From an uncultured Rubrobacteraceae bacterium (GTDB lineage: Bacteria > Actinomycetota > Rubrobacteria > Rubrobacterales > Rubrobacteraceae), in the NCBI GenBank assembly GCA_902806065.1, contig CADCVE010000074.1:1-64000 (forward strand): a stretch of DNA of 64,000 nucleotides, written 5' to 3'. Below the pieces are notes generated by a model that worked only from the letters and a program-made list of their open reading frames with translations, made no database searches and had not been told where the DNA came from. The position numbers and the translations under genes were made by a program. This document shows, in pieces, positions 1-64,000 of the stretch. Numbering within the stretch: the stretch's first letter is position 1; the number at the start of each line of letters is the position of its first letter.

Positions 1-4
1 TCCA

Positions 5-67
5 AGAGAAGACCTCCTTTGCGCTGCGGTTGGTTTGGTCGCTACCGAGCGTAAGGAGGTCTTCTCT
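5..67. repeat. Long hairpin (15-bp perfect stem)
   Basis: AGAGAAGACCTCCTT (5-19) is exactly complementary to AAGGAGGTCTTCTCT (53-67). Inside it two further short helices form, 22-25 with 48-51 and 27-30 with 44-47, so nearly the whole 63 nt folds into one rod with a 13-nt loop. No T-run follows, so it is not a classical intrinsic terminator. It may be a terminator for a gene left of the window or a processed RNA element. The rest of 1-326 shows no gene. Confidence 0.6.
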
Positions 68-219
68 CTGGTTCAAGCCCTCAGGGAAACCTGCACACCG
101 GGTTAATTAGACGTCCTCTTCGCCTGCGCGAATCGCTGGAGGAAAGCGATAGCCCAAAAGTACGCAGTGGGCGGGGGTTTGGGTGGCGAGTATTGCGGAC
201 GTGAACACAAGCACGAGAG

Positions 220-225
220 TATAAT
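220..225 (+). promoter_or_regulatory. Possible -10 box upstream of nadE
   Basis: TATAAT at 220-225 is a consensus -10 hexamer about 100 nt before the nadE start. The best -35-like sequence (TTGCGG, 193-198) sits 21 nt away, which is too far, so this is a weak call. Confidence 0.25.
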
Positions 226-326
226 TTGAGTGAAGGTTCTAGTCTGGCGCGGCAAGCGCGGCTTCTGCCTCAGCGTCAATTCAAGAAGCGCCGAGGGTGC
301 AGGTGCAGATTGTCAAGGGAGATACC

Positions 327-2030
327 ATGACGGCTTTACGCATCGCGGTCGCGCAGCTACCTAATCGGGTCGGTGACCTGTACGGTAACGCAGAGCGGAT
401 CGCTAAGGCGATGGCGTGGGCCGAGCAGGAAGAGCAGGCCGACGTGCTCGTGCTACCCGAGCTTGTGCTGACCGGCTACCCGCTGGCCGACCTGGTCCTT
501 CACCATGAGTTCGTCGACGACGCGGAGGAGGCATTGGCCCGGCTTGCCAGGCAGTCGGGGCGGATGACGACGGTGCTGAGCACGATCGACCGGGTGCCGC
601 CGCAGCGCTCGTGGGACACTCGCGAGCGCGACGTGTCCATCGCGGCGAAGCTACTGTGCGATGGGGAGGTGCGAGGCTGCTACCACAAGGTACTCCTGCC
701 CGTCTATGACCTCTTCGACGAGGCGCGCAACTTCGCGCCGGGCTCCCGGTCAAACCTGGTCTGGCGAATCGGCGACGTCGTGGTAGGGGTTTCGATCTGC
801 GAGGATATGTGGTCCCCCGACGGACCGCCGGAGGCGCAGTCGGCGGCGGGCGCGCAGATCCTGCTCGTGCCCAATTCCTCCCCGTTCCACCGGGGTAAAG
901 CCCGCAGCCGGCTGGCTCTCACCCGCAAGGTCGCGATCCGCAACGGCGTACCGGTGGTCTACGTCAACTTCGTCGGTGGCCAGGACGACGTCGTCTTTGA
1001 TGGGGGCTCGATCATAGTCGACGGTGAGGGCACCCTTCTCGCTCGTGGCGCGGAGTTCGCCGAGGAGTGGTTCACCGTCGACGTACCGGTAGCCGAACCC
1101 CGACCGGTCACCGGTCCGCTGAGCAACATACACACCCGCCCGACGCCCCACCGCGCACCGCCCGGCGCCTGGAAGCCTCGACCGCCGCTCGACGACCTAG
1201 AGGCCGTGTGGGACGCGCTGGTGATGGGGGTACGCGACTACACCGAGCGCAACGGGTTCAAAGGTGTCGCTCTCGGACTGTCCGGCGGCATCGACAGCGC
1301 CGTCGCCGCCATGGTTGCCGCCGATGCGCTCGGGCCAGAGGGTGTGCTGGCCGTAGCCATGCCCGCTCCCGAGACCCCGGACGAGGCGCTAGCCGACGCC
1401 GAGGATCTCGCGCGCAATCTCGGCATCGCCTTCGATACCGTCCCCGTCGAGATGCCCACCACCGAAGCCGACGTCCCCGATGACGCGGAACCCTTGACCA
1501 AAGAGGATGCCGCCGTGCGCCGGGAGCGCCGCTACTCCCGCGCCCGCGCGGTCGCGCTTAGCGACATCTTCGATGAACGCGGCTACCTCGTGCTCGCCAC
1601 CAGTAACAAGACCCACATCTCCGTGGGGGCCGCGAACCTGCTCGGGGACCTCGTCGGCGGGTTCGCGCCTCTCAAAGATTGTCCGAAGACCCTACTGTAC
1701 GATCTTGCCCGTTACCGTAACAGCATCGCCGACGTGTGCCCGTGGCGCATCCTCGACATGCAAAGCAGTGCGCAAGCCACTCTCCCGGAGGGCCTGCCTT
1801 CCTATGGAGTACTCGACGAGATCGTCGAGCGCTACGTCGAGCACTCCGCCAGCCTCAAAGACCTCATCGACGCTGGCTTCGATCCGGCTATGGTTACCGA
1901 TGTGTTGCGCCGCATCGACGAAGCCGAAAGGATCCGTCGCTACACTCCTCCGGGGATCAAGATCACCTCCCGCGCGTTCGACCAGGACCGGCGCATGCCG
2001 CTGCCGAACAACTGGCGCGCCCACCGGTGA
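327..2030 (+). CDS. nadE: Glutamine-dependent NAD+ synthetase
   Basis: Makes NAD+ from deamido-NAD+, ATP and glutamine in the cytoplasm. Two domains are visible. The N-terminal half is a nitrilase-type glutaminase with the Glu of VLPELVLTGYP, the Lys of KVLLP and the nucleophilic Cys of SICEDMW. The C-terminal half is the synthetase with the ATP-pyrophosphatase loop LSGGIDSA. At about 567 aa the length is usual for the two-domain form. I chose the ATG at 327 because AAGGGAG lies 6-7 nt before it; an in-frame GTG at 297 has no ribosome site. The gene stands alone, followed by 226 nt without a gene. Confidence 0.95.
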   Translation: MTALRIAVAQLPNRVGDLYGNAERIAKAMAWAEQEEQADVLVLPELVLTGYPLADLVLHHEFVDDAEEALARLARQSGRMTTVLSTIDRVPPQRSWDTRERDVSIAAKLLCDGEVRGCYHKVLLPVYDLFDEARNFAPGSRSNLVWRIGDVVVGVSICEDMWSPDGPPEAQSAAGAQILLVPNSSPFHRGKARSRLALTRKVAIRNGVPVVYVNFVGGQDDVVFDGGSIIVDGEGTLLARGAEFAEEWFTVDVPVAEPRPVTGPLSNIHTRPTPHRAPPGAWKPRPPLDDLEAVWDALVMGVRDYTERNGFKGVALGLSGGIDSAVAAMVAADALGPEGVLAVAMPAPETPDEALADAEDLARNLGIAFDTVPVEMPTTEADVPDDAEPLTKEDAAVRRERRYSRARAVALSDIFDERGYLVLATSNKTHISVGAANLLGDLVGGFAPLKDCPKTLLYDLARYRNSIADVCPWRILDMQSSAQATLPEGLPSYGVLDEIVERYVEHSASLKDLIDAGFDPAMVTDVLRRIDEAERIRRYTPPGIKITSRAFDQDRRMPLPNNWRAHR

Positions 2031-2241
2031 GGTGGACCCGGCAGGAGCCTGACCTACCAGCAGTGTCCGGCCGGCGCTTTTCTTCTCCACAAACCCTCCA
2101 ACACCCCTCAAACTGGTACGTATCTGCATAGATCCTTGAATTCGCGTGATAACAGCCGGACCGCCGAACACGAACGCGATAGAAGCGATAAACGTGAGGC
2201 AGTCCGTGATGCCCGTAACAACTGCGCCTTCCGCACGGGGC

Positions 2242-2256
2242 TAAAATCAGAGCACC
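2242..2256 (+). promoter_or_regulatory. Possible -10 box for a leaderless ABC operon
   Basis: TAAAAT at 2242-2247 lies 9 nt before the ATG at 2257, and no Shine-Dalgarno sequence precedes that ATG. This spacing would give an mRNA starting at or next to the start codon, a common arrangement in actinobacteria. No convincing -35 element is seen. Confidence 0.3.
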
Positions 2257-3216
2257 ATGATAGACATAAGAAAGACGCCACCCGCTCTAGAAGTCGAGAA
2301 CGTCGCCCGCCTCTACAAGAGTAGCGGACGCGGCGTCTCAGGAGTGAGCTTCGACGTCCAGCCCGGAGAGGTATTTGGCCTCATGGGACCGAACGGCTCC
2401 GGCAAGAGTACGCTGTTGCGCGTCCTCTCCACCGCTATCGTGCCGGAGAGCGGCTCCTTCCGCATCGTCGGCGCGGATGGAGTCGGGGAGAAGCGCGAAG
2501 CACGCACCAGGATGGGCCTGATGGTGGACCGTCCAACCCACTACGGGGATCTGACTGGCTGGGCCAACGCCTACTTCTTCGCCCGCTCATATGGCGTGGA
2601 GGAGAAAAAGGCGGAGAGCGTGCTCGCGGGGCTCTTCGACTACTTCGGGCTCGCGGAGTACAGGGACGACAAGGCAAAGACATACTCCTATGGAATGGGG
2701 AAGAAGCTCGCGCTTATCGAAGCGATGTCGCATGGGCCGGACCTCCTGCTGTTGGATGAGCCGTCGCTCGGCCTCGATTACACCTCACAGCTCGCTTACC
2801 AGAAGAAGATCCGGGAACTAGCCGCTTCTGGTGTCGCAATCCTCATCGCAAGCAACCAGGTGGACGAAGTCGAAGCCCTCTGCGACCGGGTCGCCTTTCT
2901 ACACAAGGGCAGGCTGGCGGCGCTCGGGACACCGGAGGAGTTCGTCTCCACCCTCGAAGGGGTAAGGCGCATCGTCGCCACGCTCCGCAACCCGGTCGAG
3001 TACGGTACTCTCGGAGGAATAGCTGGCGTCGAACGGGTAGCCACGGAGGGCCGGGACCTCGTGATCCACTGCGCCGAGAGGCCCGGCCTCGTCGCTGATG
3101 TCGTTGCGGGTATCGTTGGCGCGGGCGGGGATATAACCGACCTCGCGGTGCGTCGGCCGAGCCTGGAGGACGTGTACGTGAAGCTGACCGGGGAGGCGTT
3201 GCGCGATGAAGGTTAA
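2257..3216 (+). CDS. ABC transporter ATP-binding protein
   Basis: ATPase subunit (319 aa) of an ABC-2 type exporter, acting on the inner face of the membrane with the permease encoded next. Walker A GPNGSGKS is at residues 44-51 and Walker B LLLLDEPS at about 163-170. The signature loop is degenerate (YSYGMGKK near 143-150 instead of LSGGQ), as in many exporters of the DrrA/CcmA class. The last 100 residues form the accessory C-terminal domain common in this class. It overlaps the permease gene by 11 nt, so the two are translated together. The substrate cannot be read from the sequence. Confidence 0.9.
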   Translation: MIDIRKTPPALEVENVARLYKSSGRGVSGVSFDVQPGEVFGLMGPNGSGKSTLLRVLSTAIVPESGSFRIVGADGVGEKREARTRMGLMVDRPTHYGDLTGWANAYFFARSYGVEEKKAESVLAGLFDYFGLAEYRDDKAKTYSYGMGKKLALIEAMSHGPDLLLLDEPSLGLDYTSQLAYQKKIRELAASGVAILIASNQVDEVEALCDRVAFLHKGRLAALGTPEEFVSTLEGVRRIVATLRNPVEYGTLGGIAGVERVATEGRDLVIHCAERPGLVADVVAGIVGAGGDITDLAVRRPSLEDVYVKLTGEALRDEG

Positions 3217-3928
3217 CCCGCCGGACACTTACTGGAAAAAGGACGTCACGCTGTTCTTCGGCAAGAGGTTCGCACTGCTCATAAAGATGCTCTACCCGAT
3301 GGCGCTCATAGTACCCGTGGCGGCGAGCGATATACCCACGCAGTACGCGGCGGCGGTTATAGGCATAGTGGCGGTGATGGCCGGGACTTTTGGAGCAGGC
3401 GAGAGCCTGACGGTGGACTTGAATGATGGCATTCTAATGCGTGTCGCCCTTACGCCCCTCTCACCCCGGCGCATCGTCTTCGAGATCCTGGCAGTCAACG
3501 CCGTTCTGGACTTTATCCAGCTCCTGCCCGCGTTGCTTATCGTCTACGCGCTCAACCCGGCGCCGCTCGTGTGGATCCTGGCCGCGACCGTCGCCATCTT
3601 CGCGACGCTGTTGACGGCGAACTGCATCGGCATCTTCATCGCCAACTTCACCTCTTCGCCGGCGGACGTGCTGCTGTACGCCACGGCGATACTGGCGCCC
3701 CTGATCTACGTCTCCGGCTTCTTCCGCAACCAGAACCCGACAGGCACGCTCGCGGCCTTGCGCGATTTCGTCCCCTTCGCCTACATGAACGACTCTCTGA
3801 AGGAGGTCTTCGGCCTCTCGACAGGCGCCATTCCCCTCGAAGTGTTCGTTTACCCTATACTCATCGCCGCCGTCCTGGCCCTTGGTGTCTGCCTGACCGC
3901 CCCGCGCCTCCTCTCGCCCCGATTCTAA
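3206..3928 (+). CDS. ABC-2 type transporter permease
   Basis: Integral membrane partner (240 aa) of the preceding ATPase. About six hydrophobic helices are visible, for example residues 20-60, 90-130 and the C-terminal 210-235 segment, with the charged amphipathic N-terminus typical of ABC-2 permeases. The start codon lies inside the ATPase gene. Possible substrates include drugs, lipids or polysaccharides; nothing in the sequence decides this. Confidence 0.85.
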   Translation: MKVNPPDTYWKKDVTLFFGKRFALLIKMLYPMALIVPVAASDIPTQYAAAVIGIVAVMAGTFGAGESLTVDLNDGILMRVALTPLSPRRIVFEILAVNAVLDFIQLLPALLIVYALNPAPLVWILAATVAIFATLLTANCIGIFIANFTSSPADVLLYATAILAPLIYVSGFFRNQNPTGTLAALRDFVPFAYMNDSLKEVFGLSTGAIPLEVFVYPILIAAVLALGVCLTAPRLLSPRF

Positions 3929-4100
3929 AACCCTGCTCTCGGCGAAGCACGGGGGCTACGTTGGACGACACAATGGAGAACATCGCCGCTACTCCCGCAT
4001 TCGAGGAGTCCCCTCCGGGGAGGGCGCTCCCGGCGGCCAGTGAACCCTTTGCAAAAATACTGGCTAAGCGAAAGCCGCACGCTGTCTCGTGGTCACGCGC

Positions 4101-4158
4101 TATGCTAGTATGCCCCAACTTTATAGGGGCCTTTGGGAAGAGGTAGGAGGAGTAGATA
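4101..4158 (+). promoter_or_regulatory. Leader of cstA with small hairpin and strong RBS
   Basis: A 5-bp hairpin GCCCC/GGGGC (4112-4116 with 4126-4130) precedes a strong ribosome site (AGGAGGAG, about 4145-4152) for the ATG at 4159. TAGTAT at 4106-4111 could be a -10 box. The rest of the 230-nt gap from 3929 shows nothing else that I can name. Confidence 0.3.
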
Positions 4159-6294
4159 ATGGGCAATCGTTTCGGCCGGTATGCCATTTGGATCGTCGTA
4201 GCCATTGTCGGGGCTGTAAGCTGGGGAATGCTCGCCCTGTCCAGGGGTGAGACGATCAACGCGGCGTGGCTGTTGTTCGCGGCGCTGGCGTCTTATGCGA
4301 TAGCGTACAGGTTCTATGCAAGGTTCATCCAGAGAAAGGTACTGGAGACCGACGACAGCCGGGCGACGCCAGCCGAGAGGCTGAACAACGGCCAGGACTT
4401 CGAGCCCATGGACAGGCGCGTCCTCTTCGGGCACCACTTCGCGGCGATAGCGGGGGCGGGGCCACTGGTAGGTCCGGTGCTGGCGGCGCAGATGGGGTTC
4501 TTGCCAGGGACGTTCTGGATCATCTTCGGCGTCATCCTCGCCGGGGCGGTCCAGGACATGACCATCCTGTTCTTCTCCATGCGCCGGGACGGCAAGTCTC
4601 TGGGGCAGATGGCCCGCGAGGAGATAGGCCCGGTCGGGGGGGCGGCCGCGCTCGTCGCGGTGCTCGCGATCATGGTTATCCTGATCGCGGTCCTCGCACT
4701 CGTCGTGGTCAACGCCCTGGCCGACTCGCCGTGGGGCTCGTTCTCCATCGCGATGACGCTGCCGATAGCTCTATTTATGGGCTTCTACCTGCGCTTCTTG
4801 AGACCGGGCAGGGTTCTGGAGGTCTCCGTTATAGGGGTGGCGCTCCTGATCCTGGCGCTCCTCGGGGGCGGTTGGATCTCGGAGTCCTCTGCGTACGCCG
4901 AGGCGTGGACGTTCACACCGCTCACTATAGCTATAGCGATAATCGTCTACGGCTTCGTCGCCTCCATCCTGCCGGTATGGATGCTCCTGGCCCCGCGCGA
5001 CTACCTCTCGACGTTCATGAAGATCGGGACCATAGGACTCCTCGCCATCGGCATACTCGTCACCCTGCCGGTGTTACAGATGCCGGCGCTAACCGAGTTC
5101 GCCTCCTCGCCTACTGGTGGACCCGTCGCACCGGTGGGTCCCCTCTTCCCGTTCGTGTTCATAACTATCGCCTGCGGAGCCCTCTCCGGGTTCCACGCGC
5201 TTATCGCCAGCGGGACGACTCCGAAGTTAATTCAGAAAGAGTCGCAGGTCCGCTTCATCGGCTACGGGGCGATGCTCGTGGAGTCGTTCGTGGCCGTTAT
5301 GGCCCTGATCGCCGCCGCCGTCCTCGACCCCGGCATCTACTTCGCCATGAACGCGCCCGCTGCCGTCACCGGCGGCGCCGCCGACTCCGCCGCGACCGCC
5401 GTCACGGGTCTCGGGTTCTCGGTCAGCGCGGATACCCTTAACAACACGGCGGCCTCCGTGGGCGAGAGCAGCATTATCTCCAGGACCGGCGGCGCGCCGA
5501 CGCTCGCGGTCGGGATGTCCCAGATCTTCGCGAGCGCCACGGCGTTTTTGGGAGGGTTACAGGCGTTCTGGTACCACTTCGCGATCATGTTCGAGGCCCT
5601 GTTCATCCTAACGACCGTGGATGCGGGGACGCGCGTCGGACGGTTCATGATCCAGGACCTCATCGGCAACGTCTACCGGCCCTTCGCCAACGCCTCGTGG
5701 CTGCCGGGCAACCTCGTCGCCAGCGCCTTGATAGTCGGGGCCTGGGGCTACTTCCTGGTCGTCGGCGTAACCGACCCCCTGGGCGGCATCAACCAGCTCT
5801 TCCCGCTCTTCGGTATCGCCAACCAACTTCTGGCCGCCGTGGCCCTGACGGTCGCGACGACGATCATTATCAAGATGGGCAAGCTGAAGTACGTGTGGGT
5901 TACGCTCGTGCCCCTGACGTGGGACGTCATCGTAACGCTCACGGCTAGCTGGTACAAGATCTTCTCCTCCAACCCGCAGATCGGCTTTTTCCAGCAGCGG
6001 TCCGAGGCCCTGGAGGCGTATAACGCCGGTGAGATCTACGCTCCGGCCACGTCTCTGGAGGCGACCGCGCAAGTTGTCACGAACGCGACGGTGGATGGGG
6101 TACTCTCGGTCATCTTCGCGCTCGCGATCATCATCGTTATAGCCGACGCCGCGCGCGTCTGGTTCGGCCTGATCCGGGGCCACAAGGAGCCCGATCTGCA
6201 GGAGGCCGCCTACGAGGAATCGTACCTCGACGCGGATGGCAACACCCTCGAAGAGCCTGTAGGAGCCGGGGTAGGCTCGAACCGTAATGAATAG
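4159..6294 (+). CDS. cstA: Carbon starvation protein CstA family transporter
   Basis: Large integral membrane protein of 711 aa with about 16-18 hydrophobic segments. The conserved CstA block is plain near residues 60-190 (FGHHFAAIAGAGPLVGPVLA, then FWIIFGVILAGAVQDM), as is FHALIASGTTPK near 350. In enterobacteria CstA and BtsT import pyruvate, and CstA has also been linked to peptide uptake. The next gene, a YbdD/YjiX homologue overlapping by 8 nt, supports a pyruvate-type transporter because those transporters need such a small partner. It has a strong ribosome site and its own leader. Confidence 0.95.
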   Translation: MGNRFGRYAIWIVVAIVGAVSWGMLALSRGETINAAWLLFAALASYAIAYRFYARFIQRKVLETDDSRATPAERLNNGQDFEPMDRRVLFGHHFAAIAGAGPLVGPVLAAQMGFLPGTFWIIFGVILAGAVQDMTILFFSMRRDGKSLGQMAREEIGPVGGAAALVAVLAIMVILIAVLALVVVNALADSPWGSFSIAMTLPIALFMGFYLRFLRPGRVLEVSVIGVALLILALLGGGWISESSAYAEAWTFTPLTIAIAIIVYGFVASILPVWMLLAPRDYLSTFMKIGTIGLLAIGILVTLPVLQMPALTEFASSPTGGPVAPVGPLFPFVFITIACGALSGFHALIASGTTPKLIQKESQVRFIGYGAMLVESFVAVMALIAAAVLDPGIYFAMNAPAAVTGGAADSAATAVTGLGFSVSADTLNNTAASVGESSIISRTGGAPTLAVGMSQIFASATAFLGGLQAFWYHFAIMFEALFILTTVDAGTRVGRFMIQDLIGNVYRPFANASWLPGNLVASALIVGAWGYFLVVGVTDPLGGINQLFPLFGIANQLLAAVALTVATTIIIKMGKLKYVWVTLVPLTWDVIVTLTASWYKIFSSNPQIGFFQQRSEALEAYNAGEIYAPATSLEATAQVVTNATVDGVLSVIFALAIIIVIADAARVWFGLIRGHKEPDLQEAAYEESYLDADGNTLEEPVGAGVGSNRNE

Positions 6295-6478
6295 AGTATT
6301 GCGCCCGGTTCGGTCCGCCTGGTGGTACCTAAAGGAGATCTCCGGCGAGAACGCCTACGATCACTACCTCGCAGTTCATACCGCGACCCATCCGGATAGG
6401 CAGCCGATGGGTCGCGGCGAGTTCTACCGCCGCCAGCAAGACGAGAAGTACAACAATCCTGGCAGCCGATGTCCGTGA
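6287..6478 (+). CDS. YbdD/YjiX family small protein
   Basis: A 63-aa soluble protein matching the YbdD/YjiX (DUF466) pattern: an N-terminal basic helix, YDHYLAVHTATHP in the middle, and a C-terminal EFYRRQQDEKYN followed by a terminal Cys-Pro. In E. coli these proteins are encoded directly after cstA and btsT and are required for pyruvate uptake. Here the start codon overlaps the end of cstA by 8 nt, the same gene order, which makes translational coupling likely. Confidence 0.85.
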   Translation: MNRVLRPVRSAWWYLKEISGENAYDHYLAVHTATHPDRQPMGRGEFYRRQQDEKYNNPGSRCP

Positions 6479-6527
6479 TGACACCCTGCGGGCCGGTCGG
6501 CTCGCAAGGCGAATAAGAGTAAACTTC

Positions 6528-6547
6528 GGGGCGGAAACTACCGCCCC
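6528..6547 (+). terminator. Hairpin after cstA-ybdD
   Basis: GGGGCGG (6528-6534) pairs with CCGCCCC (6541-6547) around a 6-nt loop, 50 nt after the ybdD stop. No T-run follows, so termination would rest on the stem alone. Confidence 0.5.
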
Positions 6548-6590
6548 CTCGCTGTACTGGGCGCATAGTGGATTACGCTACCCTGCACGG

Positions 6591-7120
6591 GTGACCCAGC
6601 GTCGAGGAGTACCTGCAGATCGAAGAGGCCAGCGCGTTCCGTCATGGATATGTGAGGAGCATAATCTACGCTCACGCCTGAGCAACCGAGCGGCACAACA
6701 GGATCATCCCCAACATCGCCTCACGTTTGTTGGCTGCCTCCCGCAGCGGTCCTTGCCGCGTATATTCGAGCGACGTGAAGCTGCGAGCCGTCGAGGACCT
6801 CTTTTACTATCCCAACGTCAGGGTTGCCTGCGGGCCGGAGGGGTAGAGTTCGCTCTACGAGGACTCCCCTTGCCTGGGGGTCGAGGTTACCTACCCGAGT
6901 ACCGCGTCCACAGATCGGCGCGAGAAGATGCTCGTCTACAAAGGATATAGAGACTCAAAGCTTATTTGGTCTTCGATCAGGAGAGCCCCGGATGGAACGC
7001 CACTGGTGGCGCAACGAGCGCGAGGAGTGGTTGCAGGGCGAAGTCGTGAGCGGAGGCGTGGTCCTCTTCTCGTGCCCCGAGGCCGAGGTTCTCCTTATCG
7101 AGATATACGAGGGCCTGTAG
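6591..7120 (+). pseudogene. Decayed Uma2-family (DUF820) nuclease-like gene
   Basis: Reading frame by frame recovers a Uma2-type protein: SVEEYLQIEEAS, then TERHNRIIPNIASRLLAA, YSSDVKLRAVEDLFYYPNV, CLGVEVTYPSTASTDRREKM and finally CPEAEVLLIEIYEGL. The chain is broken by TGA at 6679-6681, TAG at 6844-6846, a frame change just after the start at 6591 and at least one more between about 6955 and 6990. Uma2 proteins have a PD-(D/E)XK-like restriction-endonuclease fold and are often found in many copies; their role is poorly known. The gene is dead, and its flanks show no mobile element. Confidence 0.8.
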
Positions 7121-7150
7121 AGAAATCCTCGTCACGCCCTCGCGCCGCCG

Positions 7151-9148
7151 CTACTCTTCGGGGGCCGTCTGCATCCCGTACTTCGCGTTGACCTTCGCAC
7201 GCCATTCGAGTAGTTCGCGGCGGTATTTCTCCAGCTCTTCGGGGGAGCGTTGCCCGGCGAGGTTCTGGCGTTCGGATGGGTCTTTGGAGAGGTCGAAGAC
7301 TTCCTCGGGCTTATCGTCGAAGTGGTAGATGTACTTCTCATTGCCCTGTAGCCTCGCCACGCATCCCTTCTCGTTCCAGCAGCTAAACATAAGGGTACGG
7401 TTCGTGCTGACCGGACCGAGGAGAGAGCTACCCGGGTAGGCGCCGCCTTCGACCTGGTAGCCCAGCAGATCGGCGATGGTCGGCAGAACGTCGAGCTGGG
7501 TCACCGGCCCTTCGAGGGTCGCGCCGTCCTGGAACTGCCTGGGGTCGTGGAAAAGCATAGGTATCTTGAGGCCTTCTTCGTAGATCGTGTTGTCGTGCTG
7601 GAAGCGGCCGTGCTCCCCGAACCCCTCGCCGTGGTCCCCAAGAATCACAAAAACCGTGTCCTCGTAGAGCCCGAGCTTCTTGTACTGGTCGAAGAGGTTT
7701 TTGAGGAAGAAGTCCTGGCTGCGGACGCTGTTGAGGTAGCGGTTGACCACCTCGTTGTTGGTGAACTCCTTGCTCCCGTAGCGATCCGAGGGGGCGAGGT
7801 AATCGTGGTGCGGGGCCGAGGTGAGGTAGGTGGCGAGAAAGGGCTCGTCCTTGTTCTCCTGCAGCCACTTGCGGCTTGGCTCCAGCATGACATCGTCCTC
7901 GTAACCGAAGTAGTTCGTCTGCTCGAAGCCCTCCGTGTCCATGCTCTCTATCGAATAGAACTCCTCGTAGCCAAGATTCTCCATTATCTTCGGGCTTCTC
8001 TCGAAGCTCGACGACTGCGACATGAAGTAGGCGGAGTTGTACCCCTGCTCATTCAAGAGTTCGGGCAGGCACGTAGAAGGCACGGCGTCGTCGCGTGCGC
8101 CAAGGAGCATCGTCCCCCAGCGGTCCAGTGGCGGCTCGACGCCACAGTTGGTCGCGGTGAGAGCGTTATGAGTGTGGGGTACTACCGTGTAAGCCTTTTG
8201 TACCAGGAGGCTATCTCTTGCCAACTGATCCAGGAACGGGGTCGTGTCGAGTCCCTGCTGATTGTAGGGAGTAGTCGAGCCCGCGCGGGTGGATTCGAGG
8301 AAGATCATGACGACGTTGCGCTTCTCGGACTCTGGGCCGGATCCACTGGCGGACCCTTCAGCGGGGACGAGACTCGCCTCCGGGGGCGGCGCGGCTACGG
8401 CCGGGTCTACAGGGGCCGCTGCGAGCTCGTCGCTCTCGGCTACCTCGGCCGCGGTCGTCACCACGTTGACGAAGGCGTCGCGGGAGAAGGCCTTGCTAGC
8501 ACCCGTCGAGCTACCGCCGGGTATCAGGGAGAACGAGAATGTCGCGTACGCCGCGAGGGCCACGCCACTCACGCGCAGCCAGGAGACACCCGTCGGCCGG
8601 AGTTCGGGGAAGCCACGCCACCGACTGACGAGGCGTGTTACCAGCCAGGGACCCAGGATAGCATAGAAGACGATGGCCAGAAGCAGCAGCAGGATGCCCG
8701 GTGTGATCTCGCTCAGCACGACGCTTCCCGTGCCCTCGGAGGAAGAGAGCAAGAGATAGACATATCCAGAGTCGAGCGTCGAGCCAGTAGTCTTGAAGTA
8801 CTGGTAGGCGACGGTCGTGATCAGGGTAATGGAGATCGTCATCAGGTGGAAGAGGCCGACGGCGATCCAACGATAAGCGCCCCTCCTCGCTACCGCGAAC
8901 AACCCCACCCAAAACAGTACATACCCCGCATTGAACAGAAGGTCCGAACGCATCAGCCCAAAGCCCCCGCAAAACCCAGGGTTCTCGGGCTGCGAGACGA
9001 CGAGGATGGCCTTCAAGACCAGATCGTACACAACGAAAGGGACCAGAAGCCCGAGCAAATACACCCAGTCGCGACGGCTCAACAGAGAACGCGGTTCGCT
9101 CCCCCGTGTCTCCAAGTTGCCGCTCCTCGATGTGCCTCCCGCCGCCAT
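7151..9148 (-). CDS. LtaS-like sulfatase-fold membrane protein (paralogue A)
   Basis: A 665-aa protein with five N-terminal membrane helices (about residues 28-200), an Ala/Pro-rich linker, and an extracytoplasmic alkaline-phosphatase/sulfatase-fold domain. The metal site is visible as NVVMIFLESTRA, a Thr nucleophile candidate in HTHNALTATNCG, and GDHGEGFGEHG. Domain order matches lipoteichoic acid synthases, which move phosphoglycerol from phosphatidylglycerol to a surface acceptor. Paralogues lie at 32856-34772 and 37473-39539; all three begin with RDWxYL in the first helix. The exact acceptor is unknown. The start at 9148 is only 9 nt from the -10 box. Confidence 0.85.
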   Translation of the reverse strand: MAAGGTSRSGNLETRGSEPRSLLSRRDWVYLLGLLVPFVVYDLVLKAILVVSQPENPGFCGGFGLMRSDLLFNAGYVLFWVGLFAVARRGAYRWIAVGLFHLMTISITLITTVAYQYFKTTGSTLDSGYVYLLLSSSEGTGSVVLSEITPGILLLLLAIVFYAILGPWLVTRLVSRWRGFPELRPTGVSWLRVSGVALAAYATFSFSLIPGGSSTGASKAFSRDAFVNVVTTAAEVAESDELAAAPVDPAVAAPPPEASLVPAEGSASGSGPESEKRNVVMIFLESTRAGSTTPYNQQGLDTTPFLDQLARDSLLVQKAYTVVPHTHNALTATNCGVEPPLDRWGTMLLGARDDAVPSTCLPELLNEQGYNSAYFMSQSSSFERSPKIMENLGYEEFYSIESMDTEGFEQTNYFGYEDDVMLEPSRKWLQENKDEPFLATYLTSAPHHDYLAPSDRYGSKEFTNNEVVNRYLNSVRSQDFFLKNLFDQYKKLGLYEDTVFVILGDHGEGFGEHGRFQHDNTIYEEGLKIPMLFHDPRQFQDGATLEGPVTQLDVLPTIADLLGYQVEGGAYPGSSLLGPVSTNRTLMFSCWNEKGCVARLQGNEKYIYHFDDKPEEVFDLSKDPSERQNLAGQRSPEELEKYRRELLEWRAKVNAKYGMQTAPEE

Positions 9149-9157
9149 AGAAGCAAG

Positions 9158-9195
9158 AGTTTAACAAAGCGTTAACGCTTAACAAAGGGTTAACG
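9158..9195 (-). promoter_or_regulatory. Promoter with four TTAAC repeats (PhoP-box-like), LtaS-A
   Basis: Four hexamers occur in this short stretch: TTAACA 9161-9166, TTAACG 9172-9177, TTAACA 9179-9184 and TTAACG 9190-9195, giving two pairs with an 11-bp period. On the gene strand TTGTTA (9185-9180) and TAAACT (9163-9158) form a promoter with a 16-nt spacer. The repeats therefore cover the -35 region, as expected for an OmpR/PhoP-type activator. The start codon follows 9 nt after the -10 box, so the mRNA is nearly leaderless. Confidence 0.55.
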
Positions 9196-9288
9196 CAATT
9201 CCACATGAAAACCGGATACAAGCCCACGAGCGACAGGCACGGTTTCCTCGACAATCGCCCGATGCCCCATGACGGACTTGAAGGCGGC

Positions 9289-12012
9289 CTAGCGTTGGCC
9301 GCTCAACTTCGCCACCCTTTTGTACAGGGTTTGAACGATACGGTCTTGAGGCTTTCCGTTCTCTCCCGCCCGTTCTAGCAGGCCGCGCACGTCGAGCGGC
9401 TCGCCGAAGATCACCGTGACCTTTGTCGGGCGTACGGTGGCCTTACCGCGTGGCATTGCTTTGTAGGTGCCGTGTATGGAGACTGGCACCACCGGCGTTT
9501 GAAAGTGTTCGAGGAGCATGCCGATGCCAGGCCTGAACTGTTGCAGTTCGCCGGAGGGCGAGCGCTCGCCTTCGGGGAACCAGATCAGGCTCTTCCCCCG
9601 CGCGAGCACCGCGGCGCCAAAGGCGAGGCTGGATACACCGGCCCGCTGGGGGTCTATAGGCACGACCCGCGCGAGCCTGCTAACGAGACGAGTGACAGGG
9701 TTCCCGAAAGCCCAGCCCTTCCAACCGGCCCAATACGTCCGGCTCAACACCCGGTAGTCGAGTGCCGCCGCGACCACGAACGAGTCCAGCAAACTCACGT
9801 GGTTTGGCGCTATGACGAATGAGCCCTTCTCCGGCAAGTTTTCGAGTCCCTCTACCCTCAGCCCGAACAACCCGCGCATCAGAGCCCGGTTGAGCAGAAA
9901 CAGGAGCCGCGACATCACCGACATCACCGACCCCAGCGGCTCGAGCCAACGCTTCTGGTCTTCGTCGAGCACCTCCTCGGGCTGTTTCAGTGGGGAGGCC
10001 CCGGATGGGGTTTCGCCGGAACCAGCCGCCTCCGCTACCTCACGCAGCAGGTCGCGGACGGTCTCGATGCCATCTATGGACTCCTCGTCGAGCTCCACGT
10101 TGGCGCTCTCCCCGATCTCCATGGTCAGGTTCACCCATTCCATGGAGTCCACGCCGAGGTCTAGCTGCGGGCTGCTGTCCGGGGTCAAGCGGACGTCGGT
10201 GTAGCGGCGGGAGAGCAGGTCCCAGACCTCGGCCGCTGCCTCGTTCTCCAGAAGGGCGCGGTCCTCCCCGGACATCTCCTCAGGAGAGATCGGCCCCGCG
10301 GCGCCTTCTACTTCCTCCTCACCCTCTTTCGCCCGGTCGTAGCGATCCTCCAATATATGACGGCGGAGCTTGCCGAGCTGCGTGTACTCCAACGGCTCGC
10401 GGGTGATCGCGTAGTCCGAGAGTCGCTGGTAGGAGGGCAGGCGTTTCGACCCCTCCTGGACCGCCCCGCGGATCGCCTGCTCGATCTCATCGTTCTCCTG
10501 TTGCCGGATCTCACCGACCTCCGGCACGATGACTGCGACGAGCCGCCCATCTTTTTGCAGCACCCCGACCTCACGAATGGCCGCACTCCGACTATATGCT
10601 TCCTCGACGTCCTCGGGCTGCACGTTCTTGCCGCCCTCGGTAACGATGAGCGTAGACGCGCGGCCGGTGACGTACAGGTAGCCGCTCTCGTCCAGGTAGC
10701 CGAGGTCTCCGGTGCGGAACCAACCGTCGTCCGTTAGGACCTCGGCGGTCTTTTCGGGCAAGTCGCGGTAGCCGGAGAAGACGCCGGGTCCGCGCGCCAG
10801 GATCTCCCCCTCCTTGCGGGCCTCGTCCGTCCGCCGCTCTTCCTCCGGTCCATCGGGCATGGCGGAAGGATCGATACGCACCTCGATGCCGGGTATCGGA
10901 CGGCCGACACTCTCCAGCTTCTTACCGTCGGGCATCTTCAGAGATAGTATCGGGGAGGTCTCGGTAAGCCCGTAGCCAATGGCGGTTCGCCAACCCAGAG
11001 CCTCCAGCTTCCGGGCGAGGCCGGGATCTAGCGCGGCGCCTCCAGAGGCGAGGACCCGCAGGTTCGGCCCGAGCCGGTTGCGCACCGGACGCAACAAGGG
11101 CTCGGCGATGCGCAGCCCGAGCCGGTCGTTCAGCCAGGAGTTCAGCCCGACACCGGCCTCAAAGAGCCTGACGGCGATATGGCCGCCGGCCTTTACTCGC
11201 TCTTCTATCCCGGAGTACAGTGCATCGTAGAGCCGCGGGACGCCCACGACCAGCGAGACCTCGCCCTCTTGAAGGGCGCGTATGATCTGGGGCCCGGTCA
11301 ACGCGTGGGGCATTACTATAGGCAACCCGGCCGCGAGCGGGGTGAGCATCCCGATCACGAACGGGTACACGTGATGCAGCGGCAGCGGCAGCATCACCCG
11401 GTCTTCTTCAACCAGGAGATCCGCCGCGAGCAACGTATCGAACTGGAACGCGAGGTTCCGATGAGTAAGCGGCACGCCTTTGGCCGTGCCAGTCGTGCCA
11501 GAGGTATAGAACAACGCCGCCCGATCTCCGGGTTCGGGTGAGGGCAACGGCGAGTTTATCTCCCGATCCAGGAGAAGATGCCGCCAACTACGCTCGTCGT
11601 CTTCTCCAGCGTCTAGCAGGATGGCTCTCGGTGCGGCCTCGACGTCCAAACTCTCCAGACGGCCAGCGTTTTCGGTGGAGGTAAAGATGAACCGGGCGCC
11701 GCTGTCGGTAAGGGCGTGGGCGAGCATCTCGTCACCAACCTGAGCGTCCAGAGGAACAACCACGGCCCCCGCCCCAAACGCGGCCAGACACGCCACGATC
11801 CACTCGACACGGTTACCGGCCAGCAGCGCTACGTGATCGCCACGTCCAACGCCAGCCTCCGCCAGACCGCTAGACAGTCGCCGCGTGTGATCGGCGAGTT
11901 CGGCGTAGGACCAGCGCTCCATGCCCTTCTTGTGCAGCGCCAGCAACGCCGGCCGGTCGCCGCGCCCATGCAGCGTGTCTAGAAGGGAATGCACCGTGCG
12001 TGGCTCGCTCAT
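9289..12012 (-). CDS. Acyl-ACP synthetase / ACP / PlsC acyltransferase fusion
   Basis: A 907-aa three-part enzyme. Residues about 1-570 are an AMP-forming ligase with the P-loop FYTSGTTGTAKGVPLTHRN and YGLTETSP. Residues about 590-680 are a carrier domain with the phosphopantetheine Ser in LGVDSMEW. Residues about 690-900 are a PlsC acyltransferase with NHVSLLD (the H-x4-D catalytic pair) and FPEGERSPSG. The plan resembles E. coli Aas plus an inserted carrier domain, so it probably activates a fatty acid, holds it on its own carrier and esterifies it to a lysophospholipid or glycerophosphate. A GGGAGAG site precedes the ATG. It is likely to feed membrane or surface lipid synthesis. Confidence 0.85.
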   Translation of the reverse strand: MSEPRTVHSLLDTLHGRGDRPALLALHKKGMERWSYAELADHTRRLSSGLAEAGVGRGDHVALLAGNRVEWIVACLAAFGAGAVVVPLDAQVGDEMLAHALTDSGARFIFTSTENAGRLESLDVEAAPRAILLDAGEDDERSWRHLLLDREINSPLPSPEPGDRAALFYTSGTTGTAKGVPLTHRNLAFQFDTLLAADLLVEEDRVMLPLPLHHVYPFVIGMLTPLAAGLPIVMPHALTGPQIIRALQEGEVSLVVGVPRLYDALYSGIEERVKAGGHIAVRLFEAGVGLNSWLNDRLGLRIAEPLLRPVRNRLGPNLRVLASGGAALDPGLARKLEALGWRTAIGYGLTETSPILSLKMPDGKKLESVGRPIPGIEVRIDPSAMPDGPEEERRTDEARKEGEILARGPGVFSGYRDLPEKTAEVLTDDGWFRTGDLGYLDESGYLYVTGRASTLIVTEGGKNVQPEDVEEAYSRSAAIREVGVLQKDGRLVAVIVPEVGEIRQQENDEIEQAIRGAVQEGSKRLPSYQRLSDYAITREPLEYTQLGKLRRHILEDRYDRAKEGEEEVEGAAGPISPEEMSGEDRALLENEAAAEVWDLLSRRYTDVRLTPDSSPQLDLGVDSMEWVNLTMEIGESANVELDEESIDGIETVRDLLREVAEAAGSGETPSGASPLKQPEEVLDEDQKRWLEPLGSVMSVMSRLLFLLNRALMRGLFGLRVEGLENLPEKGSFVIAPNHVSLLDSFVVAAALDYRVLSRTYWAGWKGWAFGNPVTRLVSRLARVVPIDPQRAGVSSLAFGAAVLARGKSLIWFPEGERSPSGELQQFRPGIGMLLEHFQTPVVPVSIHGTYKAMPRGKATVRPTKVTVIFGEPLDVRGLLERAGENGKPQDRIVQTLYKRVAKLSGQR

Positions 12013-12120
12013 AACTCTCTCCCGTTTTAGCCCCGTCGATCCTTAAGCTTGCAGGAACCGTAGCAGGCGTATCTCCGCGCCGCATCGTTCCTAAAGCATC
12101 ATTTTTCTTCGGCCTCACAG

Positions 12121-12148
12121 GTTAAACAGGTTTTAAATTCCCTCTAAA
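12121..12148 (+). promoter_or_regulatory. Three direct repeats, 11-bp period
   Basis: GTTAAA (12121), TTTAAA (12132) and TCTAAA (12143) follow each other with exact 11-bp spacing in the gap between the divergent acyl-ACP synthetase and GT-C genes. It is the same repeat family as at the three LtaS-like promoters, though the second and third copies are imperfect. Confidence 0.45.
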
Positions 12149-12185
12149 GCCGGGATTGCACAGGGCCTCCGGGACGTTTATTATC

Positions 12186-13823
12186 ATGGCTCGCGTTTCT
12201 TCGAGCTTCGTGGGAGGCTGCATCTCGATCAAGAGCTTCAAGATGGCTGTGCAAAAAGGCGATCTCGCCCCGGTGACGAGGTTTGGTTTCCCGCTGCTCG
12301 TTCTGGCGCTGGCCGCTCTCGTGTACGGTCTCTACGGCTTTGACGGGGTGCTGCTCCGCGACTACTCTATCTACCTCTACAGCGGGCAGATGATGGCCGA
12401 AGGCATCCCGCCCTACGTAAGCGTCTTCGACCACAAGGGCCCACTCTCGCCCATGATCGCCGGTTTTGGAGCGATGCTCTCGAAGGTGTTTGGCGGGGAC
12501 GACGTGTATGCCGTGCGTTTTGTCTTCTACGCTACTGCCTGTCTGACGGTCGTCGCGATCTACCTGCTCGGCAAGAGCGTGTTCCAGTCGCAGAAGGCCG
12601 GGTTCCTCGCGGCGCTAACTTTTCTTGGGTTCTACGCGTACGCCCAGGCCGCCGCTTCGGGGCCGGAGCCCAAGACCCCGATGGTCCTCTTCGAGGCTCT
12701 GTGCCTCATGTTTATGGTCCGCAAGAAATGGTTCTGGTCCGGCCTATTTGGTTCCCTAGCCTTCCTCGTGTGGCAGCCGATGGGAGCCTTCGCGTTCGTG
12801 ACCTTTCTCCTGGCGGCGACGAGGCCCAGGGAAGAGCGCTACGGCGCCGCGCTCCGGGCCGCGGCCGGGATAGCGGTACCACTGGTAGCTACCGCCGCGT
12901 ACTTTCTCTACAAGGGCGCCCTGTACGACTTCTACAACGGGTTCATCCTCTTCAACTTCACGCATCTGGCGCGCGGGAGCACGGATATTGCGCACGTCCT
13001 GGCGGGGGCCGCGGTCAATATCGCTTTGCCGTACGCCACGATGCTGGTGCCGATCCTCATCGGCCTGCTTACCATTCTGCGTCTCTACTTCAAGAGGCCG
13101 TTCGAGTACCGCTTTCTCCCGCTCCTTCTCACCCTACCGGCCCCTGTTATATGGTCTCTGCGCGATTTTCAGCTCGCTGATGACTTCTACGTCTTCCTCC
13201 CGTACGCAGCCGTTGGGTTCGGCGCCTTTCTGGACACCGCGGCTCGGCTAACCAGCAATCCGCGGCTCCTCAGCGCGATCCTCGGCGCGATCCTGCTTAC
13301 CATCGCTCTGGCGAATACCTGGGACGAAGTTAGCGCCGGTCCCGCCCAGAAGCTCACGGGCACGACCGTGGACCTGCCCACCCAGAGAGCGGGGGCGCTG
13401 GAGATAGAAGAGAGGTTCGGGGAGGACATAAACATTGCCTCCATAAACTCTCCTCAGGTACTCGTGCTCCTCCACCGGCAGAATCCAAACCCGTACCTCT
13501 GGATCACCGCGGGCGTGGACCAGGAGATCGAGGCGAGCTACCCAGGGGGCTTCGAGGGCTGGCTCCAGGACCTGGAAGACTCTGATACCGGCGCGATCAG
13601 CTTCTTCGGCGAAGGCCAGTCCCTCCTGCCCAGCAGCCTCCTGACCCGCGAGAATTACAAGACTCTGGACGCCTGGCTGAACCCCCGCTACCGCGCCGAG
13701 CAGATAGGCCCCTTCTGGCTCTTCGTCAAAAAAGACCTTCTTTTAGAAGAAGCCAGACGCAACACGAACGCCGTCGAGAGCCCCGGAAGCAGCGAATCCC
13801 TTGTAGACGCTGAAAGCCGCTGA
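12186..13823 (+). CDS. GT-C fold membrane glycosyltransferase-like protein 1
   Basis: About 545 aa with ten or more membrane helices and a soluble C-terminal domain of about 150 aa. The first outside loop reads LLRDYSIYLYSGQMMAEG followed by PPYVSVFDHKGPL, the acidic-loop plan of dolichyl/undecaprenyl-phosphate sugar transferases (ArnT/PMT/RgtA class, with catalytic Asp). Such enzymes add sugars to lipids or polymers on the outer face of the membrane. The start is uncertain: TTG 12156, ATG 12186 and ATG 12243 are in frame and none has a good ribosome site. The second helix-rich gene at 39648-41294 is of the same general class. Acceptor and sugar are unknown. Confidence 0.7.
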   Translation: MARVSSSFVGGCISIKSFKMAVQKGDLAPVTRFGFPLLVLALAALVYGLYGFDGVLLRDYSIYLYSGQMMAEGIPPYVSVFDHKGPLSPMIAGFGAMLSKVFGGDDVYAVRFVFYATACLTVVAIYLLGKSVFQSQKAGFLAALTFLGFYAYAQAAASGPEPKTPMVLFEALCLMFMVRKKWFWSGLFGSLAFLVWQPMGAFAFVTFLLAATRPREERYGAALRAAAGIAVPLVATAAYFLYKGALYDFYNGFILFNFTHLARGSTDIAHVLAGAAVNIALPYATMLVPILIGLLTILRLYFKRPFEYRFLPLLLTLPAPVIWSLRDFQLADDFYVFLPYAAVGFGAFLDTAARLTSNPRLLSAILGAILLTIALANTWDEVSAGPAQKLTGTTVDLPTQRAGALEIEERFGEDINIASINSPQVLVLLHRQNPNPYLWITAGVDQEIEASYPGGFEGWLQDLEDSDTGAISFFGEGQSLLPSSLLTRENYKTLDAWLNPRYRAEQIGPFWLFVKKDLLLEEARRNTNAVESPGSSESLVDAESR

Positions 13824-13832
13824 CCCAATAAT

Positions 13833-13859
13833 ATTAAGACTTCGTTCAAGATTGTTAAG
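13833..13859 (+). promoter_or_regulatory. Weak TTAAG-type direct repeats before the VanW gene
   Basis: ATTAAG (13833), GTTCAAG (13844) and GTTAAG (13854) occur with spacings of 11 and 10 bp. They resemble the repeats before the LtaS-like genes but are poorer, and no clear -10 box follows at a usual distance. Confidence 0.25.
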
Positions 13860-13917
13860 ATGAGGGTTGTGGAGAAACTAGCGTAACCGTCGTACCCATG
13901 CTAAGATTTTCCAGCGC

Positions 13918-13974
13918 GATAACGTCGAAGCCAAAGCTGACGTGTTATCGGTACCATAAGAAGCTAATGGTACC
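13918..13974 (+). other. Two adjacent hairpins in the VanW leader
   Basis: GATAACGTC (13918-13926) pairs with GACGTGTTATC (13939-13949) with a 2-nt bulge, and directly after it GGTACCAT (13950-13957) pairs with ATGGTACC (13967-13974). A short CCCGGC/GCCGGG palindrome follows before the ribosome site. The leader is structured but fits no riboswitch class that I recognise. Confidence 0.4.
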
Positions 13975-14056
13975 AAAGTAAGAGGGGGAGACATCCAGAC
14001 ACCCGGCAGCCGGGCGATGGACTGAATGCGCGGTATCACGCGTGGAGGATGTGCTA

Positions 14057-15826
14057 TTGAGTCTCAAAAATCCCAGAGATAGGATGAGGTCCAGAACCAG
14101 CTTCGAGACCAGGGAAGCCTCGGGTAGCCTTCCGGGCCATCATTCGAAAGCCCTCCGGCGGCGGCGGATTATAGGTCCCGTGCTCGTCGTCTGCGCCCTC
14201 GTCGCCGCGTTGGCGGCGTTGGACTACTGGGCGAATAGTGGCAAGATCTTCGACGGCGTCGCGGTCGGAGGTGTACCCGTGGGTGGCCAGACGCCTGCGG
14301 AGGCTGGAAGGATGATCGACGAGCGCGGCGGCGAGGCGCTGCAGGAGATCCGCTTTACCGGAGGCCCCGAAGAGTTCTCCCTAACCGCCAAGGAAATCGG
14401 CTTGAACCTCGACACCGAGAGCACCGTGGACCAGGCCTACGCAGTGGGCCGCGAGGGTAGCATCCCCAAGCGCATCGGCGAGCGGCTCGAAGCGGCTTGG
14501 GGCACGGTGGACACCGCGCCCGTCGTAGACTACGAGCGGGAGGCCGTCAGGTCTGAGCTTGAGGGCCAGGCTAGGCGGCTCAACCAGCAACCCAGGGACG
14601 CCTCCGTGAGCATCACTGGCTCCGAGGCGGAGGCCCTGGAGTCTCGCGAGGGGTACACGCTGGACGTCGAGGCTACGGCGTCAAACGTGGACGGGGCGCT
14701 GGAGGACCTGAGCGGCGAGGCCGAAGTCGCTGGAGAGACGGTCGTGCCCGCTGTCCTGACACCGGAGGCTGAGGAGGCAGCCGGGGCGGCCAGAGAGGCG
14801 ATGGCCCAGCCAGTGACCTTGAACGCGGAGGGCGAGGAATGGGAGATCTCCCCCCAGGATACCGGTCAAACCCTGAGCTTCACGCCGAGGGGTGGTGAGA
14901 TGCGCGTCGGCCTGGACCGCGAGCGGTTGCGGGGCGTTTTGTCAGATATGTACGCAGAAGTGAACGTCGAGCCGGTAGAGGCCGGGTTCAGGGTCCGTGA
15001 CAACGACGTCGCCGTCACGGCGGGCCAGACGGGCAAGGAGATCGACGAAGAGGCGATGTTCGATGCCCTGGAGGCCGGCCTCTTCAACGGGAAGCGCGAC
15101 TACGAGGTGCCGATTATCACTACCGACCCTGAGCTCACGACCGCCGAGGCCGAGGAACTCAAGCCGACGGAACGCATCGGAACCTATCGTACGGACTACA
15201 CGCTGACCAGCGATAAGAGCCCGGAGCGGGTAGACAACCTCTCGATAGCCTCGAACGCCATAAACGGAACGGTCCTGGCGCCGGGAGAGATCTTCTCGGC
15301 CAACGATATCCTCTCTCCGCTGACCTACAACGAGACAAAGGTCATTATCGAGGGTAAAGAGGAGAAGGCCGACGGTGGAGGGCTGTGTCAGGTCTCCTCG
15401 ACGCTGTACATGGCGGCCAACTACGCCGGCCTCGACATCGTCGAGCGCCATCCGCACTCCTCGCAGTTGCCATACATCCGGCCCGGCATGGACGCGACGG
15501 TGTGGTTTGGGGCCCTGGACATGAAGTTTCAGAACACCTCGGACGGCTACCTGCTGCTTCGCGAGTACGTTGCCGACGATGGCTATATCTACGCCGAGAT
15601 CTGGGGCCAGCCCACCGGCAAAACAGTGGAGATGGACTCCGAACCCGAATACCTGGGCGCGGACTACTCGAAGTGGATAACCTACCAGAAGGTGACGGAT
15701 GAGGACGGCGAAGTCATCTACGACGACGTCTTCCACGAAGACACCTACCAACCTCTGATAGACGAGAAGGGCAAGACCATCGCGCCCAACTCCGAAGAAC
15801 TCAACATAGCACCGGTAAATTACTAG
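14057..15826 (+). CDS. VanW family protein with PG_binding_4 (YoaR-like) domains
   Basis: About 589 aa. A basic N-terminus leads into one membrane helix (about residues 40-65 of the long reading), then extracytoplasmic repeats of the PG_binding_4/YoaR type, then a VanW domain with GGGLCQVSSTLYMAANYAGL and HPHSSQLPYIRPGMDATV. VanW-type proteins occur in vancomycin-resistance clusters and in actinobacterial envelopes; their biochemical role is not settled. I prefer the TTG at 14057 because GGAGG (14044-14048) sits 8 nt upstream; GTG codons at 14042 and 14051 are too close to or before it. It ends just before a strong shared terminator. Confidence 0.85.
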   Translation: MSLKNPRDRMRSRTSFETREASGSLPGHHSKALRRRRIIGPVLVVCALVAALAALDYWANSGKIFDGVAVGGVPVGGQTPAEAGRMIDERGGEALQEIRFTGGPEEFSLTAKEIGLNLDTESTVDQAYAVGREGSIPKRIGERLEAAWGTVDTAPVVDYEREAVRSELEGQARRLNQQPRDASVSITGSEAEALESREGYTLDVEATASNVDGALEDLSGEAEVAGETVVPAVLTPEAEEAAGAAREAMAQPVTLNAEGEEWEISPQDTGQTLSFTPRGGEMRVGLDRERLRGVLSDMYAEVNVEPVEAGFRVRDNDVAVTAGQTGKEIDEEAMFDALEAGLFNGKRDYEVPIITTDPELTTAEAEELKPTERIGTYRTDYTLTSDKSPERVDNLSIASNAINGTVLAPGEIFSANDILSPLTYNETKVIIEGKEEKADGGGLCQVSSTLYMAANYAGLDIVERHPHSSQLPYIRPGMDATVWFGALDMKFQNTSDGYLLLREYVADDGYIYAEIWGQPTGKTVEMDSEPEYLGADYSKWITYQKVTDEDGEVIYDDVFHEDTYQPLIDEKGKTIAPNSEELNIAPVNY

Positions 15827-15840
15827 CTAATAGCATTTAG

Positions 15841-16022
15841 TAATCAGCTTTCAGCAGTCAGCTTTATACTCGCCGGTTACCGTGATGAGATTCGGTAACC
15901 GGCGTTCTCGTTCAGAAGGTATGGAGGTAACAAGTACACGTCGAGGCATCCAGGCTTCTTTACGAGCGCGGACCTTCCGCCAAAAACAAGATGCTGATAT
16001 CTGACGGCTGAAAGCTGACTGC
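15841..16022. repeat. Short inverted repeats flanking the terminator
   Basis: TCAGCTTTCAGC and GCAGTCAGCTTT (15844-15865) reappear in inverted orientation as GCTGAAAGCTGA and AAAGCTGACTGC (about 16006-16022). They enclose about 140 bp containing only the shared terminator and no coding sequence. This could be a small dispersed repeat; only two copies are visible here. Confidence 0.4.
15871..15904. terminator. Bidirectional terminator hairpin
   Basis: CGCCGGTTACCG (15871-15882) and CGGTAACCGGCG (15893-15904) form a perfect 12-bp stem with a 10-nt loop between the convergent VanW and FemAB genes. Confidence 0.75.
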
Positions 16023-16024
16023 TT

Positions 16025-17140
16025 CTAATAAAACACGTCTTTCTTTAGCTTGTAGTACAGGCGGTAGTAGATCGGCTCGAACCTGTACCATACGGCCGCC
16101 CGAACCGGTTTGATCGGTAGGTCAAAGCAGCCGAGAAAGTTCACTACCTCCCCGCCGAAGCCTACCTTGAACCTGTAGACACCCAGCGCCGGGTCGTCCT
16201 CGCTCATGTTCTCCGGCTTCTGCGCGCCGACCATATCATAGTACGTCATGCCGCGTTGCTTCGCCCAGCGCATTACCTCCCACTGCAAACGATGCGTTGG
16301 CATGAGGTTGCGCTTTTTGGAGCCCGAGGCGCCGTGCATGTACCAGTACTTCCCGCCAAAGGTGAAGACATAGATACCGGCGAGCGGCGTACCCTCGTGG
16401 GTAGCGAAGAAGAAGCGTCCCTGGCCCGCATCGTACATCGTCTTCATCATCGCGTGCATGTAGTTTTGGGACCTGCGCATGACGAAGCCCTCTTTGCGAT
16501 CCTCCATCTCCTCCATCCACCCGTATAACGTCGTCCAGGCCTCCTCGAAGTCTGGTTCGACAACCTCGACGCCTTTTTTAGCGGCGAGCCGGATGTTGTA
16601 GCGCGTCTTGCTCTTCATGCGCGCGAGCAGATCCTCTTCAGTCGCGCTCAGGTCCATGAGCAAAGTATGCTTGAAGTTAAGGTCGTAGCGAGCCTTCCGG
16701 AAACCGACGCTATCAAGAAGAGCCTTCACGTCGGTTCGCTCGTCGAAGACCTCCGGCTCTATCTTGACAGTGTGAGCACCCCGGCGTTCCGCTATTGTCC
16801 GCGCGCCCTTGAAGAAGGCGCGAATGGCCTCCTCGTCGTCCCAATTCAACCAGGGTCCCTTGGTGCAGTACCACAGGGAACCGGGGACGAAGGGACCGGT
16901 GTCGTACGAGAGGAACTGCCCGAGTCCCACCACCTCACCGCCTCTCTCCAGCACCAGACGTACGGGCTTCCAGCCCAGATGTTTCTTGAACTTGCCCCAT
17001 TCGTAGCCCTGCAGGACGTGACCACCCCCCGGTAAGCTTTGAAGCCAGCCGTCCCACTCGCCCCTGGTGGCCTCTAACTCCGGTACCTCCCTCACTGTGT
17101 ACAGGGAGGTGCCGTCGCGAGCGGCTTGCGGCAGCCTCAC
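16025..17140 (-). CDS. FemAB/FemX-type aminoacyltransferase (copy 1)
   Basis: A 371-aa peptidoglycan-bridge-type aminoacyltransferase with the double-GNAT FemX/FemAB fold. Recognisable stretches are GGHVLQGYEWGKFKKHLGW, LWYCTKGPWLNW, RMKSKTRYNIRLAAKKGVEV and GKYWYMHGASG. Family members attach amino acids from aminoacyl-tRNA to lipid II; exosortase-associated FemAB proteins are a separate branch with unknown donor. The GTG start shares its G with the TAG stop of the decarboxylase, so the two are coupled. It is the last gene of the GNAT-ACP-ligase-decarboxylase operon, which suggests that it transfers the product made by that pathway. A paralogue lies at 34769-35911. Confidence 0.85.
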   Translation of the reverse strand: MRLPQAARDGTSLYTVREVPELEATRGEWDGWLQSLPGGGHVLQGYEWGKFKKHLGWKPVRLVLERGGEVVGLGQFLSYDTGPFVPGSLWYCTKGPWLNWDDEEAIRAFFKGARTIAERRGAHTVKIEPEVFDERTDVKALLDSVGFRKARYDLNFKHTLLMDLSATEEDLLARMKSKTRYNIRLAAKKGVEVVEPDFEEAWTTLYGWMEEMEDRKEGFVMRRSQNYMHAMMKTMYDAGQGRFFFATHEGTPLAGIYVFTFGGKYWYMHGASGSKKRNLMPTHRLQWEVMRWAKQRGMTYYDMVGAQKPENMSEDDPALGVYRFKVGFGGEVVNFLGCFDLPIKPVRAAVWYRFEPIYYRLYYKLKKDVFY

Positions 17141-18480
17141 TAAATCAGTGCCTCCTGGCCTTTGAGCACGTCCTCCGGCTTGCCTACGGGCCGCAAGAGG
17201 TGTGCCTCACCCTGCCATACCAGCACCTCCGCCGGGGTCGGGTGGCTGAGGAAGCCGAGGTTGCTGGCGCTGTATCCGTACGCCCCGCTGTGGAACACGC
17301 CGATGAGATCCCCGACCAGCGGCTCCTCCAGCGGGATGTTGGTCCCAAACGTGTCCAGCGGCGTGCAGCACGGACCGACCACCGCAACACCCTCCCCCGG
17401 ATCCCCGGGTTCCGCGGACACGCGGCTCAGGTTCAGGAGCGGGTAGGCCTTGCGGAAGACCTGCCCCATGTTGCCGGTCGCGGTGAGGTGATGGTTCATG
17501 CCGCCGTCGGTGGTTACGAAAGTCTTGCCCTTCATGCCTTTGACGTCCACGACGCGGGTGACGTATACGCCAGCGTCGGCGACGAGGTAGCGGCCGAGCT
17601 CGAAGACGAACCGGCAGCCGGAGAAGCGCGGGTCGGAGCGGTATTGGGCGAGGAGTCCTTGAAAGCCTTCACCGAAGCTCTCCAGGTCGAACTCCTCCAT
17701 CTTCTCGAAGTACGGGACGCCGAAGCCGCCGCCGAAGTCGACCATCTCCAGCGGCTCGCCGGCCAGGTCCGCGGTCTGGAGCGCCAACTCGAAGATGTTG
17801 CGGCAGTGCTCGATGAGCGCGTCCGCGTCGAAGACCTGGGTCGCGGTGTACACGTGGATACCACGCAGGACCAGGTGGTCCGGGTGGGCCAGCGTCCGTC
17901 TGACGGCTTCGGCGAGGTCGTCTTCGTCCAGGCCGAACTGGCCGACCGTCCCGCCCATGCGCATCCCCGATCCCATGAGTTGAGCAGCCGGGTTGATCCT
18001 CAGGCCCACCCCGATCTTCTTGCCCTCCCGCTCCGCGACGGCGGCGAGGCGGTCTATCTCGTTCAACGACTCCACGTTGACCGCGAAGATACCCTCGTCC
18101 ACGGCCATCTTCAACTCCTCATCGGTCTTGGCCGGACCCGCGAAGACGATATCCTCCGGGGCGAACCCTGCGGCCCGCACCACCACCAACTCACCGGAAG
18201 AGGCGACCTCAGCGCCGGTGAGGCGCTCGCGAGCTATGAGCTGGCACACGGCGAGGTTCGGATTCGCTTTGACAGAATACGTAACTTCCACGTCCCCGCC
18301 CAGAGCGGCCCGCACGCGGCGAACACGTTCGGAGATCATCTCCCCGTGGTAGAGGTAGAAGGGTGTACCGTACTCTTTGGCTATGTGGCTTATGGGTGCC
18401 CCGCCGGGGGCGAACTCACCGTTTTGCCACCCGCCAAGACGCTCGGCCAGTGCGTGAGCCTTATCCGTTTGTGTAAGCAT
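17140..18480 (-). CDS. PLP-dependent decarboxylase, DAP/ornithine decarboxylase fold (BtrK-like)
   Basis: A 446-aa alanine-racemase-fold decarboxylase. The PLP Lys is K71 in TYSVKANPN; GGGFGVPY binds phosphate; ELGRYLVADAG and the Cys motif GPCCTPLDTFG complete the active site, with HSGAYGYSASNLGF near the end. The CTPLD form, rather than the CESGD form of LysA, is what I associate with exosortase-A-associated decarboxylases and with BtrK, which decarboxylates glutamyl-ACP. The neighbouring ACP and AMP ligase fit an ACP-bound substrate. An ordinary diaminopimelate decarboxylase is the main alternative, but the gene context argues against it. It overlaps the ligase by 20 nt. Confidence 0.85.
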   Translation of the reverse strand: MLTQTDKAHALAERLGGWQNGEFAPGGAPISHIAKEYGTPFYLYHGEMISERVRRVRAALGGDVEVTYSVKANPNLAVCQLIARERLTGAEVASSGELVVVRAAGFAPEDIVFAGPAKTDEELKMAVDEGIFAVNVESLNEIDRLAAVAEREGKKIGVGLRINPAAQLMGSGMRMGGTVGQFGLDEDDLAEAVRRTLAHPDHLVLRGIHVYTATQVFDADALIEHCRNIFELALQTADLAGEPLEMVDFGGGFGVPYFEKMEEFDLESFGEGFQGLLAQYRSDPRFSGCRFVFELGRYLVADAGVYVTRVVDVKGMKGKTFVTTDGGMNHHLTATGNMGQVFRKAYPLLNLSRVSAEPGDPGEGVAVVGPCCTPLDTFGTNIPLEEPLVGDLIGVFHSGAYGYSASNLGFLSHPTPAEVLVWQGEAHLLRPVGKPEDVLKGQEALI

Positions 18481-20038
18481 TGCTAATCCCCTTGCGGTCT
18501 ATCTTACCGGAGCCGGTCTTCGGCAGATCGTCTTGAATCGTTATTGCCTTTGGCACCATATACGGTGGCCCATTCTTCGCGGCGTACTCCCGGATCTCCT
18601 CGACGACGCTCTCGTCGCCGCCATCCTTCAGCGAGACGACAGCTATGACCTGGTGACCGAGATCCGGGTCGGGCAGGCCAAAGGCGCACGCTTCGTGTAC
18701 CAGGCCCGAGCTAATGAGCAGGTTCTCTACCTCCTCGGGGCTCATCCGGTAGCCCTGAGACTTGATCATGCCGTCCTCGCGGCCTATGAAGTACAGGAAC
18801 CCCTCTTCGTCCCGCCGCACGTTGTCGCCAGAGTAGACGACCCTCTCCATGTCCAGTAGCTCGGGCGGGGCGAGAGGGTTCGGACGGTACGCCTTGCGCG
18901 TCGCCTCCTCCTTGCCCCAGTAGCCCATCGCAACCGTCGGGCCGCGGTGGACCAACTCGCCGACCTCACCGGGGGCACACTCCTTGCCTTCTTTGTTTAT
19001 CACCATGATCTGGGTATCCGGAATGGCCTTCCCAATACACTCGGTGCCGCGTCCGATCTCCTCGGGCGGCAGGTAAGTCGAGCGGAACGCCTCTGTGAGC
19101 CCGTACATCAGATATATCTTCGTCCCCGAGGGCTCTAGCAGACGCCGCAGCTCGTCGAGGTTGGCCTGGGGGATACGGCCCCCGGTGTTGGAGATGTAGC
19201 GCAGATGCATGAGCGGCTCCTGCTCGATGGACTTTACGCTGCGGAGCAAGAGCGACCACAGCGGCGGCACTCCAGCTACGCCCGTGATCTCATGCCGGCG
19301 CAACCCCTTCAGTAGATCCCCCGGCAGCCTCGAACGCTGTAAGGCCAGCGTAGCGCCCACACGCAGCGCCGTGGTGAACTGATTCAACCCGGCGTCGAAG
19401 TTCAGCGGGAGCGCCGAGAGGATACGGTCCTCCTTGGTATTCTCCAGGTACGTGGAGACGATCTGAGCGCCAACTACGAGGTTGCGCTGGCTCGTCGAGA
19501 CGCCTTTCGGCATCCCGGTCGATCCGGAGGTGTATAAGATGGTCCCCAGATCTACCTCCGAGACCTGCCGCGTCTCCCGCGGAGAGTCACCGCTCTGAAG
19601 CACCTCCGCCAGGTCCGTAAGCTCGCCGGAGACACCCTCGGAGTCCGGACGGTCGCCCTTGTAGAAAGCTCTGTCGGTAGTCCCCGGCTCCATGGCTGCG
19701 AGCTTGTCGGAGTCCCCGATCATCACGCGCACGTCGCAGTCTTTGGCGACGTAGCTAACCTGGCGTGGTTTGAAGAGGGGGTTGAGGTTCACAAAGGCGG
19801 CGCTTGCCTGCGAGGCGGCGAGCATCGCCACTATCGCCTCCCAGGATTTCTCCATGAGTATGCCGACCCGGTCGCCCTTCTCCACGCCCGCGTCCTGGAG
19901 GGCGGCGCAGAGGGCGCTGCTCTGGCGCGCCATGTCCTCGTAGGTGTACTCGGCCTTGCCGTCCACGATCGCCGTCTTGCCCGGGTAAAGCTCGGCGGAG
20001 TTGCGGAGCAGGTCGTGGAGGGTAAATTCCGGGTACAT
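18461..20038 (-). CDS. AMP-forming acyl/aminoacyl ligase (ANL superfamily)
   Basis: A 525-aa adenylating enzyme. The P-loop is ILYTSGSTGMPKGVS; YGLTEAF, YSGDNVRRDEEG, the hinge GREDGMIKSQGYRMSP and the catalytic Lys near the end in KTGSGKIDRKG are all present, so it should be active. It probably loads a carboxylic or amino acid onto the ACP encoded 2 nt upstream. The same pairing is seen for exosortase-A-associated 'acyl-CoA ligase' genes. The acid it selects cannot be read from the sequence. Confidence 0.9.
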   Translation of the reverse strand: MYPEFTLHDLLRNSAELYPGKTAIVDGKAEYTYEDMARQSSALCAALQDAGVEKGDRVGILMEKSWEAIVAMLAASQASAAFVNLNPLFKPRQVSYVAKDCDVRVMIGDSDKLAAMEPGTTDRAFYKGDRPDSEGVSGELTDLAEVLQSGDSPRETRQVSEVDLGTILYTSGSTGMPKGVSTSQRNLVVGAQIVSTYLENTKEDRILSALPLNFDAGLNQFTTALRVGATLALQRSRLPGDLLKGLRRHEITGVAGVPPLWSLLLRSVKSIEQEPLMHLRYISNTGGRIPQANLDELRRLLEPSGTKIYLMYGLTEAFRSTYLPPEEIGRGTECIGKAIPDTQIMVINKEGKECAPGEVGELVHRGPTVAMGYWGKEEATRKAYRPNPLAPPELLDMERVVYSGDNVRRDEEGFLYFIGREDGMIKSQGYRMSPEEVENLLISSGLVHEACAFGLPDPDLGHQVIAVVSLKDGGDESVVEEIREYAAKNGPPYMVPKAITIQDDLPKTGSGKIDRKGISNAYTNG

Positions 20039-20040
20039 GT

Positions 20041-20295
20041 TCAGGCCGCCACCTTGCTCTCCACGAGCCCGGCGATGGCGTCTATGGAACCGAAGTTCTC
20101 TTCGTCAAGCTCCTCGTCCTCCACTACGATGTCGAACCTCTCCTCCATGAACATCACGAGCTCCACCGTCTGAAGCGACGTCAACATCCCGTTCTCGATC
20201 AGGGGATAGTCGTCCGACACCTCTCCGCTCCCCGTTACGTTGTCCTTGAGCCATCCGCGGATCTCGGTCCTCGCGTCACCGTTGCTAATTGCCAT
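20041..20295 (-). CDS. Acyl carrier protein
   Basis: An 84-aa acidic carrier protein. The phosphopantetheine Ser is S40 in GMLTSLQTVELV, where Thr replaces the usual Asp before Ser. Helices and the conserved DEENFGSIDAIAGLV tail fit the ACP fold. Its ribosome site TAGGAGG overlaps the stop of the preceding GNAT gene, and the ligase follows after 2 nt. It should carry the acid activated by that ligase for decarboxylation and transfer. A decayed copy lies at 21569-21755. Confidence 0.9.
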   Translation of the reverse strand: MAISNGDARTEIRGWLKDNVTGSGEVSDDYPLIENGMLTSLQTVELVMFMEERFDIVVEDEELDEENFGSIDAIAGLVESKVAA

Positions 20296-20310
20296 ATCTC
20301 TCGATACCTC

Positions 20311-21516
20311 CTATCTCGTCCAGAAAGCTGCTTCTCCATCACCAATACTATAAGCCCAGTTGGACAGGTCCTTCGCCGCCTCGTGCAGGCCAGGGTCCTT
20401 GAACTTGACCAGCAACACGTTGCGCCGCCCCTTGCGAGGGAAGAAGCCCAACCTCCGCAGATCGTCCGCCCCCAGCGAGGTAGACGACCGCAGATACCTG
20501 TACCTTACAATAGACACCCCCGCCCGTCTGAAAAAACGAACCGCCTCACCCAGCAACGCCCGCGCGACGTCCTGGCGTCCGGGCAACACCGTCAGGTCCA
20601 GCGGGTAGCCATCCTGACCGCTCCCGGTCAGCTTCAGCACCGCATAACCGAGCAAACCCTCTCTGCCTCTAACGCCGAGCACCGTTACCGGTGTCTGGGG
20701 AGAGGTAGGACCGTATCGCCAGCGCAAGAACGCCGCGTCCTTCTCGGGCAGGCAGGGCACGACCGCGGCGATCTTCTCGAAGAGCACATCGAAAGATTCG
20801 TCGAAGCCCTCCAGGACCTCCGCCTTCAAATCGCTTGCGGAAGTGCCGAGCATGACTCTATCCGTCAACCGGAGGGCGCCGTTGAGGAGCCCCTTAACGG
20901 GCGCGGGGAGTGGCACGCGCGGACGCGGGGCGAGCGCCGCGGCTTGCTCTTCCACGCCCGGCGGAAGTTCTGTACCGGCCTGGCCCTCGGGTTCATCAGC
21001 GGACGCGGGGCGAGGTTGCCGGTTCAGGAGCCTACCTATTGGACCGGGGATCATTGGCATGGGAAGCCTGGAGACGTCGAGTAGCTTCGCCGCGTATTGT
21101 AGCTCTCCCGCGACCTCGGAGCCGAGGCGGGTCTCGACGGCGATAACGTTCGGGAGCATGTCTATTGCCACACAGTTCTCGACCGTGCGGTAGAACCTTC
21201 GCATCAACGCCAGGGCGTGGAAGGCATACTGTGGGAGCACCATGAAATCGCCGGGAGTATGGGCAACGACTCGCTTTCCATTGATCCTGTAGTACTGCGG
21301 CGTCGCCGCCAGGTGGCCAACCACTTCATCCTCTTCGGTCACCAGGATCCAACGATGCATCTCGCTCGCCAGCGGGTGACTCTCGAACCAGCGATAGAAA
21401 GCAGTGTAATAATCGACATCGTGGACTTCGGGGAAGTACGGATACGAGAGGATGCGTACCCTCGCTACACCTTCCTCGAGCTCCGGGTTCTCGTGCGGCC
21501 GGACCGCGACCTTCAC
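20311..21516 (-). CDS. GNAT-fold acyltransferase-like protein (copy 1)
   Basis: A 401-aa protein beginning MKVAVRPHENPELEEG. It has an N-terminal GNAT-like half (WILVTEEDEVVGHLAATPQ), a variable Pro/Ala/Glu-rich middle (about residues 165-205) and a C-terminal half with CLPEKDAAFLRWRYGP and FPRKGRRNVLLVKFKDPGL. The whole reads as a tandem GNAT-type fold akin to FemAB relatives. It precedes the ACP, so it may use the ACP-bound group as donor. Paralogues are at 21771-22973 and 35926-37179. The GTG start has GAGGCAGGG before it. Specific activity is unknown. Confidence 0.7.
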   Translation of the reverse strand: MKVAVRPHENPELEEGVARVRILSYPYFPEVHDVDYYTAFYRWFESHPLASEMHRWILVTEEDEVVGHLAATPQYYRINGKRVVAHTPGDFMVLPQYAFHALALMRRFYRTVENCVAIDMLPNVIAVETRLGSEVAGELQYAAKLLDVSRLPMPMIPGPIGRLLNRQPRPASADEPEGQAGTELPPGVEEQAAALAPRPRVPLPAPVKGLLNGALRLTDRVMLGTSASDLKAEVLEGFDESFDVLFEKIAAVVPCLPEKDAAFLRWRYGPTSPQTPVTVLGVRGREGLLGYAVLKLTGSGQDGYPLDLTVLPGRQDVARALLGEAVRFFRRAGVSIVRYRYLRSSTSLGADDLRRLGFFPRKGRRNVLLVKFKDPGLHEAAKDLSNWAYSIGDGEAAFWTR

Positions 21517-21568
21517 GGTCCCTGCCTCAGGTATACAGAGAACCGCCCAGCATCCTCGTGAGTCGAGA

Positions 21569-21755
21569 TCACGCCGCCGCCTTCGTGGTCTTTGCTAACC
21601 TTGCAGCGGCATCCATACGGCCGAAGCACTCCTCTATCGGCATTGGCTCTATCGCCGGCATCCGAGGCATAGTAGTCGACCACTCCACGGCTCCCCGCTA
21701 CGGCTCCGGACCGCTCGCACGCCACGACGATAGTATCCTGCGTGTCGACTGCCAT
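21569..21755 (-). pseudogene. Decayed duplicate of the acyl carrier protein
   Basis: The upstream sequence TAGGAGGTATCG...ATATGGC matches that of the intact ACP, and the last 20 codons in another frame read EECFGRMDAAARLA...AAA then TGA (21571-21569), mirroring EENFGSIDAIAGLV...AA of the intact ACP. The length of 187 nt is not a multiple of three and about 65 nt are missing, including the Ser loop. It marks a tandem duplication of the GNAT-ACP unit in which this ACP died. Confidence 0.85.
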
Positions 21756-21770
21756 ATTTCCCGATACCTC

Positions 21771-22973
21771 CTACCTGAACCAGAAAGTCGCTTCTCCGTC
21801 CCCGATGCTGTAGGCCCAGTTGCCGAGGTCCTTTGCCATCTTGTGCAGGCCGGGGTCCTTGAACTTGGCAAGTAGCATGTTGCGTCTCCCCTTGCGAGTG
21901 TAGAAGCCGAAGCGCCGCAGGTCCGCGAGCCGGGGTGTTGCGGGCGAGTCGAGGTACCGGTACCTGATTATAGGGACCTTCGCCCGCCTGAAGAAACGAA
22001 CCGTCTCCCCGAGCAGCGCCCGCGCGACATCGCTGCGCCCCGGCAGCACCGACAGGTCCAGCGGGTAGCCGTCCCGGTCTTTCTGGTTCACCCCGAGCAC
22101 GGCGTAGCCGAGGAGTCCCTCCCTACCCCTCACGCCGATCACGGTGACGAGCGGGTACGCGGGTGAACCGGGACCGTATCGCCAGCGCAGGAACGTCGCG
22201 TCCTTCTCGGGCAGGCAGGGCGCTACAGCGGCGATCTTCTCGAAGAACACATCGAACGATTCGTCGAAGTCCTCCAGGACCTCCACCTTCAGGTTGCCGC
22301 TAGAGGCGCCGATAAGCGCCCTGTCGAGTATCCGGAGACCCCCGTTCATCAGGCTCGTTACCGGAGCGGGGAAGGGCACGCGCGGGTGCTTGGGCGGCAC
22401 GACGTTCTCGTGAACCTCGATACCAGACATGGCCGAATCCTCTTCCGGGTGGACGGGCGCTGGTTCTTTGAGATTCAGGAGCCTGGATATCGGGCCGGGG
22501 ATGCGTGGCATAGGGAGTCTGGAGACGTCGAGCAACTTCGCCTCATACTGCAGTTCACCCGCTACCTCGGCCCCGAGCCGGGTCTCGACCGCTATAACCG
22601 TGGGGAGCATATCCATGGCTACGCAGTTCTCCGCCGTCCGGAAAAAGCGGCGCATCAGCGAGAGGGCCTGAAAGCCGTATTTTGGTAAGACCTGGTAATC
22701 GGCGGGGGTGTGCGCGATCACCGTTCGGCCGTTGATCCGGTATGCTTGGGGCATCGCCGCCAGATGGCCGACTACCTCGTCCTCCTCGGTCACCAGAACC
22801 CAGCGATGCATATGGTCCTCCGCCAGAGGGTGGCTCTCCAACCAGCGCCACACGCCGTGATGCCATTCGAGGTCATAAGCCTCGGGTACGTGAGGGAAGA
22901 TGAGGGTGCGCAGCCTGTCGATGCCGCGCTGGAGATCGGCACTATGGTCGAATGGTCTGACTGCTACCTTCAT
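21771..22973 (-). CDS. GNAT-fold acyltransferase-like protein (copy 2)
   Basis: A 400-aa close paralogue of the 20311-21516 protein, with the same MKVAVRP start, LVTEEDEVVGHLAAMPQAYRI, CLPEKDATFLRWRYGP and KGRRNMLLAKFKDPGLHKM. The middle linker (about residues 165-195) differs most. It is the first gene of the minus-strand operon and has its own promoter. Being tandem and both intact, copies 1 and 2 may differ in acceptor. Confidence 0.7.
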   Translation of the reverse strand: MKVAVRPFDHSADLQRGIDRLRTLIFPHVPEAYDLEWHHGVWRWLESHPLAEDHMHRWVLVTEEDEVVGHLAAMPQAYRINGRTVIAHTPADYQVLPKYGFQALSLMRRFFRTAENCVAMDMLPTVIAVETRLGAEVAGELQYEAKLLDVSRLPMPRIPGPISRLLNLKEPAPVHPEEDSAMSGIEVHENVVPPKHPRVPFPAPVTSLMNGGLRILDRALIGASSGNLKVEVLEDFDESFDVFFEKIAAVAPCLPEKDATFLRWRYGPGSPAYPLVTVIGVRGREGLLGYAVLGVNQKDRDGYPLDLSVLPGRSDVARALLGETVRFFRRAKVPIIRYRYLDSPATPRLADLRRFGFYTRKGRRNMLLAKFKDPGLHKMAKDLGNWAYSIGDGEATFWFR

Positions 22974-23121
22974 AGGCTAGAAGCGTCTCGCATCTCTGCC
23001 GCAATGCCGCCGGAATGCTTCCGTAGCCGCCCTTCCAATATCACTTACGCTCTTCCTTCCTCGTCGTAACGCGCAACTCATTATCGTTCTACACAGAGCC
23101 AGGATCTAACCCGAGAGCCAG

Positions 23122-23151
23122 AGTGTAAAGGAGCGGCTACGCAAAGTCCAA
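23122..23151 (-). promoter_or_regulatory. Promoter of the GNAT-ACP-FemAB operon
   Basis: On the minus strand TTGGAC (23151-23146) and TACACT (23127-23122) are 18 nt apart. The surrounding AGTGTAAAGGAG...GCT.CG...AAAGT sequence is repeated at the promoter of the third GNAT gene (37255-37283), which supports the call. It predicts a leader of about 140 nt. Confidence 0.6.
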
Positions 23152-23241
23152 GCGGAGGGGTCATGAAGAAGTTCTCGCCCTGCCCTATTTATAGCCCCAA
23201 ACCCTTAATCTTTTTTGTTAGGATACGCCGGTTGAGAGAGG

Positions 23242-24939
23242 GTGCGTCCAAGGGATGCCGACCTTACGGGGGGACACCGTGAAAAGCAGTCGGACTTCAC
23301 CGTGATCAAACGGTTCAAAGCCTGGCTTTCGGAGCGCTGGTCTGACCAGGGCAACGCGTCATCGGGGACCAGCGAACGGTCCCGGCGATTGTTTGCCGAA
23401 GCTCGCCGCCGCCGCCGGACACGCCGCGTCGTAGCGGTACTGTCCGTCTCTTTGATCGGCGCCTTGCTCATTCTGGGCTACGCCTTGAGTACCACCGCGA
23501 GTATAGGAGGGTACCTGGCGAACCTATCCGGGGAGAGTTCCTCCACGGCCTCACGGGAAGAAGAGGCACCCGCCGATCCGGAGGTAATCTCCCCGGGAAC
23601 GTCAGACTCGGACCCAGATCAAGAGTCCATCCCCGAGCCGCAACCGGATACCTCACCTGAGGCGGTCGCGTACCGGCTGGTAGCCTCTGAGATACCAGGC
23701 ATGGATACCGATAGCATCACGGGCGTCTACAAGAGCAAGCTCGACCCATCGTGGGCCTCAGTGCACGCCGAAGGACCGCGGGAAGAAGGGACTTACGTAC
23801 TCTTCCTTCAGCGAGAGAACGACTCGTGGAAGGCCCGGAAGTCGGTTCGCGCCGACGAGCCGGAGAGCCCGCAGTACGAGAAGGTCATCCTAGACGAGGT
23901 GCCCGAGGACCTCATCGAGTCTATTTACCCTCAGGGTATAGCCGCCGTTGGCTCCTCGGGCACCGGGCAGTCGGGGCTCATCGCAGAGCCTGTCGAAACC
24001 GGGGAGTTGCCGGCTGTCGAAGAGACCTTGGCCGAGCCTCCGGAGCCGGAGATAGACGCTAGCGAGATACCGGAGGATGAGCGCGAGCGAGTAGATGAGG
24101 GGCTGGAGGAGGCGCGGCAGGAGATCGAGGACTATGCCGACGACTACGAGGGTACTGCCGGAGTGTACGTTCAGGACGTGAACGGGGGCTTCGGCTACGG
24201 GGTGAACCCGGACGAGACCTTCTTCGGCGCTTCGGTGATGAAGATACCGCTCCTGGTCGCTGTTTTCAGGAAGATCGACGAAGGTGAGATCTCCCTGGAA
24301 GATCCCGTGGAGACGGAGCCCGGGGATTGGGCTGGCGGGGCTGGATGGCTGCAGTGGGAGGAGCCCGGTACGCCTCACCTCGTGCAGGACCACCTGTGGA
24401 TGATGATGACCCAGTCAGACAACGTGGCGACGAATGCCATGTTGCGCCTCGTTGGAGGACCAGAGTACGTCAACGAGGTAGCGAAGGACATGGGCGCCTC
24501 CGACACGTTCCTCTATCAGAAGGTTACCAGTGAGCGAGCGGCCGTCCTGGAGCTCGACAACACGACTACTCCCCGCGACATGGCGACCATACTCGGAAAG
24601 ATCGCCAGCGGAACCGCCGCAAGCCGCGAGAGTTGCCAGAAGATGATCGAGATCATGTCTCAGAACGAGCTGCAATCCTCCATAAAAGACGGCCTCCCCG
24701 AAGACGTGGAGGCGTCCAAGAAAGGCGGCTGGCTCTACAAGGTTTACGATGAAGCCGGGATCGTCTGGCACGAGGACCGCCCCTACGTCATCGCGATCTT
24801 CAGCAAGCACGGCTCCGAAGACGTCGAAGTGGGCAAGGCCCTCCTCAGGGGAATCTCTGAGGCCGCGTACAAGGCTCAGGACGGTCCGGAGGACTCCAAC
24901 TCAGAGGACTCAGAGTCGGACTCGGAATCTACAAGCTAG
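23242..24939 (+). CDS. Membrane-anchored serine hydrolase, class A beta-lactamase fold
   Basis: 565 aa: a basic cytoplasmic tail, one membrane helix (residues 63-82), an acidic Ser/Glu/Pro-rich extracytoplasmic linker (about 97-300) and a C-terminal serine hydrolase domain. The active site shows S331-x-x-K334 (ASVMK), S392-D-N394 and KGG near 494-496. The family includes beta-lactamases, DD-peptidases and inactive relatives; a wall-associated hydrolase fits the location. The start is uncertain: GTG 23242 or in-frame GTG 23302. A Ser/Asp/Glu repeat tail closes the protein. Confidence 0.8.
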   Translation: MRPRDADLTGGHREKQSDFTVIKRFKAWLSERWSDQGNASSGTSERSRRLFAEARRRRRTRRVVAVLSVSLIGALLILGYALSTTASIGGYLANLSGESSSTASREEEAPADPEVISPGTSDSDPDQESIPEPQPDTSPEAVAYRLVASEIPGMDTDSITGVYKSKLDPSWASVHAEGPREEGTYVLFLQRENDSWKARKSVRADEPESPQYEKVILDEVPEDLIESIYPQGIAAVGSSGTGQSGLIAEPVETGELPAVEETLAEPPEPEIDASEIPEDERERVDEGLEEARQEIEDYADDYEGTAGVYVQDVNGGFGYGVNPDETFFGASVMKIPLLVAVFRKIDEGEISLEDPVETEPGDWAGGAGWLQWEEPGTPHLVQDHLWMMMTQSDNVATNAMLRLVGGPEYVNEVAKDMGASDTFLYQKVTSERAAVLELDNTTTPRDMATILGKIASGTAASRESCQKMIEIMSQNELQSSIKDGLPEDVEASKKGGWLYKVYDEAGIVWHEDRPYVIAIFSKHGSEDVEVGKALLRGISEAAYKAQDGPEDSNSEDSESDSESTS

Positions 24940-24953
24940 GGCTTTTCGGTAGC

Positions 24954-26546
24954 TCACTCAGCAGCTTGATCTTCGGCCCCTCCGATCCGCCTCCGAAAAA
25001 GGGTAACAACTGATTTAAGCTCTTCGGCGCCGAGCAGAAACGCGACCCCGAGATATACCGCGAGCGAGGCGCTCCCGACGAGCGTCAGGATAGCTACCCG
25101 GTCCAGGAAGTTGGAGCCCACGCCGAGCAGCATCGTGCCGGCCCAGGCGGCAGCGTACATTGCGGTGCCGGCGACGAGGATCTTGCCGAGAGAGCGCAAA
25201 AGGCGACGGCCGCCTACGCGCCCTATCTCACTTCTGGTCGCCGCGAGGGCGACGATGGCGAAGACGATGCTGGTCCCCGTGAGCGCGAGCGCCAGGCCGG
25301 TCACGCCCACGCCGCTAATACTCGAGAGGCCGTATGCAAGGGCCGCGTAGAGCAGAAAAACACCGACGTTCAGTAGGGCGGGGGTACGGGTATTCTGCCG
25401 CGAGTAGAACGCTCGGACGAGCAGGAAGTACACCGAGTAGGCGAGAAGCCCCACCGAGTAGGCGACGAGGAGGTCCGCGACGACAGCCGTATCCTCGGAG
25501 GTGAACTGCCCGCGCTCGTAGAGCAGCCCTACGATGGGGTTCGAGAGGACGATGAGTCCGACCGTGGACGGGACCATGAGGAAGGCTATATTCCTCAGTC
25601 CGAACGAGAGAGTCTCCCCGTAGCCCTGCAGATTGCCACGGGCATGCTGCTCCGAGAGTTCGGGCATAAGGGCGGTCTCCAGGGCGATGACGAAGATGCC
25701 GTAGGGGAGCGAGAAGACGACGAAGGCGAACCCGACCTGGGCCACCGCGAAGAACGAGGTGCTGAGCAGGGTCACGACGAACTGCAGGCCGAACGACGCG
25801 GCCACGAAGACGAGCATGGGACCGGCGAGCTTTACGGCGGGCATCAGGGCCGGGTGGCCGAAGACCGGGCGGAGCCTGTATCCGAGGCGATACATCGCCG
25901 GGAGAAGAATAAGCGACATTATCGCGACGCCTAGAGTGGTAGCAGCGAGCAGATAGATGGCGGCGTCAGGGTAACGCGGGGCGAGCAACGCGTAACCTAA
26001 AAAGCAGGCTATGGCGAATACATTGTTCAAGACCGGAGCGAAGGTCGGGAGGATGAACTGCCGGTGGGCATTGAGGACGCCGGTGCCGATGGTGCCGATG
26101 CCATAGAAGAACACGTGGAGGATGGAGAAGCGGAAGAGCAATACAGCGAGATCGAAGGTCTCCTGCTGCTCCTCCGGGGAGATGGCTGCAGCCTCCCAGC
26201 GCGTGGATATATTCACCAGGGGTTCGGCGAAGACGATGCCGAGGATAGACAGTACGGCGAGGAACGGCAGGATCAGGGTGAGTAAGGCGTTGGTGAGGCG
26301 TTGGGCGTCCTCTTCGCCGTGGGTTGTCATGCGCTCGACGAGGAGCGGGACGAAGATAGACCACAAGATGCCGCCCATGAAGAGGTCGTAGATCAGGGTA
26401 GGCAACCCGGCCGCGACGGCATAGGCATTCGCAACCACCCCAGTCCCAAGGACCGCCGCCCACACAGCCGTCCGCACGTACCCGGTCGCCCGCGAGAGGG
26501 CGGTCACCGCTGATATCGAGAGCACCGACCGCAAGATGGCTGCCAT
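24954..26546 (-). CDS. murJ: Lipid II flippase MurJ
   Basis: A 530-aa integral membrane protein of the MVF/MurJ family with about 14 helices. The N-terminal SRATGYVRTAVWAAVLG with its conserved Arg residues, and the QFTSEDTAVVADLLVAYSVG block, are typical. It flips lipid-linked peptidoglycan precursor across the membrane. It ends 14 nt from the convergent serine hydrolase gene. Flippases of other lipid-linked polymers in the same superfamily are an alternative. Confidence 0.88.
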   Translation of the reverse strand: MAAILRSVLSISAVTALSRATGYVRTAVWAAVLGTGVVANAYAVAAGLPTLIYDLFMGGILWSIFVPLLVERMTTHGEEDAQRLTNALLTLILPFLAVLSILGIVFAEPLVNISTRWEAAAISPEEQQETFDLAVLLFRFSILHVFFYGIGTIGTGVLNAHRQFILPTFAPVLNNVFAIACFLGYALLAPRYPDAAIYLLAATTLGVAIMSLILLPAMYRLGYRLRPVFGHPALMPAVKLAGPMLVFVAASFGLQFVVTLLSTSFFAVAQVGFAFVVFSLPYGIFVIALETALMPELSEQHARGNLQGYGETLSFGLRNIAFLMVPSTVGLIVLSNPIVGLLYERGQFTSEDTAVVADLLVAYSVGLLAYSVYFLLVRAFYSRQNTRTPALLNVGVFLLYAALAYGLSSISGVGVTGLALALTGTSIVFAIVALAATRSEIGRVGGRRLLRSLGKILVAGTAMYAAAWAGTMLLGVGSNFLDRVAILTLVGSASLAVYLGVAFLLGAEELKSVVTLFRRRIGGAEDQAAE

Positions 26547-26614
26547 AAGCTGATGTTACATCAAAGGACGTCTCTTTCGTATGACCGATACGCGGGCGTG
26601 CTCCGTCCCTACTT

Positions 26615-27103
26615 CTATCCCAACGCGTCGAGCACGGCCTCTACCGGCTCTCTGCCTTGATAGAACCCGGCAATCCCTGCATTCTCGTCTATGACCACCG
26701 CTGCCACATCCTGGCCAACGCTCCGCACGCCAAACTTACGGCTTATAAGCCCGCCCCAGTCTTGCAAGATGACTACGTAGTCGGCGGAATCGAACCCGGA
26801 GGGTATCTTGCGAGCCGCCCGCTCGTAGGCCTGGCCTATCATCATGCTCGCCGTGAGCCAGTAAATAGGTGGGACGAGGCTCAGGTCCACGACGCTCGCC
26901 ACCACCACGTCTTCGTGCGAGGGGTAACGCTCTCTTACGGCCCGGTTTACCTGCTCGGCCACGTGCGCCGTGTTCTGGGAGTGAAAGATCAAGACAAGGC
27001 GCCGCCCGGTGAGTGTCCTCAAGCTGACCTCCCGTGCCGACCCCGCCGCAAGCGCCCTGAAGTATGGCACCCGCTCCCCGACCATCGGTCCTCCCTGCAT
27101 CAT
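26615..27103 (-). CDS. Thioredoxin-fold protein without catalytic cysteines
   Basis: 162 aa, starting at the ATG preceded by AAGGAGG (about 27110). GERVPYFRALAAG near the start, GRRLVLIFHSQNTAHVAEQV and VIDENAGIAGFYQGREPVEAV at the end resemble AhpC/TSA peroxiredoxins, but the positions where redox Cys would sit hold Ser and Gln. It lies 50 nt after the RND exporter and is probably in the MarR operon. Function is unknown; a redox-inactive scaffold or binding protein is possible. Confidence 0.6.
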   Translation of the reverse strand: MMQGGPMVGERVPYFRALAAGSAREVSLRTLTGRRLVLIFHSQNTAHVAEQVNRAVRERYPSHEDVVVASVVDLSLVPPIYWLTASMMIGQAYERAARKIPSGFDSADYVVILQDWGGLISRKFGVRSVGQDVAAVVIDENAGIAGFYQGREPVEAVLDALG

Positions 27104-27153
27104 CGAACCTCCTTGCTCCTGGCATCTCCTGGATGATGGTCCCCTGTTCATGC

Positions 27154-30100
27154 TTACCCGGCGTACTTCTTCTTCTTGCGGCGACCCTGGAAGCCTTCGA
27201 GTAGCGAGTAGCCCACCGGGACCACGAGCAGCGTCAGGAAGGTCGAGGTCAGGAGGCCGCCGATCACGGTAAGCGCGAGGCTCGATGAGATGAGCTGGCT
27301 GCCACCGCCCGCGAAGCCGAGAGCCAGAGGCAGGAGAGCGAAGATGGTCGCGAGAGCGGTCATGAGGATGGGCCTCAAGCGAGCGCGTCCGGCCTCGATA
27401 ACCGCGCTATCGGCGTCTTCGTGGCGTCCGCGGGCCTTTGTCGCGAAGTCTATGAGAAGTATGGCGTTGGAGACGACGATGCCAATGAGCAGGAGGATGC
27501 CTAGGAGCGCCGGGAGGCTCAGGGCGGTGTTCGTCAGTAGTAGGGTGCCGAATGCTCCGGCGGTCGTAAGAGGAACGGCGAGGAGGATGACGAGTGGGAC
27601 GGCGAGCGAGCCGAAGAAGACCACCAGCAGCAGGTAGACCAAAACCAGAGCCACGATTATGGAGAGGAAGAGGTTGTAGAAGCTCTCCTGGATGTCCTCG
27701 GACTCGCCGCCGGACGTGGCTGTTACCTCGCCGGGCAGGTCGAGGGCGTCTATTCGCTCCTGGGCCTCGGTCGAGACGGCACTAGTGTCCTGGGCAGTTA
27801 TCCTGCCACGCACCGTTACCGCCCGGTCCCCACTGTCTCGACTCACCGCCGAAGGCGCCTCGACCTCCCGGACATCGGCCACGTCACCCACCGAGGTCCC
27901 CGGTCCGACCGGCAACCCCCGGACTTCTTCCAGGGAATCCACGGCGTCCTCCGGGACGCCTATGCTGACCGGTGTCTCACCGACGGTTACCTGGCTCCCG
28001 CCGCCGATCAGGGTGGCAAGAGTACCGGAGACTTGTGCCGGGGAGATCCCGGCCGCCGCGGCGCTCTCCGGGTCCACCTCGACGGCAACTTCGGGGGCGC
28101 CACCGGTGAGGTCGCTCTCCAACCCGGTGAGGCCGTCTATGTCAGAGATCTCATCCGTCACCTGTCCGGCGGCCTCTTCCAGTTCATCCTCGGTCCCTCC
28201 GGTGATGGTGACCTCCAGGGCGCCCTGCGGTGGGCCGTTCTGAACCACCTGCGCGCGAAAGCCATCCTCGCCGTAGAGGTCACGCCCCTCCTCGGTCACG
28301 CGCTCCAGAGTGTCGGTTACGCTCTCGCTTTCCGCGACGATAATGAACGCCTGGGCCTGGTTATCGGAGCGTATGGGAGCGTTGGAGGAGAGGTTATCCT
28401 CCCCGCCGATGGAGAGCTGATAGCCCTCGACCCCCGATTCTTCATCCAGGGCGTCCTCGAAGGGCCTGAGCTCTTCGCTGGCCTGCTCCAGAGCGATACC
28501 CCTCTCCAACTCGACGTCGGCGATAAGCAACCTCTCCTCGCCCGGCGGGAAGAAGCTGACCGGAAGCAAGTACGCGGCGCCGAGACCCCCTATGAAGACC
28601 AGGAACGCCAGGAGCAATATCGCCACCCGGTGCCGCAGACTCCAGAGCAGCGCCGGAGTATAGAGGTTCACCAGGAACCCGTCTTCCTCGCCGCGTCCGC
28701 CTCCTCCGCGGCCTCCCGCGTTGTCCGTACCGCCCCGGAGCGCGCGCGCCAGGAGGGCGGCTAGACCCAGGATCAGGGCGACCGCGAGCACGACAGCGAC
28801 CACGAGAGGCACCCCAGCATCACTGGAGGAGCCGAGGTCCGTGGCAACCAGACCGGTCAGCACGGCGACCACGATCCCGGCTACGCTGCCGAGCACCCCG
28901 ATCAAGAACACCCCAAAGCCAACGAGCACCCAGAGCCCCACCCTCCGGCCGCCCCCGTCCTTGTTCGGCCCGCTGTCCGAAACGGGCTCCTCCACGGTCT
29001 CGCCGCGCCCACCGCCACTAGAATTGCCCCGGCTCTCCTCGCGCCTCGCGAACACGCTGACCGGAGCGCCTGCCCTACGCTCCCGCCGGTAGGCCGGAGT
29101 CACCGCGTCAGACCCCGCCTCTCCCCCGCCTGTTTTCTCCACAGCAATGTAGTACCCCTTCGAGGTACGTTTGATAAACACGCTGACGAGGACCGGGATA
29201 ATCGTCACGGAGACTATAAGTGAGGCGAGGAGGGCGAGAGCGACAGTGAGCGAGAGCGGGACGAAGAACTTCGAGATAATCCCACCGACCAGCCCGAGAG
29301 GCAGAAAGACCGCGCTGGTCGTGAGCGTGGAGGAGGTTATAGCACTGGCGACCTCGGTGGTACCCTTGAGAGCGGCCTCCTCGGGGTCGTAGCCGGCCTG
29401 CACATAGCGGTAGGAGTTCTCCAGCACCACGATGGCGTCGTCCACCACGCGCCCGACCGCTATCGTAAGACCCGCGAGGGTTAGGATGTTGAGGGTAAGA
29501 TCGTAGCCCCAGGAGAACAGCAGCGCCGCGAGGACCGAGGTTGGAAGGGAGACCGCGGTCACCAGGGTAGCGCGCAGGCTCCCCAGGAAGGCAAAGATAA
29601 TCACGATAGCCAGCACGGCCCCTATGAGGCCCTCCTCGACGATACCGTTGATGGACTCCGTAACGTCGGTCGCCGAGTTGAAGACGATGAAGACCTGCTC
29701 ATCGCCCAGAGTATCCCGGACTTCGTCTAGCTGCTCCTCCACGCCAGCCGCGACCTCCACGGTATTGGCGTCCTGCTCCTTGGTTATGCTGATCCCGAGG
29801 CTAGGCTCTCCATCAGTCCGCGAGATACCAGAGATATCCGCCTCCGCCTCTCGAACCTCCGCTACGTCCCGAAGCAAGACCGGCTCCGCGCCACCGGAAG
29901 TCCCCGGTAGAACCAAGCCGGGAGGGGGCCCACCAGAGGCGTCGCCACCCGCCGCGGTGCCCGGAGTAGAACCACCACCAGACCGGCCACCGGAGGGCGC
30001 CTCAGGGGGAGGGCCTCCCACTCCGGCGACACCCACGGGGAGGTTCTGGAGGGCTTCGACGTTTGCGAGCTCGCTCGCGACGCGCACGGGGGTCGAGAGG

Positions 30101-30765
30101 CCATCAACCTGCACGGTACCCACGGGGGCATTGGCGTTTGCCCCGCTTATGGCGCCGACGACGGCCGCAGCCGGAAGGTTATTCTCCTCCAGGGCCTCGG
30201 GGTCGAGGTCTATCTGGATCTGCTCTTCGGCCCCACCAACGAGATCGACGTTCCCGATGCCTTCAACGTCTTCCAGTAGCGGAACTACTTCGTCTCGAAC
30301 ATAGGTGGTGAGGCCAGCAAGGTCGCCATCACCGGCCGCGAGAGAGACGTTGAGAATCGGGAACTGAGAGGCGGACTGCCGGATAACCTCCGGCTCGACG
30401 GCCTGCGGCGGTAGCGTCAAGCCCTCCAACGCGGCCTGAACCTCTGACTCGGCCTCCTCGGTATCCACGTCCAGGCTGAACTCCAGGGCAACGACGGAGA
30501 ACCCCTGAGAGGAAGTGCTCTGAACCCCCTCTACCCCCTCCACGCCGGTCACCGCGCCCTCAATAGGCTGGCTGACCTGCTCGTCGACCACGTCCGGGCC
30601 GGCGCCAGGCACGGGGGTGGAGACGAGTATTACGGGGAAGTCGACGTTCGGCAGTAGCTCCTGGTTGAGCCGGGTAGTAGCGAAGATACCGCTCGCTATG
30701 AGCAAGAGCGTCGCGAGGAACACGACACTCTTGTTCTTCAAGCACCACCTAACTATGCTTTGCAC
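27154..30765 (-). CDS. RND family exporter (AcrB/HAE1-like) with enlarged centre
   Basis: A 1203-aa RND pump with two repeated halves, the proton-relay segment GRVVDDAIVVLEN (residues 438-450) and two large outer loops. Two insertions stand out: a Gly/Pro/Ser-rich stretch at residues about 248-292 in the first outer loop, and about 160 residues at 535-697 between the halves, holding two extra hydrophobic helices (about 609-640 and 651-675) between charged Gly-rich stretches. In a Gram-positive-type cell such pumps export lipids or drugs. The MarR regulator overlaps its start by 17 nt, so its expression is probably controlled by that protein. Confidence 0.9.
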   Translation of the reverse strand: MQSIVRWCLKNKSVVFLATLLLIASGIFATTRLNQELLPNVDFPVILVSTPVPGAGPDVVDEQVSQPIEGAVTGVEGVEGVQSTSSQGFSVVALEFSLDVDTEEAESEVQAALEGLTLPPQAVEPEVIRQSASQFPILNVSLAAGDGDLAGLTTYVRDEVVPLLEDVEGIGNVDLVGGAEEQIQIDLDPEALEENNLPAAAVVGAISGANANAPVGTVQVDGLSTPVRVASELANVEALQNLPVGVAGVGGPPPEAPSGGRSGGGSTPGTAAGGDASGGPPPGLVLPGTSGGAEPVLLRDVAEVREAEADISGISRTDGEPSLGISITKEQDANTVEVAAGVEEQLDEVRDTLGDEQVFIVFNSATDVTESINGIVEEGLIGAVLAIVIIFAFLGSLRATLVTAVSLPTSVLAALLFSWGYDLTLNILTLAGLTIAVGRVVDDAIVVLENSYRYVQAGYDPEEAALKGTTEVASAITSSTLTTSAVFLPLGLVGGIISKFFVPLSLTVALALLASLIVSVTIIPVLVSVFIKRTSKGYYIAVEKTGGGEAGSDAVTPAYRRERRAGAPVSVFARREESRGNSSGGGRGETVEEPVSDSGPNKDGGGRRVGLWVLVGFGVFLIGVLGSVAGIVVAVLTGLVATDLGSSSDAGVPLVVAVVLAVALILGLAALLARALRGGTDNAGGRGGGGRGEEDGFLVNLYTPALLWSLRHRVAILLLAFLVFIGGLGAAYLLPVSFFPPGEERLLIADVELERGIALEQASEELRPFEDALDEESGVEGYQLSIGGEDNLSSNAPIRSDNQAQAFIIVAESESVTDTLERVTEEGRDLYGEDGFRAQVVQNGPPQGALEVTITGGTEDELEEAAGQVTDEISDIDGLTGLESDLTGGAPEVAVEVDPESAAAAGISPAQVSGTLATLIGGGSQVTVGETPVSIGVPEDAVDSLEEVRGLPVGPGTSVGDVADVREVEAPSAVSRDSGDRAVTVRGRITAQDTSAVSTEAQERIDALDLPGEVTATSGGESEDIQESFYNLFLSIIVALVLVYLLLVVFFGSLAVPLVILLAVPLTTAGAFGTLLLTNTALSLPALLGILLLIGIVVSNAILLIDFATKARGRHEDADSAVIEAGRARLRPILMTALATIFALLPLALGFAGGGSQLISSSLALTVIGGLLTSTFLTLLVVPVGYSLLEGFQGRRKKKKYAG

Positions 30766-31237
30766 CGGCGGCCTCCTCTCTCACAGCATCGAAGCTCCCG
30801 ACGAGCAACACGAGACCTTTTAACAGCGCCCGGGCCTCCTCGTCCGTCAACGGGTTTACGGCCTCCCTGAGACGCTTTCTACGGCCCTCCATCATGCGAC
30901 GTGCTATGTCCTGCATCCCCGGCGCGTAATCCACGAGTACGACCCGCCGGTCAGCCGGGTCGTGGCGCCGTTCGACCATCTTGTGCTCCTCCAGATGGTT
31001 CACGAGTTGGGTAACCGCCGGGGACGATACCCCAACCACCTCGGCCAGATGCCGGATCGAATGCGGACCACGACCCAACGCGATCAGAACCTGCACGTGC
31101 CCCGGAGAAATATGTACGTCCACCGGTATGCCCTGCGCCGAGATCTCCCCCAACTCCCCCGGCCCCGGACGCCCCAGCCCCCGCCCGAGCACCGGCAAAA
31201 GCATTAGAATCTCATCTATGAGCCGCTCCCGATCCAC
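30749..31237 (-). CDS. MarR family transcriptional regulator
   Basis: A 162-aa winged-helix repressor. The recognition region is SIRHLAEVVGVSSPAVTQLV and the wing carries RRHDPADRRVVLVDY, the standard MarR pattern. It starts at a GTG with AGGAG upstream and overlaps the RND gene. A near-perfect 28-bp palindrome lies just before it (31255-31282), so self-repression of the marR-RND operon is likely. The ligand is unknown. Confidence 0.9.
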   Translation of the reverse strand: MDRERLIDEILMLLPVLGRGLGRPGPGELGEISAQGIPVDVHISPGHVQVLIALGRGPHSIRHLAEVVGVSSPAVTQLVNHLEEHKMVERRHDPADRRVVLVDYAPGMQDIARRMMEGRRKRLREAVNPLTDEEARALLKGLVLLVGSFDAVREEAAGAKHS

Positions 31238-31254
31238 GCTACTTCTCCTACTTG

Positions 31255-31282
31255 TTTAAGTAACTTACATAAGTTGCTTAAA
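31255..31282. promoter_or_regulatory. MarR operator palindrome
   Basis: The 28-bp sequence, TTTAAGTAACTTAC joined to ATAAGTTGCTTAAA, is an inverted repeat with two mismatched base pairs out of 14. It sits between the divergent marR and alpha/beta hydrolase genes. Its half-site TGTAAGTTACTTA (minus strand) recurs at 43910-43922. Confidence 0.75.
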
Positions 31283-31381
31283 GGTTAATCCGAGAGACGA
31301 CAATGTCAAGACGTATCTGGAGAATTAGTGTGGAGGCTTCGAGCCCGGGGCGTTGTTTTCGAGTAAGGCGAGGAGGATTAG

Positions 31382-32335
31382 TTGGCGTTGCTAAGAGGCG
31401 CTGCCGCCGCGGTTGGCGTAGTTGGCGGGCTTGCGGTATTTAATAGGGCACTGGCAAAGGTTGGGGAGCCCGCACGGATCGGTGGTGAGGAGCGTCGCTA
31501 TTATTGGCGGGGTTGGAAGCTGGCGTACCGGGTGGCGGGCGAGGTCGGGGCGCCGCCGGTGCTGCTGGTGCATGGAGTATATGCGGGGGCTTCTTCTTAC
31601 GAGTTCCGGAAGAACTTTTTGGAGTTGTCGAAGGACTTTCGGGTTTATGCTCTGGACCTATTAGGATGTGGTCTCTCGGAGAGGCCGCGGCGCTCTTATG
31701 GGTCGGAAGACGTGTCAGCACAGGTAGAGGACTTCGCACGGCAGGAGATCGGGGCCGCGGCGAACCTCATTGCCAGTTCCCTCTCGGCGGCGCTCGTCGT
31801 GCCCGCGGCCATCCGTAGCCCGCGGCTATTCAGGAAGCTCGTCCTGATCTGCCCTACCGGCCTCGGGAGTTTAGACCGCCCGTCGGGAGGCCTGGGCGAC
31901 GCGATATACGGCCTCTTCCGGACGCCCATTCTCGGGGACTCGCTGTACAACGCTATCGTCTCCCGGCGTGGTATCCGCTACTACCTCGGGGGCATGGCCT
32001 ACCACAACCCGAATCTCCTCACCGAGCACACCATTGAAGACTATTATCGTACGAGCCATCAGCCGGGAGCGAGGTACTTCCCGGCGGCGTTCGTCTCCGG
32101 CAAGCTCAACCTGGGACTCTCGGATCTCTGGTCGCGGGTGCCACACAAGTCTCTCATCGCCTGGGGCCAGGAAGCGCGGACGCCGCCAGTTTCGCAGGCG
32201 CATAGGTTCACCAGAACGAACCCGCGGGCGGAGCTAAAGGTCTTCCGAGACGCGGCCCTCTTGCCTCACGATGAGCGAGCGGAGACCTTCAACGCAGAGA
32301 CAAAGAAATTCTTTCTCGCGGGCGTGAGGCGGTAA
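31382..32335 (+). CDS. Alpha/beta hydrolase
   Basis: 317 aa with a hydrophobic N-terminus (residues 1-25, signal or anchor). LLVHGVYAGASSYEF gives the oxyanion loop, ALDLLGCGLSERP the strand-4 region, LIASSLSAALVV the nucleophile elbow (Ser flanked by Leu and Ala, not the usual G-x-S-x-G), and LLPHDERAE the catalytic His. Starts at TTG with GGAGG before it. It diverges from marR across the operator and so may be co-regulated. The substrate is unknown. Confidence 0.8.
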   Translation: MALLRGAAAAVGVVGGLAVFNRALAKVGEPARIGGEERRYYWRGWKLAYRVAGEVGAPPVLLVHGVYAGASSYEFRKNFLELSKDFRVYALDLLGCGLSERPRRSYGSEDVSAQVEDFARQEIGAAANLIASSLSAALVVPAAIRSPRLFRKLVLICPTGLGSLDRPSGGLGDAIYGLFRTPILGDSLYNAIVSRRGIRYYLGGMAYHNPNLLTEHTIEDYYRTSHQPGARYFPAAFVSGKLNLGLSDLWSRVPHKSLIAWGQEARTPPVSQAHRFTRTNPRAELKVFRDAALLPHDERAETFNAETKKFFLAGVRR

Positions 32336-32339
32336 CCTG

Positions 32340-32600
32340 CCGGTGCGAGCACAACGGGCGTAAGAGGGGTTCGTATAGCCGCTCAAAGGGTCGCGGCCCA
32401 CGCTGCCGAGGTAGAGGCGAGGGCCACACCGAACCGGTGTGAGAAGAACACCCACCCAAAAACCGCACTTACGTTTATCCTGCCGAACCTGTACGCGACG
32501 AAGGTTGGCGTCGGCTTAACGGTCGCATTTTAGTCGAGGATAAAGAAGATCGCGAAAACGGAGAGCCCCGCAAAGTCCTCGTAGATCTTCCAGGAGCGGG
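32340..32600 (-). pseudogene. Remnant of an MFS transporter (C-terminal part)
   Basis: One minus-strand frame from 32592 reads WKIYEDFAGLSVFAIFFILD, stop, NATVKPTPTFVAYRFGRINV, then FGWVFFSHRFGVALAS, and a second stop. This is the classic late segment of MFS transporters (usually NATVPPT...VADRFGRRNV...GWVFFAHQ). In-frame stops are TAA at 32532-32530 and TGA at 32385-32383. The rest of the gene is gone. Confidence 0.7.
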
Positions 32601-32785
32601 GGCTTCACCATCACCGGCAGACCGAGTCCGTCCGTCGGGTATCCTGCCAGCGCTCTTTTGGGACGCTCCTCCCAGAAAGCGTCATCGGTATAAACGGGAT
32701 TCTCGACGGTCCTCGGAGACGCCACCGCGCCCATTCTTGAGGACAACGGCTCGAAACGTCCTTTTTCGAGCAATCCGCAAGCTCT

Positions 32786-32811
32786 GTTAAATTTCCGTAA
32801 AACACTATAAG
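32786..32811 (+). promoter_or_regulatory. Promoter with GTTAA direct repeat, LtaS-B
   Basis: GTTAAA (32786) and GTAAAA (32797) are 11 bp apart; TATAAG at 32806-32811 is the -10 box. The repeat overlaps the -35 position, as at the two other LtaS-like genes. An ATG at 32824 lies 12 nt after the -10 box. Confidence 0.5.
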
Positions 32812-32855
32812 ATTGCGCAACATATGCGGAGGCTAGAGACAATAAATCGGACATC

Positions 32856-34772
32856 TTGAGCTTTTTAGGTGCGCTCATAGGACTACGGGATTGGGTCTAC
32901 TTGTTCAGCCTCCTCGTACCCCTTTTCGTTTACAACCTCGTTCTAAAGGCCTCCAGCGTGGCCTCGATACCCGGGCTCTCTCCGACCTTTGATCTGATGC
33001 GCTCGGACGTGTTCTTCAACCTGGCGTACGCGTTGTTCTGGGTCGGCATCTTCGCGGCGGTGCACAACAGGGGACTCCTGCGTCGGGTCGTGGTCATCCT
33101 CTTCCACGCCAGCACGCTGCTCATCGTCATCGTGACCACGTTCGCCCACCAGTACTTCCAGGTAACCGGTACCACGCTCGACTACGGCATAGTCGCTTTA
33201 TGGTTGCCCCAATTCGGGGAGGTATTGCCGGTCCTCGCCTCTGGGGCCACGCTCTGGGTCTGGGCGCTCCTCTTCGCCGCCATCTGTTATGTGATCCTAG
33301 GCCCGTTGCTCGTAACGCGCGCCATCGAGCGCGTTAGCCGGTGGCGAGGAGGTCCGGAGAGATCCCGGGCCAGAAGGCCCGAGAACTCCTTTCTGGTCCC
33401 TATCGGGCTGTTGCTCCTGGCGTTCGGTTTTGGCTTTCTTTCGCTGTTGATCGGCGCCCGTTCGACTGACTACTCGGCGGGAGCCAGCGTATCGTTCGTA
33501 AGGGACCCGTTCGTCAACTTGATCCTGACGGGAGCCAAGACAGCGATCACCGAGGACGACCCGGATTTCGGTGTTATCGGGCAGACCGTCGAGCATCCGG
33601 CCGCGAACTCCAGCCTCGTGCCGTCGCCCCAAACGGAGAAACGTAACGTCGTCCTGATCCACCTGGAGTCCACTCGCGCGCAGTCAGTGACACCTTACAA
33701 CGAGGACCTCGAGACAATGCCCTTTCTGAATGAGTTAGCGAAGAGCAGCCTCCTCGCCGAGCGAGCATATACCATCGTACCGCACACCTCCAAAGCGACT
33801 GTCTCGGTCAACTGCGGCATAGAACCCCACCTCGTCCAGCCAACCACAGAGGCAAACCCTGACGGTATCCCCGTACCGTGCCTGGCCAGCCTCCTCAAAG
33901 AACAGGGGTACGGCACCGGTTTCTTTCAGTCTTCCACCGAGAGTTTCGAGGACTTCGAGGGTCTCGTGAAGAACCTCGGCTATGAAGACTACTACCCGCT
34001 GGAATCCATGGATACGGAGGGCTTCGAGCAGACGAACTACTTTGGCTACGAGGACGACATCATGCTAGAGCCCAGCGAAGAGTGGCTCGAAGAGCAAGGG
34101 GACCAACCTTTCCTGGCCGAGTACCTCACGGGCACGGGACATGACGATTACCGATGTCTCTCCACTCGTTACGAGAGCGAGGACTTCTCGGAAAATGTCA
34201 TACTGAACCGCTACCTCAACTGCCTCCGCTATCAGGACGTCTTCTTAAAGAACCTCATCGACCAGTACAAGGATCTGGGGCTCTATGACAACACGATTTT
34301 CGTCGTCTACGGCGACCACGGCGAGGGCTTCGGTGAGCACCGCCGGTTCCAGCACGACGACAACATGTGGGAAGAGGGAATCAAGGTACCTTTGTTGATC
34401 CACGCTCCCGGGTGGTTTGAAAACGGTGAGCGGGTTGAGGAGCTATCGAACCACACAGACGTTCTGCCTACCGTACTGGAGATGCTCAACTATAAGGTAG
34501 AGAACGGAGAGTACCCGGGCTACTCTCTCCTACACGATCTGCCTGAGGACCGTACCCTCATGTTCAATTGTTTCCATGACAAAGCCTGCGCGGCAAGTCT
34601 GAAGGGCTCCGAGAAGTACATCTACCACTACGGTAACCAGCCCGACGAGATCTTCGACCTCTCTGAGGACCCCCTCGAAAAAGAGAATCTAGCGGACGAA
34701 CGTACCAAAGAAGTAGAGGAGCGGCGCAAAGCCCTCATCGAGTGGCGCTCGAGCGTCAACGCCGCGTATTAG
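32856..34772 (+). CDS. LtaS-like sulfatase-fold membrane protein (paralogue B)
   Basis: 638 aa, same plan as paralogue A: RDWVYLFSLLVPLF first helix, five membrane segments to about residue 210, then the outer catalytic domain with VVLIHLESTRAQSVTPYN, PHTSKATVSVNCG and GDHGEGFGEH. The reading starts at a TTG with no close ribosome site. In another frame the ATG at 32824 gives MRRLETINRTS and stops at TGA 32857-32859, overlapping this TTG; the join matches the N-terminus of paralogue C (RRTARSSFLGA), so a one-base shift may have moved the start. Its 3' end overlaps the convergent FemAB gene by 4 nt. Confidence 0.85.
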   Translation: MSFLGALIGLRDWVYLFSLLVPLFVYNLVLKASSVASIPGLSPTFDLMRSDVFFNLAYALFWVGIFAAVHNRGLLRRVVVILFHASTLLIVIVTTFAHQYFQVTGTTLDYGIVALWLPQFGEVLPVLASGATLWVWALLFAAICYVILGPLLVTRAIERVSRWRGGPERSRARRPENSFLVPIGLLLLAFGFGFLSLLIGARSTDYSAGASVSFVRDPFVNLILTGAKTAITEDDPDFGVIGQTVEHPAANSSLVPSPQTEKRNVVLIHLESTRAQSVTPYNEDLETMPFLNELAKSSLLAERAYTIVPHTSKATVSVNCGIEPHLVQPTTEANPDGIPVPCLASLLKEQGYGTGFFQSSTESFEDFEGLVKNLGYEDYYPLESMDTEGFEQTNYFGYEDDIMLEPSEEWLEEQGDQPFLAEYLTGTGHDDYRCLSTRYESEDFSENVILNRYLNCLRYQDVFLKNLIDQYKDLGLYDNTIFVVYGDHGEGFGEHRRFQHDDNMWEEGIKVPLLIHAPGWFENGERVEELSNHTDVLPTVLEMLNYKVENGEYPGYSLLHDLPEDRTLMFNCFHDKACAASLKGSEKYIYHYGNQPDEIFDLSEDPLEKENLADERTKEVEERRKALIEWRSSVNAAY

Positions 34773-35911
34773 TAGAAAACGTTGTTCTTGAGCTTGTAGT
34801 ACAGGCGGTAGTATAAAGGCTCGAGCTTGTACCATGCGGCGGCGCGCGCACGTTTGACCGGCAGGTCGTAACAACCTGGGGAGTCCGAGATCTCTCCGCC
34901 AAAGCCCTCCTTGAACTTGTAGACGCCCCACAGAGAACTGCTCTCGTCCAGGTCCTCCAGCTTGGGCACGCCCACCATATCGTAGTGGGTCAGGCCGCGC
35001 TCTTTGGCCCAGCGCATTACCTCCCACTGCAAGAGGTAGTTGGGCTTGAGATTGCGCTTCTCATCGCCCGAGGCGCCGTACATGTACCAGTACTTCTCCC
35101 CGAAGGTAAAGACGTAAATGCCGGCCAGCGGCGTCCCTTCGTGCCTGGCAAAGAACAGACGTCCCTGGCCCGTATCGTACATACACCGCGTCACGGCGTA
35201 GAGATAATCGCGCGACCTTCGGAGGCTGTAGCCTTCTTTGCGCTCGGACGTGTGCTTCATCCACGCGTAGAAAATCTCCCAGCCTTCCTCGAACTCCGGT
35301 TCGACCACCTCGATGCCCTTCTTGGCGGCCAGGCGGACGTTGTAACGTGTTCTGCCCTTCATCTTCGCGAGCAGTTCTTCCTCCGGCAGGCTCACGTCCA
35401 CGACCAGGGTTGTTTTCAAGTTCAGGTCGTAGCGGGCCTTGCGGAAGCCGATCTCGCCGAGAACGTCCTTTACGTTTTTCACGTTTTTCTCTTGCTCCAG
35501 GACTTCGGGCTCTATCTTCACGGTGTGCGCTCCCTCGCGCCGCGCGATGTCCCGCACACCCTCGAAGAAGGCCCGTACGGCCTCCTCGTCGTGCCAGGGC
35601 AGCCAGGGGCCTTTGGTGCAGTACCACAGGGTGCCAGGGACCGGAGCCGTATCGTAGGCGAGGAACTGCCCGAGCCCTACCACCTCACCATCTCTCTCGA
35701 GTACCACGCGGACGGGCCGCCAGCTCAGACGTTTCTTGAACTCACCCCACTCGTAGCTCTGCAGGACGTGGCCGCCGCCCGGCGAGTTGTGGAGCCAGCC
35801 ATCCCACACGTCACGGGTTACGCTTCGGGCCTCTCTCACCGTGTAGGGGGTGGTGGATCGCACGGACCCCCGCACCTCTGCGGTCAGGTTGTCGTCGGTG
35901 TCGGCCGCCAT
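34769..35911 (-). CDS. FemAB/FemX-type aminoacyltransferase (copy 2)
   Basis: About 380 aa, clearly paralogous to the protein at 16025-17140: GGHVLQSYEWGEFKKRLSW, LWYCTKGPWLPW, KGRTRYNVRLAAKKGIEVVE and EKYWYMYGASG are shared, and both end in LKxxVFY. I prefer the ATG at 35911 (AGAGGT upstream); a TTG at 35938 overlaps the end of the GNAT gene. GNAT plus FemAB, without the ACP-ligase-decarboxylase middle, is a second version of the cassette and sits between two LtaS-like genes. Confidence 0.85.
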   Translation of the reverse strand: MAADTDDNLTAEVRGSVRSTTPYTVREARSVTRDVWDGWLHNSPGGGHVLQSYEWGEFKKRLSWRPVRVVLERDGEVVGLGQFLAYDTAPVPGTLWYCTKGPWLPWHDEEAVRAFFEGVRDIARREGAHTVKIEPEVLEQEKNVKNVKDVLGEIGFRKARYDLNLKTTLVVDVSLPEEELLAKMKGRTRYNVRLAAKKGIEVVEPEFEEGWEIFYAWMKHTSERKEGYSLRRSRDYLYAVTRCMYDTGQGRLFFARHEGTPLAGIYVFTFGEKYWYMYGASGDEKRNLKPNYLLQWEVMRWAKERGLTHYDMVGVPKLEDLDESSSLWGVYKFKEGFGGEISDSPGCYDLPVKRARAAAWYKLEPLYYRLYYKLKNNVFY

Positions 35912-35925
35912 AGTGCGTGTACCTC

Positions 35926-37179
35926 TTACCTCGTCCAAAAGCTTCCCTCACCGTCACCCACAGTGTACGACCAGGCAGCGATGGCGCGGGCCAGCTCGTG
36001 CATCCCGGGGTCCTTGAATCTAACCAGCAGGCTGTTGCGCCTCCCCTTGCGATAGAAGAACCCCAAACGCCGCAGATCGTCCGGGCGGGGCGAGGTGGAC
36101 GACCCGGCGAACCTGTACCTGATGATCTGCACCCCAGCCCGCCGGAAGAAACGGACCGACTCCCGGAGCAGCGTCTGGGCCACGTCACGGCGCTCGGGGA
36201 GCGTCGTGATGTCGAGCACGTAGCCATCCTCGCCCGTCGAGGTCACCATGAGCACGGCGTACCCGAGGAGGCCCTCCTCACCCTTCACGCCCAAAACGGT
36301 CACCGGATACTGGGGAGAGCCGGGGCCGTAGCGCCAGCGCAGGAACGCCGCGTCTTTCTCCGGCACGCAAGTCACCCCGGAGGCGACCTTCTCGAACAGC
36401 TCGTCAAAGGACTCGTCGAACTCTTCGATCACCTCCGCCCTCAGGCCGCCCCCGAAAACACTACCCAATGCTTCGTCGACCAACCGGAGCCCGCCATTCA
36501 GGAGTCCCTTTATCGGCGCGGGGATCGACGCTCGCGGACGCACCAGGGGCGGAGTGACGTGCTCCTCTGCGTTTTCCGCGTCCAACGGTTCCGCTTCGGA
36601 GCCCCCTGGGGTTTCGGGGCGGCTCGCGTACCCGCGAGCGGTCACGGTCTGTCCCCGGAGGTTTAGAAGCCTTCTTACCGGCGAAGGAATCGACGGGGCC
36701 GGGAGCCGGGAGACGTTGAGGAGCTTCGCCGCGTATTGCAACTGTCCCGCCACCTCGGCCCCCAAGCGCGACTCGACCTCGATCACCGCAGGCACCATAT
36801 CGCAGGATACGTAATTTTCGGTGGCGCGGAAGAACGCGCGCATCAGGGTAAGGGCCTGGAAGCCGTGCCTAGCGTGCACCATGTAGTCGCAGGGCGTATG
36901 GGCGACGACCCGCTGACCGTTGATCCTGTAATACTGGGGCGTCGCCGCCAGGTGTCCCACCACCTGATCATCGTCATCCACCGCAACCCAGCGATGTAAC
37001 CCATCTCCCAGCGGATGGCTCTCCAACCAGCGGTAGGCGGAGGAGTAGAACTCGACGTCCCGGGTCTCGGGGAATTGGGGGTACGCGTGCATGCGTAGCC
37101 TCGCTACACCGCTTTCGAGTGTGGGGTCGTCGAGCGACCGTACCCTTACCTTCGTCGTTCGAACCCCGAAATCACCCAT
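35926..37179 (-). CDS. GNAT-fold acyltransferase-like protein (copy 3)
   Basis: 417 aa, paralogue of copies 1 and 2, with ARLRMHAYPQFPETRDVEFY, VGHLAATPQYYRINGQRVVA, CVPEKDAAFLRWRYGPGSP and KGRRNSLLVRFKDPGMHEL. The middle linker is longer (residues about 165-215). It is directly followed by FemAB copy 2, mirroring the association in region I. Function unknown beyond the fold; it may use the same donor. Confidence 0.7.
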   Translation of the reverse strand: MGDFGVRTTKVRVRSLDDPTLESGVARLRMHAYPQFPETRDVEFYSSAYRWLESHPLGDGLHRWVAVDDDDQVVGHLAATPQYYRINGQRVVAHTPCDYMVHARHGFQALTLMRAFFRATENYVSCDMVPAVIEVESRLGAEVAGQLQYAAKLLNVSRLPAPSIPSPVRRLLNLRGQTVTARGYASRPETPGGSEAEPLDAENAEEHVTPPLVRPRASIPAPIKGLLNGGLRLVDEALGSVFGGGLRAEVIEEFDESFDELFEKVASGVTCVPEKDAAFLRWRYGPGSPQYPVTVLGVKGEEGLLGYAVLMVTSTGEDGYVLDITTLPERRDVAQTLLRESVRFFRRAGVQIIRYRFAGSSTSPRPDDLRRLGFFYRKGRRNSLLVRFKDPGMHELARAIAAWSYTVGDGEGSFWTR

Positions 37180-37254
37180 ACGCTAACCCTTTCACACTTA
37201 TACGTAACTCCCCTATTCCATAAGAACCGTCCCCCCGGCCGGCTCCAGAGGTGA

Positions 37255-37294
37255 AGTGTAAAGGAGTAGCTCCGAAAGTTAAAGCGCCGTTAAA
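37255..37294 (-). promoter_or_regulatory. Promoter and GTTAAA repeat, GNAT copy 3
   Basis: On the minus strand TTTAAC (37283-37278) and TACACT (37260-37255) are 17 nt apart. GTTAAA at 37278 and again at 37289 (plus strand) gives an exact 11-bp repeat that covers the -35 box. The downstream half is conserved with the promoter at 23122-23151. Confidence 0.55.
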
Positions 37295-37433
37295 CAGGAT
37301 AGAGTAACCTGCGGCCTACGGTACACAACATCGGGTAGTCTGCCGCAACGCCGCAGAGAACTAGCGCCTCGCTTCCGGGAGCCGTTCGAGAGCCGGGAGC
37401 ACATCGCTACTCTCGCCAAATATACGGTTACAC

Positions 37434-37462
37434 TTGTTAAACGGCTGTTAAATCTGTAATAT
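37434..37462 (+). promoter_or_regulatory. Promoter with GTTAAA direct repeat, LtaS-C
   Basis: TTGTTA (37434-37439) and TAATAT (37457-37462) are exactly 17 nt apart. GTTAAA occurs at 37436 and 37447, an 11-bp period, with the first copy inside the -35 box. The TTG start at 37473 follows 10 nt after the -10 box, again almost leaderless. Confidence 0.6.
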
Positions 37463-37472
37463 CCCTCGCACT

Positions 37473-39539
37473 TTGGGGCGTCGGAGAGATCGAAGAACAG
37501 CCAGATCTAGCTTCCTGGGAGCGCCGCTCTTGAGCCGCCGGGACTGGACTTACCTGCTCAGTCTTATTGTACCTTTCATCGCCTACAACCTTACGCTGAA
37601 AGCTTTGGATGTCGCTTCGCAACCCGGCGGCCCGGGGCTCGGTGAGGCTCTCGGGTTGATGTGGTCGGAGGTATTCTTCAACCTGGGGTACACGTTGTTC
37701 TGGGTCGGGCTCTTCGCCGTGTCGCGCAAAGGTTTCGCACGCTGGGTCGCAGTTTTCTTCTTCCACGCCGCGACGATGCTCGTGGTAGTAGTGACCACGC
37801 TCGCCCACCAGCACTTCCAGCAAACCGGCGCCACGCTCGATTACGGCGTCATCGCAGGGTGGGTCTCAAGGCTCGACGGGTTGGGGTTGGATCCCTTCCG
37901 GGAGGTCTCGCGCTCGGTCTGGGTGATACTCGCGGCGGCCCTTTTTTACGCGGCTTTCGGTCCCCCTCTCCTGACGCGCGCCGTCGGTTGGTGGCGAGGA
38001 TGGCTGGGAACCTCCCCGGCCAGGACGGCTGGGGTCTCTTTTTTGGGATCTCTAGCGATCTTTCTCCTGGCATTGGGCTTCGGCTCGCTCTCGCTGCTGG
38101 TCAGCTTGGAGCCGGCGGGAACCGATACCCCTCTGGCAAGAGACCGGTTCGCCGACATAATCTCGACGGCAACAGAGGAGACACCGGCGGAGCAAGCATC
38201 CATGGAGACGGAAGACACGTCGATGGAGGCAGTGGAGGAGGCGACGGTTGGAGAAGAGGCAACAAGCACTGGAGAGAATGGCCCGGGCGCCGGTCCTGTC
38301 GCGGAGCGTTCGGCGGCGGATGCCGTTCTTTCACCCTCTTCCCGGACCGAGAGGCGCAACGTCGTTTTGGTCCACCTGGAGTCGACACGCGCGCGGTCCA
38401 CGACACCCTACAACGAGGGCCTGAAAACCATGCCCTTCCTGGGTGAACTGGCGAAGCAGAGCCTCCTGGCCGAGAGGGCTCACGTGATCGTCGCCCGCTC
38501 CTCCAAGGGGAGTACCGCGATCAACTGTGGGGTCGAGCCACCCCACTACCCGGGCCCGGAGTTCGAGCCGGGAGGTATCCCATCTCCGTGCCTGGCTGGC
38601 CTACTCAAAGAGCAGGGGTACAAGACCGTTTACTTCCAATCGGTGTCAAATGCCGCGAACAGCTACTGGGACGATGACCTGGCGAGGAACTTCGGCTACG
38701 AGGAATTCTACTCACCGGACACAATGGATACGGAGGGTTTCCAGATCACGAACTCCTTCGGCTTCGAGGAGGACATCATGCTGGGGCCTAGCGAGGGGTG
38801 GCTGAGGGAAAACGGAGACGAGCCCTTTCTGGCCCAGTACTTCACGGGTACGGGACACTACGGATACGACTGCGTCCCCAACCGCTACGGGTACGAAAAC
38901 TTCTCCGAGGACGAAGAGCTCGACCGCTACCATAATTGCCTGCGCATGCTTGACTTCTTTTTACAGAATCTCTTCGACCAGTACAAAAAGCTGGGGCTTT
39001 ACGAGGACACCATCTTTGTCATGTACGGTGACCACGGCGAGGGCTTCCGCGAGCACAACGGCCGCTACATGCACGGCGACACCATCTACGAAGAGGGGCT
39101 CCACGTGCCGCTCATAATCCATGATCCCAAGAGGTTTCAGGGTGGCGAGCGCTCTACCGGTCTGTCGAGCCAGATCGACGTCTTGCCCACGGTAGCGGAG
39201 ATGCTGGGTTTCGAGGTACAGAACGGGGAGTACCCGGGCTACTCGCTACTGCATCCCTTGCCCGGGGAGCGCGTCTTGAGGGCCAACTGCATCACCGATC
39301 GTAAGTGCATGGCGAGCATAAAGGGTGACGAGAAGTACATCTACCACTACGATGAACTGCCCGACGAGTTCTTCGATCTGTCCAAAGACCCTTTAGAGAA
39401 GGACAACCTGGCGGACGAACGCAGCAAAGAAGAGCTGGACGAGCGGCGCGAAGACCTCCTCACGTGGCGTCAGAGGGACGACGCCGAGTACGGCCCGGTA
39501 ACGTTTGAAGGTGCCCCGTACCGGGGCGCCGAAGAGTAG
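37473..39539 (+). CDS. LtaS-like sulfatase-fold membrane protein (paralogue C)
   Basis: 688 aa. First helix after SRRDWTYLLSLIVPF, five membrane segments to about residue 215, an acidic Thr/Glu-rich linker (about 225-285), then the catalytic domain with VVLVHLESTRARSTTPYN, VARSSKGSTAINCG and GDHGEGFREHNG. The KGSTAINC Thr is the likely nucleophile. This copy has the longest linker of the three paralogues, which may set the reach of the catalytic domain. Phosphoglycerol transfer is inferred from the fold only. Confidence 0.85.
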   Translation: MGRRRDRRTARSSFLGAPLLSRRDWTYLLSLIVPFIAYNLTLKALDVASQPGGPGLGEALGLMWSEVFFNLGYTLFWVGLFAVSRKGFARWVAVFFFHAATMLVVVVTTLAHQHFQQTGATLDYGVIAGWVSRLDGLGLDPFREVSRSVWVILAAALFYAAFGPPLLTRAVGWWRGWLGTSPARTAGVSFLGSLAIFLLALGFGSLSLLVSLEPAGTDTPLARDRFADIISTATEETPAEQASMETEDTSMEAVEEATVGEEATSTGENGPGAGPVAERSAADAVLSPSSRTERRNVVLVHLESTRARSTTPYNEGLKTMPFLGELAKQSLLAERAHVIVARSSKGSTAINCGVEPPHYPGPEFEPGGIPSPCLAGLLKEQGYKTVYFQSVSNAANSYWDDDLARNFGYEEFYSPDTMDTEGFQITNSFGFEEDIMLGPSEGWLRENGDEPFLAQYFTGTGHYGYDCVPNRYGYENFSEDEELDRYHNCLRMLDFFLQNLFDQYKKLGLYEDTIFVMYGDHGEGFREHNGRYMHGDTIYEEGLHVPLIIHDPKRFQGGERSTGLSSQIDVLPTVAEMLGFEVQNGEYPGYSLLHPLPGERVLRANCITDRKCMASIKGDEKYIYHYDELPDEFFDLSKDPLEKDNLADERSKEELDERREDLLTWRQRDDAEYGPVTFEGAPYRGAEE

Positions 39540-39647
39540 CTCCTGACACCCCATGGTACTTGCCCGGAAGGCCCGCGCGAGCGTTGGTGCTTCCATGCCC
39601 CACGCGGATCGACCTTATCATCAGCTACTTCGGTTGAGGGATTGTGA

Positions 39648-41294
39648 GTGTGGATAAAGACTAAACTCACGGATCGAAACGTTCTCGTCTCGGTAGCTTT
39701 TCTGGTGATAGCACCCACGGTCGCCCACCTGCTGTTCTCCTGGAGAGGCTTCGCTCCCGTCGATGACGGGTTCACGCTCGCCTATAGTAGACGCATCCTG
39801 GAGGGGCAGGTCCCACACCACGACTTCATCATCATACGGCCCTTTCTCTCCCCCTTGATCCACACGCCCTTCGTCCTCTTCGGCGGCGAGTATACTTACT
39901 GGTTATCCCGTTTCTTCGTGTGGTTTCAATTCGCGTGTGTTAGTTGGGCCTGGGTTAGTATCGTCAACCGGGCTTTCGACAACCCTTTCAACAGCACCAC
40001 GAAGATAGTTGTCGCGTTGATCAGCTTTGCTGCTTCGGTTCACTACTTCGTACTTACGGCGTGGCACACGGTCGACGGTATGTTCCTGGCCTCGATCGGG
40101 ACGTGGATGCTTCTGACGCGGAGGCACACCACAAGCAGGGTCGTCGGCTATTTATTGATCGCCGCTGCTTATTTGTGCAAACAGAGCTTTCTGTTTGTGG
40201 CTCCGTTGTCCGTACTGCTTTTGGGTGATTGGCGAGAGAAGAAGTATTGGCTAACCATAGCTCTACCAGCGGCCGTCTACTGTGCTTATCTGGTGGCTAC
40301 GGGCTCTCTCTCGGAAGCCGTTCTACAACTGGCTTCACAGTCAGGCATAGTATCCACAGGGGTGGGAAGTTACCTGAACCTCGGGATCCTACTGGGGATA
40401 TTGGCGGGATATGGCTCAATGTTTCTATTGAGCACGAGTACCTTGCCACTGCCACACATCGAACCTATATCGAGATATGTCGGAGCGTGCCTACTAACGA
40501 TAGTGCCAGCCTTTTTCATAGCGGTCGGACTGTATCGAGGAACTCTCGGCACAGTGTCTTTCGGGGTTGTCGGGATGGTGCTTGGCATAGTGCTGTACCG
40601 TGTTTCGAGTAGAGTAACGCGCGTCGAAGGCAAGGTACCGATTGCGTTAATAGCTCTGTTATTAGCATGGAGCACTTCGCTATCGGTAGGGTACAACTGG
40701 CCGACGTTGTTATTGGGACCCTTGTTCACGATACTAATAGCGTTCGCATACTCCATGAGTGAATCGCTCGACCCCAGGTTTATCCGATCGACGTTAGCTA
40801 TCGCGGGAGTAGCGATTGTGTTGAGTTTCGGCGTATCCAGACCGTACTATATATACCGGGAGCAGCCATCCAGCGGGCTGACCGAATCGTTGGATGGGGT
40901 GTTGCCGGGTGGGCGCTTCATCTATACCAACCCAAATACTTATGACTTCCTGGTAGATCTCGACAATGCCGCGGATGAAGTTTCGGCAAGGAACAGGACG
41001 TATGTGATCATTCCAGACGTGCCCGGATATTGGGTCCAGGCACGACAGACGAACCCGTTGCCCTTGGATTGGCCCCAACCGGTCGAGTTGAGCAACCAGT
41101 ACCTGGTCGATCGCGTCACAAAAGAACTGGAAGCTAAAAGAGGAGAAACAACGATACTAGTCCAAAAGGTGCAGGCCTTCGACCTGGCGGACGGTTTTGT
41201 ACCGTTGGATGATGATCAGTACGAAGTAGTGAAGTACGTTCGTGCAAACTTCAGTAAAACCGACGAGACCGAGTTCTTCGAGCTTTACGAGTGA
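39648..41294 (+). CDS. GT-C fold membrane glycosyltransferase-like protein 2
   Basis: 548 aa with about 11-12 membrane helices and a C-terminal outer domain. The first loop after helix 1 has PVDDGFTLAYSRRILEGQVP then HHDFIIIRPFLSP, equivalent to the D-rich loop of GT-C enzymes. The GTG start has GAGGG upstream. Codon use and base composition are visibly less GC-rich than the neighbours, which suggests transfer from another source. It follows LtaS-C by 108 nt and may act on the same polymer. Confidence 0.65.
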   Translation: MWIKTKLTDRNVLVSVAFLVIAPTVAHLLFSWRGFAPVDDGFTLAYSRRILEGQVPHHDFIIIRPFLSPLIHTPFVLFGGEYTYWLSRFFVWFQFACVSWAWVSIVNRAFDNPFNSTTKIVVALISFAASVHYFVLTAWHTVDGMFLASIGTWMLLTRRHTTSRVVGYLLIAAAYLCKQSFLFVAPLSVLLLGDWREKKYWLTIALPAAVYCAYLVATGSLSEAVLQLASQSGIVSTGVGSYLNLGILLGILAGYGSMFLLSTSTLPLPHIEPISRYVGACLLTIVPAFFIAVGLYRGTLGTVSFGVVGMVLGIVLYRVSSRVTRVEGKVPIALIALLLAWSTSLSVGYNWPTLLLGPLFTILIAFAYSMSESLDPRFIRSTLAIAGVAIVLSFGVSRPYYIYREQPSSGLTESLDGVLPGGRFIYTNPNTYDFLVDLDNAADEVSARNRTYVIIPDVPGYWVQARQTNPLPLDWPQPVELSNQYLVDRVTKELEAKRGETTILVQKVQAFDLADGFVPLDDDQYEVVKYVRANFSKTDETEFFELYE

Positions 41295-41695
41295 ACCCGC
41301 GTGCCGAACTCTCGCCGGACGCTGCTCTGGCGATAGCTCCCATAGCACTGGCAATGCACGGGACTTCCGCCGCTTCGATCTTGGATGACGGTTGCGCTCT
41401 CGTTACCCGCTTCCCGTGATGCTCCATCCCTTCAGACTTGTAGCGGAAGACGAAGCCCCGCGCAGGTCGGCAATACTGCTGCACCAGGAGCCCGAGAGGC
41501 CCAAGAGCAAGCCTATCAGAGGCTCTCATCCCCTCTTTGCAGGCTTAGCGGTGCTCTGCACACTCCTCTATAACCGTGGTGGTCACAATGGGCATCAGAA
41601 CTGTAGTTTCTATCGAGAGCTTACCTATCCACGCGTAGCTCCTCCGGCTTCTCATCAACCTCCCGGAGGAGTTGCAACCTTTAAGGGTGCGGCGC
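41295..41695. other. Gene-poor stretch
   Basis: About 400 nt between the GT-C gene and the decayed thioesterase. I see only short, unrecognised open frames on both strands and no hairpin that stands out. It may hold decayed sequence. Confidence 0.4.
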
Positions 41696-42222
41696 TCATC
41701 TTTCTCCCTTGCTGGCGGAATACTCTCTCGCGCCCTCAAAGACTAAGCGCGTGGTCGCTGCGTGAGCATAGAGCTTACCCGCCTCATCCGTAAGACGCGC
41801 CTCGGCGACTGCGACGCTTCGGCCGACGTGCGTCGTCTTCCCTTCGCAGAGGAGACGGCCGGTCTCCACGGCCATCGCTCGAAGAAGGTTCGTCTTAATC
41901 TCCAGTCGCATACTCACCCTCAGCCGATAACATCGCATGCACGGCGCAGCTCCCATCGCGAAGGCGGCCAGGATGCAAGTGAGGCCGCCATGAACGGCAC
42001 TGATGGAATTGTAACGGTACTTGGCGGGTATGCACTCGAAGACCACCCGGCCCCCTCGATCTCGTGAAACCCGAGCCCCATCAGATCCACCTCGGGGCGG
42101 CCGGCAGCTCTACACGCTATATATCGCCCTCAGGTACTCTAACCCGCTCATCTCCCCGCCGCTTTCGTACCTTCCGTCGGCTCCTCACAGACAAACGTGC
42201 GGGTTCTCTCCTGCTCGCTCAT
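41696..42222 (-). pseudogene. Decayed PaaI-type hotdog thioesterase
   Basis: Frame by frame the gene reads MSEQERTRTFVCEEPTEG, SGLEYLRAIYS, ELPAAP, VDLMGLGFHEIEG, RVVFECIPAKYRYNSISAVH, VHAMLSAEGEYAT, LEIKTNLLRAM and VGRSVAVAEARLTDEAGKLY, the order of a PaaI/YdiI thioesterase. At least five frame changes (near 42150, 42110, 42097, 42060 and two near 41960-41925) and a TAG after the IYS segment break it. It begins directly after the TetR stop, so it was the last gene of that operon. Confidence 0.75.
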
Positions 42223-42223
42223 C

Positions 42224-42847
42224 TTACGCGTGTCTCTCTTTGACCGCCGGTCGGGGCCGGACCAGGGATTCAAGGTGTCGCTTCAGGTGATCCACAGCCA
42301 TCTTCATATGCGCCGGGTCATTGTGGAGCTTACTTAACATCACCGCCCCTTCCAGCGTCGCCACTACCACGCTCGCCGTCTCTCGGGGGTCCGCGTCCTG
42401 CCGGAATTCCCCCGTGCGAACGCCCTCCTTCGTGGTGCTTCCGACGAGCCGGAGCCATCCTTCCATCGCCTCCCTGGCCCTCTCCTTGAGAACCGGGTGT
42501 GTATCGTCGGACTCCACGGCGGTGTTCAGAATAGGGCACCCGCCCGCGACCGGTGGGTCTTCAGCGAGGCCGCCAAGCACGTCCACAATAACGAAGAGCC
42601 GCTCTAGAGCTCCCTCCCGGCCTTCGAGAGCCGATGCGAACCTCCGGCGCATGATCCCGGTCGAAAACTCGAAGGCTTCCAGGGCTAGCTCTTCTTTGCT
42701 GCCGAAGTGGTTGTAGATGCCGCCCTTCTCCAACCCCGTCTCCTGTACGAGGTCACTCATCGAGGAGCCGAAGTATCCTCTGGTATTAAAGACTGCGGCG
42801 GCGCTCTCGACTATCCTGCGCCGCGTCCTCTCGCCCTTCGTCGTCAT
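42224..42847 (-). CDS. TetR/AcrR family regulator
   Basis: 207 aa from the ATG at 42847. The DNA-binding helix-turn-helix is TRGYFGSSMSDLVQETGLEK followed by GGIYNHFGSKEELALEAFEF. The C-terminal part (PPVAGGCPILNTAVESDD) is the TetR_C ligand domain of the YcdC/AcrR-like branch. Its operon also holds a hotdog thioesterase and a zinc-ribbon protein, and a palindrome at 43616-43633 is the probable operator. Fatty-acyl or aromatic compounds are plausible ligands given the neighbours. Confidence 0.9.
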   Translation of the reverse strand: MTTKGERTRRRIVESAAAVFNTRGYFGSSMSDLVQETGLEKGGIYNHFGSKEELALEAFEFSTGIMRRRFASALEGREGALERLFVIVDVLGGLAEDPPVAGGCPILNTAVESDDTHPVLKERAREAMEGWLRLVGSTTKEGVRTGEFRQDADPRETASVVVATLEGAVMLSKLHNDPAHMKMAVDHLKRHLESLVRPRPAVKERHA

Positions 42848-42878
42848 CTCTCTTCGCGGCTGAAAGATATAAAAGTCA

Positions 42879-43139
42879 TCAATCGCCACCTCCCCCGCCG
42901 TCTCCGCCTCCCCCGAAGTCACCCGCATCCCACCACGTATCGTCAGCGGCGATCCAACCGTCTCCGCCGGAACCGGACGAGGGGCGCCTTCTCAGGTGGT
43001 ATTCCTTGAGCTTGTCGAGGGCGGCCTGTTGCTTGGGTGAGAGCAGCAACTCCTCCGGGACGGCCTCGCCGCAGAACTCACAGGTGTCACGCCGGCGGTT
43101 GTAGAGCGGCCGGTTACACGACGGGCACTCGAACGCCAC
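42879..43139 (-). CDS. Small zinc-ribbon protein
   Basis: 86 aa. CPSC (residues 5-8) and CEFC (20-23) form a four-Cys zinc ribbon; the C-terminus is Gly/Asp-rich (DFGGGGDGGGGGD). The GTG start is preceded by GGGGAGG. It lies between the hotdog thioesterase and TetR genes. No function can be given beyond metal binding. Confidence 0.75.
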   Translation of the reverse strand: MAFECPSCNRPLYNRRRDTCEFCGEAVPEELLLSPKQQAALDKLKEYHLRRRPSSGSGGDGWIAADDTWWDAGDFGGGGDGGGGGD

Positions 43140-43166
43140 GGGACCTCCCCAGTACAGCCGTCACCA

Positions 43167-43577
43167 CTACTCCTCGGCGTCTACTACCGCTAACCTGCAG
43201 CGGGAGACGCACACGGGCTTGTCGTCTTCGTCGCGTATGTCAACCTCCCAGACCTGATTGGTTCGTCCAATCTGGACCGGGGTCCCAACCGCGGTCAAGG
43301 TCCCCGAACGCTTGGGCCTGAGGTGACTGGCGTTGATCTCCGACCCGAAGGCGACCTTCCCCGGTGGGCAGTTGAGCCAGGCTCCTACCGTCGCCACGGT
43401 CTCTGCCAATACCACGCTCGCTCCACCGTGCAGGTATCCGAGCGGCTGGTGGTGACGCACGTCTACCGGCATGGTCATCACTACCCTCTCAGTCTCCAAC
43501 TCCACGTACTCGATCCCAAGGTCCCTGTTCAGACTCTCCTTCTCCTGCAAGGACTCTGGATCCAAGCGTTCCGCCAT
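43167..43577 (-). CDS. Hotdog-fold thioesterase (PaaI/MenI-like)
   Basis: 136 aa from the ATG with GGGAGGGTGAG just upstream. The hotdog signature is GYLHGGASVVLAETVATVGA, with NASHLRPKRSGTLTAVGTPV after it. Such enzymes hydrolyse acyl-CoA thioesters, for example DHNA-CoA in menaquinone synthesis or phenylacetyl-CoA. It is the first gene of the minus-strand operon controlled by the palindrome at 43616. Confidence 0.88.
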   Translation of the reverse strand: MAERLDPESLQEKESLNRDLGIEYVELETERVVMTMPVDVRHHQPLGYLHGGASVVLAETVATVGAWLNCPPGKVAFGSEINASHLRPKRSGTLTAVGTPVQIGRTNQVWEVDIRDEDDKPVCVSRCRLAVVDAEE

Positions 43578-43615
43578 CTCACCCTCCCGTTGGTCGTGCC
43601 CGCCGTCTGCTCTAA

Positions 43616-43642
43616 AAACCGATCGGTCGGTTTTATAGTATA
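43616..43642. promoter_or_regulatory. TetR-type operator with overlapping -10 box
   Basis: AAACCGATCGGTCGGTTT (43616-43633) is an 18-bp palindrome with one mismatched pair, typical of TetR operators. TATACT (43642-43637, minus strand) is a -10 box beside it. It lies between the thioesterase operon and the divergent SDR remnant, so the TetR at 42224 probably controlled both. Confidence 0.65.
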
Positions 43643-43684
43643 CGGTCAGCAACCGCCGGGCAACACTACGGGAAGGGAGAAGAG

Positions 43685-43908
43685 ATGGACGTAGAGCGGC
43701 AGCGCGTAGCGCTCATAGCCGGCTTCCCCTCGGGCATTGGGGCGGAGGTTGCGTGTCAATCAGGGAGCGCTGAGGCCAGGGTCGCCATTACGGGTCGTAG
43801 TGAGTAATGTAGACAGGTAGTGATTGGGGAGACAACCACCGCGGGCAGCGAGACGATCTTCGTTGGCCACGACCTCAAGGATGTCAGCGGCTCGTGCGGT
43901 TGCAACTG
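43685..43908 (+). pseudogene. Truncated short-chain dehydrogenase remnant
   Basis: From the ATG (with GGGAGAAG upstream) the frame reads MDVERQRVALIAGFPSGIGA then EARVAITGRSE, a TAA stop at 43805-43807, and after it AGSETIFVGHDLKDVSG. This is the Rossmann start of an SDR, with the TGxxxGIG glycine motif altered to AGFPSGIG. Only the first third is left. Confidence 0.75.
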
Positions 43909-43925
43909 CTGTAAGTTACTTACAG
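43909..43925. promoter_or_regulatory. Second MarR-type palindrome
   Basis: CTGTAAG-TTA-CTTACAG is a perfect 7-bp inverted repeat. Its core TGTAAGTTACTTA (43910-43922) is identical over 13 bp to the operator before marR (31255-31282). It lies 19 nt before the DnaJ-domain gene. Confidence 0.6.
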
Positions 43926-43944
43926 ATTAAAGTCTTAGAGTCGA

Positions 43945-45033
43945 ATGGCCGACAATATACAAGTGCTAGACAAACGAACGCTCGCCAGGATCAACGAACG
44001 ACCCAAAGGCAGGGGCTCGCCAACACACGCTGCGTTCGGGGTGGCCATAACGGTGGCCGTGGTAGCGTTGCTGGGCTCCTACACGCTCGCCGCCATCGTG
44101 CTGCTCGTGGGGGCGGCGTTCGCCTTCTTGCTCTACAAGAGAAACGCCAGGGTACAGACTGTAGTACTTACGTACAACCTTAGTGGCGAGATGGCCGAGA
44201 ACTTCTCGGCCATCCAGGAGGCATGCGGAGGTCTCGCCGACGCGGAGAGGGTGTGGCGCGTCGAGGGGGAGACGAAAGATACGGGAGCACCCTCTTACGG
44301 CGCGGCCCTCACGTTTAATGAGGGCATGAAGCGGAGTCCAGTCGAGGTCGGTCCCATGAAGATGCCCGGCGTCTCAACGAACGTCAAGGTTTGGGCCATC
44401 AAGACCGGCGCGGTGAGCCTCTTCTTTTTGCCCGAGGCCGTGCTCTTACACACTGAGAACCGCTACAGGGCGGTCTCCTACGATGCTTTAGGCGTGGTCT
44501 ATCGTCCGGCGCGAGGCGTTGAAGGCGGGGAGGTGCCGGAGGATGCGGAGGTCGTGGGAGAGACGTGGCAGCATACCAGGGCTGACGGCAGCCCGGACAT
44601 CCGCTACCCGAACAACCTACGGTATGCGGTCGTCCTGTACGGGCTTCTCTCGGTAACAGGCCCGCAGTCCGGTATACGTCTGCTGGTCTCCAACAAGGCA
44701 GCGGCCGTCAGATTCGCGCGAGCGTTTAGCGTAGGACGGAGCGATAAGCGCCCGCGGGAGGGCGTAGACACCGGCTCCACCAGCTCCGCCCGGGGGGAGA
44801 GAGCCCGGCGCAACGCGGAGGCCGAAGTAGAGAAAGTAGGTTCGCTGCTCAAGGTTCTAGGAGCCGAACCAGGCGCCTCGCAGAGGGAGATAGATGCCGC
44901 TTACAAAAACAAGGCCAAGGTATACCACCCCGATAAAGTGGCGAGCCTGGCGGCCGAAGTGCGCGATATGGCCGAGCTCAGGATGAAGGAGATCAACTCC
45001 GCCTACGCGGAGCTCAAACGCAGATACCGCTGA
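43945..45033 (+). CDS. Membrane protein with C-terminal J domain
   Basis: 362 aa. Two membrane helices near residues 28-70 are followed by a soluble middle domain of about 210 aa and a C-terminal J domain (about 303-360) with KVYHPDKVASL, the HPD motif that stimulates DnaK. The middle part resembles no family that I can name. A J domain at the membrane should recruit Hsp70 there. No strong ribosome site precedes the ATG. Confidence 0.75.
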   Translation: MADNIQVLDKRTLARINERPKGRGSPTHAAFGVAITVAVVALLGSYTLAAIVLLVGAAFAFLLYKRNARVQTVVLTYNLSGEMAENFSAIQEACGGLADAERVWRVEGETKDTGAPSYGAALTFNEGMKRSPVEVGPMKMPGVSTNVKVWAIKTGAVSLFFLPEAVLLHTENRYRAVSYDALGVVYRPARGVEGGEVPEDAEVVGETWQHTRADGSPDIRYPNNLRYAVVLYGLLSVTGPQSGIRLLVSNKAAAVRFARAFSVGRSDKRPREGVDTGSTSSARGERARRNAEAEVEKVGSLLKVLGAEPGASQREIDAAYKNKAKVYHPDKVASLAAEVRDMAELRMKEINSAYAELKRRYR

Positions 45034-45080
45034 AATAAACGCCGGGTTCTGGTAGGACTCAAATCCCAGGTAGTACAGAA

Positions 45081-45106
45081 GAACCGGGGCTTTTACACCC
45101 CGGCTC
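45081..45106. terminator. Bidirectional terminator hairpin
   Basis: A 9-bp stem (GAACCGGGG with CCCCGGCTC, one G-U pair) and an 8-nt loop holding TTTT lie between the convergent J-domain and LPXTG-like genes. Confidence 0.65.
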
Positions 45107-45178
45107 ACAAACATCTCTATTCGCAACAGAGGCGGATTGATCCAGCAAAGAGCTGGTCCACCTCCAGTCTTTAGCTAA

Positions 45179-45433
45179 CTACCTGGTAACCTTGCGGACC
45201 AGCAACCCGCCACCTACGAGCAAGGTAGCGCCCCCGAGCCCGAGCAGAGCGGCGTTGATTGGAGCACCGCCGGTCTTCGGCATCTCTTCCTTCTTCTTCT
45301 CCTTGTCCTTACCCTTCTTCTCTTTCTCTTCCATCTTCATCTTCTCGTCCATCTTCTCCTGCGCAGCCATGGCGGGGGCGGCTACCAGCAGCACCATCGC
45401 CAACATCGCCACCAAGATCATCAACTTCTTCAC
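45179..45433 (-). CDS. Small exported Lys/Glu-rich protein with LPXTG-like tail
   Basis: 84 aa: signal peptide (to about AMAAQ, residue 25), a highly charged Lys/Glu/Met stretch, then MPKTGG, a hydrophobic helix and the basic end VRKVTR. This is a sortase sorting signal with Met for Leu. The GTG start has AAAGGAGGT upstream. The leader resembles those at 47336 and 47777. A wall-anchored or membrane-retained surface peptide is likely; no sortase is encoded in this window. Confidence 0.75.
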   Translation of the reverse strand: MKKLMILVAMLAMVLLVAAPAMAAQEKMDEKMKMEEKEKKGKDKEKKKEEMPKTGGAPINAALLGLGGATLLVGGGLLVRKVTR

Positions 45434-45668
45434 GCTCGACCTCCTTTATTCTGCGATCTCGGGCAGATCGCTTACGTCTGCTAAGTACCCGAAACTTAAC
45501 GATACCAAAACCGGGAGTGCGGAGACACCTCCTGAATGAACTTTCACACCTATACTTGTCTACGAGCATAGCAAGTAGCGAACCACCGCTCCGATAGCGT
45601 CGTCGGAATTCAATAGTTCCCGACACTCACTGCGCTGCATGAGCACAAGGGTGGGAGGCCCGGTCAAA

Positions 45669-45860
45669 CTAGTGTCCGCGCTCCCGCTCCTCCGGTCTGG
45701 GCGCCCCTGCCCGAGCGCAGCCGGTGCAGTTAGCCTCCTTGGAGGTGGTCAGCCACTCCTCCTCATTTACTGGGCGGCCGCAGTAAGTCTCCTTCATCTG
45801 AGGTTTGGCTACATGCACCCTGCCCATTCCGTTGGCTTGGCGTATATTCATCTGTGGCAA
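45669..45860 (-). CDS. Possible small Cys-rich protein
   Basis: Up to 63 aa. KETYCGRPVNEEEW and ANCTGCAR resemble small actinobacterial proteins with a His and three Cys that may bind zinc. The start is unclear (TTG 45860, ATG 45851 or ATG 45827) and no good ribosome site is seen. I cannot assign a role. Confidence 0.4.
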   Translation of the reverse strand: MPQMNIRQANGMGRVHVAKPQMKETYCGRPVNEEEWLTTSKEANCTGCARAGAPRPEERERGH

Positions 45861-45944
45861 ACGTCCTGACTCATAACCTAATCTTACTCTATCCCGGTAC
45901 GGAGATCGGCATGGTAGGCCAGCGCGAACGCTAGCCGCGCCTTA

Positions 45945-46370
45945 GCCGTCAGCCGATGCTGAAGGCCGTCTAGCCCACGATGTTCTGGCGCGAAGGAACG
46001 ACCCACAGCATCACCCACTCGCTCACGGTCATCCGGCAGGTAGTCTTGGCCGCGGTACTTCTGCGAGAGTTCGTCGATGTGATCCCGAGCCTCCTGGCCC
46101 ATCACCCTCTCCACAGCCTCCCCACGCACCTCAGCGTAGTGGTAGGAGTTATCCTCGTTATGGAGCGTAAGAGTCACACTGAGGTCTCGTTGAGCGTTTT
46201 TGTACCTACGGCGGTTGGTTTCGGTTTGGACCACGAAGCCCTCACCATAAGTTTGGACTTAGATGGTGTGGGACTGCGGATCGCCGAAGGGGAGCACCGT
46301 GGCGATCACCCTATAGTTCCTGTTCCGCGCTAACTTTAGCGTAGCCGTGGATAGCTCAGGGCAGTCTTTA
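45945..46370 (-). pseudogene. Decayed PPOX-class F420/FMN-dependent oxidoreductase
   Basis: The frame reads NYRVIATVLPFGDPQSHTI, a TAA at 46261-46259 where Trp is usual, then YGEGFVVQTETNRRRYKNAQ, TLHNEDNSYHYAEVRGEAVE, EARDHIDELSQKYRGQDYLP, a frame change, RQNIVG and TAG at 45972-45970 where Trp is again expected. The order is that of PPOX/pyridoxamine-oxidase-like proteins. Confidence 0.75.
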
Positions 46371-46394
46371 CGATTCGTCGCTCTAGCTGGCTTA

Positions 46395-46556
46395 CTACTT
46401 CAAGAACTCTTTAGCCGCCCGCTTGGCTTTGTCGGCCCCGGATCCAGAACCGGAACCCTTGCCGCTGCCCTTACTGCTGCTGCTCTTGCCACCGGAGCTC
46501 TTGCTCTTGGCTGCCTTCTTCGCTGTGTCCGTAACCTTCTTGCCTATTCCGGCCAT
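46395..46556 (-). CDS. Small basic Ser/Gly/Lys-rich protein
   Basis: 53 aa, starting MAGIGKKVTDTAKKAAKSK, with a Ser/Gly/Lys repeat centre and ending AKRAAKEFLK. AGGGAAAG precedes the ATG by about 5 nt. It is strongly basic and low in complexity, which would suit nucleic-acid or anionic-polymer binding. I do not recognise the family. Confidence 0.5.
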   Translation of the reverse strand: MAGIGKKVTDTAKKAAKSKSSGGKSSSSKGSGKGSGSGSGADKAKRAAKEFLK

Positions 46557-47335
46557 CGTGCTTTCCCTTTCGCGTTACGTACTTTGTCACTCGTATGACT
46601 ACCCAGCGAGACCCGAGCCAAAACCTCAGGCGGTAAGAGCCCAAGTTTGCGGCAACCTCCGGTCCTGCAACGTATCAGCCCAGTCTATACGCACATCATC
46701 TCCTCTTTGAAGCACTTTGAAGGCATGCCTCTACACTCGGCAGGCTCCTGAGCGCGTTAGAGAGGCTAAGGTGAAGCCTGAGTACTGCTTACCAGCAAAA
46801 TTCCGGGAAAGCCTCGACGGCATCCGCATCCGCCGGTCTTTCCAAGACGTTTCGGTGGTTCGTGGTGAGTTTCGCGGGACAGCGTGCTCGTTGCGCGAGG
46901 GTAGGACGAGATTGTGAATGCACAACATCTGGTGCTCTGTCCGGCATGGAACAGGAACTGCTTGCGGTCCTCAAAGCTGCACGAAGCCGGCACTGTATCG
47001 ACTAGGGTCTCGGGCATACGAAAGAGGGTGTAATATTAAGAAATGTGATGATTCCGGGTAGAAACGGAGGGGGGCTTCCAAGATTCCTGGGGTGCGCGAG
47101 GGGCGTACTTCCGACCTGTAGAGGTCGGTAAGAAGGAGAGCCGGGCCGAGCTTTTAGAAGGGGGGTGATTTTCCGCCCGGGCCAGGGATCAATCTATTCT
47201 ATCCGTAGAAGCCGCACACATGACGTCCGTCCCGGGCCACCCGCCCGGTCAGAAGCGGGGCTGATCTCCTGTGGAGGGGGCGGCGCCTCTCCGGGATCAA
47301 CACGAGTACGACAAGACAACCAGACGGGGGAGTAA
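46557..47335. other. Gene-free 780 nt with a structured leader
   Basis: 46,557-47,030 shows only unrecognised open frames. From about 47,031 (TAATAT, possible -10 box) to 47,335 the sequence is rich in potential stems, for example CCGACCT/AGGTCGG (47111-47117 with 47122-47128, 4-nt loop) and several GGGCC/GGCCC segments. It ends at the ribosome site of the gene at 47336. This may be a long regulated 5' leader; I could not match it to a known riboswitch. Confidence 0.35.
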
Positions 47336-47680
47336 ATGAAGAAGATAATGTTGTTGGCGGCGCTTCTGGCGATGTTGGTAGTCGCTGCAGTGCCAGCCAT
47401 AGCGCAGGTCGAGCAGGGTTTCGAGCAGGAGACCGAAAGCGGCGAAGTCGAGCAGACGTTCGAGGTTTCCGGTTCTGGTAGCAACGGCAGCCAGTGTGTC
47501 GGCGTTAACGGCACCGCGAACACCGGTAACCTGCAGAACCAGAGCGGTTCCATCCAGTACGCCTCGGACATCGAGGAATTCGAGCAGGATGAGATCGGCG
47601 ACTCCCTGACGATCAACGAGGACCAGGAGTTCACGACGACCTGCACGTCGGAGGTCAATCAGGCTGCGGCGGCCGGCTAA
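47336..47680 (+). CDS. Small secreted protein, unknown function
   Basis: 114 aa with a signal peptide (MKKIMLLAALLAMLVVAAVP, cleavage near AIAQ). The mature part is acidic, rich in Gln, Glu, Ser and Asn, and has two Cys (SQCVG and TTCTS) that may form a disulfide. No anchor is present, so it is probably released. Good ribosome site (GGGGAG). It is followed by a terminator and then by the LPATGG protein with a similar leader. Confidence 0.65.
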   Translation: MKKIMLLAALLAMLVVAAVPAIAQVEQGFEQETESGEVEQTFEVSGSGSNGSQCVGVNGTANTGNLQNQSGSIQYASDIEEFEQDEIGDSLTINEDQEFTTTCTSEVNQAAAAG

Positions 47681-47713
47681 GGACGAAGGTCTAGCCTGGC
47701 GTTAGCGCCGTAC

Positions 47714-47743
47714 GAGACGGGTCCGCACCAAAGGGCCCGTCTC
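47714..47743 (+). terminator. Terminator hairpin
   Basis: GAGACGGGTCC (47714-47724) pairs with GGGCCCGTCTC (47733-47743) with one G-U pair and an 8-nt loop, after the secreted-protein gene. Confidence 0.65.
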
Positions 47744-47776
47744 CCCCAAAACCAATCCATCTAAAGGAGGAAAAAG

Positions 47777-48190
47777 TTGAGGAAGCTAATGATGCTGGCG
47801 GCGATGCTGGCAGTGGTACTGGTAGCCGCGGCTCCGGCCCTGGCCCAGGAAGAGCCCGCAATAGTCGCGGACTCCACGGGCGATCCCACCGCGAAGGCTG
47901 GCGGTGCCGAGGCGAAGGTAGATTGCCCGGACGGGATCATAGAGTCGAAGGCTGGTGGCGTGGTCGCCAAGGCTGACTGCCCGCCGCCACCCCCGGCTCC
48001 GGCTCCGGTTCCGAAGGTCGTACCGGCTCCGGCTCCGGCTCCCGCACCGGCCCCCGCACCGGCTCCGGCTCCGGCTCCGGCTCCGAAGCAGCTACCCGCG
48101 ACCGGCGGTAGCACCGCGGCGTTGTTCGCGCTTGGCGCTGGTTCCCTGCTCGTGGCTGGTGGCCTTATAGCCCGCAGGACCCTCCGGTAG
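47777..48190 (+). CDS. LPXTG-type surface protein with Pro-Ala stalk
   Basis: 137 aa. Signal peptide (MRKLMMLAAMLAVVLVAAAP, cleavage near ALAQ), a short domain with two Cys in the repeated pattern KVDCPDG / KADCPPP, a Pro-Ala repeat stalk (about residues 72-108), then LPATGG, a hydrophobic helix and RRTLR. This is a canonical sortase substrate in miniature. TTG start with AAAGGAGG upstream. Anchoring would need a sortase encoded elsewhere. Confidence 0.85.
   Translation: MRKLMMLAAMLAVVLVAAAPALAQEEPAIVADSTGDPTAKAGGAEAKVDCPDGIIESKAGGVVAKADCPPPPPAPAPVPKVVPAPAPAPAPAPAPAPAPAPAPKQLPATGGSTAALFALGAGSLLVAGGLIARRTLR
47990..48086 (+). repeat. Hexamer tandem repeat coding for Pro-Ala stalk
   Basis: Repeats of GGCTCC / GCACCG type units encode alternating Pro and Ala. 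Tandem units like these change copy number easily, so stalk length may vary between strains. Confidence 0.7.
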
Positions 48191-48213
48191 TCCGAACCTG
48201 AACACAGTAGTAG

Positions 48214-48250
48214 GTAGAGGGGGCGGTCGTAGTTCGACCGCCCCCTCTAC
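48214..48250 (+). terminator. Strong terminator hairpin
   Basis: A perfect 16-bp stem (48214-48229 with 48235-48250) and a 5-nt loop TAGTT, 23 nt after the LPATGG gene. GC-rich base with no T-run. Confidence 0.8.
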
Positions 48251-48565
48251 ACGCTTATTAGTAGGGTAGCCTGTTACCAGAGGCAACCCAATCGCCCCGG
48301 AGTCGCTGTCGTCAGGAGCGCGTAACAGGGGCCGTAATTGGCGCCACGATAGGCGCCCGTGAGACGATCCACGCTTTACAAAAGCCGAAAACCGAACTGT
48401 TCCACGATCCACCGAGCCGCTTCAACCTGGAAGCGAACTCTCTGCAGAGGTCTCCTTGCCGGTAGTGAGCGCGACGCCGTTGTCCCGCTACTTTGAGCAT
48501 GTCTTGAGCTTTTTCTCTGTTTGCCGCTTGGGTAGCTCTTGATGGTTGGGCGGCCGGACTCTGGT
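48251..48565. other. Gene-free stretch
   Basis: 315 nt between two convergent genes. I see only short frames without family features and no further strong hairpin. Confidence 0.4.
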
Positions 48566-50764
48566 CTATCCTCTGCTCCTCTCCACGAACAATGCGTCTT
48601 TCGGCCCAAGGGTCAGTTCCTCGCCGAGAGGCTCCCCGTTGTTAGTCTCCGGGTCTTGGCTCTCAGAGCCTTTGAGCCGGCGAAACGAGGCGCCCGGGAA
48701 GAGACCTCCAAGGTCAAAGGTGCATTTGCGTGTGGAAGGGTTGGCGAAGACCGCCCCATTTTCAAACTCCCGGTACATAGAGTCCGTGGCCGAGTGGGCG
48801 CTTAGCTTCTCGAAGACTATCGGCTGGTCACCCTCCACCTCGAAGCCGAAATCTACTGGGCCGGGCCCGACGTCCTTGAAGTAGAAAGCCGCCGCGAACG
48901 GCTTCTCGTTCGCCCAGGTGAACTCCTCGACCGCCCGGTTCGTGTCCCCATCCAGCGCGGCGGTTACGGTAACGCGCCGCCCGATAGACCCGGGATAGCC
49001 CTCTAGAGGATCCGCCCTGAGCCGGAGAGTGACGAAGAGGTCCTCCCCCGAGACGTCGACCTCCGGTAGTGTGAAAGCCATATACCTCTCCAGGACCGGG
49101 GTATCGGCATCGGAGCCGGTGGATTCGATCATCATTCCGGGTCCCGGGTCCCGAGTGAACGCAACCCCTTCTCCCTTCATATTCTCGATGAAGTCCGGGG
49201 GCCAGCTCTCTCCCTGATCATCGAGGAGATCTGGCGACTCGGCGGCCATGTGTACGGCCGGACCCAGCGGCATACCGAGCCAGTTGGAGTTCTGCTTCAC
49301 CCCCTGCCACAGCTCATCGAAGACCCGGACCATAACGTTCTCTTGCTCCCAGAGTGTTTCGGGGGGCGCCCAATCTTTCGGGTACGTAAACGATGCGTCA
49401 GCGAATTGGGCCAAAGCAAGGACGAGGCGCAACTTCCGGTAGCTTTGATCCTCGCTCGAGCTCAGCTCCTCGAAAATGTTTCTCCTGGCCTTCTCCGACT
49501 CCCTGTCCACGTACTTGAAGCTCACGTAGTTCACGGAGGGAGCCATGCTGTTCTCCGTCCAGAAGTTGAGTATGTTCATCCCCCTCGATAGGTGATCCAG
49601 CGCCACGTCGTCGATGTCGGGGAACCCCTCAGTCTCTATCCCGTTGAGGTGCCCGAAGCTCCGCTGAGACTTATCCGGCTTCTGGCCGTCCGCCAGGATG
49701 AGTTTGTCGGGAAGTCTCTCGCGCAGGGCTTTCACGAACTCGACCGTGCCATAGCCCATGACGTCCAGGCCGTCTACGAAGCCTCTCTCTCCCACGCCGT
49801 CTGCGTTCAAGTCCACGTCTGACATCGGTTGGCCGTTCCTCACGCCGAAGCTGAGGACGTCGAATACGATCCCATCGAAGCTTGCCAGGGGGCCGCCAGG
49901 TCCGAGCTTCTCCACCAGGTGATCTACCAGCGCGCTAACCAAGTTGCGGCCTTCGGCGTCTCGCGGCCCCTCCATAGAGAAGTTGTAGCTCCACAGGGAG
50001 ACATCCCGTAAGGGGCTACTCTCGAGGGGGTACGGCGGGGTCAAGACGTGAGCGGCCAGGTAAGAGTCGGCCGGGAACAGGCGAGGCTCCGTTCCGTAGG
50101 CCCCACGCTCGACGGTAATCGTCCCGTTCTCGGCGTCGATCTCCTCTAGCTTCACCTGCTCGGCGCTCTCCCAGTCCGGCTTCCCGTGGTCGTCGGCGGC
50201 GATCACTATGTCGTCGCTGGCGCCCTCGGTCCGCTCCAGGCTGAAAACCGATGTATCCGCCACGTGCAACACGGTCGCGGACGAACTCGCGTCAGCCTGC
50301 CGGGTGAGGTTGGTCCCTTCGTAATGTAGCCAGTGGCCGGCGAAAAAGTCGCTAGCTGTGTCCGTGGCCCGCCGCCCTGCGCCGTGGTAGTGAAGAAGGA
50401 CGAGCTTGCTCGGATTGTTCTTCTTATACCGGAGAAAAAACGGCAGGTTATCGTACTTCCCGGTGTGTTCGTTCGACTCGTCGAGTACCTTGCCCACGAT
50501 GCCGTTGAGTGGGAGATACCTCTTCTCCCATTCCTCGTACGAGATATTACCCCTTCGAGCCTCTACCTCGGGCTGGCGAAAGAAGAACGCTCTCGGGTAA
50601 CCCTGTTCGAAGATCTCCAATCCCGAGGGAGAACCCCCTCCGCGACCGCTAGAGGTCCAACCACCCACACCAAGCACGAACAACCCGGCCCCGATCCCCG
50701 CGCCCAGGAGACGCCGCCGCGTCAACGTATGTCTGCCCTCCGCTCGAGTCATTCGGTCTGCCAT
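48566..50764 (-). CDS. Secreted glycoside-hydrolase-like protein, function unknown
   Basis: About 732 aa. The N-terminus TRRRLLGAGIGAGLFVLGVG is a probable Tat-type signal. The mature part begins with an aromatic-rich domain (RAFFFRQPEVEARRGNISYE) and continues with a barrel-like region, FDGIVFDVLSFGVRNGQP, DLNADGVGERGFVDGLDVMG and LILADGQKPDKS, which resembles putative glycoside-hydrolase-like TIM barrels; the last 200 residues look beta-rich and could bind carbohydrate. The start is uncertain (ATG 50764 or 50752; an upstream reading reaches 50839). It follows the sulfatase gene by 155 nt. A role in processing a surface or environmental polysaccharide is inferred only. Confidence 0.6.
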   Translation of the reverse strand: MADRMTRAEGRHTLTRRRLLGAGIGAGLFVLGVGGWTSSGRGGGSPSGLEIFEQGYPRAFFFRQPEVEARRGNISYEEWEKRYLPLNGIVGKVLDESNEHTGKYDNLPFFLRYKKNNPSKLVLLHYHGAGRRATDTASDFFAGHWLHYEGTNLTRQADASSSATVLHVADTSVFSLERTEGASDDIVIAADDHGKPDWESAEQVKLEEIDAENGTITVERGAYGTEPRLFPADSYLAAHVLTPPYPLESSPLRDVSLWSYNFSMEGPRDAEGRNLVSALVDHLVEKLGPGGPLASFDGIVFDVLSFGVRNGQPMSDVDLNADGVGERGFVDGLDVMGYGTVEFVKALRERLPDKLILADGQKPDKSQRSFGHLNGIETEGFPDIDDVALDHLSRGMNILNFWTENSMAPSVNYVSFKYVDRESEKARRNIFEELSSSEDQSYRKLRLVLALAQFADASFTYPKDWAPPETLWEQENVMVRVFDELWQGVKQNSNWLGMPLGPAVHMAAESPDLLDDQGESWPPDFIENMKGEGVAFTRDPGPGMMIESTGSDADTPVLERYMAFTLPEVDVSGEDLFVTLRLRADPLEGYPGSIGRRVTVTAALDGDTNRAVEEFTWANEKPFAAAFYFKDVGPGPVDFGFEVEGDQPIVFEKLSAHSATDSMYREFENGAVFANPSTRKCTFDLGGLFPGASFRRLKGSESQDPETNNGEPLGEELTLGPKDALFVERSRG

Positions 50765-50918
50765 TCCGAACCGGTTTAACACACAAATCGCAGTTTGCGT
50801 CGTGTTTTGGGCCCTTCGAGAGACCTCACCCAAAAACACCTAGTACGAGCAAGGCTTCCCGGAGCGTCATGGCGTTCCGCATCCCCCAGACCGCGCCACG
50901 CACAGCATATATCTGACG

Positions 50919-52529
50919 CTACGGGGCGCTTTCGGCCTCCCGGCAGGACTCACTGGCGCAGGCTCTCAGGGCTTCGAGACGGGCTTCGAGGCCAGCGATG
51001 AGGGTGGGGTCCGCACTCTCGTGCAGGCTTTCCAGCTCGTAGGGGTCGGCTTCGAGGTCGTAAAGCTCTCTGTCGCCGTTCTCGTAATCGACGTACTTGT
51101 GAGTTTCGGTCCTGACGGCGGCGTAGGTCGGGACCGAACGGTGCTGGGCGTTTCCGCCGCTGTAGTGTTGGATGAGAAAGGCCGAGCGCCAGATCTCGGG
51201 CGGGGCGCCTCGCAAGAAAGGCGCCAGCGACCGACCGTCGACGAACTCGGGCGCGGAGGCCCCTGTTAGCTCCGCGATGGTCGGCGCGTGGTCGATGTTC
51301 AGCGCCATCTGCTCCACGGCCCCGGCGGGCACACCAGGACCGCGCACCGCAAGGGGGACCCGCACGGTTTCCTCGTAGACCGTACGCTTGCCCTGGTTGA
51401 TCCGGTGCTCGCCGAAGTGGTAGCCGTTGTCGGAGGTAAAGAAGACGTAGGTGTTGTCCAACTCGCCCGCGGCCCGGAGCTCGTCTACCAGGCCCGCGAC
51501 CATCTCATCCAGCGAGAGCAGCATCTCCAGCCGGTTGCGGTAGGCGCTGTCGATCATCTCCTCGGTGCCGATGGCACTCTCTTCGTCAGAGCCGGTGGCC
51601 CCCTCCTCGGTAGCTTCTTCGCCAGCGTCGGTAGTCTCTTCCACAGACTCCAAAAGAGGCAGATCTCGCACCCACTCAGGCTTGTCGCTCACGTCGGACT
51701 CATAGAACGAGGGCGGCCGTGGGGCCCCAACGCCCGGCCCGTCTTCTCCGTAAGCGCCCTCGTGGCGTGGAGCCGGCACGAACGGGCCGTGAGGGGTCCC
51801 GGGAGCCAGATACAAGAAGAACGGGCTCGGGCTGGCGGACTTGGCGACGCGCCGTACGTAGTCTCTTGCTTTATCCGCTAGTACGTCGGTCTGGTAGTCT
51901 TGCTCGTCGCCGCCGTAGGAGACAACCTGGCCGTTCTCGTTTAGCCGGTAGTCGTAGTAACTACCCCCACCGAGTACGCCATGCCATTCGTCCCATCCCG
52001 GCGGCACGTGCGTTTCCTCGTCTCTCCTCGCGTAGCCGTTCAGATACTTGCCGATGAGCGCGGTCTGGTAGCCCTCTTCCTTGAGCCAGGTGGCGACGGT
52101 CGAGTCCTCGTGCCCCATCGAGCGGAACTCGCTAAACCCCCCATCCGGGGGATTGTTCGTCCACACCTGGTGGTTGTGCGTGTACTGCCCCCTCAATATC
52201 GAAGCGCGCGACGGGCAGCACAGAGAGTGCGTCACGAACGCGTTTTCGAACGCGAGACCCTCCTCGGCGAGGAGTTGCCGGGTCTGCGGCATGTACTCGA
52301 AATCGTCCGCGCGCATATCATCGGCGAGGACGAACACGACGTTGGGCCGGTCACTGGCTTGCGCTCCGTCCCCGTCAGGCGCGGACCCCGAACATCCCAC
52401 AAGGAGGGAGACCACCAGGCACAACAGGAGGATGCCCACCAAGAGCGGTGTCCTTCTTGCCCTGGCTTCACCCTTTCCGACTACGGCGCGGATACTACCT
52501 GGCTCCTGGCGCCGCCAGAACAGGGTCAC
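50919..52529 (-). CDS. Lipoprotein sulfatase (formylglycine type)
   Basis: 536 aa. The signal ends in a lipobox, LLVGCSG with Cys46. The sulfatase domain shows RPNVVFVLADDMRADDFEYM for the metal site, LCCPSRASILRGQ with Cys105 as the residue converted to formylglycine, and FTSDNGYHFGEHRI later. It resembles secreted N-acetylglucosamine-6-sulfatases and other type I sulfatases and would remove sulfate from a glycan outside the cell. A formylglycine-generating enzyme must exist elsewhere. This is a different branch from the LtaS-like proteins in this window. Confidence 0.88.
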   Translation of the reverse strand: MTLFWRRQEPGSIRAVVGKGEARARRTPLLVGILLLCLVVSLLVGCSGSAPDGDGAQASDRPNVVFVLADDMRADDFEYMPQTRQLLAEEGLAFENAFVTHSLCCPSRASILRGQYTHNHQVWTNNPPDGGFSEFRSMGHEDSTVATWLKEEGYQTALIGKYLNGYARRDEETHVPPGWDEWHGVLGGGSYYDYRLNENGQVVSYGGDEQDYQTDVLADKARDYVRRVAKSASPSPFFLYLAPGTPHGPFVPAPRHEGAYGEDGPGVGAPRPPSFYESDVSDKPEWVRDLPLLESVEETTDAGEEATEEGATGSDEESAIGTEEMIDSAYRNRLEMLLSLDEMVAGLVDELRAAGELDNTYVFFTSDNGYHFGEHRINQGKRTVYEETVRVPLAVRGPGVPAGAVEQMALNIDHAPTIAELTGASAPEFVDGRSLAPFLRGAPPEIWRSAFLIQHYSGGNAQHRSVPTYAAVRTETHKYVDYENGDRELYDLEADPYELESLHESADPTLIAGLEARLEALRACASESCREAESAP

Positions 52530-52785
52530 TGCGCAAGCGCCATCGTCTCTTGGAGTTCTGTAGGCGTGTTCTATACACGTAGTCGGTTATATCATCGAAC
52601 TGGCCTGACGAATCGGCCAATGGTGCGGAGTCGAGGGAAGCTCACCACGTCCGAGTGCGCAGCCTACGCCGTTCCGGAGACCCTTCTGCCCCCTTCGCAC
52701 CGTCCAGACTCTAGTGCAGGTTGTCTTTCATTTGGCTACGCCGCTACGATGACGCTCTACACTCCTCTGTGGAGAGGCACTCGAT

Positions 52786-52911
52786 ATGCATAGTTTGTTC
52801 GAGATGGTCGAGTCTCGCGAAGTGCTCGCTAGAATGCCCGGCGACGAGGATGTTTACGTTGATGTCACTACCAAGAGAGGCATGAGGTACCTGCGCGTCT
52901 GTCTCTCGTGA
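52786..52911 (+). CDS. Possible 41-aa small protein
   Basis: MHSLFEMVESREVLARMPGD followed by a short beta-like stretch VYVDVTTKRGMRYLRV. GGAGAGG lies 8-9 nt before the ATG and a terminator hairpin follows 22 nt after the stop. Too short for a family call, but the signals around it support translation. Confidence 0.4.
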   Translation: MHSLFEMVESREVLARMPGDEDVYVDVTTKRGMRYLRVCLS

Positions 52912-52933
52912 GAAGTGAGCGACTTACGAAAGA

Positions 52934-52961
52934 GAAGGGCTCCCCAGACGGGGAGCCCTTC
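52934..52961. terminator. Bidirectional terminator hairpin
   Basis: GAAGGGCTCCCC (52934-52945) pairs perfectly with GGGGAGCCCTTC (52950-52961), 12 bp with loop AGAC, just after clpC and after the small + strand gene. Confidence 0.8.
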
Positions 52962-52981
52962 GTAGACGATATAGATTTACC

Positions 52982-55747
52982 TTACTGCGTCGCGGCCACT
53001 TTCGACTCGAAGGTGAGGACTTCGGCCCCGTCCTCCGCGCGGTCCACGACCACCGAATCGCCGGGGTCGAAATCGCCGCCGATGATGCGGCTGGAGAGCG
53101 GGTTCTCGATGTACCGGCGGATGGCTCGCGCCAGGGGTCGGGCACCGAACTTCGGGTCGTAGCCTGTCTCGGCGAGGAACTCCTTGGCAGCGTTGGTGAC
53201 TTCCACGGAGACCTTCTGGCTCTCAAGGTGCTTGTTGAGCCTCTTCAGCATGATGTCCACGATGCTGAGGACGTCCTCCTTGGAGAGCGGCTCGAAGACG
53301 ATGATCTCGTCTATCCGGTTGAGGAACTCCGGCCGGAAGGAACGCTCCAGAGCATCAGTCGCCCGCCGCTCGGTCTCCTGGAAGTCCACGCCATCCTGCG
53401 AGGTGAACCCGAACTGCCTGGTGGAGACCAGGTGCTGGCTCCCGACGTTGGACGTCATGATGATGACCGTGTTCTGGAAGTTCACAGTCCGGCCCTGAGC
53501 GTCCGTAAGACGCCCGTCATCCAGCAACTGCAGCATGGTATTGAACACGTCCGGATGCGCTTTCTCGATCTCATCGAACAAGACCACGCTATAAGGACGG
53601 CGCCTTACCGCTTCCGTCAACTGCCCGGCCTCGTCGTAGCCGACGTAGCCCGGAGGGGCGCCGACCAGCCTGGAGACGGTATGCCGCTCCTGGAACTCGG
53701 ACATGTCTATCCGGATCATGGCTTCCTCCTCACCGAAGAGGTACTCGGCGAGCGTCCGCGCAAGCTCCGTCTTACCGACACCCGTGGGCCCGAGGAAGAT
53801 AAAGCTCCCTACCGGACGGTTCGGGTCCTTGATACCGGCCCGCGCCCTACGCACCGCCTCGGCGACGGCACTGACAGCCTTGTCCTGCCCGATGACCCGC
53901 TCGTGCAGCACGGCCTCGAGGTTCAGCAGCCTCTCGGCCTCCTCCTGGACAATGTTCGTCGCGGGGACGCCGGTCCACTCCTCGAGGATGCGGGCGATGT
54001 CCTCGCGCGTCACCTCGGGGGCGTTTGACTCACGGGCGCCCGCCCAGCCCTGCTGCTGCTGGTCGAGCTCGGCCCTGAGCTGCTCGATGCGCTGCTTGAT
54101 TCCGGCGGCCTTCTCGTAGTCCTCGGCCCGGACGGCGTCCTCCTTCTCGCGTTCGAGGCCAGCTATCTCTTCCTCGATGCGCCTGACGTCCACCGGCGGC
54201 ACCGTCGAACGCAGGCGCACTTCGGCCGCGGCCTCGTCGAGGAGATCTATGGCCTTGTCCGGAAGGAAACGATCGGTGATGTACCGGTCGCCGAGCTGCA
54301 CGGCCGCGATGATGGCGTCGTCCGAGATGTGTACGCGGTGATGCGCCTCGTAACGATCGCGCAGACCGAAGAGTATCCCTACGGCCTCGTCCACCGCCGG
54401 CTCGCTCACGAGCACGGGCTGGAAGCGCCGCTCCAGCGCCGCGTCCTTCTCGACGTGCTTGCGGTACTCGTCGAGCGTGGTAGCACCGACGACCTGCAAC
54501 TCGCCGCGGGCCAACGCCGGCTTGAGCATGTTCGAGGCGTTAACGGCGCCGTCGGCCCCGCCAGCCCCGACAATAGTGTGCAACTCGTCGATGAACAGGA
54601 TTATGTCCTTCTCTTCGGACTGCAGTTCCTTGATCATCTGGCTCATCCGCTCCTCGAAGTCGCCGCGGAAGCGGGTGCCGGCGACGAGAGCACCGGTGTC
54701 GAGGGCGAGCACCCGCTTGCCCTTGAGCGTCTCGGGCACCTCGTCGGAGACGATCCTCTGCGCCAACCCCTCGGCGATGGCCGTCTTACCAACACCCGGC
54801 TCGCCGATAAGCACGGGGTTGTTCTTCGTGCGCCTGGAGAGGATACGCACGACGCGCGCTATCTCCTCGGCGCGACCCATCACCGGGTCGAGCTCGCCGT
54901 TACGGGCCGCCTCGGTAAGGTCCCTGGTTACCTGATCCAGAGTAGGCGTCCGGCTCTGCGAAGCCTGCTGCCCACCGGGGCCGCCGAAACCGCCACCGCC
55001 ACCAGGACCACCGGGACCGAAGCCACCACCACCGCCACCAGGACCGCCGAAACCGCCACCGCCGGGACCGCCGAAACCGCCACCACCGGCCGCGGCGCCG
55101 GGACCCATCTGTCCGCGCTGCTGCAGGAGACGTGCGATCTCACGCCTCAAGGCTTCCGCGTCGTTGGCCCCGTTGCGGGCGAGTATCTGGCAAGCATTAC
55201 CATCGCCCTCACCGAGCAGCCCGAGGAGCAGATGCTCGCTCCCGACCTGACCCGAGCCCATCTGCCGCGCCGCCGTAAACGCGAGCTGCAACGCATGCTT
55301 GGCGCTCGGCGTGAAGGTGTACACCCGGTCCCCCGGCTCCCCGCGAGACTCACTGAAGCTCGAACGCATGCCATCCACGTCCGCCCCAGCACGCCTCAGG
55401 GCTTCCGTACCCAGGTTATCCCCGGTCACAATACCCGCGAGCAGGTGATCCGTGCCGATCGCCGCCGTGCGGGTCATACCGGCCGAGACCTCACGGGACC
55501 GCATCACGGCCTCCCGAGCCTCGCTCGTAAGCGCCTCGAAGAAGTTGCTCGGCCCCTGGCTCTGCTGCTGTATGAGGTTGTGCAACATCTCAAACGGGTT
55601 GCCCCCACCAGCGAAGCCACCCCCGCCCCCGATCATGCCGAGCTGCCGAGCGCACTGGGTGCATAGATAAGCCGTCGTCCGCTGCCCACCCTGCTGCCCG
55701 GAGACGTGAACACTCGCTGGTCGTATCCCACAATTCTCACATACCAT
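52982..55747 (-). CDS. clpC: ClpC-type AAA+ unfoldase with N-terminal zinc ribbon
   Basis: 921 aa. Residues 1-40 hold a four-Cys ribbon (C3, C6, C29, C32; CENC and CTQC) like ClpE or McsA. Two Clp_N repeats follow (about 65-205), then a Gly/Phe-rich linker (about 215-260), AAA domain 1 (GEPGVGKTA), a UVR helix pair ([17 protein letters not shown]) and AAA domain 2 ([20 protein letters not shown]). It unfolds proteins for ClpP. Having both the ribbon of ClpE and the Clp_N domain of ClpC is not standard. No CtsR-like operator is recognised in the 206-nt upstream gap. Confidence 0.9.
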
Positions 55748-55953
55748 CTGCTAAATATCCTCCTGAAACCTGATTCCTTATACTGTCCCTAATCCCCGTA
55801 CCTGGAGAAATCTAACCAGTAGCATCTAAGTACGGCACGCTTAGATTTTATTACTTCTCAGGGGTAGATCAAGGCTATGCGGTAGCATCGGGCATACCAG
55901 GGTAAAACGGTTTCTCTACTGGATATACGAGAGCATGAGGAGGTTCGAGTAGC

Positions 55954-56637
55954 ATGGAGGAGAGAGGTTTGGTTGGTTTGGAGGCGAGGTCGGCGGATGG
56001 GGAGATACTTGGCAGGATCTCCGGCGTCCTCACGGACGAGGAGACGGGTGAGACTACACATGTAATCGTGGCGAACGACAGGGAGGAGCAGTTGGAGTTG
56101 CCCATCTCCGCGCTCGACCTCGACCCGGAGGCAGATTTCGCCAGGTTCCACAGCGATCCTTCGGATGAAGAACCTGGAGATCACCTTGGGGATACAGAGG
56201 AGCTACAAGGCTACGCGCCCTCTCAGTCGGACGAGCCGAACGACTACGATCACGACGGGCAGTTCGTGACCACGCCGACCGACCTGGACGAGGCGCAGTC
56301 TCCGGAGGACATGGAGCGTCAGGCAGACGAGGCGGGCGGGTTCGAGGACGAAGGCTCGGACACCATCGAGTCGGGCTATCCACGCACCGACGTATACATA
56401 GACCCCGACACCGGCGAAGAGGAGTTAGACCCGGCACTGGTGGACAACGAGACCCTCCAGGACGATGTCGCGGACCTCATAAACGGAACGGAGCTAGAAG
56501 TCCGTGCGGTAAGAGACGGTGTCGTGCAGTTGACCGGCGCGATAGGCACGCGCGACGACCTCGCCGAGGTGATCGCGGAGATCATGGGCCTCGACGACGC
56601 CCTCGAAATAGATACCGCGGACGTGGATATAAGGTAG
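55954..56637 (+). CDS. PRC-barrel protein with BON-like C-terminus
   Basis: 227 aa. Residues about 6-60 form a PRC barrel (GLEARSADGEILGRISGVLT...LELPISALDLD). A very acidic linker follows, and the last 70 residues (EVRAVRDGVVQLTGAIGTRD) have the BON pattern. Such proteins occur in stress-tolerant actinobacteria and may bind RNA or lipids. AGGAGG precedes the ATG. Confidence 0.75.
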   Translation: MEERGLVGLEARSADGEILGRISGVLTDEETGETTHVIVANDREEQLELPISALDLDPEADFARFHSDPSDEEPGDHLGDTEELQGYAPSQSDEPNDYDHDGQFVTTPTDLDEAQSPEDMERQADEAGGFEDEGSDTIESGYPRTDVYIDPDTGEEELDPALVDNETLQDDVADLINGTELEVRAVRDGVVQLTGAIGTRDDLAEVIAEIMGLDDALEIDTADVDIR

Positions 56638-56639
56638 CT

Positions 56640-57050
56640 CTACCCGTCCGAGAGGTGACCGGCAGGGTGGCGGACGACGGTGCGTATCTTCAGCCCGCCT
56701 CGCACCCGCTGGGTGAGGTCTACGGTCATCTCCACGGGTTCACAGGCGGCGGCGAGGTCTTTCAACAGGGTCGCCGCCATATCCTCGGCGAACGCCCCTC
56801 TATCCCTGTATCCCCATAGATAGAGTTTCATGGCCTTGGATTCCAGTAGCCGTGTTCCTGGACGATAGCTCAGCTTGAGTTCGTAGAAGTCCGGTTGTCC
56901 GGTGACCGGGCAGATCGCCGTCAGTTCGTCCGTCGAGAACTCGACGACCGCGTCGGTGTACGTGTGGTTCCACGGCACCGTGTCCAGTTGGTCCGCCCCG
57001 ATAGGCCCCCGCGTCTCGCGCCCCAACACCCGTTCGTTCTCCTGCTGCAT
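56640..57050 (-). CDS. queF: NADPH-dependent 7-cyano-7-deazaguanine reductase
   Basis: 136 aa, single-domain (type I) QueF: reduces preQ0 to preQ1 for queuosine in tRNA. The catalytic Cys lies in AICPVTGQPDFYEL, and the substrate motif in SYRPGTRLLESKAMKLYLWG. Convergent with the PRC/BON gene; only 2 nt separate their ends. The other queuosine genes are not in this window. Confidence 0.93.
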   Translation of the reverse strand: MQQENERVLGRETRGPIGADQLDTVPWNHTYTDAVVEFSTDELTAICPVTGQPDFYELKLSYRPGTRLLESKAMKLYLWGYRDRGAFAEDMAATLLKDLAAACEPVEMTVDLTQRVRGGLKIRTVVRHPAGHLSDG

Positions 57051-57238
57051 CTCGCAAGCCCCTTGCTAAATCTCTCCGGTCATTTCGTAGATACTAACCC
57101 ACGGACATTAGCTGTCCCACGGTGGACGTCGCGTCCTGGCGGGGTCCTAAAATCTCTTCGAGATGGGTATGATGAGAGGATGGGGTAATTGGTACATGGG
57201 TTCGCGTGTTGTTGCAGGATAGATGAGGAGGTAGTTAG

Positions 57239-57889
57239 ATGAAGATATCGTTGCTCGGCCCGGTTGGCAGTGGCAAGGGTACTCAGTCACAGCGGGTCTC
57301 GCAGGCGCTCAACTGGACTCGCATCTCGACCGGGGATCTGGTGCGGGACCAGATCGAGGCCGACACAGAGCTCGGGCGCGAGTTGAAGGGCTACCACGAC
57401 AGGGGCGAGCCGGTCCCGGACGACATTATTTTGAGGCTTACGATACCCCAATTGCAGCCGGCAGGTGGTTGGATCCTGGACAACTGTCCGCAGAATATGG
57501 AGCAGGCCCGCAAACTGGACGAAGAGCTAGAGAAGCGCGGCATCAGCCTGGAGCGTGTGGTTATGCTCGAAGGACCGAGCGACGATGAGTTGATCGAACG
57601 CATCACCAGCGGTAGACTGACCAGCCTGGCTACCGGCAGGGTCTACCATCTGGAGAACGACCCGCCACCGGACGAGAACGAGGGCCAGGATCCCGGGCCG
57701 TTCGTACAGCGCGACGACGACACGGAGGAAGCCATCCGGCGGCAACTCGAAGCCTACCGCAAGGAGGCCGAGGAGATCAAAGAACACTACGACGAGCGAG
57801 GCGTCCTCGCTATCGTGGACGCCGGTCAAGAGGTGACCAAGATCACCGAAGACATCATCGACGCGCTCGGTCACCCGCCAAAGAGGTAA
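57239..57889 (+). CDS. Adenylate kinase family nucleotide kinase (variant)
   Basis: 216 aa with the long LID. P-loop GPVGSGKGT, NMP-binding STGDLVRD, LID start GRLTSLATGRVYH and RDDDTEEAIRRQLEAY (the R and D residues that hold phosphates). The usual DGFPR segment is DNCPQ here, so the conserved Arg that contacts the phosphate donor is Gln. It may be a second, diverged Adk or have another substrate. Overlap-free, but only 2 nt from the next gene, so co-transcribed. Confidence 0.8.
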   Translation: MKISLLGPVGSGKGTQSQRVSQALNWTRISTGDLVRDQIEADTELGRELKGYHDRGEPVPDDIILRLTIPQLQPAGGWILDNCPQNMEQARKLDEELEKRGISLERVVMLEGPSDDELIERITSGRLTSLATGRVYHLENDPPPDENEGQDPGPFVQRDDDTEEAIRRQLEAYRKEAEEIKEHYDERGVLAIVDAGQEVTKITEDIIDALGHPPKR

Positions 57890-57891
57890 CG

Positions 57892-58902
57892 TTGCACATA
57901 TACAGCGACCCCGCCTCCGAACATCACCTCGAAAACATACCCCACATAGAAGCCCCGGCGAGGTTCCCCGCCGCACTAGCCGGTGTCCAATACGCCCAAG
58001 AGTCCGGCACGCGGCTAGAGCATCGCACCTGCAAGCCAGCCCCGAGATCCGCCCTCGAAGACGCCCACGCCCCCTCCTACCTGGACCAGCTCGAAGAACT
58101 CTGCGCGTCGGGCGGAGGTTACCTGGATTTCGACACCGCCCTCGACCAGCACTCCTGGAGCGCGGTAACGCTCGCGAGCGGGGCGGCGATCGGGGCGGTC
58201 GAGAGCGCCCTCTCTGGGACGCCGGCCTTCGCAATAGTCCGTCCACCGGGCCACCACGCCGGTAGAGACTACGGGATGGGCTTCTGCCTCATCAACCACA
58301 TCGCCGTAGCCGCAGAATACGCCCGCTCGCAGGGTATCGAAAGGGTAGCCATCCTGGACTGGGACGTCCACCACGGCAACGGTACCCAGGACATCTTCTA
58401 CTACAGCGGCGACGTACTGTACCTCTCAGCCCACCGAAGCCCCTTCTACCCCGGTACCGGCGGCGCCCGCGAGATTGGAGAGGGACGGGGGCAGGGCTTC
58501 ACGGTGAACGCACCTCTGCCCGCGCGCTCCGGAGAAGACCTCTACGCGGCGGTGTTCGCCGGCCTCTTCATCCCCATACTACGCGAGTTCCGACCCGGCT
58601 TGATCCTGGTCTCCGCCGGCTACGACGCTCACCGCGCCGACCCGCTGGGAGGGATGCAACTGGAAGGCGACTCCTTCGGGCGCTTCACGGCGGAGCTAAC
58701 GGCCGTGGCCCGCGAGGTCGGGGCGGCTCCCCTGGCACTCTTGCTCGAAGGAGGCTACAACCTCGACGCACTCACCCAAAGCGTCGCCGCCACCATAAAT
58801 GGAGCAGAGCAAGAAGCGCCCGGCTGGGAGTACGCGGCAGACGCAGGTTCTGTCGAGGCTGCCCGGAGAGCTTTGGCCCCCTTCTGGCACAGCCTCCGGT
58901 AG
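57892..58902 (+). CDS. Histone-deacetylase-fold amidohydrolase (AcuC/class II type)
   Basis: 336 aa. The zinc site and catalytic His pair are visible: PPGHHAGRDYGMGFCLINH, DWDVHHGNGTQDIFYYSG and SAGYDAHRADPLGGM. Bacterial members deacetylate lysines, acetylpolyamines or acetoin-related compounds. TTG start with AGAGG upstream, 2 nt after the kinase gene. Confidence 0.9.
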   Translation: MHIYSDPASEHHLENIPHIEAPARFPAALAGVQYAQESGTRLEHRTCKPAPRSALEDAHAPSYLDQLEELCASGGGYLDFDTALDQHSWSAVTLASGAAIGAVESALSGTPAFAIVRPPGHHAGRDYGMGFCLINHIAVAAEYARSQGIERVAILDWDVHHGNGTQDIFYYSGDVLYLSAHRSPFYPGTGGAREIGEGRGQGFTVNAPLPARSGEDLYAAVFAGLFIPILREFRPGLILVSAGYDAHRADPLGGMQLEGDSFGRFTAELTAVAREVGAAPLALLLEGGYNLDALTQSVAATINGAEQEAPGWEYAADAGSVEAARRALAPFWHSLR

Positions 58903-58912
58903 AATCCAGGTT

Positions 58913-59071
58913 ATGGAAGATAGAAGTGATCTGTTGGCGCGGCTGCGTGATCCACAGCCCGAGGACGTAACCCTGCCTGCGGATGCGGATGCGTATCTGC
59001 GCCGCAGCCCGGACGACACGGAGGTGAGGGAGGCCCGTGAGAGGCTGCCCGAGCTCGACCAGAGCGAGTAA
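58913..59071 (+). CDS. Small acidic protein, unknown
   Basis: 52 aa, MEDRSDLLARLRDPQPEDVT onward, acidic and mostly helical. It begins 10 nt after the deacetylase stop and runs in the same direction. No family is recognised. Confidence 0.5.
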   Translation: MEDRSDLLARLRDPQPEDVTLPADADAYLRRSPDDTEVREARERLPELDQSE

Positions 59072-59121
59072 CCTCCGCGAAGAGTGAGCTAGAGAGACTC
59101 CGGGACAGATAGAGGAGAGAT

Positions 59122-59361
59122 GTGACTAAAGTAATCTTGTTCAGCACCACGAGTTGCTCCTGGTGCCGCCGGGCAAAGAAGTATTTCAAAGAGAATCGCG
59201 TCTCGTTCAACGAAGTAAACATCGAGCGCGATGCCTCCGCCGCGCGCACTATCCAGAAAAAGACCGGCCAGACAGGTGTACCGGTCATAAAGATCGGCAG
59301 CAAGTGGATCGTAGGCTTCGACAAGCCCGCTATCGAGCGCGAGTTGAGTCGCAGCGCGTAA
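59122..59361 (+). CDS. Glutaredoxin/NrdH-like redox protein
   Basis: 79 aa with the thioredoxin fold. Redox motif CSWC (residues 12-15) and the cis-Pro loop TGVPVIKIG. GTG start with GAGGAGAG upstream. It would reduce disulfides, using mycothiol-type or thioredoxin-reductase electrons. Co-directional with the small gene before it. Confidence 0.88.
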   Translation: MTKVILFSTTSCSWCRRAKKYFKENRVSFNEVNIERDASAARTIQKKTGQTGVPVIKIGSKWIVGFDKPAIERELSRSA

Positions 59362-59511
59362 CTAACAGGGCATCAAGTAGAACGTGGTTTCTTCGGCAGC
59401 GGCCGACGTTCCTGCGCCGGGTCGATAGTTCCGAAACTTTCGGGTGTGTGTAGCCCTGTAAGCATGCAAGAGAGTTACCGGAGAAGGCTCCTCACGTCCG
59501 AGGCGAGCGCT

Positions 59512-61122
59512 TTACTGCGCTAGCGCGCAGCCGTCTTTGCGCGGGTCGCTGCCGCAGGCCCGGACGTCGTTCTCCAAAACACGGATTAGTTGGGCGCCAC
59601 CGGCCGGGACCACGTAGTTCTCCCCCACCTCGACCCGGTGGCCCATACTCCGCAGCCTCTCGACCTCGGGCTCCGGGACACGTCCCTCGAGGAGCAGCGT
59701 GTCGGTCTTGTGGAAGTGGCGGGGGTGGTCGACGGCCTCCTGGGGGCTCATACCGAAGTCTACGAGGTTGGAGATCACCTGAGCGTGACCCTGAGGCTGC
59801 ATTGGCCCGCCCATCACGCCAAAGGTCGCCCAGAGAGCGCCGGTAGCGGAGTTCGTCGCGAGGCCCGGGATGATGGTGTGCATGGGACGTCTGCCAGGGA
59901 GGAGGGCGTTGGGATGACTCTCGACCAGGCGGAAGGAGTGACCTCTGTTCTGCAGGCACACACCGGTCCCGGAGGCCACGATGCCGCTCCCGAAGCCCAT
60001 AAAGAGGCTGTTGATGAACGAGCAGCCGTTCCCCTCAGCGTCCACGGCGCAGAGATAAGTGGTGTCGCTTCCGCGGACGGGCTCCGGAGACGGCCTGGCC
60101 GCCCGGTCGCGAGATATGCGCTCGCGCAGACCGGCAGCGTACTCTTTCGAGAGCATCTGCTCCGCCGGTATATCCCCGAATTCCGGGTCTCCTACTTTCT
60201 CGTAGAGGTCCCGGAAGGCAATCTTCTTGGCCTCGGCTTCGAGGTGTATCCGCTCCGCGCTCGAAGCGCCGAGAGCACCGACATCGAAGCCTTCGAGGAT
60301 GTTGAGAATCTCCAAAGCCGCGATGCCCTGACCGGGAGGCGGTATCTCGTAGACCCGAACGCCCCGGTAGTCGGTTTGTATCGGTTTTACCCATAGGGTT
60401 TTGTGGGCTCTCAGGTCCTCCTCGTCGAGGTAACCGCCGGCCTCCCGCACGGAACGGGCGATGCTTTGGGAGATCTCGCCATCATAGAGAACACGGGCGC
60501 CGTTCTCAGCGACGGCTGCGAGCGTGCGGGCGAGGTCTGGCTGGTGGAAGAGCTTCCCGGCCTCGGGGGCCTGGCCTTTCGGAAGTAGGGCACGAGTCGC
60601 GGCCTCATTCTTATGGAGCAGGACCTCGCCTAACTTCCAGTAGCGGGCGACGACTTCGGAGACCGGGTAACCCTCCTCGGCGAGTTCTCGGGCGGGCTCG
60701 AGTAGGCGCGCGAGCGGTAGGTTGCCTAAAGCGCTTGCGGCGTCTTCCCAGAGCCGGACGGCCCCCGGGGTCGTAACGGAGAGACCGCCGCGCTCGGGCA
60801 TCTCCTTTATGCCCCGGGCGCGCAGCTTCTCGATGGTGGCGTTCCGGGGAGACCGACCGGAGCCGTTCGCGCCCCGCACGTATCCCGTCTCGGATTCATA
60901 AAAGAGCAGGAAGGCGTCGCCACCCATACCGGTTGTCATTGGGGCGAGGACGGCCATCGCGGCGGCCATCGCCACACAGGCGTCGGCGGCGTTTCCTCCC
61001 TCGTCGAGGGTCCGGATACCCACGAGCGCGGCTTGCGGATGCTCGCAGGAGACGGCGCCCCGCGTCCCGTACACCGTCGAACGCCCCCCGGAGTCGGGGC
61101 GTCGTGTGCCTCTCTCCTTCAC
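59512..61122 (-). CDS. ggt: Gamma-glutamyltransferase
   Basis: About 536 aa. This Ntn hydrolase precursor cleaves itself before a Thr; the site is SDTTYLCAVDAEGNG near the middle. NSLFMGFGSGIVASGTGVCL and LGRRPMHTIIPG-like text (PGRRPMHTIIPG) belong to the small subunit. No signal peptide is seen, so it may be cytoplasmic. The GTG at 61122 has AAGGGGCG before it; a TTG at 61146 is possible. It diverges from the small membrane gene. Confidence 0.9.
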   Translation of the reverse strand: MKERGTRRPDSGGRSTVYGTRGAVSCEHPQAALVGIRTLDEGGNAADACVAMAAAMAVLAPMTTGMGGDAFLLFYESETGYVRGANGSGRSPRNATIEKLRARGIKEMPERGGLSVTTPGAVRLWEDAASALGNLPLARLLEPARELAEEGYPVSEVVARYWKLGEVLLHKNEAATRALLPKGQAPEAGKLFHQPDLARTLAAVAENGARVLYDGEISQSIARSVREAGGYLDEEDLRAHKTLWVKPIQTDYRGVRVYEIPPPGQGIAALEILNILEGFDVGALGASSAERIHLEAEAKKIAFRDLYEKVGDPEFGDIPAEQMLSKEYAAGLRERISRDRAARPSPEPVRGSDTTYLCAVDAEGNGCSFINSLFMGFGSGIVASGTGVCLQNRGHSFRLVESHPNALLPGRRPMHTIIPGLATNSATGALWATFGVMGGPMQPQGHAQVISNLVDFGMSPQEAVDHPRHFHKTDTLLLEGRVPEPEVERLRSMGHRVEVGENYVVPAGGAQLIRVLENDVRACGSDPRKDGCALAQ

Positions 61123-61225
61123 GGTCCCGCCCCTTTCCCGGAGCAACTCTGGAACTTCTCTTACAGTTTATAGGTTCTACCTAAGGGTATAGTGTGTTCA
61201 GGGAAAACAACACAGGAGGTAAGGT

Positions 61226-61387
61226 GTGAGTACAGGCAAACTCGTTTACATAGCATCCACTCTCGCTTCGATCTTGATCTCGATTTCGTTGTACCGCAGT
61301 GAGCGTCAGACGTTGGCGATCTTCGTCGGCCTCTGGGCCCCGACTATCCTTAGCCTCGGACAGGCCCTCGTAGACGAGGAGAGCTAG
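61226..61387 (+). CDS. Small two-helix membrane protein
   Basis: 53 aa. Two hydrophobic helices (LVYIASTLASILISISLY and LAIFVGLWAPTILSLGQAL) joined by the short loop RSERQT. AGGAGG precedes the GTG and a strong hairpin terminator follows. Short proteins with FVGLWAPT motifs recur in actinobacteria, but no role is known to me. Confidence 0.65.
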   Translation: MSTGKLVYIASTLASILISISLYRSERQTLAIFVGLWAPTILSLGQALVDEES

Positions 61388-61435
61388 ACCCTCCCGAACT
61401 AGCGGAACCATTCCGCAAATTTCACAGGCATTACC

Positions 61436-61466
61436 AACGGACGTGCGGATCTACCGCACGCCCGTT
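61436..61466 (+). terminator. Terminator hairpin
   Basis: AACGG and CGTGCGG (61436-61448) pair with CCGCACG and CCGTT (61454-61466), one A-C mismatch, 5-nt loop, after the small membrane gene. Confidence 0.7.
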
Positions 61467-61508
61467 AGTTTGTCAGGATAGCTGGGTGCAAGCCCACGAT
61501 ATAGTGAC

Positions 61509-61554
61509 CGGAAGCCGTGTTAGTTAGATAGATCCGGCAACGGTTTCCGTCAGC
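61509..61554. other. Further hairpin, role unknown
   Basis: GACCGGAAGCCGT pairs with ACGGTTTCCGTC at the far end (one bulge, one G-U). It lies in the gap between the small membrane gene and the minus-strand gene at 61597 and may be an RNA structure. Confidence 0.25.
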
Positions 61555-61596
61555 TTGTGACTTCTTCGATGCCCGCAATCGTGAGACGAAGAGCCC

Positions 61597-61851
61597 CTAA
61601 TCGTGGTCGGCCTCAGATCCAACCTTCCCTTCGAGATACTCCGCTACCACCCGGAGCTCTTCCAGGCCCAGGACTCCCGCCCGCCACACAACGTGGTCGC
61701 ACATAACGTACGCTCCAGGTCTGCTGCAAGCTTTCGCGGCGGCCCCCCGCAAGACCCGGCGCGCTCTACGGATCGCAGCGGCCTCGCTCTCGATAGCCTC
61801 CTCCCCTCCTGTATGCCAATGCTTGCCGACGCTAACCGCCTGACACTCCAC
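61597..61851 (-). CDS. Hypothetical protein, 84 aa
   Basis: From the GTG at 61851. A helical segment EAAAIRRARRVLRGAAAKAC and then GAYVMCDHVVWRAGVLGLEE suggest a compact helical domain. No known family recognised. No good ribosome site before the GTG; an AGGAGG-rich stretch lies inside, so the real start may be further in. Confidence 0.45.
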   Translation of the reverse strand: MECQAVSVGKHWHTGGEEAIESEAAAIRRARRVLRGAAAKACSRPGAYVMCDHVVWRAGVLGLEELRVVAEYLEGKVGSEADHD

Positions 61852-61982
61852 CGCTGATCTACGCTGAGGCTTCACTGGTGTAAGACGAACCAGGCTCGAC
61901 CTGTAGACCCGCCGGAGGCTTGACTTCCGCGTGACGATCACTTTGAAGCGTTGCTTGAGGGTGGTTTCGCGTCCGCCAGACG

Positions 61983-63581
61983 CTAGACTCTGCCGAACTC
62001 GCGGAGCAAGTCGGTGAGCGGCACGCGTTTGACTATCGGCCTGCCGTGGGGGCAGACCTCCCCAAACTCCGTAGCTGACCATTCCTTTAGCAGCGAGACC
62101 ATCTCCTCCCGCGTGAGGCTCTCCCCGAACTTCGTGGAGCCCCGGCAGGCCAGGGACTTGGCCAGGTCCTCACCGCCCGCGAGAGCTTCCAGCGCGCCCA
62201 GGAAAGCTCCTTCGGGATCCGTTACCGTCTCAGGGGCCGCAAGCAGACGTACCGCCTCTACCCCGAACGGTTCCATTCTGAAGCCCAAGGCTCCGAACTC
62301 GACCTCGAAATTCCATACTTCCGGGGCGAGGTCGGCGGGGAGTTGGACTACGATTGGGAGCGTGAGGTCGACGGGTATGCCATGAACATTCTTCAGGAGC
62401 TTCTCGTAGAGGATGCGCTCGTGCGCGCCGTGCTGGTCCAGGATGATCAACTCTTCCCCGGCCTCCGCTATTATGCACCGCCCCGCGAACTGCCCGATCG
62501 GCCTGAGATCGGCGTCTCCCTCCAGCGCCGGCCCCGCTCCACCCTCCTCCCTCTCCGGAGCCAGGGCGCTTCTTATAGCACCGACGACCAACGGATAGGC
62601 CGAACGGCCACCCCTCAGGCGCACGGCGCTCTTCGCCGGATGGACGTTCACGTCCACCTCTCCGGGGCCGAGGTCCAGGCGCAGGAAAGCCGCCGGATGC
62701 CTTCCCTTGGGCAATAGATCCGCGTACGCTTTCGCAACCGCCGGGGCGAAGGAATCCGTGTGCACGACCCGTCCGTTCACTGCGACGTGCAGGTAACGTC
62801 GCGTCGGGAAGCTGACGGAGAGCGGGCTGACGAGCCCCCACACCGGTCCTCCCACTACTTCGTCGAGCGGCACGAGGCTCCGGGCCAGCGAGAGTCCGTG
62901 CACCTGGGCCGCCCGTTCCCGCAGGTCGGCGGCAGCGGGTAGCACGAGGAGACCGCGGCCGTCCGCCTTGAGGAAGAAGCCGGCTTCGGGACGGCTCAGG
63001 GCCAGAGCCTCCACAACGGTCGTAACCGCGTTGGTTTCAGATCTCTCCGTTCCAAGAAATCCCCGGCGCACGGGGAGGTTCATGAACAGACCGCGTGCTT
63101 CGACGGTGGTTCCTACCGGGTGGGCGGCGGGTGAGCGTTCCGGGGGCGCGCCGGCGAGTACCTGGACGCGGGTGGCACAGGTTTCGCCGATTGTGCGGGT
63201 CGTAAGGGTCAGGGCGGAGACCGAGGAGATTGCGTGTAGCGCCTCACCCCGGAAGCCTAGAGAGAGGACCTGAGCCAGGTCTTCGGCGCAGGAGATCTTG
63301 CTAGTCGCGTGACGCCCCACCGCCCTCTCGGCGTCGTCTGGAGACATCCCCGAACCATCGTCACGCACCCGGAGTAGGGAGACTCCACCGCCTTCTATCT
63401 CCACCTCCACGCGGGATGCTCCGGCGTCGAGCGCATTCTCCACGAGCTCCTTCACGGCCGAGGCCGGGCGCTCTATTACCTCTCCGGCGGCGATCCTATG
63501 GGCTACGTCGGGTGGGAGGACGTGGACCCGGCTGCCGTACCCGGCGGGAGATTCGGAGATCGACTGTGGAAAGAGCTTCAT
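61983..63581 (-). CDS. mutL: DNA mismatch repair protein MutL
   Basis: 532 aa from the ATG 4 nt after the mutS stop. The GHKL ATPase shows ELVENALDAGAS, DDGSGM and GRHATSK, and GFRGEALHAISSV. The C-terminal half has DQHGAHERILYE, which fits the DQHA-x2-E-x4-E endonuclease motif with Ala changed to Gly, and CPHGRP near the end, so MutL probably nicks DNA itself. A downstream reading frame from 63692 is longer but its first 37 residues are out of family. Confidence 0.95.
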   Translation of the reverse strand: MKLFPQSISESPAGYGSRVHVLPPDVAHRIAAGEVIERPASAVKELVENALDAGASRVEVEIEGGGVSLLRVRDDGSGMSPDDAERAVGRHATSKISCAEDLAQVLSLGFRGEALHAISSVSALTLTTRTIGETCATRVQVLAGAPPERSPAAHPVGTTVEARGLFMNLPVRRGFLGTERSETNAVTTVVEALALSRPEAGFFLKADGRGLLVLPAAADLRERAAQVHGLSLARSLVPLDEVVGGPVWGLVSPLSVSFPTRRYLHVAVNGRVVHTDSFAPAVAKAYADLLPKGRHPAAFLRLDLGPGEVDVNVHPAKSAVRLRGGRSAYPLVVGAIRSALAPEREEGGAGPALEGDADLRPIGQFAGRCIIAEAGEELIILDQHGAHERILYEKLLKNVHGIPVDLTLPIVVQLPADLAPEVWNFEVEFGALGFRMEPFGVEAVRLLAAPETVTDPEGAFLGALEALAGGEDLAKSLACRGSTKFGESLTREEMVSLLKEWSATEFGEVCPHGRPIVKRVPLTDLLREFGRV

Positions 63582-63585
63582 CGCA

Positions 63586-64000
63586 CTAGCCTGCGAAGTC
63601 CTTGACGCCCTCGGCCTCCAGACGCGTGAGGATGTCGCTGGCGCGATCGGTGACCTGGCGCGGGAGGCCGGCGAGGCGGGCGACGTGGACACCGTAGGAA
63701 GAGGACTCGGCGCCCTGCTCGATACGGTGGAGAAACACGATCTCGCCGCCCACCTCCTCCACTGCGGCCTTGTGGTTCTCGCAGCCGGGCAGGATGTCCG
63801 CGAGCCTCGTGAGCTCGTGGTAGTGGGTGGCGAAGAGCGTCAGGGACTGCACGTCGTCGTGCAGGTACTCGGCGATGGCCCAGGCGAGGCTCATCCCGTC
63901 GTAGGTAGAGGTGCCGCGCCCGACCTCGTCCAGGATCACGAGCGAACGCTCGGTGGCGGCGTTCAAGATGCTCGCCGCCTCGGTCATCTCGACCATGAAC
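63586..64000 (-). CDS. mutS: DNA mismatch repair protein MutS (C-terminal part)
   Basis: The last 138 codons of mutS; the 5' part lies beyond the window. [20 protein letters not shown] is the Walker B / signature of the ATPase domain, followed by [11 protein letters not shown] and [13 protein letters not shown]. The gene ends soon after the ATPase domain and couples to mutL. Confidence 0.95.

What the first reader, a model, noticed from the sequence alone, without database searches (positions are those of the whole stretch)
16025..22973. Exosortase-A-style aminoacyl-ACP cassette without an exosortase
Seen: one minus-strand operon encodes two GNAT-fold proteins, an ACP with Ser40, an AMP-forming ligase, a PLP decarboxylase with a CTPLD active site, and a FemAB protein, with overlaps or 1-2 nt gaps for the last four. 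Established: exosortase A loci carry a ligase, a PLP decarboxylase and a FemAB protein of these families, and BtrI-J-K in butirosin synthesis load, then decarboxylate, glutamyl-ACP. Inference: the operon loads an amino acid on ACP, decarboxylates it to an omega-amino-acyl group, and a FemAB or GNAT enzyme transfers it to a surface polymer. The pathway in such a Gram-positive-type cell, beside LtaS-like genes, seems undescribed.
Basis: partly seen in the sequence, partly recalled or inferred. Interest (0 to 1): 0.8.

Follow-up and report, generated by a model that had tools for sequence, protein, structure and literature searches.

The report
Beta-alanyl-ACP cassette with tandem-GNAT transferase
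A conserved bacterial gene set in Rubrobacter and its relatives looks able to load an amino acid (most likely aspartate) onto a carrier protein, clip off a carboxyl group to give a beta-alanine-like unit, and hand it to a new type of transferase; it hints at what a similar, long-unexplained gene set in exosortase loci does.

Summary
The operon is real: GNT2-GNT1-ACP-ligase-PLP decarboxylase-FemAB, in a Rubrobacter genome without a detectable exosortase. It is not a member of the exosortase-A cassette: all three HMMs score under cutoff (585/592, 421/478, 33/260). Ligase and decarboxylase form a separate, well-supported sister clade. The FemAB gene is the optional part: across 26 related loci in Rubrobacteraceae and Thermomicrobia/Chloroflexota the constant unit is GNT-ACP-ligase-decarboxylase, and GNT occurs in exactly the 21 of 61 genomes that carry the decarboxylase. 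The decarboxylase is BtrK-like, with CTPLD in place of LysA's CE(S/T)GD; a separate canonical LysA exists. The ligase keeps, in 17 of 17 homologues, the Asp/Ser(Thr)/Arg triad by which VinN recognises the amino and carboxyl groups of (3-methyl)aspartate; none of five comparable ligases of the same genome does. The closest working precedent is therefore VinN-VinL-VinO (and BolO-BolC-BolN). Prediction: Asp becomes beta-aspartyl-ACP, then beta-alanyl-ACP, which the tandem-GNAT protein transfers. The triad is also present in exosortase-annotated ligases, so the prediction extends to them. Acceptor and biochemistry are untested.

The parts
21771..22973 (-). GNT2, 400 aa tandem-GNAT protein, 68% identical to GNT1
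20311..21516 (-). GNT1, 401 aa tandem-GNAT protein, predicted aminoacyl transferase; found in exactly the genomes that carry the decarboxylase
   Evidence: AlphaFold pLDDT 82, Foldseek best hits Eis-like acetyltransferases and N-myristoyltransferases; co-occurrence 21/21 with and 0/40 without
20041..20295 (-). stand-alone acyl carrier protein, phosphopantetheine Ser40 (LTSL)
18461..20038 (-). AMP-forming amino-acid:ACP ligase with VinN-type triad D215/T285/R319
17140..18480 (-). PLP-dependent (fold III) BtrK-like aminoacyl-ACP decarboxylase, CTPLD motif
16025..17140 (-). FemAB-family (FemX-like) aminoacyltransferase; optional member of the cassette
21513..21755 (-). possible decayed second ACP between GNT2 and GNT1 (weak evidence)
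   Evidence: frameshift-tolerant score 45; shuffle maximum 38; control windows maximum 33
34769..37179 (-). second FemAB-GNT pair (FemAB2 34769-35938, GNT3 35926-37179) without ligase or decarboxylase; related module

Best explanation
The operon makes an omega-aminoacyl group on a carrier protein and transfers it. The AMP-forming ligase adenylates the side-chain carboxyl of an amino dicarboxylate, most likely L-aspartate, and loads it on Ser40-phosphopantetheine of the ACP (beta-aspartyl-ACP). The BtrK-like PLP enzyme removes the alpha-carboxyl while the group is held on the ACP, giving beta-alanyl-ACP. The tandem-GNAT protein GNT1 (with its paralogue GNT2), the constant partner of the module, then transfers the beta-alanyl group to an amine or hydroxyl acceptor, probably an envelope precursor or polymer. 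The FemAB protein adds a further residue or acts on the same acceptor in those strains that have it. Shown by sequence: enzyme families, the substrate-recognition triad, loss of the DAP-recognition motif, conserved linkage and absence of an exosortase. Inferred: aspartate as substrate, GNT as transferase, envelope acceptor. My estimates: decarboxylation on an ACP 0.8; Asp to beta-alanine 0.55; GNT as transferase 0.5; envelope acceptor 0.4.
For: DC: best PDB match BtrK at 286 bits, against 188 for the next family (6knh) and 161 for the best further diaminopimelate decarboxylase; CTPLD in all 18 homologues, CE(S/T)GD in LysA proteins, and a separate LysA in this genome. LIG: a search with its substrate-binding fragment finds only VinN in the PDB. 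[quoted passage not shown] VinN loads 3-methylaspartate on the stand-alone ACP VinL and VinO decarboxylates it there (PMC11284099); FlvN uses Asp. No glutamate mutase E subunit (PF06368) in the genome, which argues for Asp over 3-methyl-Asp. Linkage: ACP 24/24, LIG 25/25 and GNT 23/23 of loci not cut by a contig end; FemAB in 11 of 26. GNT in 21/21 genomes with DC and 0/40 without.
Against: No biochemistry. Over full length the best PDB match of LIG is a LgrA adenylation domain (250 bits) ahead of VinN (203 bits), and a global fold search does not single out VinN. Triad position T285 is Thr in most rows, where VinN has Ser. Glu to GABA is not excluded. The GNT fold matches are distant (TM about 0.5, 9-12% identity), and such folds usually use acyl-CoA. 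No acceptor gene is identified; the MurJ, VanW-domain and sulfatase-fold neighbours are only suggestive. The co-occurrence partly reflects transfer of one operon.
Confidence: 0.5

Rival explanations
1. Same logic, but the ligase loads glutamate through its gamma-carboxyl and the decarboxylase makes gamma-aminobutyryl-ACP, as in butirosin (BtrI-J-K).
For: The decarboxylase is closest in the PDB to BtrK, which acts on glutamyl-BtrI (PMC7857480).
Against: The ligase pocket carries the VinN/BolO aspartate triad. Butirosin uses an ATP-grasp ligase (BtrJ, from general knowledge), not an AMP-forming one.
Confidence: 0.2
2. The module makes a building block for a secreted small molecule (macrolactam- or lipopeptide-like), not a surface modification.
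For: The closest characterised modules (VinN-L-O, BolO-C-N) serve PKS/NRPS pathways; a Streptomyces plasmid homologue of DC lies beside an NRPS gene.
Against: Inspection of the window and the 20-kb homologous loci shows no PKS or NRPS partner; neighbours are cell-envelope genes (MurJ, VanW, beta-lactamase-like, sulfatase-fold). Related ligase-decarboxylase-ACP sets lie in exopolysaccharide loci.
Confidence: 0.15
3. The FemAB protein, not GNT, is the transferase for the ACP-bound group; GNT is accessory.
For: By NCBI's family names, exosortase-A systems also pair a FemAB protein with this kind of ligase and decarboxylase; FemAB homologues of at least 50% identity occur only in genomes with the cassette (13 of 13).
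Against: FemAB is missing from about half of the loci, including Rubrobacter marinus, while GNT is always there. FemAB matches FemX enzymes, which are known to use aminoacyl-tRNA (donor from general knowledge).
Confidence: 0.1
4. The decarboxylase is a diaminopimelate or ornithine decarboxylase paralogue on a free amino acid, and the cluster is fortuitous.
For: TIGR01048 (lysA) scores 280 bits, near its cutoff of 298.
Against: The CExxD glutamate and the distal Arg/Tyr region of LysA are replaced; a full LysA is encoded elsewhere; LIG and DC reading frames overlap by 20 nt here and the order is conserved across phyla.
Confidence: 0.05

Closest known systems
VinN-VinL-VinO (vicenistatin) and BolO-BolC-BolN (bolagladin) beta-aminoacyl-ACP modules
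   Same: AMP-forming ligase with the Asp/Ser/Arg recognition triad, stand-alone ACP, PLP decarboxylase acting (VinO shown, BolN proposed) on the ACP-bound amino dicarboxylate (PMC11284099, PMC7756342)
   Different: Those feed PKS/NRPS assembly lines in secondary-metabolite clusters; here the partner is a tandem-GNAT protein among envelope genes and no PKS/NRPS is seen
Exosortase-A-associated ligase/decarboxylase (TIGR03098/TIGR03099)
   Same: Clear homology (585 and 421 bits), CTPLD and the D/T/R triad shared with annotated members
   Different: Both score under the curated cutoffs; separate clade; no exosortase; FemAB is not TIGR03019; a GNT partner
BtrI-BtrJ-BtrK (butirosin)
   Same: PLP decarboxylase closest to BtrK among solved structures; ACP-bound substrate
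   Different: The loading ligase is AMP-forming here, ATP-grasp in butirosin (general knowledge)
DltA-DltC-DltB (D-alanylation of teichoic acids)
   Same: Aminoacyl-carrier-protein donor; ACP distantly like DltC (28 bits)
   Different: Decarboxylase present; ACP under the DltC cutoff (52 bits); no MBOAT transferase in the operon
FemX lipid II aminoacyltransferases
   Same: FemAB1 is in PF02388 and matches S. aureus FemX (126 bits)
   Different: Under the FemX equivalog cutoff (70 against 500 bits); optional in this cassette

Membership tests
Exosortase A (XrtA/PEP-CTERM) system | exosortase (PF09721) in the genome | tested here: not met
   0 matches in own genome and in 0 of 21 cassette-bearing genomes
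Exosortase A (XrtA/PEP-CTERM) system | ligase at or over TIGR03098 cutoff | tested here: not met
   585.4 against 592.35 bits
Exosortase A (XrtA/PEP-CTERM) system | decarboxylase at or over TIGR03099 cutoff | tested here: not met
   420.7 against 478.45 bits
Exosortase A (XrtA/PEP-CTERM) system | FemAB protein at or over TIGR03019 cutoff | tested here: not met
   32.9 against 260.35 bits
Exosortase A (XrtA/PEP-CTERM) system | PEP-CTERM target proteins | not tested
   not searched, since no exosortase was found
VinN-VinL-VinO-type beta-aminoacyl-ACP module | AMP-forming ligase with Asp230/Ser299/Arg331-type triad | tested here: met
   D215/T or S285/R319 in 17 of 17; absent in 5 of 5 comparable ligases of the genome
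VinN-VinL-VinO-type beta-aminoacyl-ACP module | stand-alone ACP with phosphopantetheine Ser | tested here: met
   Ser40 invariant
VinN-VinL-VinO-type beta-aminoacyl-ACP module | BtrK-type PLP decarboxylase without the DAP-binding CExxD glutamate | tested here: met
   CTPLD; BtrK best PDB hit
VinN-VinL-VinO-type beta-aminoacyl-ACP module | coupling to a PKS/NRPS assembly line | tested here: not met
   none seen in the window or homologous loci by inspection and window family scans; whole genome not searched
VinN-VinL-VinO-type beta-aminoacyl-ACP module | Asp or 3-methyl-Asp loading and decarboxylation on ACP | not testable with these tools
   needs purified enzymes
Diaminopimelate decarboxylase (LysA) | CE(S/T)GD motif and TIGR01048 cutoff | tested here: not met
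   CTPLD; 280.5 against 297.9 bits; separate LysA with CETGD
Dlt D-alanylation system | DltC-type carrier at cutoff and an MBOAT (DltB) transferase in the operon | tested here: not met
   TIGR01688 28 against 52 bits; no MBOAT in the operon
FemX lipid II aminoacyltransferase (NF047883) | equivalog cutoff | tested here: not met
   69.6 against 500 bits; only the wider PF02388 family is met

The most novel reading that the evidence does not exclude
A carrier-protein-based beta-alanylation system for the cell envelope: Asp is loaded on an ACP, decarboxylated there and transferred by a new tandem-GNAT family to a wall or polysaccharide acceptor. It is spread between Rubrobacteraceae and Thermomicrobia/Chloroflexota, and the same beta-alanyl-ACP chemistry underlies the unexplained ligase/decarboxylase pair of exosortase-A and rhizobial exopolysaccharide loci.
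Probability: 0.35. Interest if true: 0.78.

Novelty: new variant of a known kind. Interest (0 to 1): 0.6.

Why it matters
I found no published function for the exosortase-A-associated ligase and decarboxylase in the library held. The VinN-type triad gives the first concrete substrate prediction I know of (aspartate to beta-alanyl-ACP) for the Rubrobacter cassette and for the annotated exosortase-type ligases, testable with one PPi-exchange assay. It also suggests a new kind of envelope aminoacylation, parallel to D-alanylation, and a new candidate transferase family.

Tried and rejected
Exosortase membership: rejected on four features. DAP decarboxylase: rejected on motif, scores and a separate LysA. 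FemAB as constant member: rejected on synteny. MurJ as a dedicated flippase paralogue: rejected, since the window copy is the only MurJ found in this genome, while some relatives hold two. Glutamate mutase for 3-methyl-Asp: not found. Global fold search of the ligase: not informative. GNT against the GNAT-like Shinella neighbour: no significant profile match. GNT against PHROGs: nothing. Promoter scan: nothing above chance. Literature searches for this cassette, for beta-alanine in exopolysaccharide and for a Rubrobacter marinus wall type gave nothing decisive.
Full report
WHAT IS THERE. The window lies in a Rubrobacter genome (G000, 3.75 Mb, 95.4% complete; the named close relatives are Rubrobacter species and R. 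marinus). The reported operon is present exactly as described: GNT2 (22973-21771), GNT1 (21516-20311), ACP (20295-20041), ligase (20038-18461), decarboxylase (18480-17140), FemAB (17140-16025), all minus strand, the last four overlapping or 2 nt apart, with coding-like GC3. There is no exosortase in the genome or in any of the 21 cassette-bearing genomes among 61 examined.

TESTING THE THREE NAMED HMMs. TIGR03098: 585.4 bits, cutoff 592.35. TIGR03099: 420.7, cutoff 478.45. TIGR03019: 32.9, cutoff 260.35. By contrast the Sinorhizobium meliloti pSymB pair scores 740 and 582, over both cutoffs, in an exopolysaccharide-type locus (glycosyltransferases, type I secretion) that also has an ACP. In trees the Rubrobacter/Thermomicrobia ligases (100/99) and decarboxylases (100/100) each form their own clade beside the clade of the annotated exosortase-type proteins. 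So ligase and decarboxylase are sisters of the exosortase-A type, not members, and the FemAB protein is of another subfamily (best PDB match S. aureus FemX).

WHAT THE CONSTANT UNIT IS. In 26 related loci (Rubrobacteraceae plus Thermomicrobia/Chloroflexota MAGs), every locus not cut by a contig end has GNT, ACP, ligase and decarboxylase; a close FemAB gene is found in only 11. R. marinus, a finished genome, has none near the cassette and no FemAB1 homologue at E 1e-30 in the genome (G002). Across 61 genomes GNT is present in exactly the 21 with the decarboxylase and in none of the 40 without; relatedness of the genomes means the nominal p value should not be taken literally. Thermomicrobia decarboxylases nest with Rubrobacter ones at 99/95 support, which suggests transfer of the cassette between phyla. 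The candidate for the last step is therefore GNT rather than FemAB. GNT1 models as two GNAT domains (pLDDT 82), with Eis-like acetyltransferases and N-myristoyltransferases as nearest folds at TM about 0.5.

DECARBOXYLASE. The best solved relative is BtrK, the glutamyl-[BtrI ACP] decarboxylase (286 bits, against 161 for 2p3e, a DAP decarboxylase). In the CxxxD motif LysA proteins of the family carry CE(S/T)GD; the cassette enzymes carry CTPLD in all 18 cases. BtrK has CTPED in the printed alignment. The genome has a separate, canonical LysA on another contig. Function on an ACP-bound substrate is thus likely but inferred.

LIGASE. Full-length PDB hits are NRPS adenylation domains, then VinN. 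A search with the substrate-binding stretch alone finds only two entries' sequences, 3wv4 and 3wvn, which I know as VinN. [quoted passage not shown] With a constant offset of 16 between that numbering and the PDB chain index, all three fall on D, S and R and align with D215, T285 and R319 here. D and R are invariant and the middle position is T or S in all 17 homologues. As a control, five comparable AMP-forming ligases of the same genome have none of the three, while three exosortase-type or near ligases from Sinorhizobium, Aureimonas and Shinella, and three further homologues from plasmid records, have all three. VinN-VinL-VinO loads 3-methylaspartate on an ACP and decarboxylates it there; FlvN uses Asp (PMC11284099). 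No glutamate mutase E subunit was found, so plain Asp is favoured. A caveat: the global fold comparison does not single out VinN.

ACCEPTOR. Neighbours conserved with the cassette are MurJ, a VanW/PG_binding_4 protein and a beta-lactamase-like protein; this window adds three LtaS-like sulfatase-fold genes and a second FemAB-GNT pair. In the proteobacterial relatives examined the ligase-decarboxylase pair sits in exopolysaccharide-type gene clusters. These facts suggest an envelope acceptor but do not name it.

VERDICT. The operon works like VinN-VinL-VinO/BtrK chemistry, with an unusual constant partner. It is a new variant of a known kind, with a sharp and cheap test.

Noticed in passing
window 21513-21770, minus: Between GNT2 and GNT1 an 80-aa ORF begins MAVDT like the ACPs, and another frame reads EECFGRMDAAARLAKTTKAA, like an ACP C-terminus; this may be a decayed second ACP from a GNT-ACP duplication.
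   Followed up: partly
window 32856-39539: A second FemAB-GNT pair (34769-37179) lies between two LtaS-like sulfatase-fold genes on the other strand.
   Followed up: partly
window 7151-9148, 32856-34772, 37473-39539, 50919-52529: Four PF00884 sulfatase/phosphoglycerol-transferase-fold genes in one 64-kb window.
   Followed up: no
L090 (S. meliloti pSymB), L091 (Aureimonas), L092 (Shinella): Ligase, decarboxylase and ACP of exosortase-A type or near it in exopolysaccharide-type loci, with no exosortase annotated within 8 kb and unclassified 280-306 aa neighbour proteins.
   Followed up: partly
window 9289-12012, minus: A 907-aa fusion of acyl-ACP synthetase-like, carrier-like and acyltransferase domains, with homologues near the cassette in some relatives.
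   Followed up: no
L045:14213-14476: A short FemAB fragment beside the cassette of a relative, which suggests secondary loss of the FemAB gene there.
   Followed up: no
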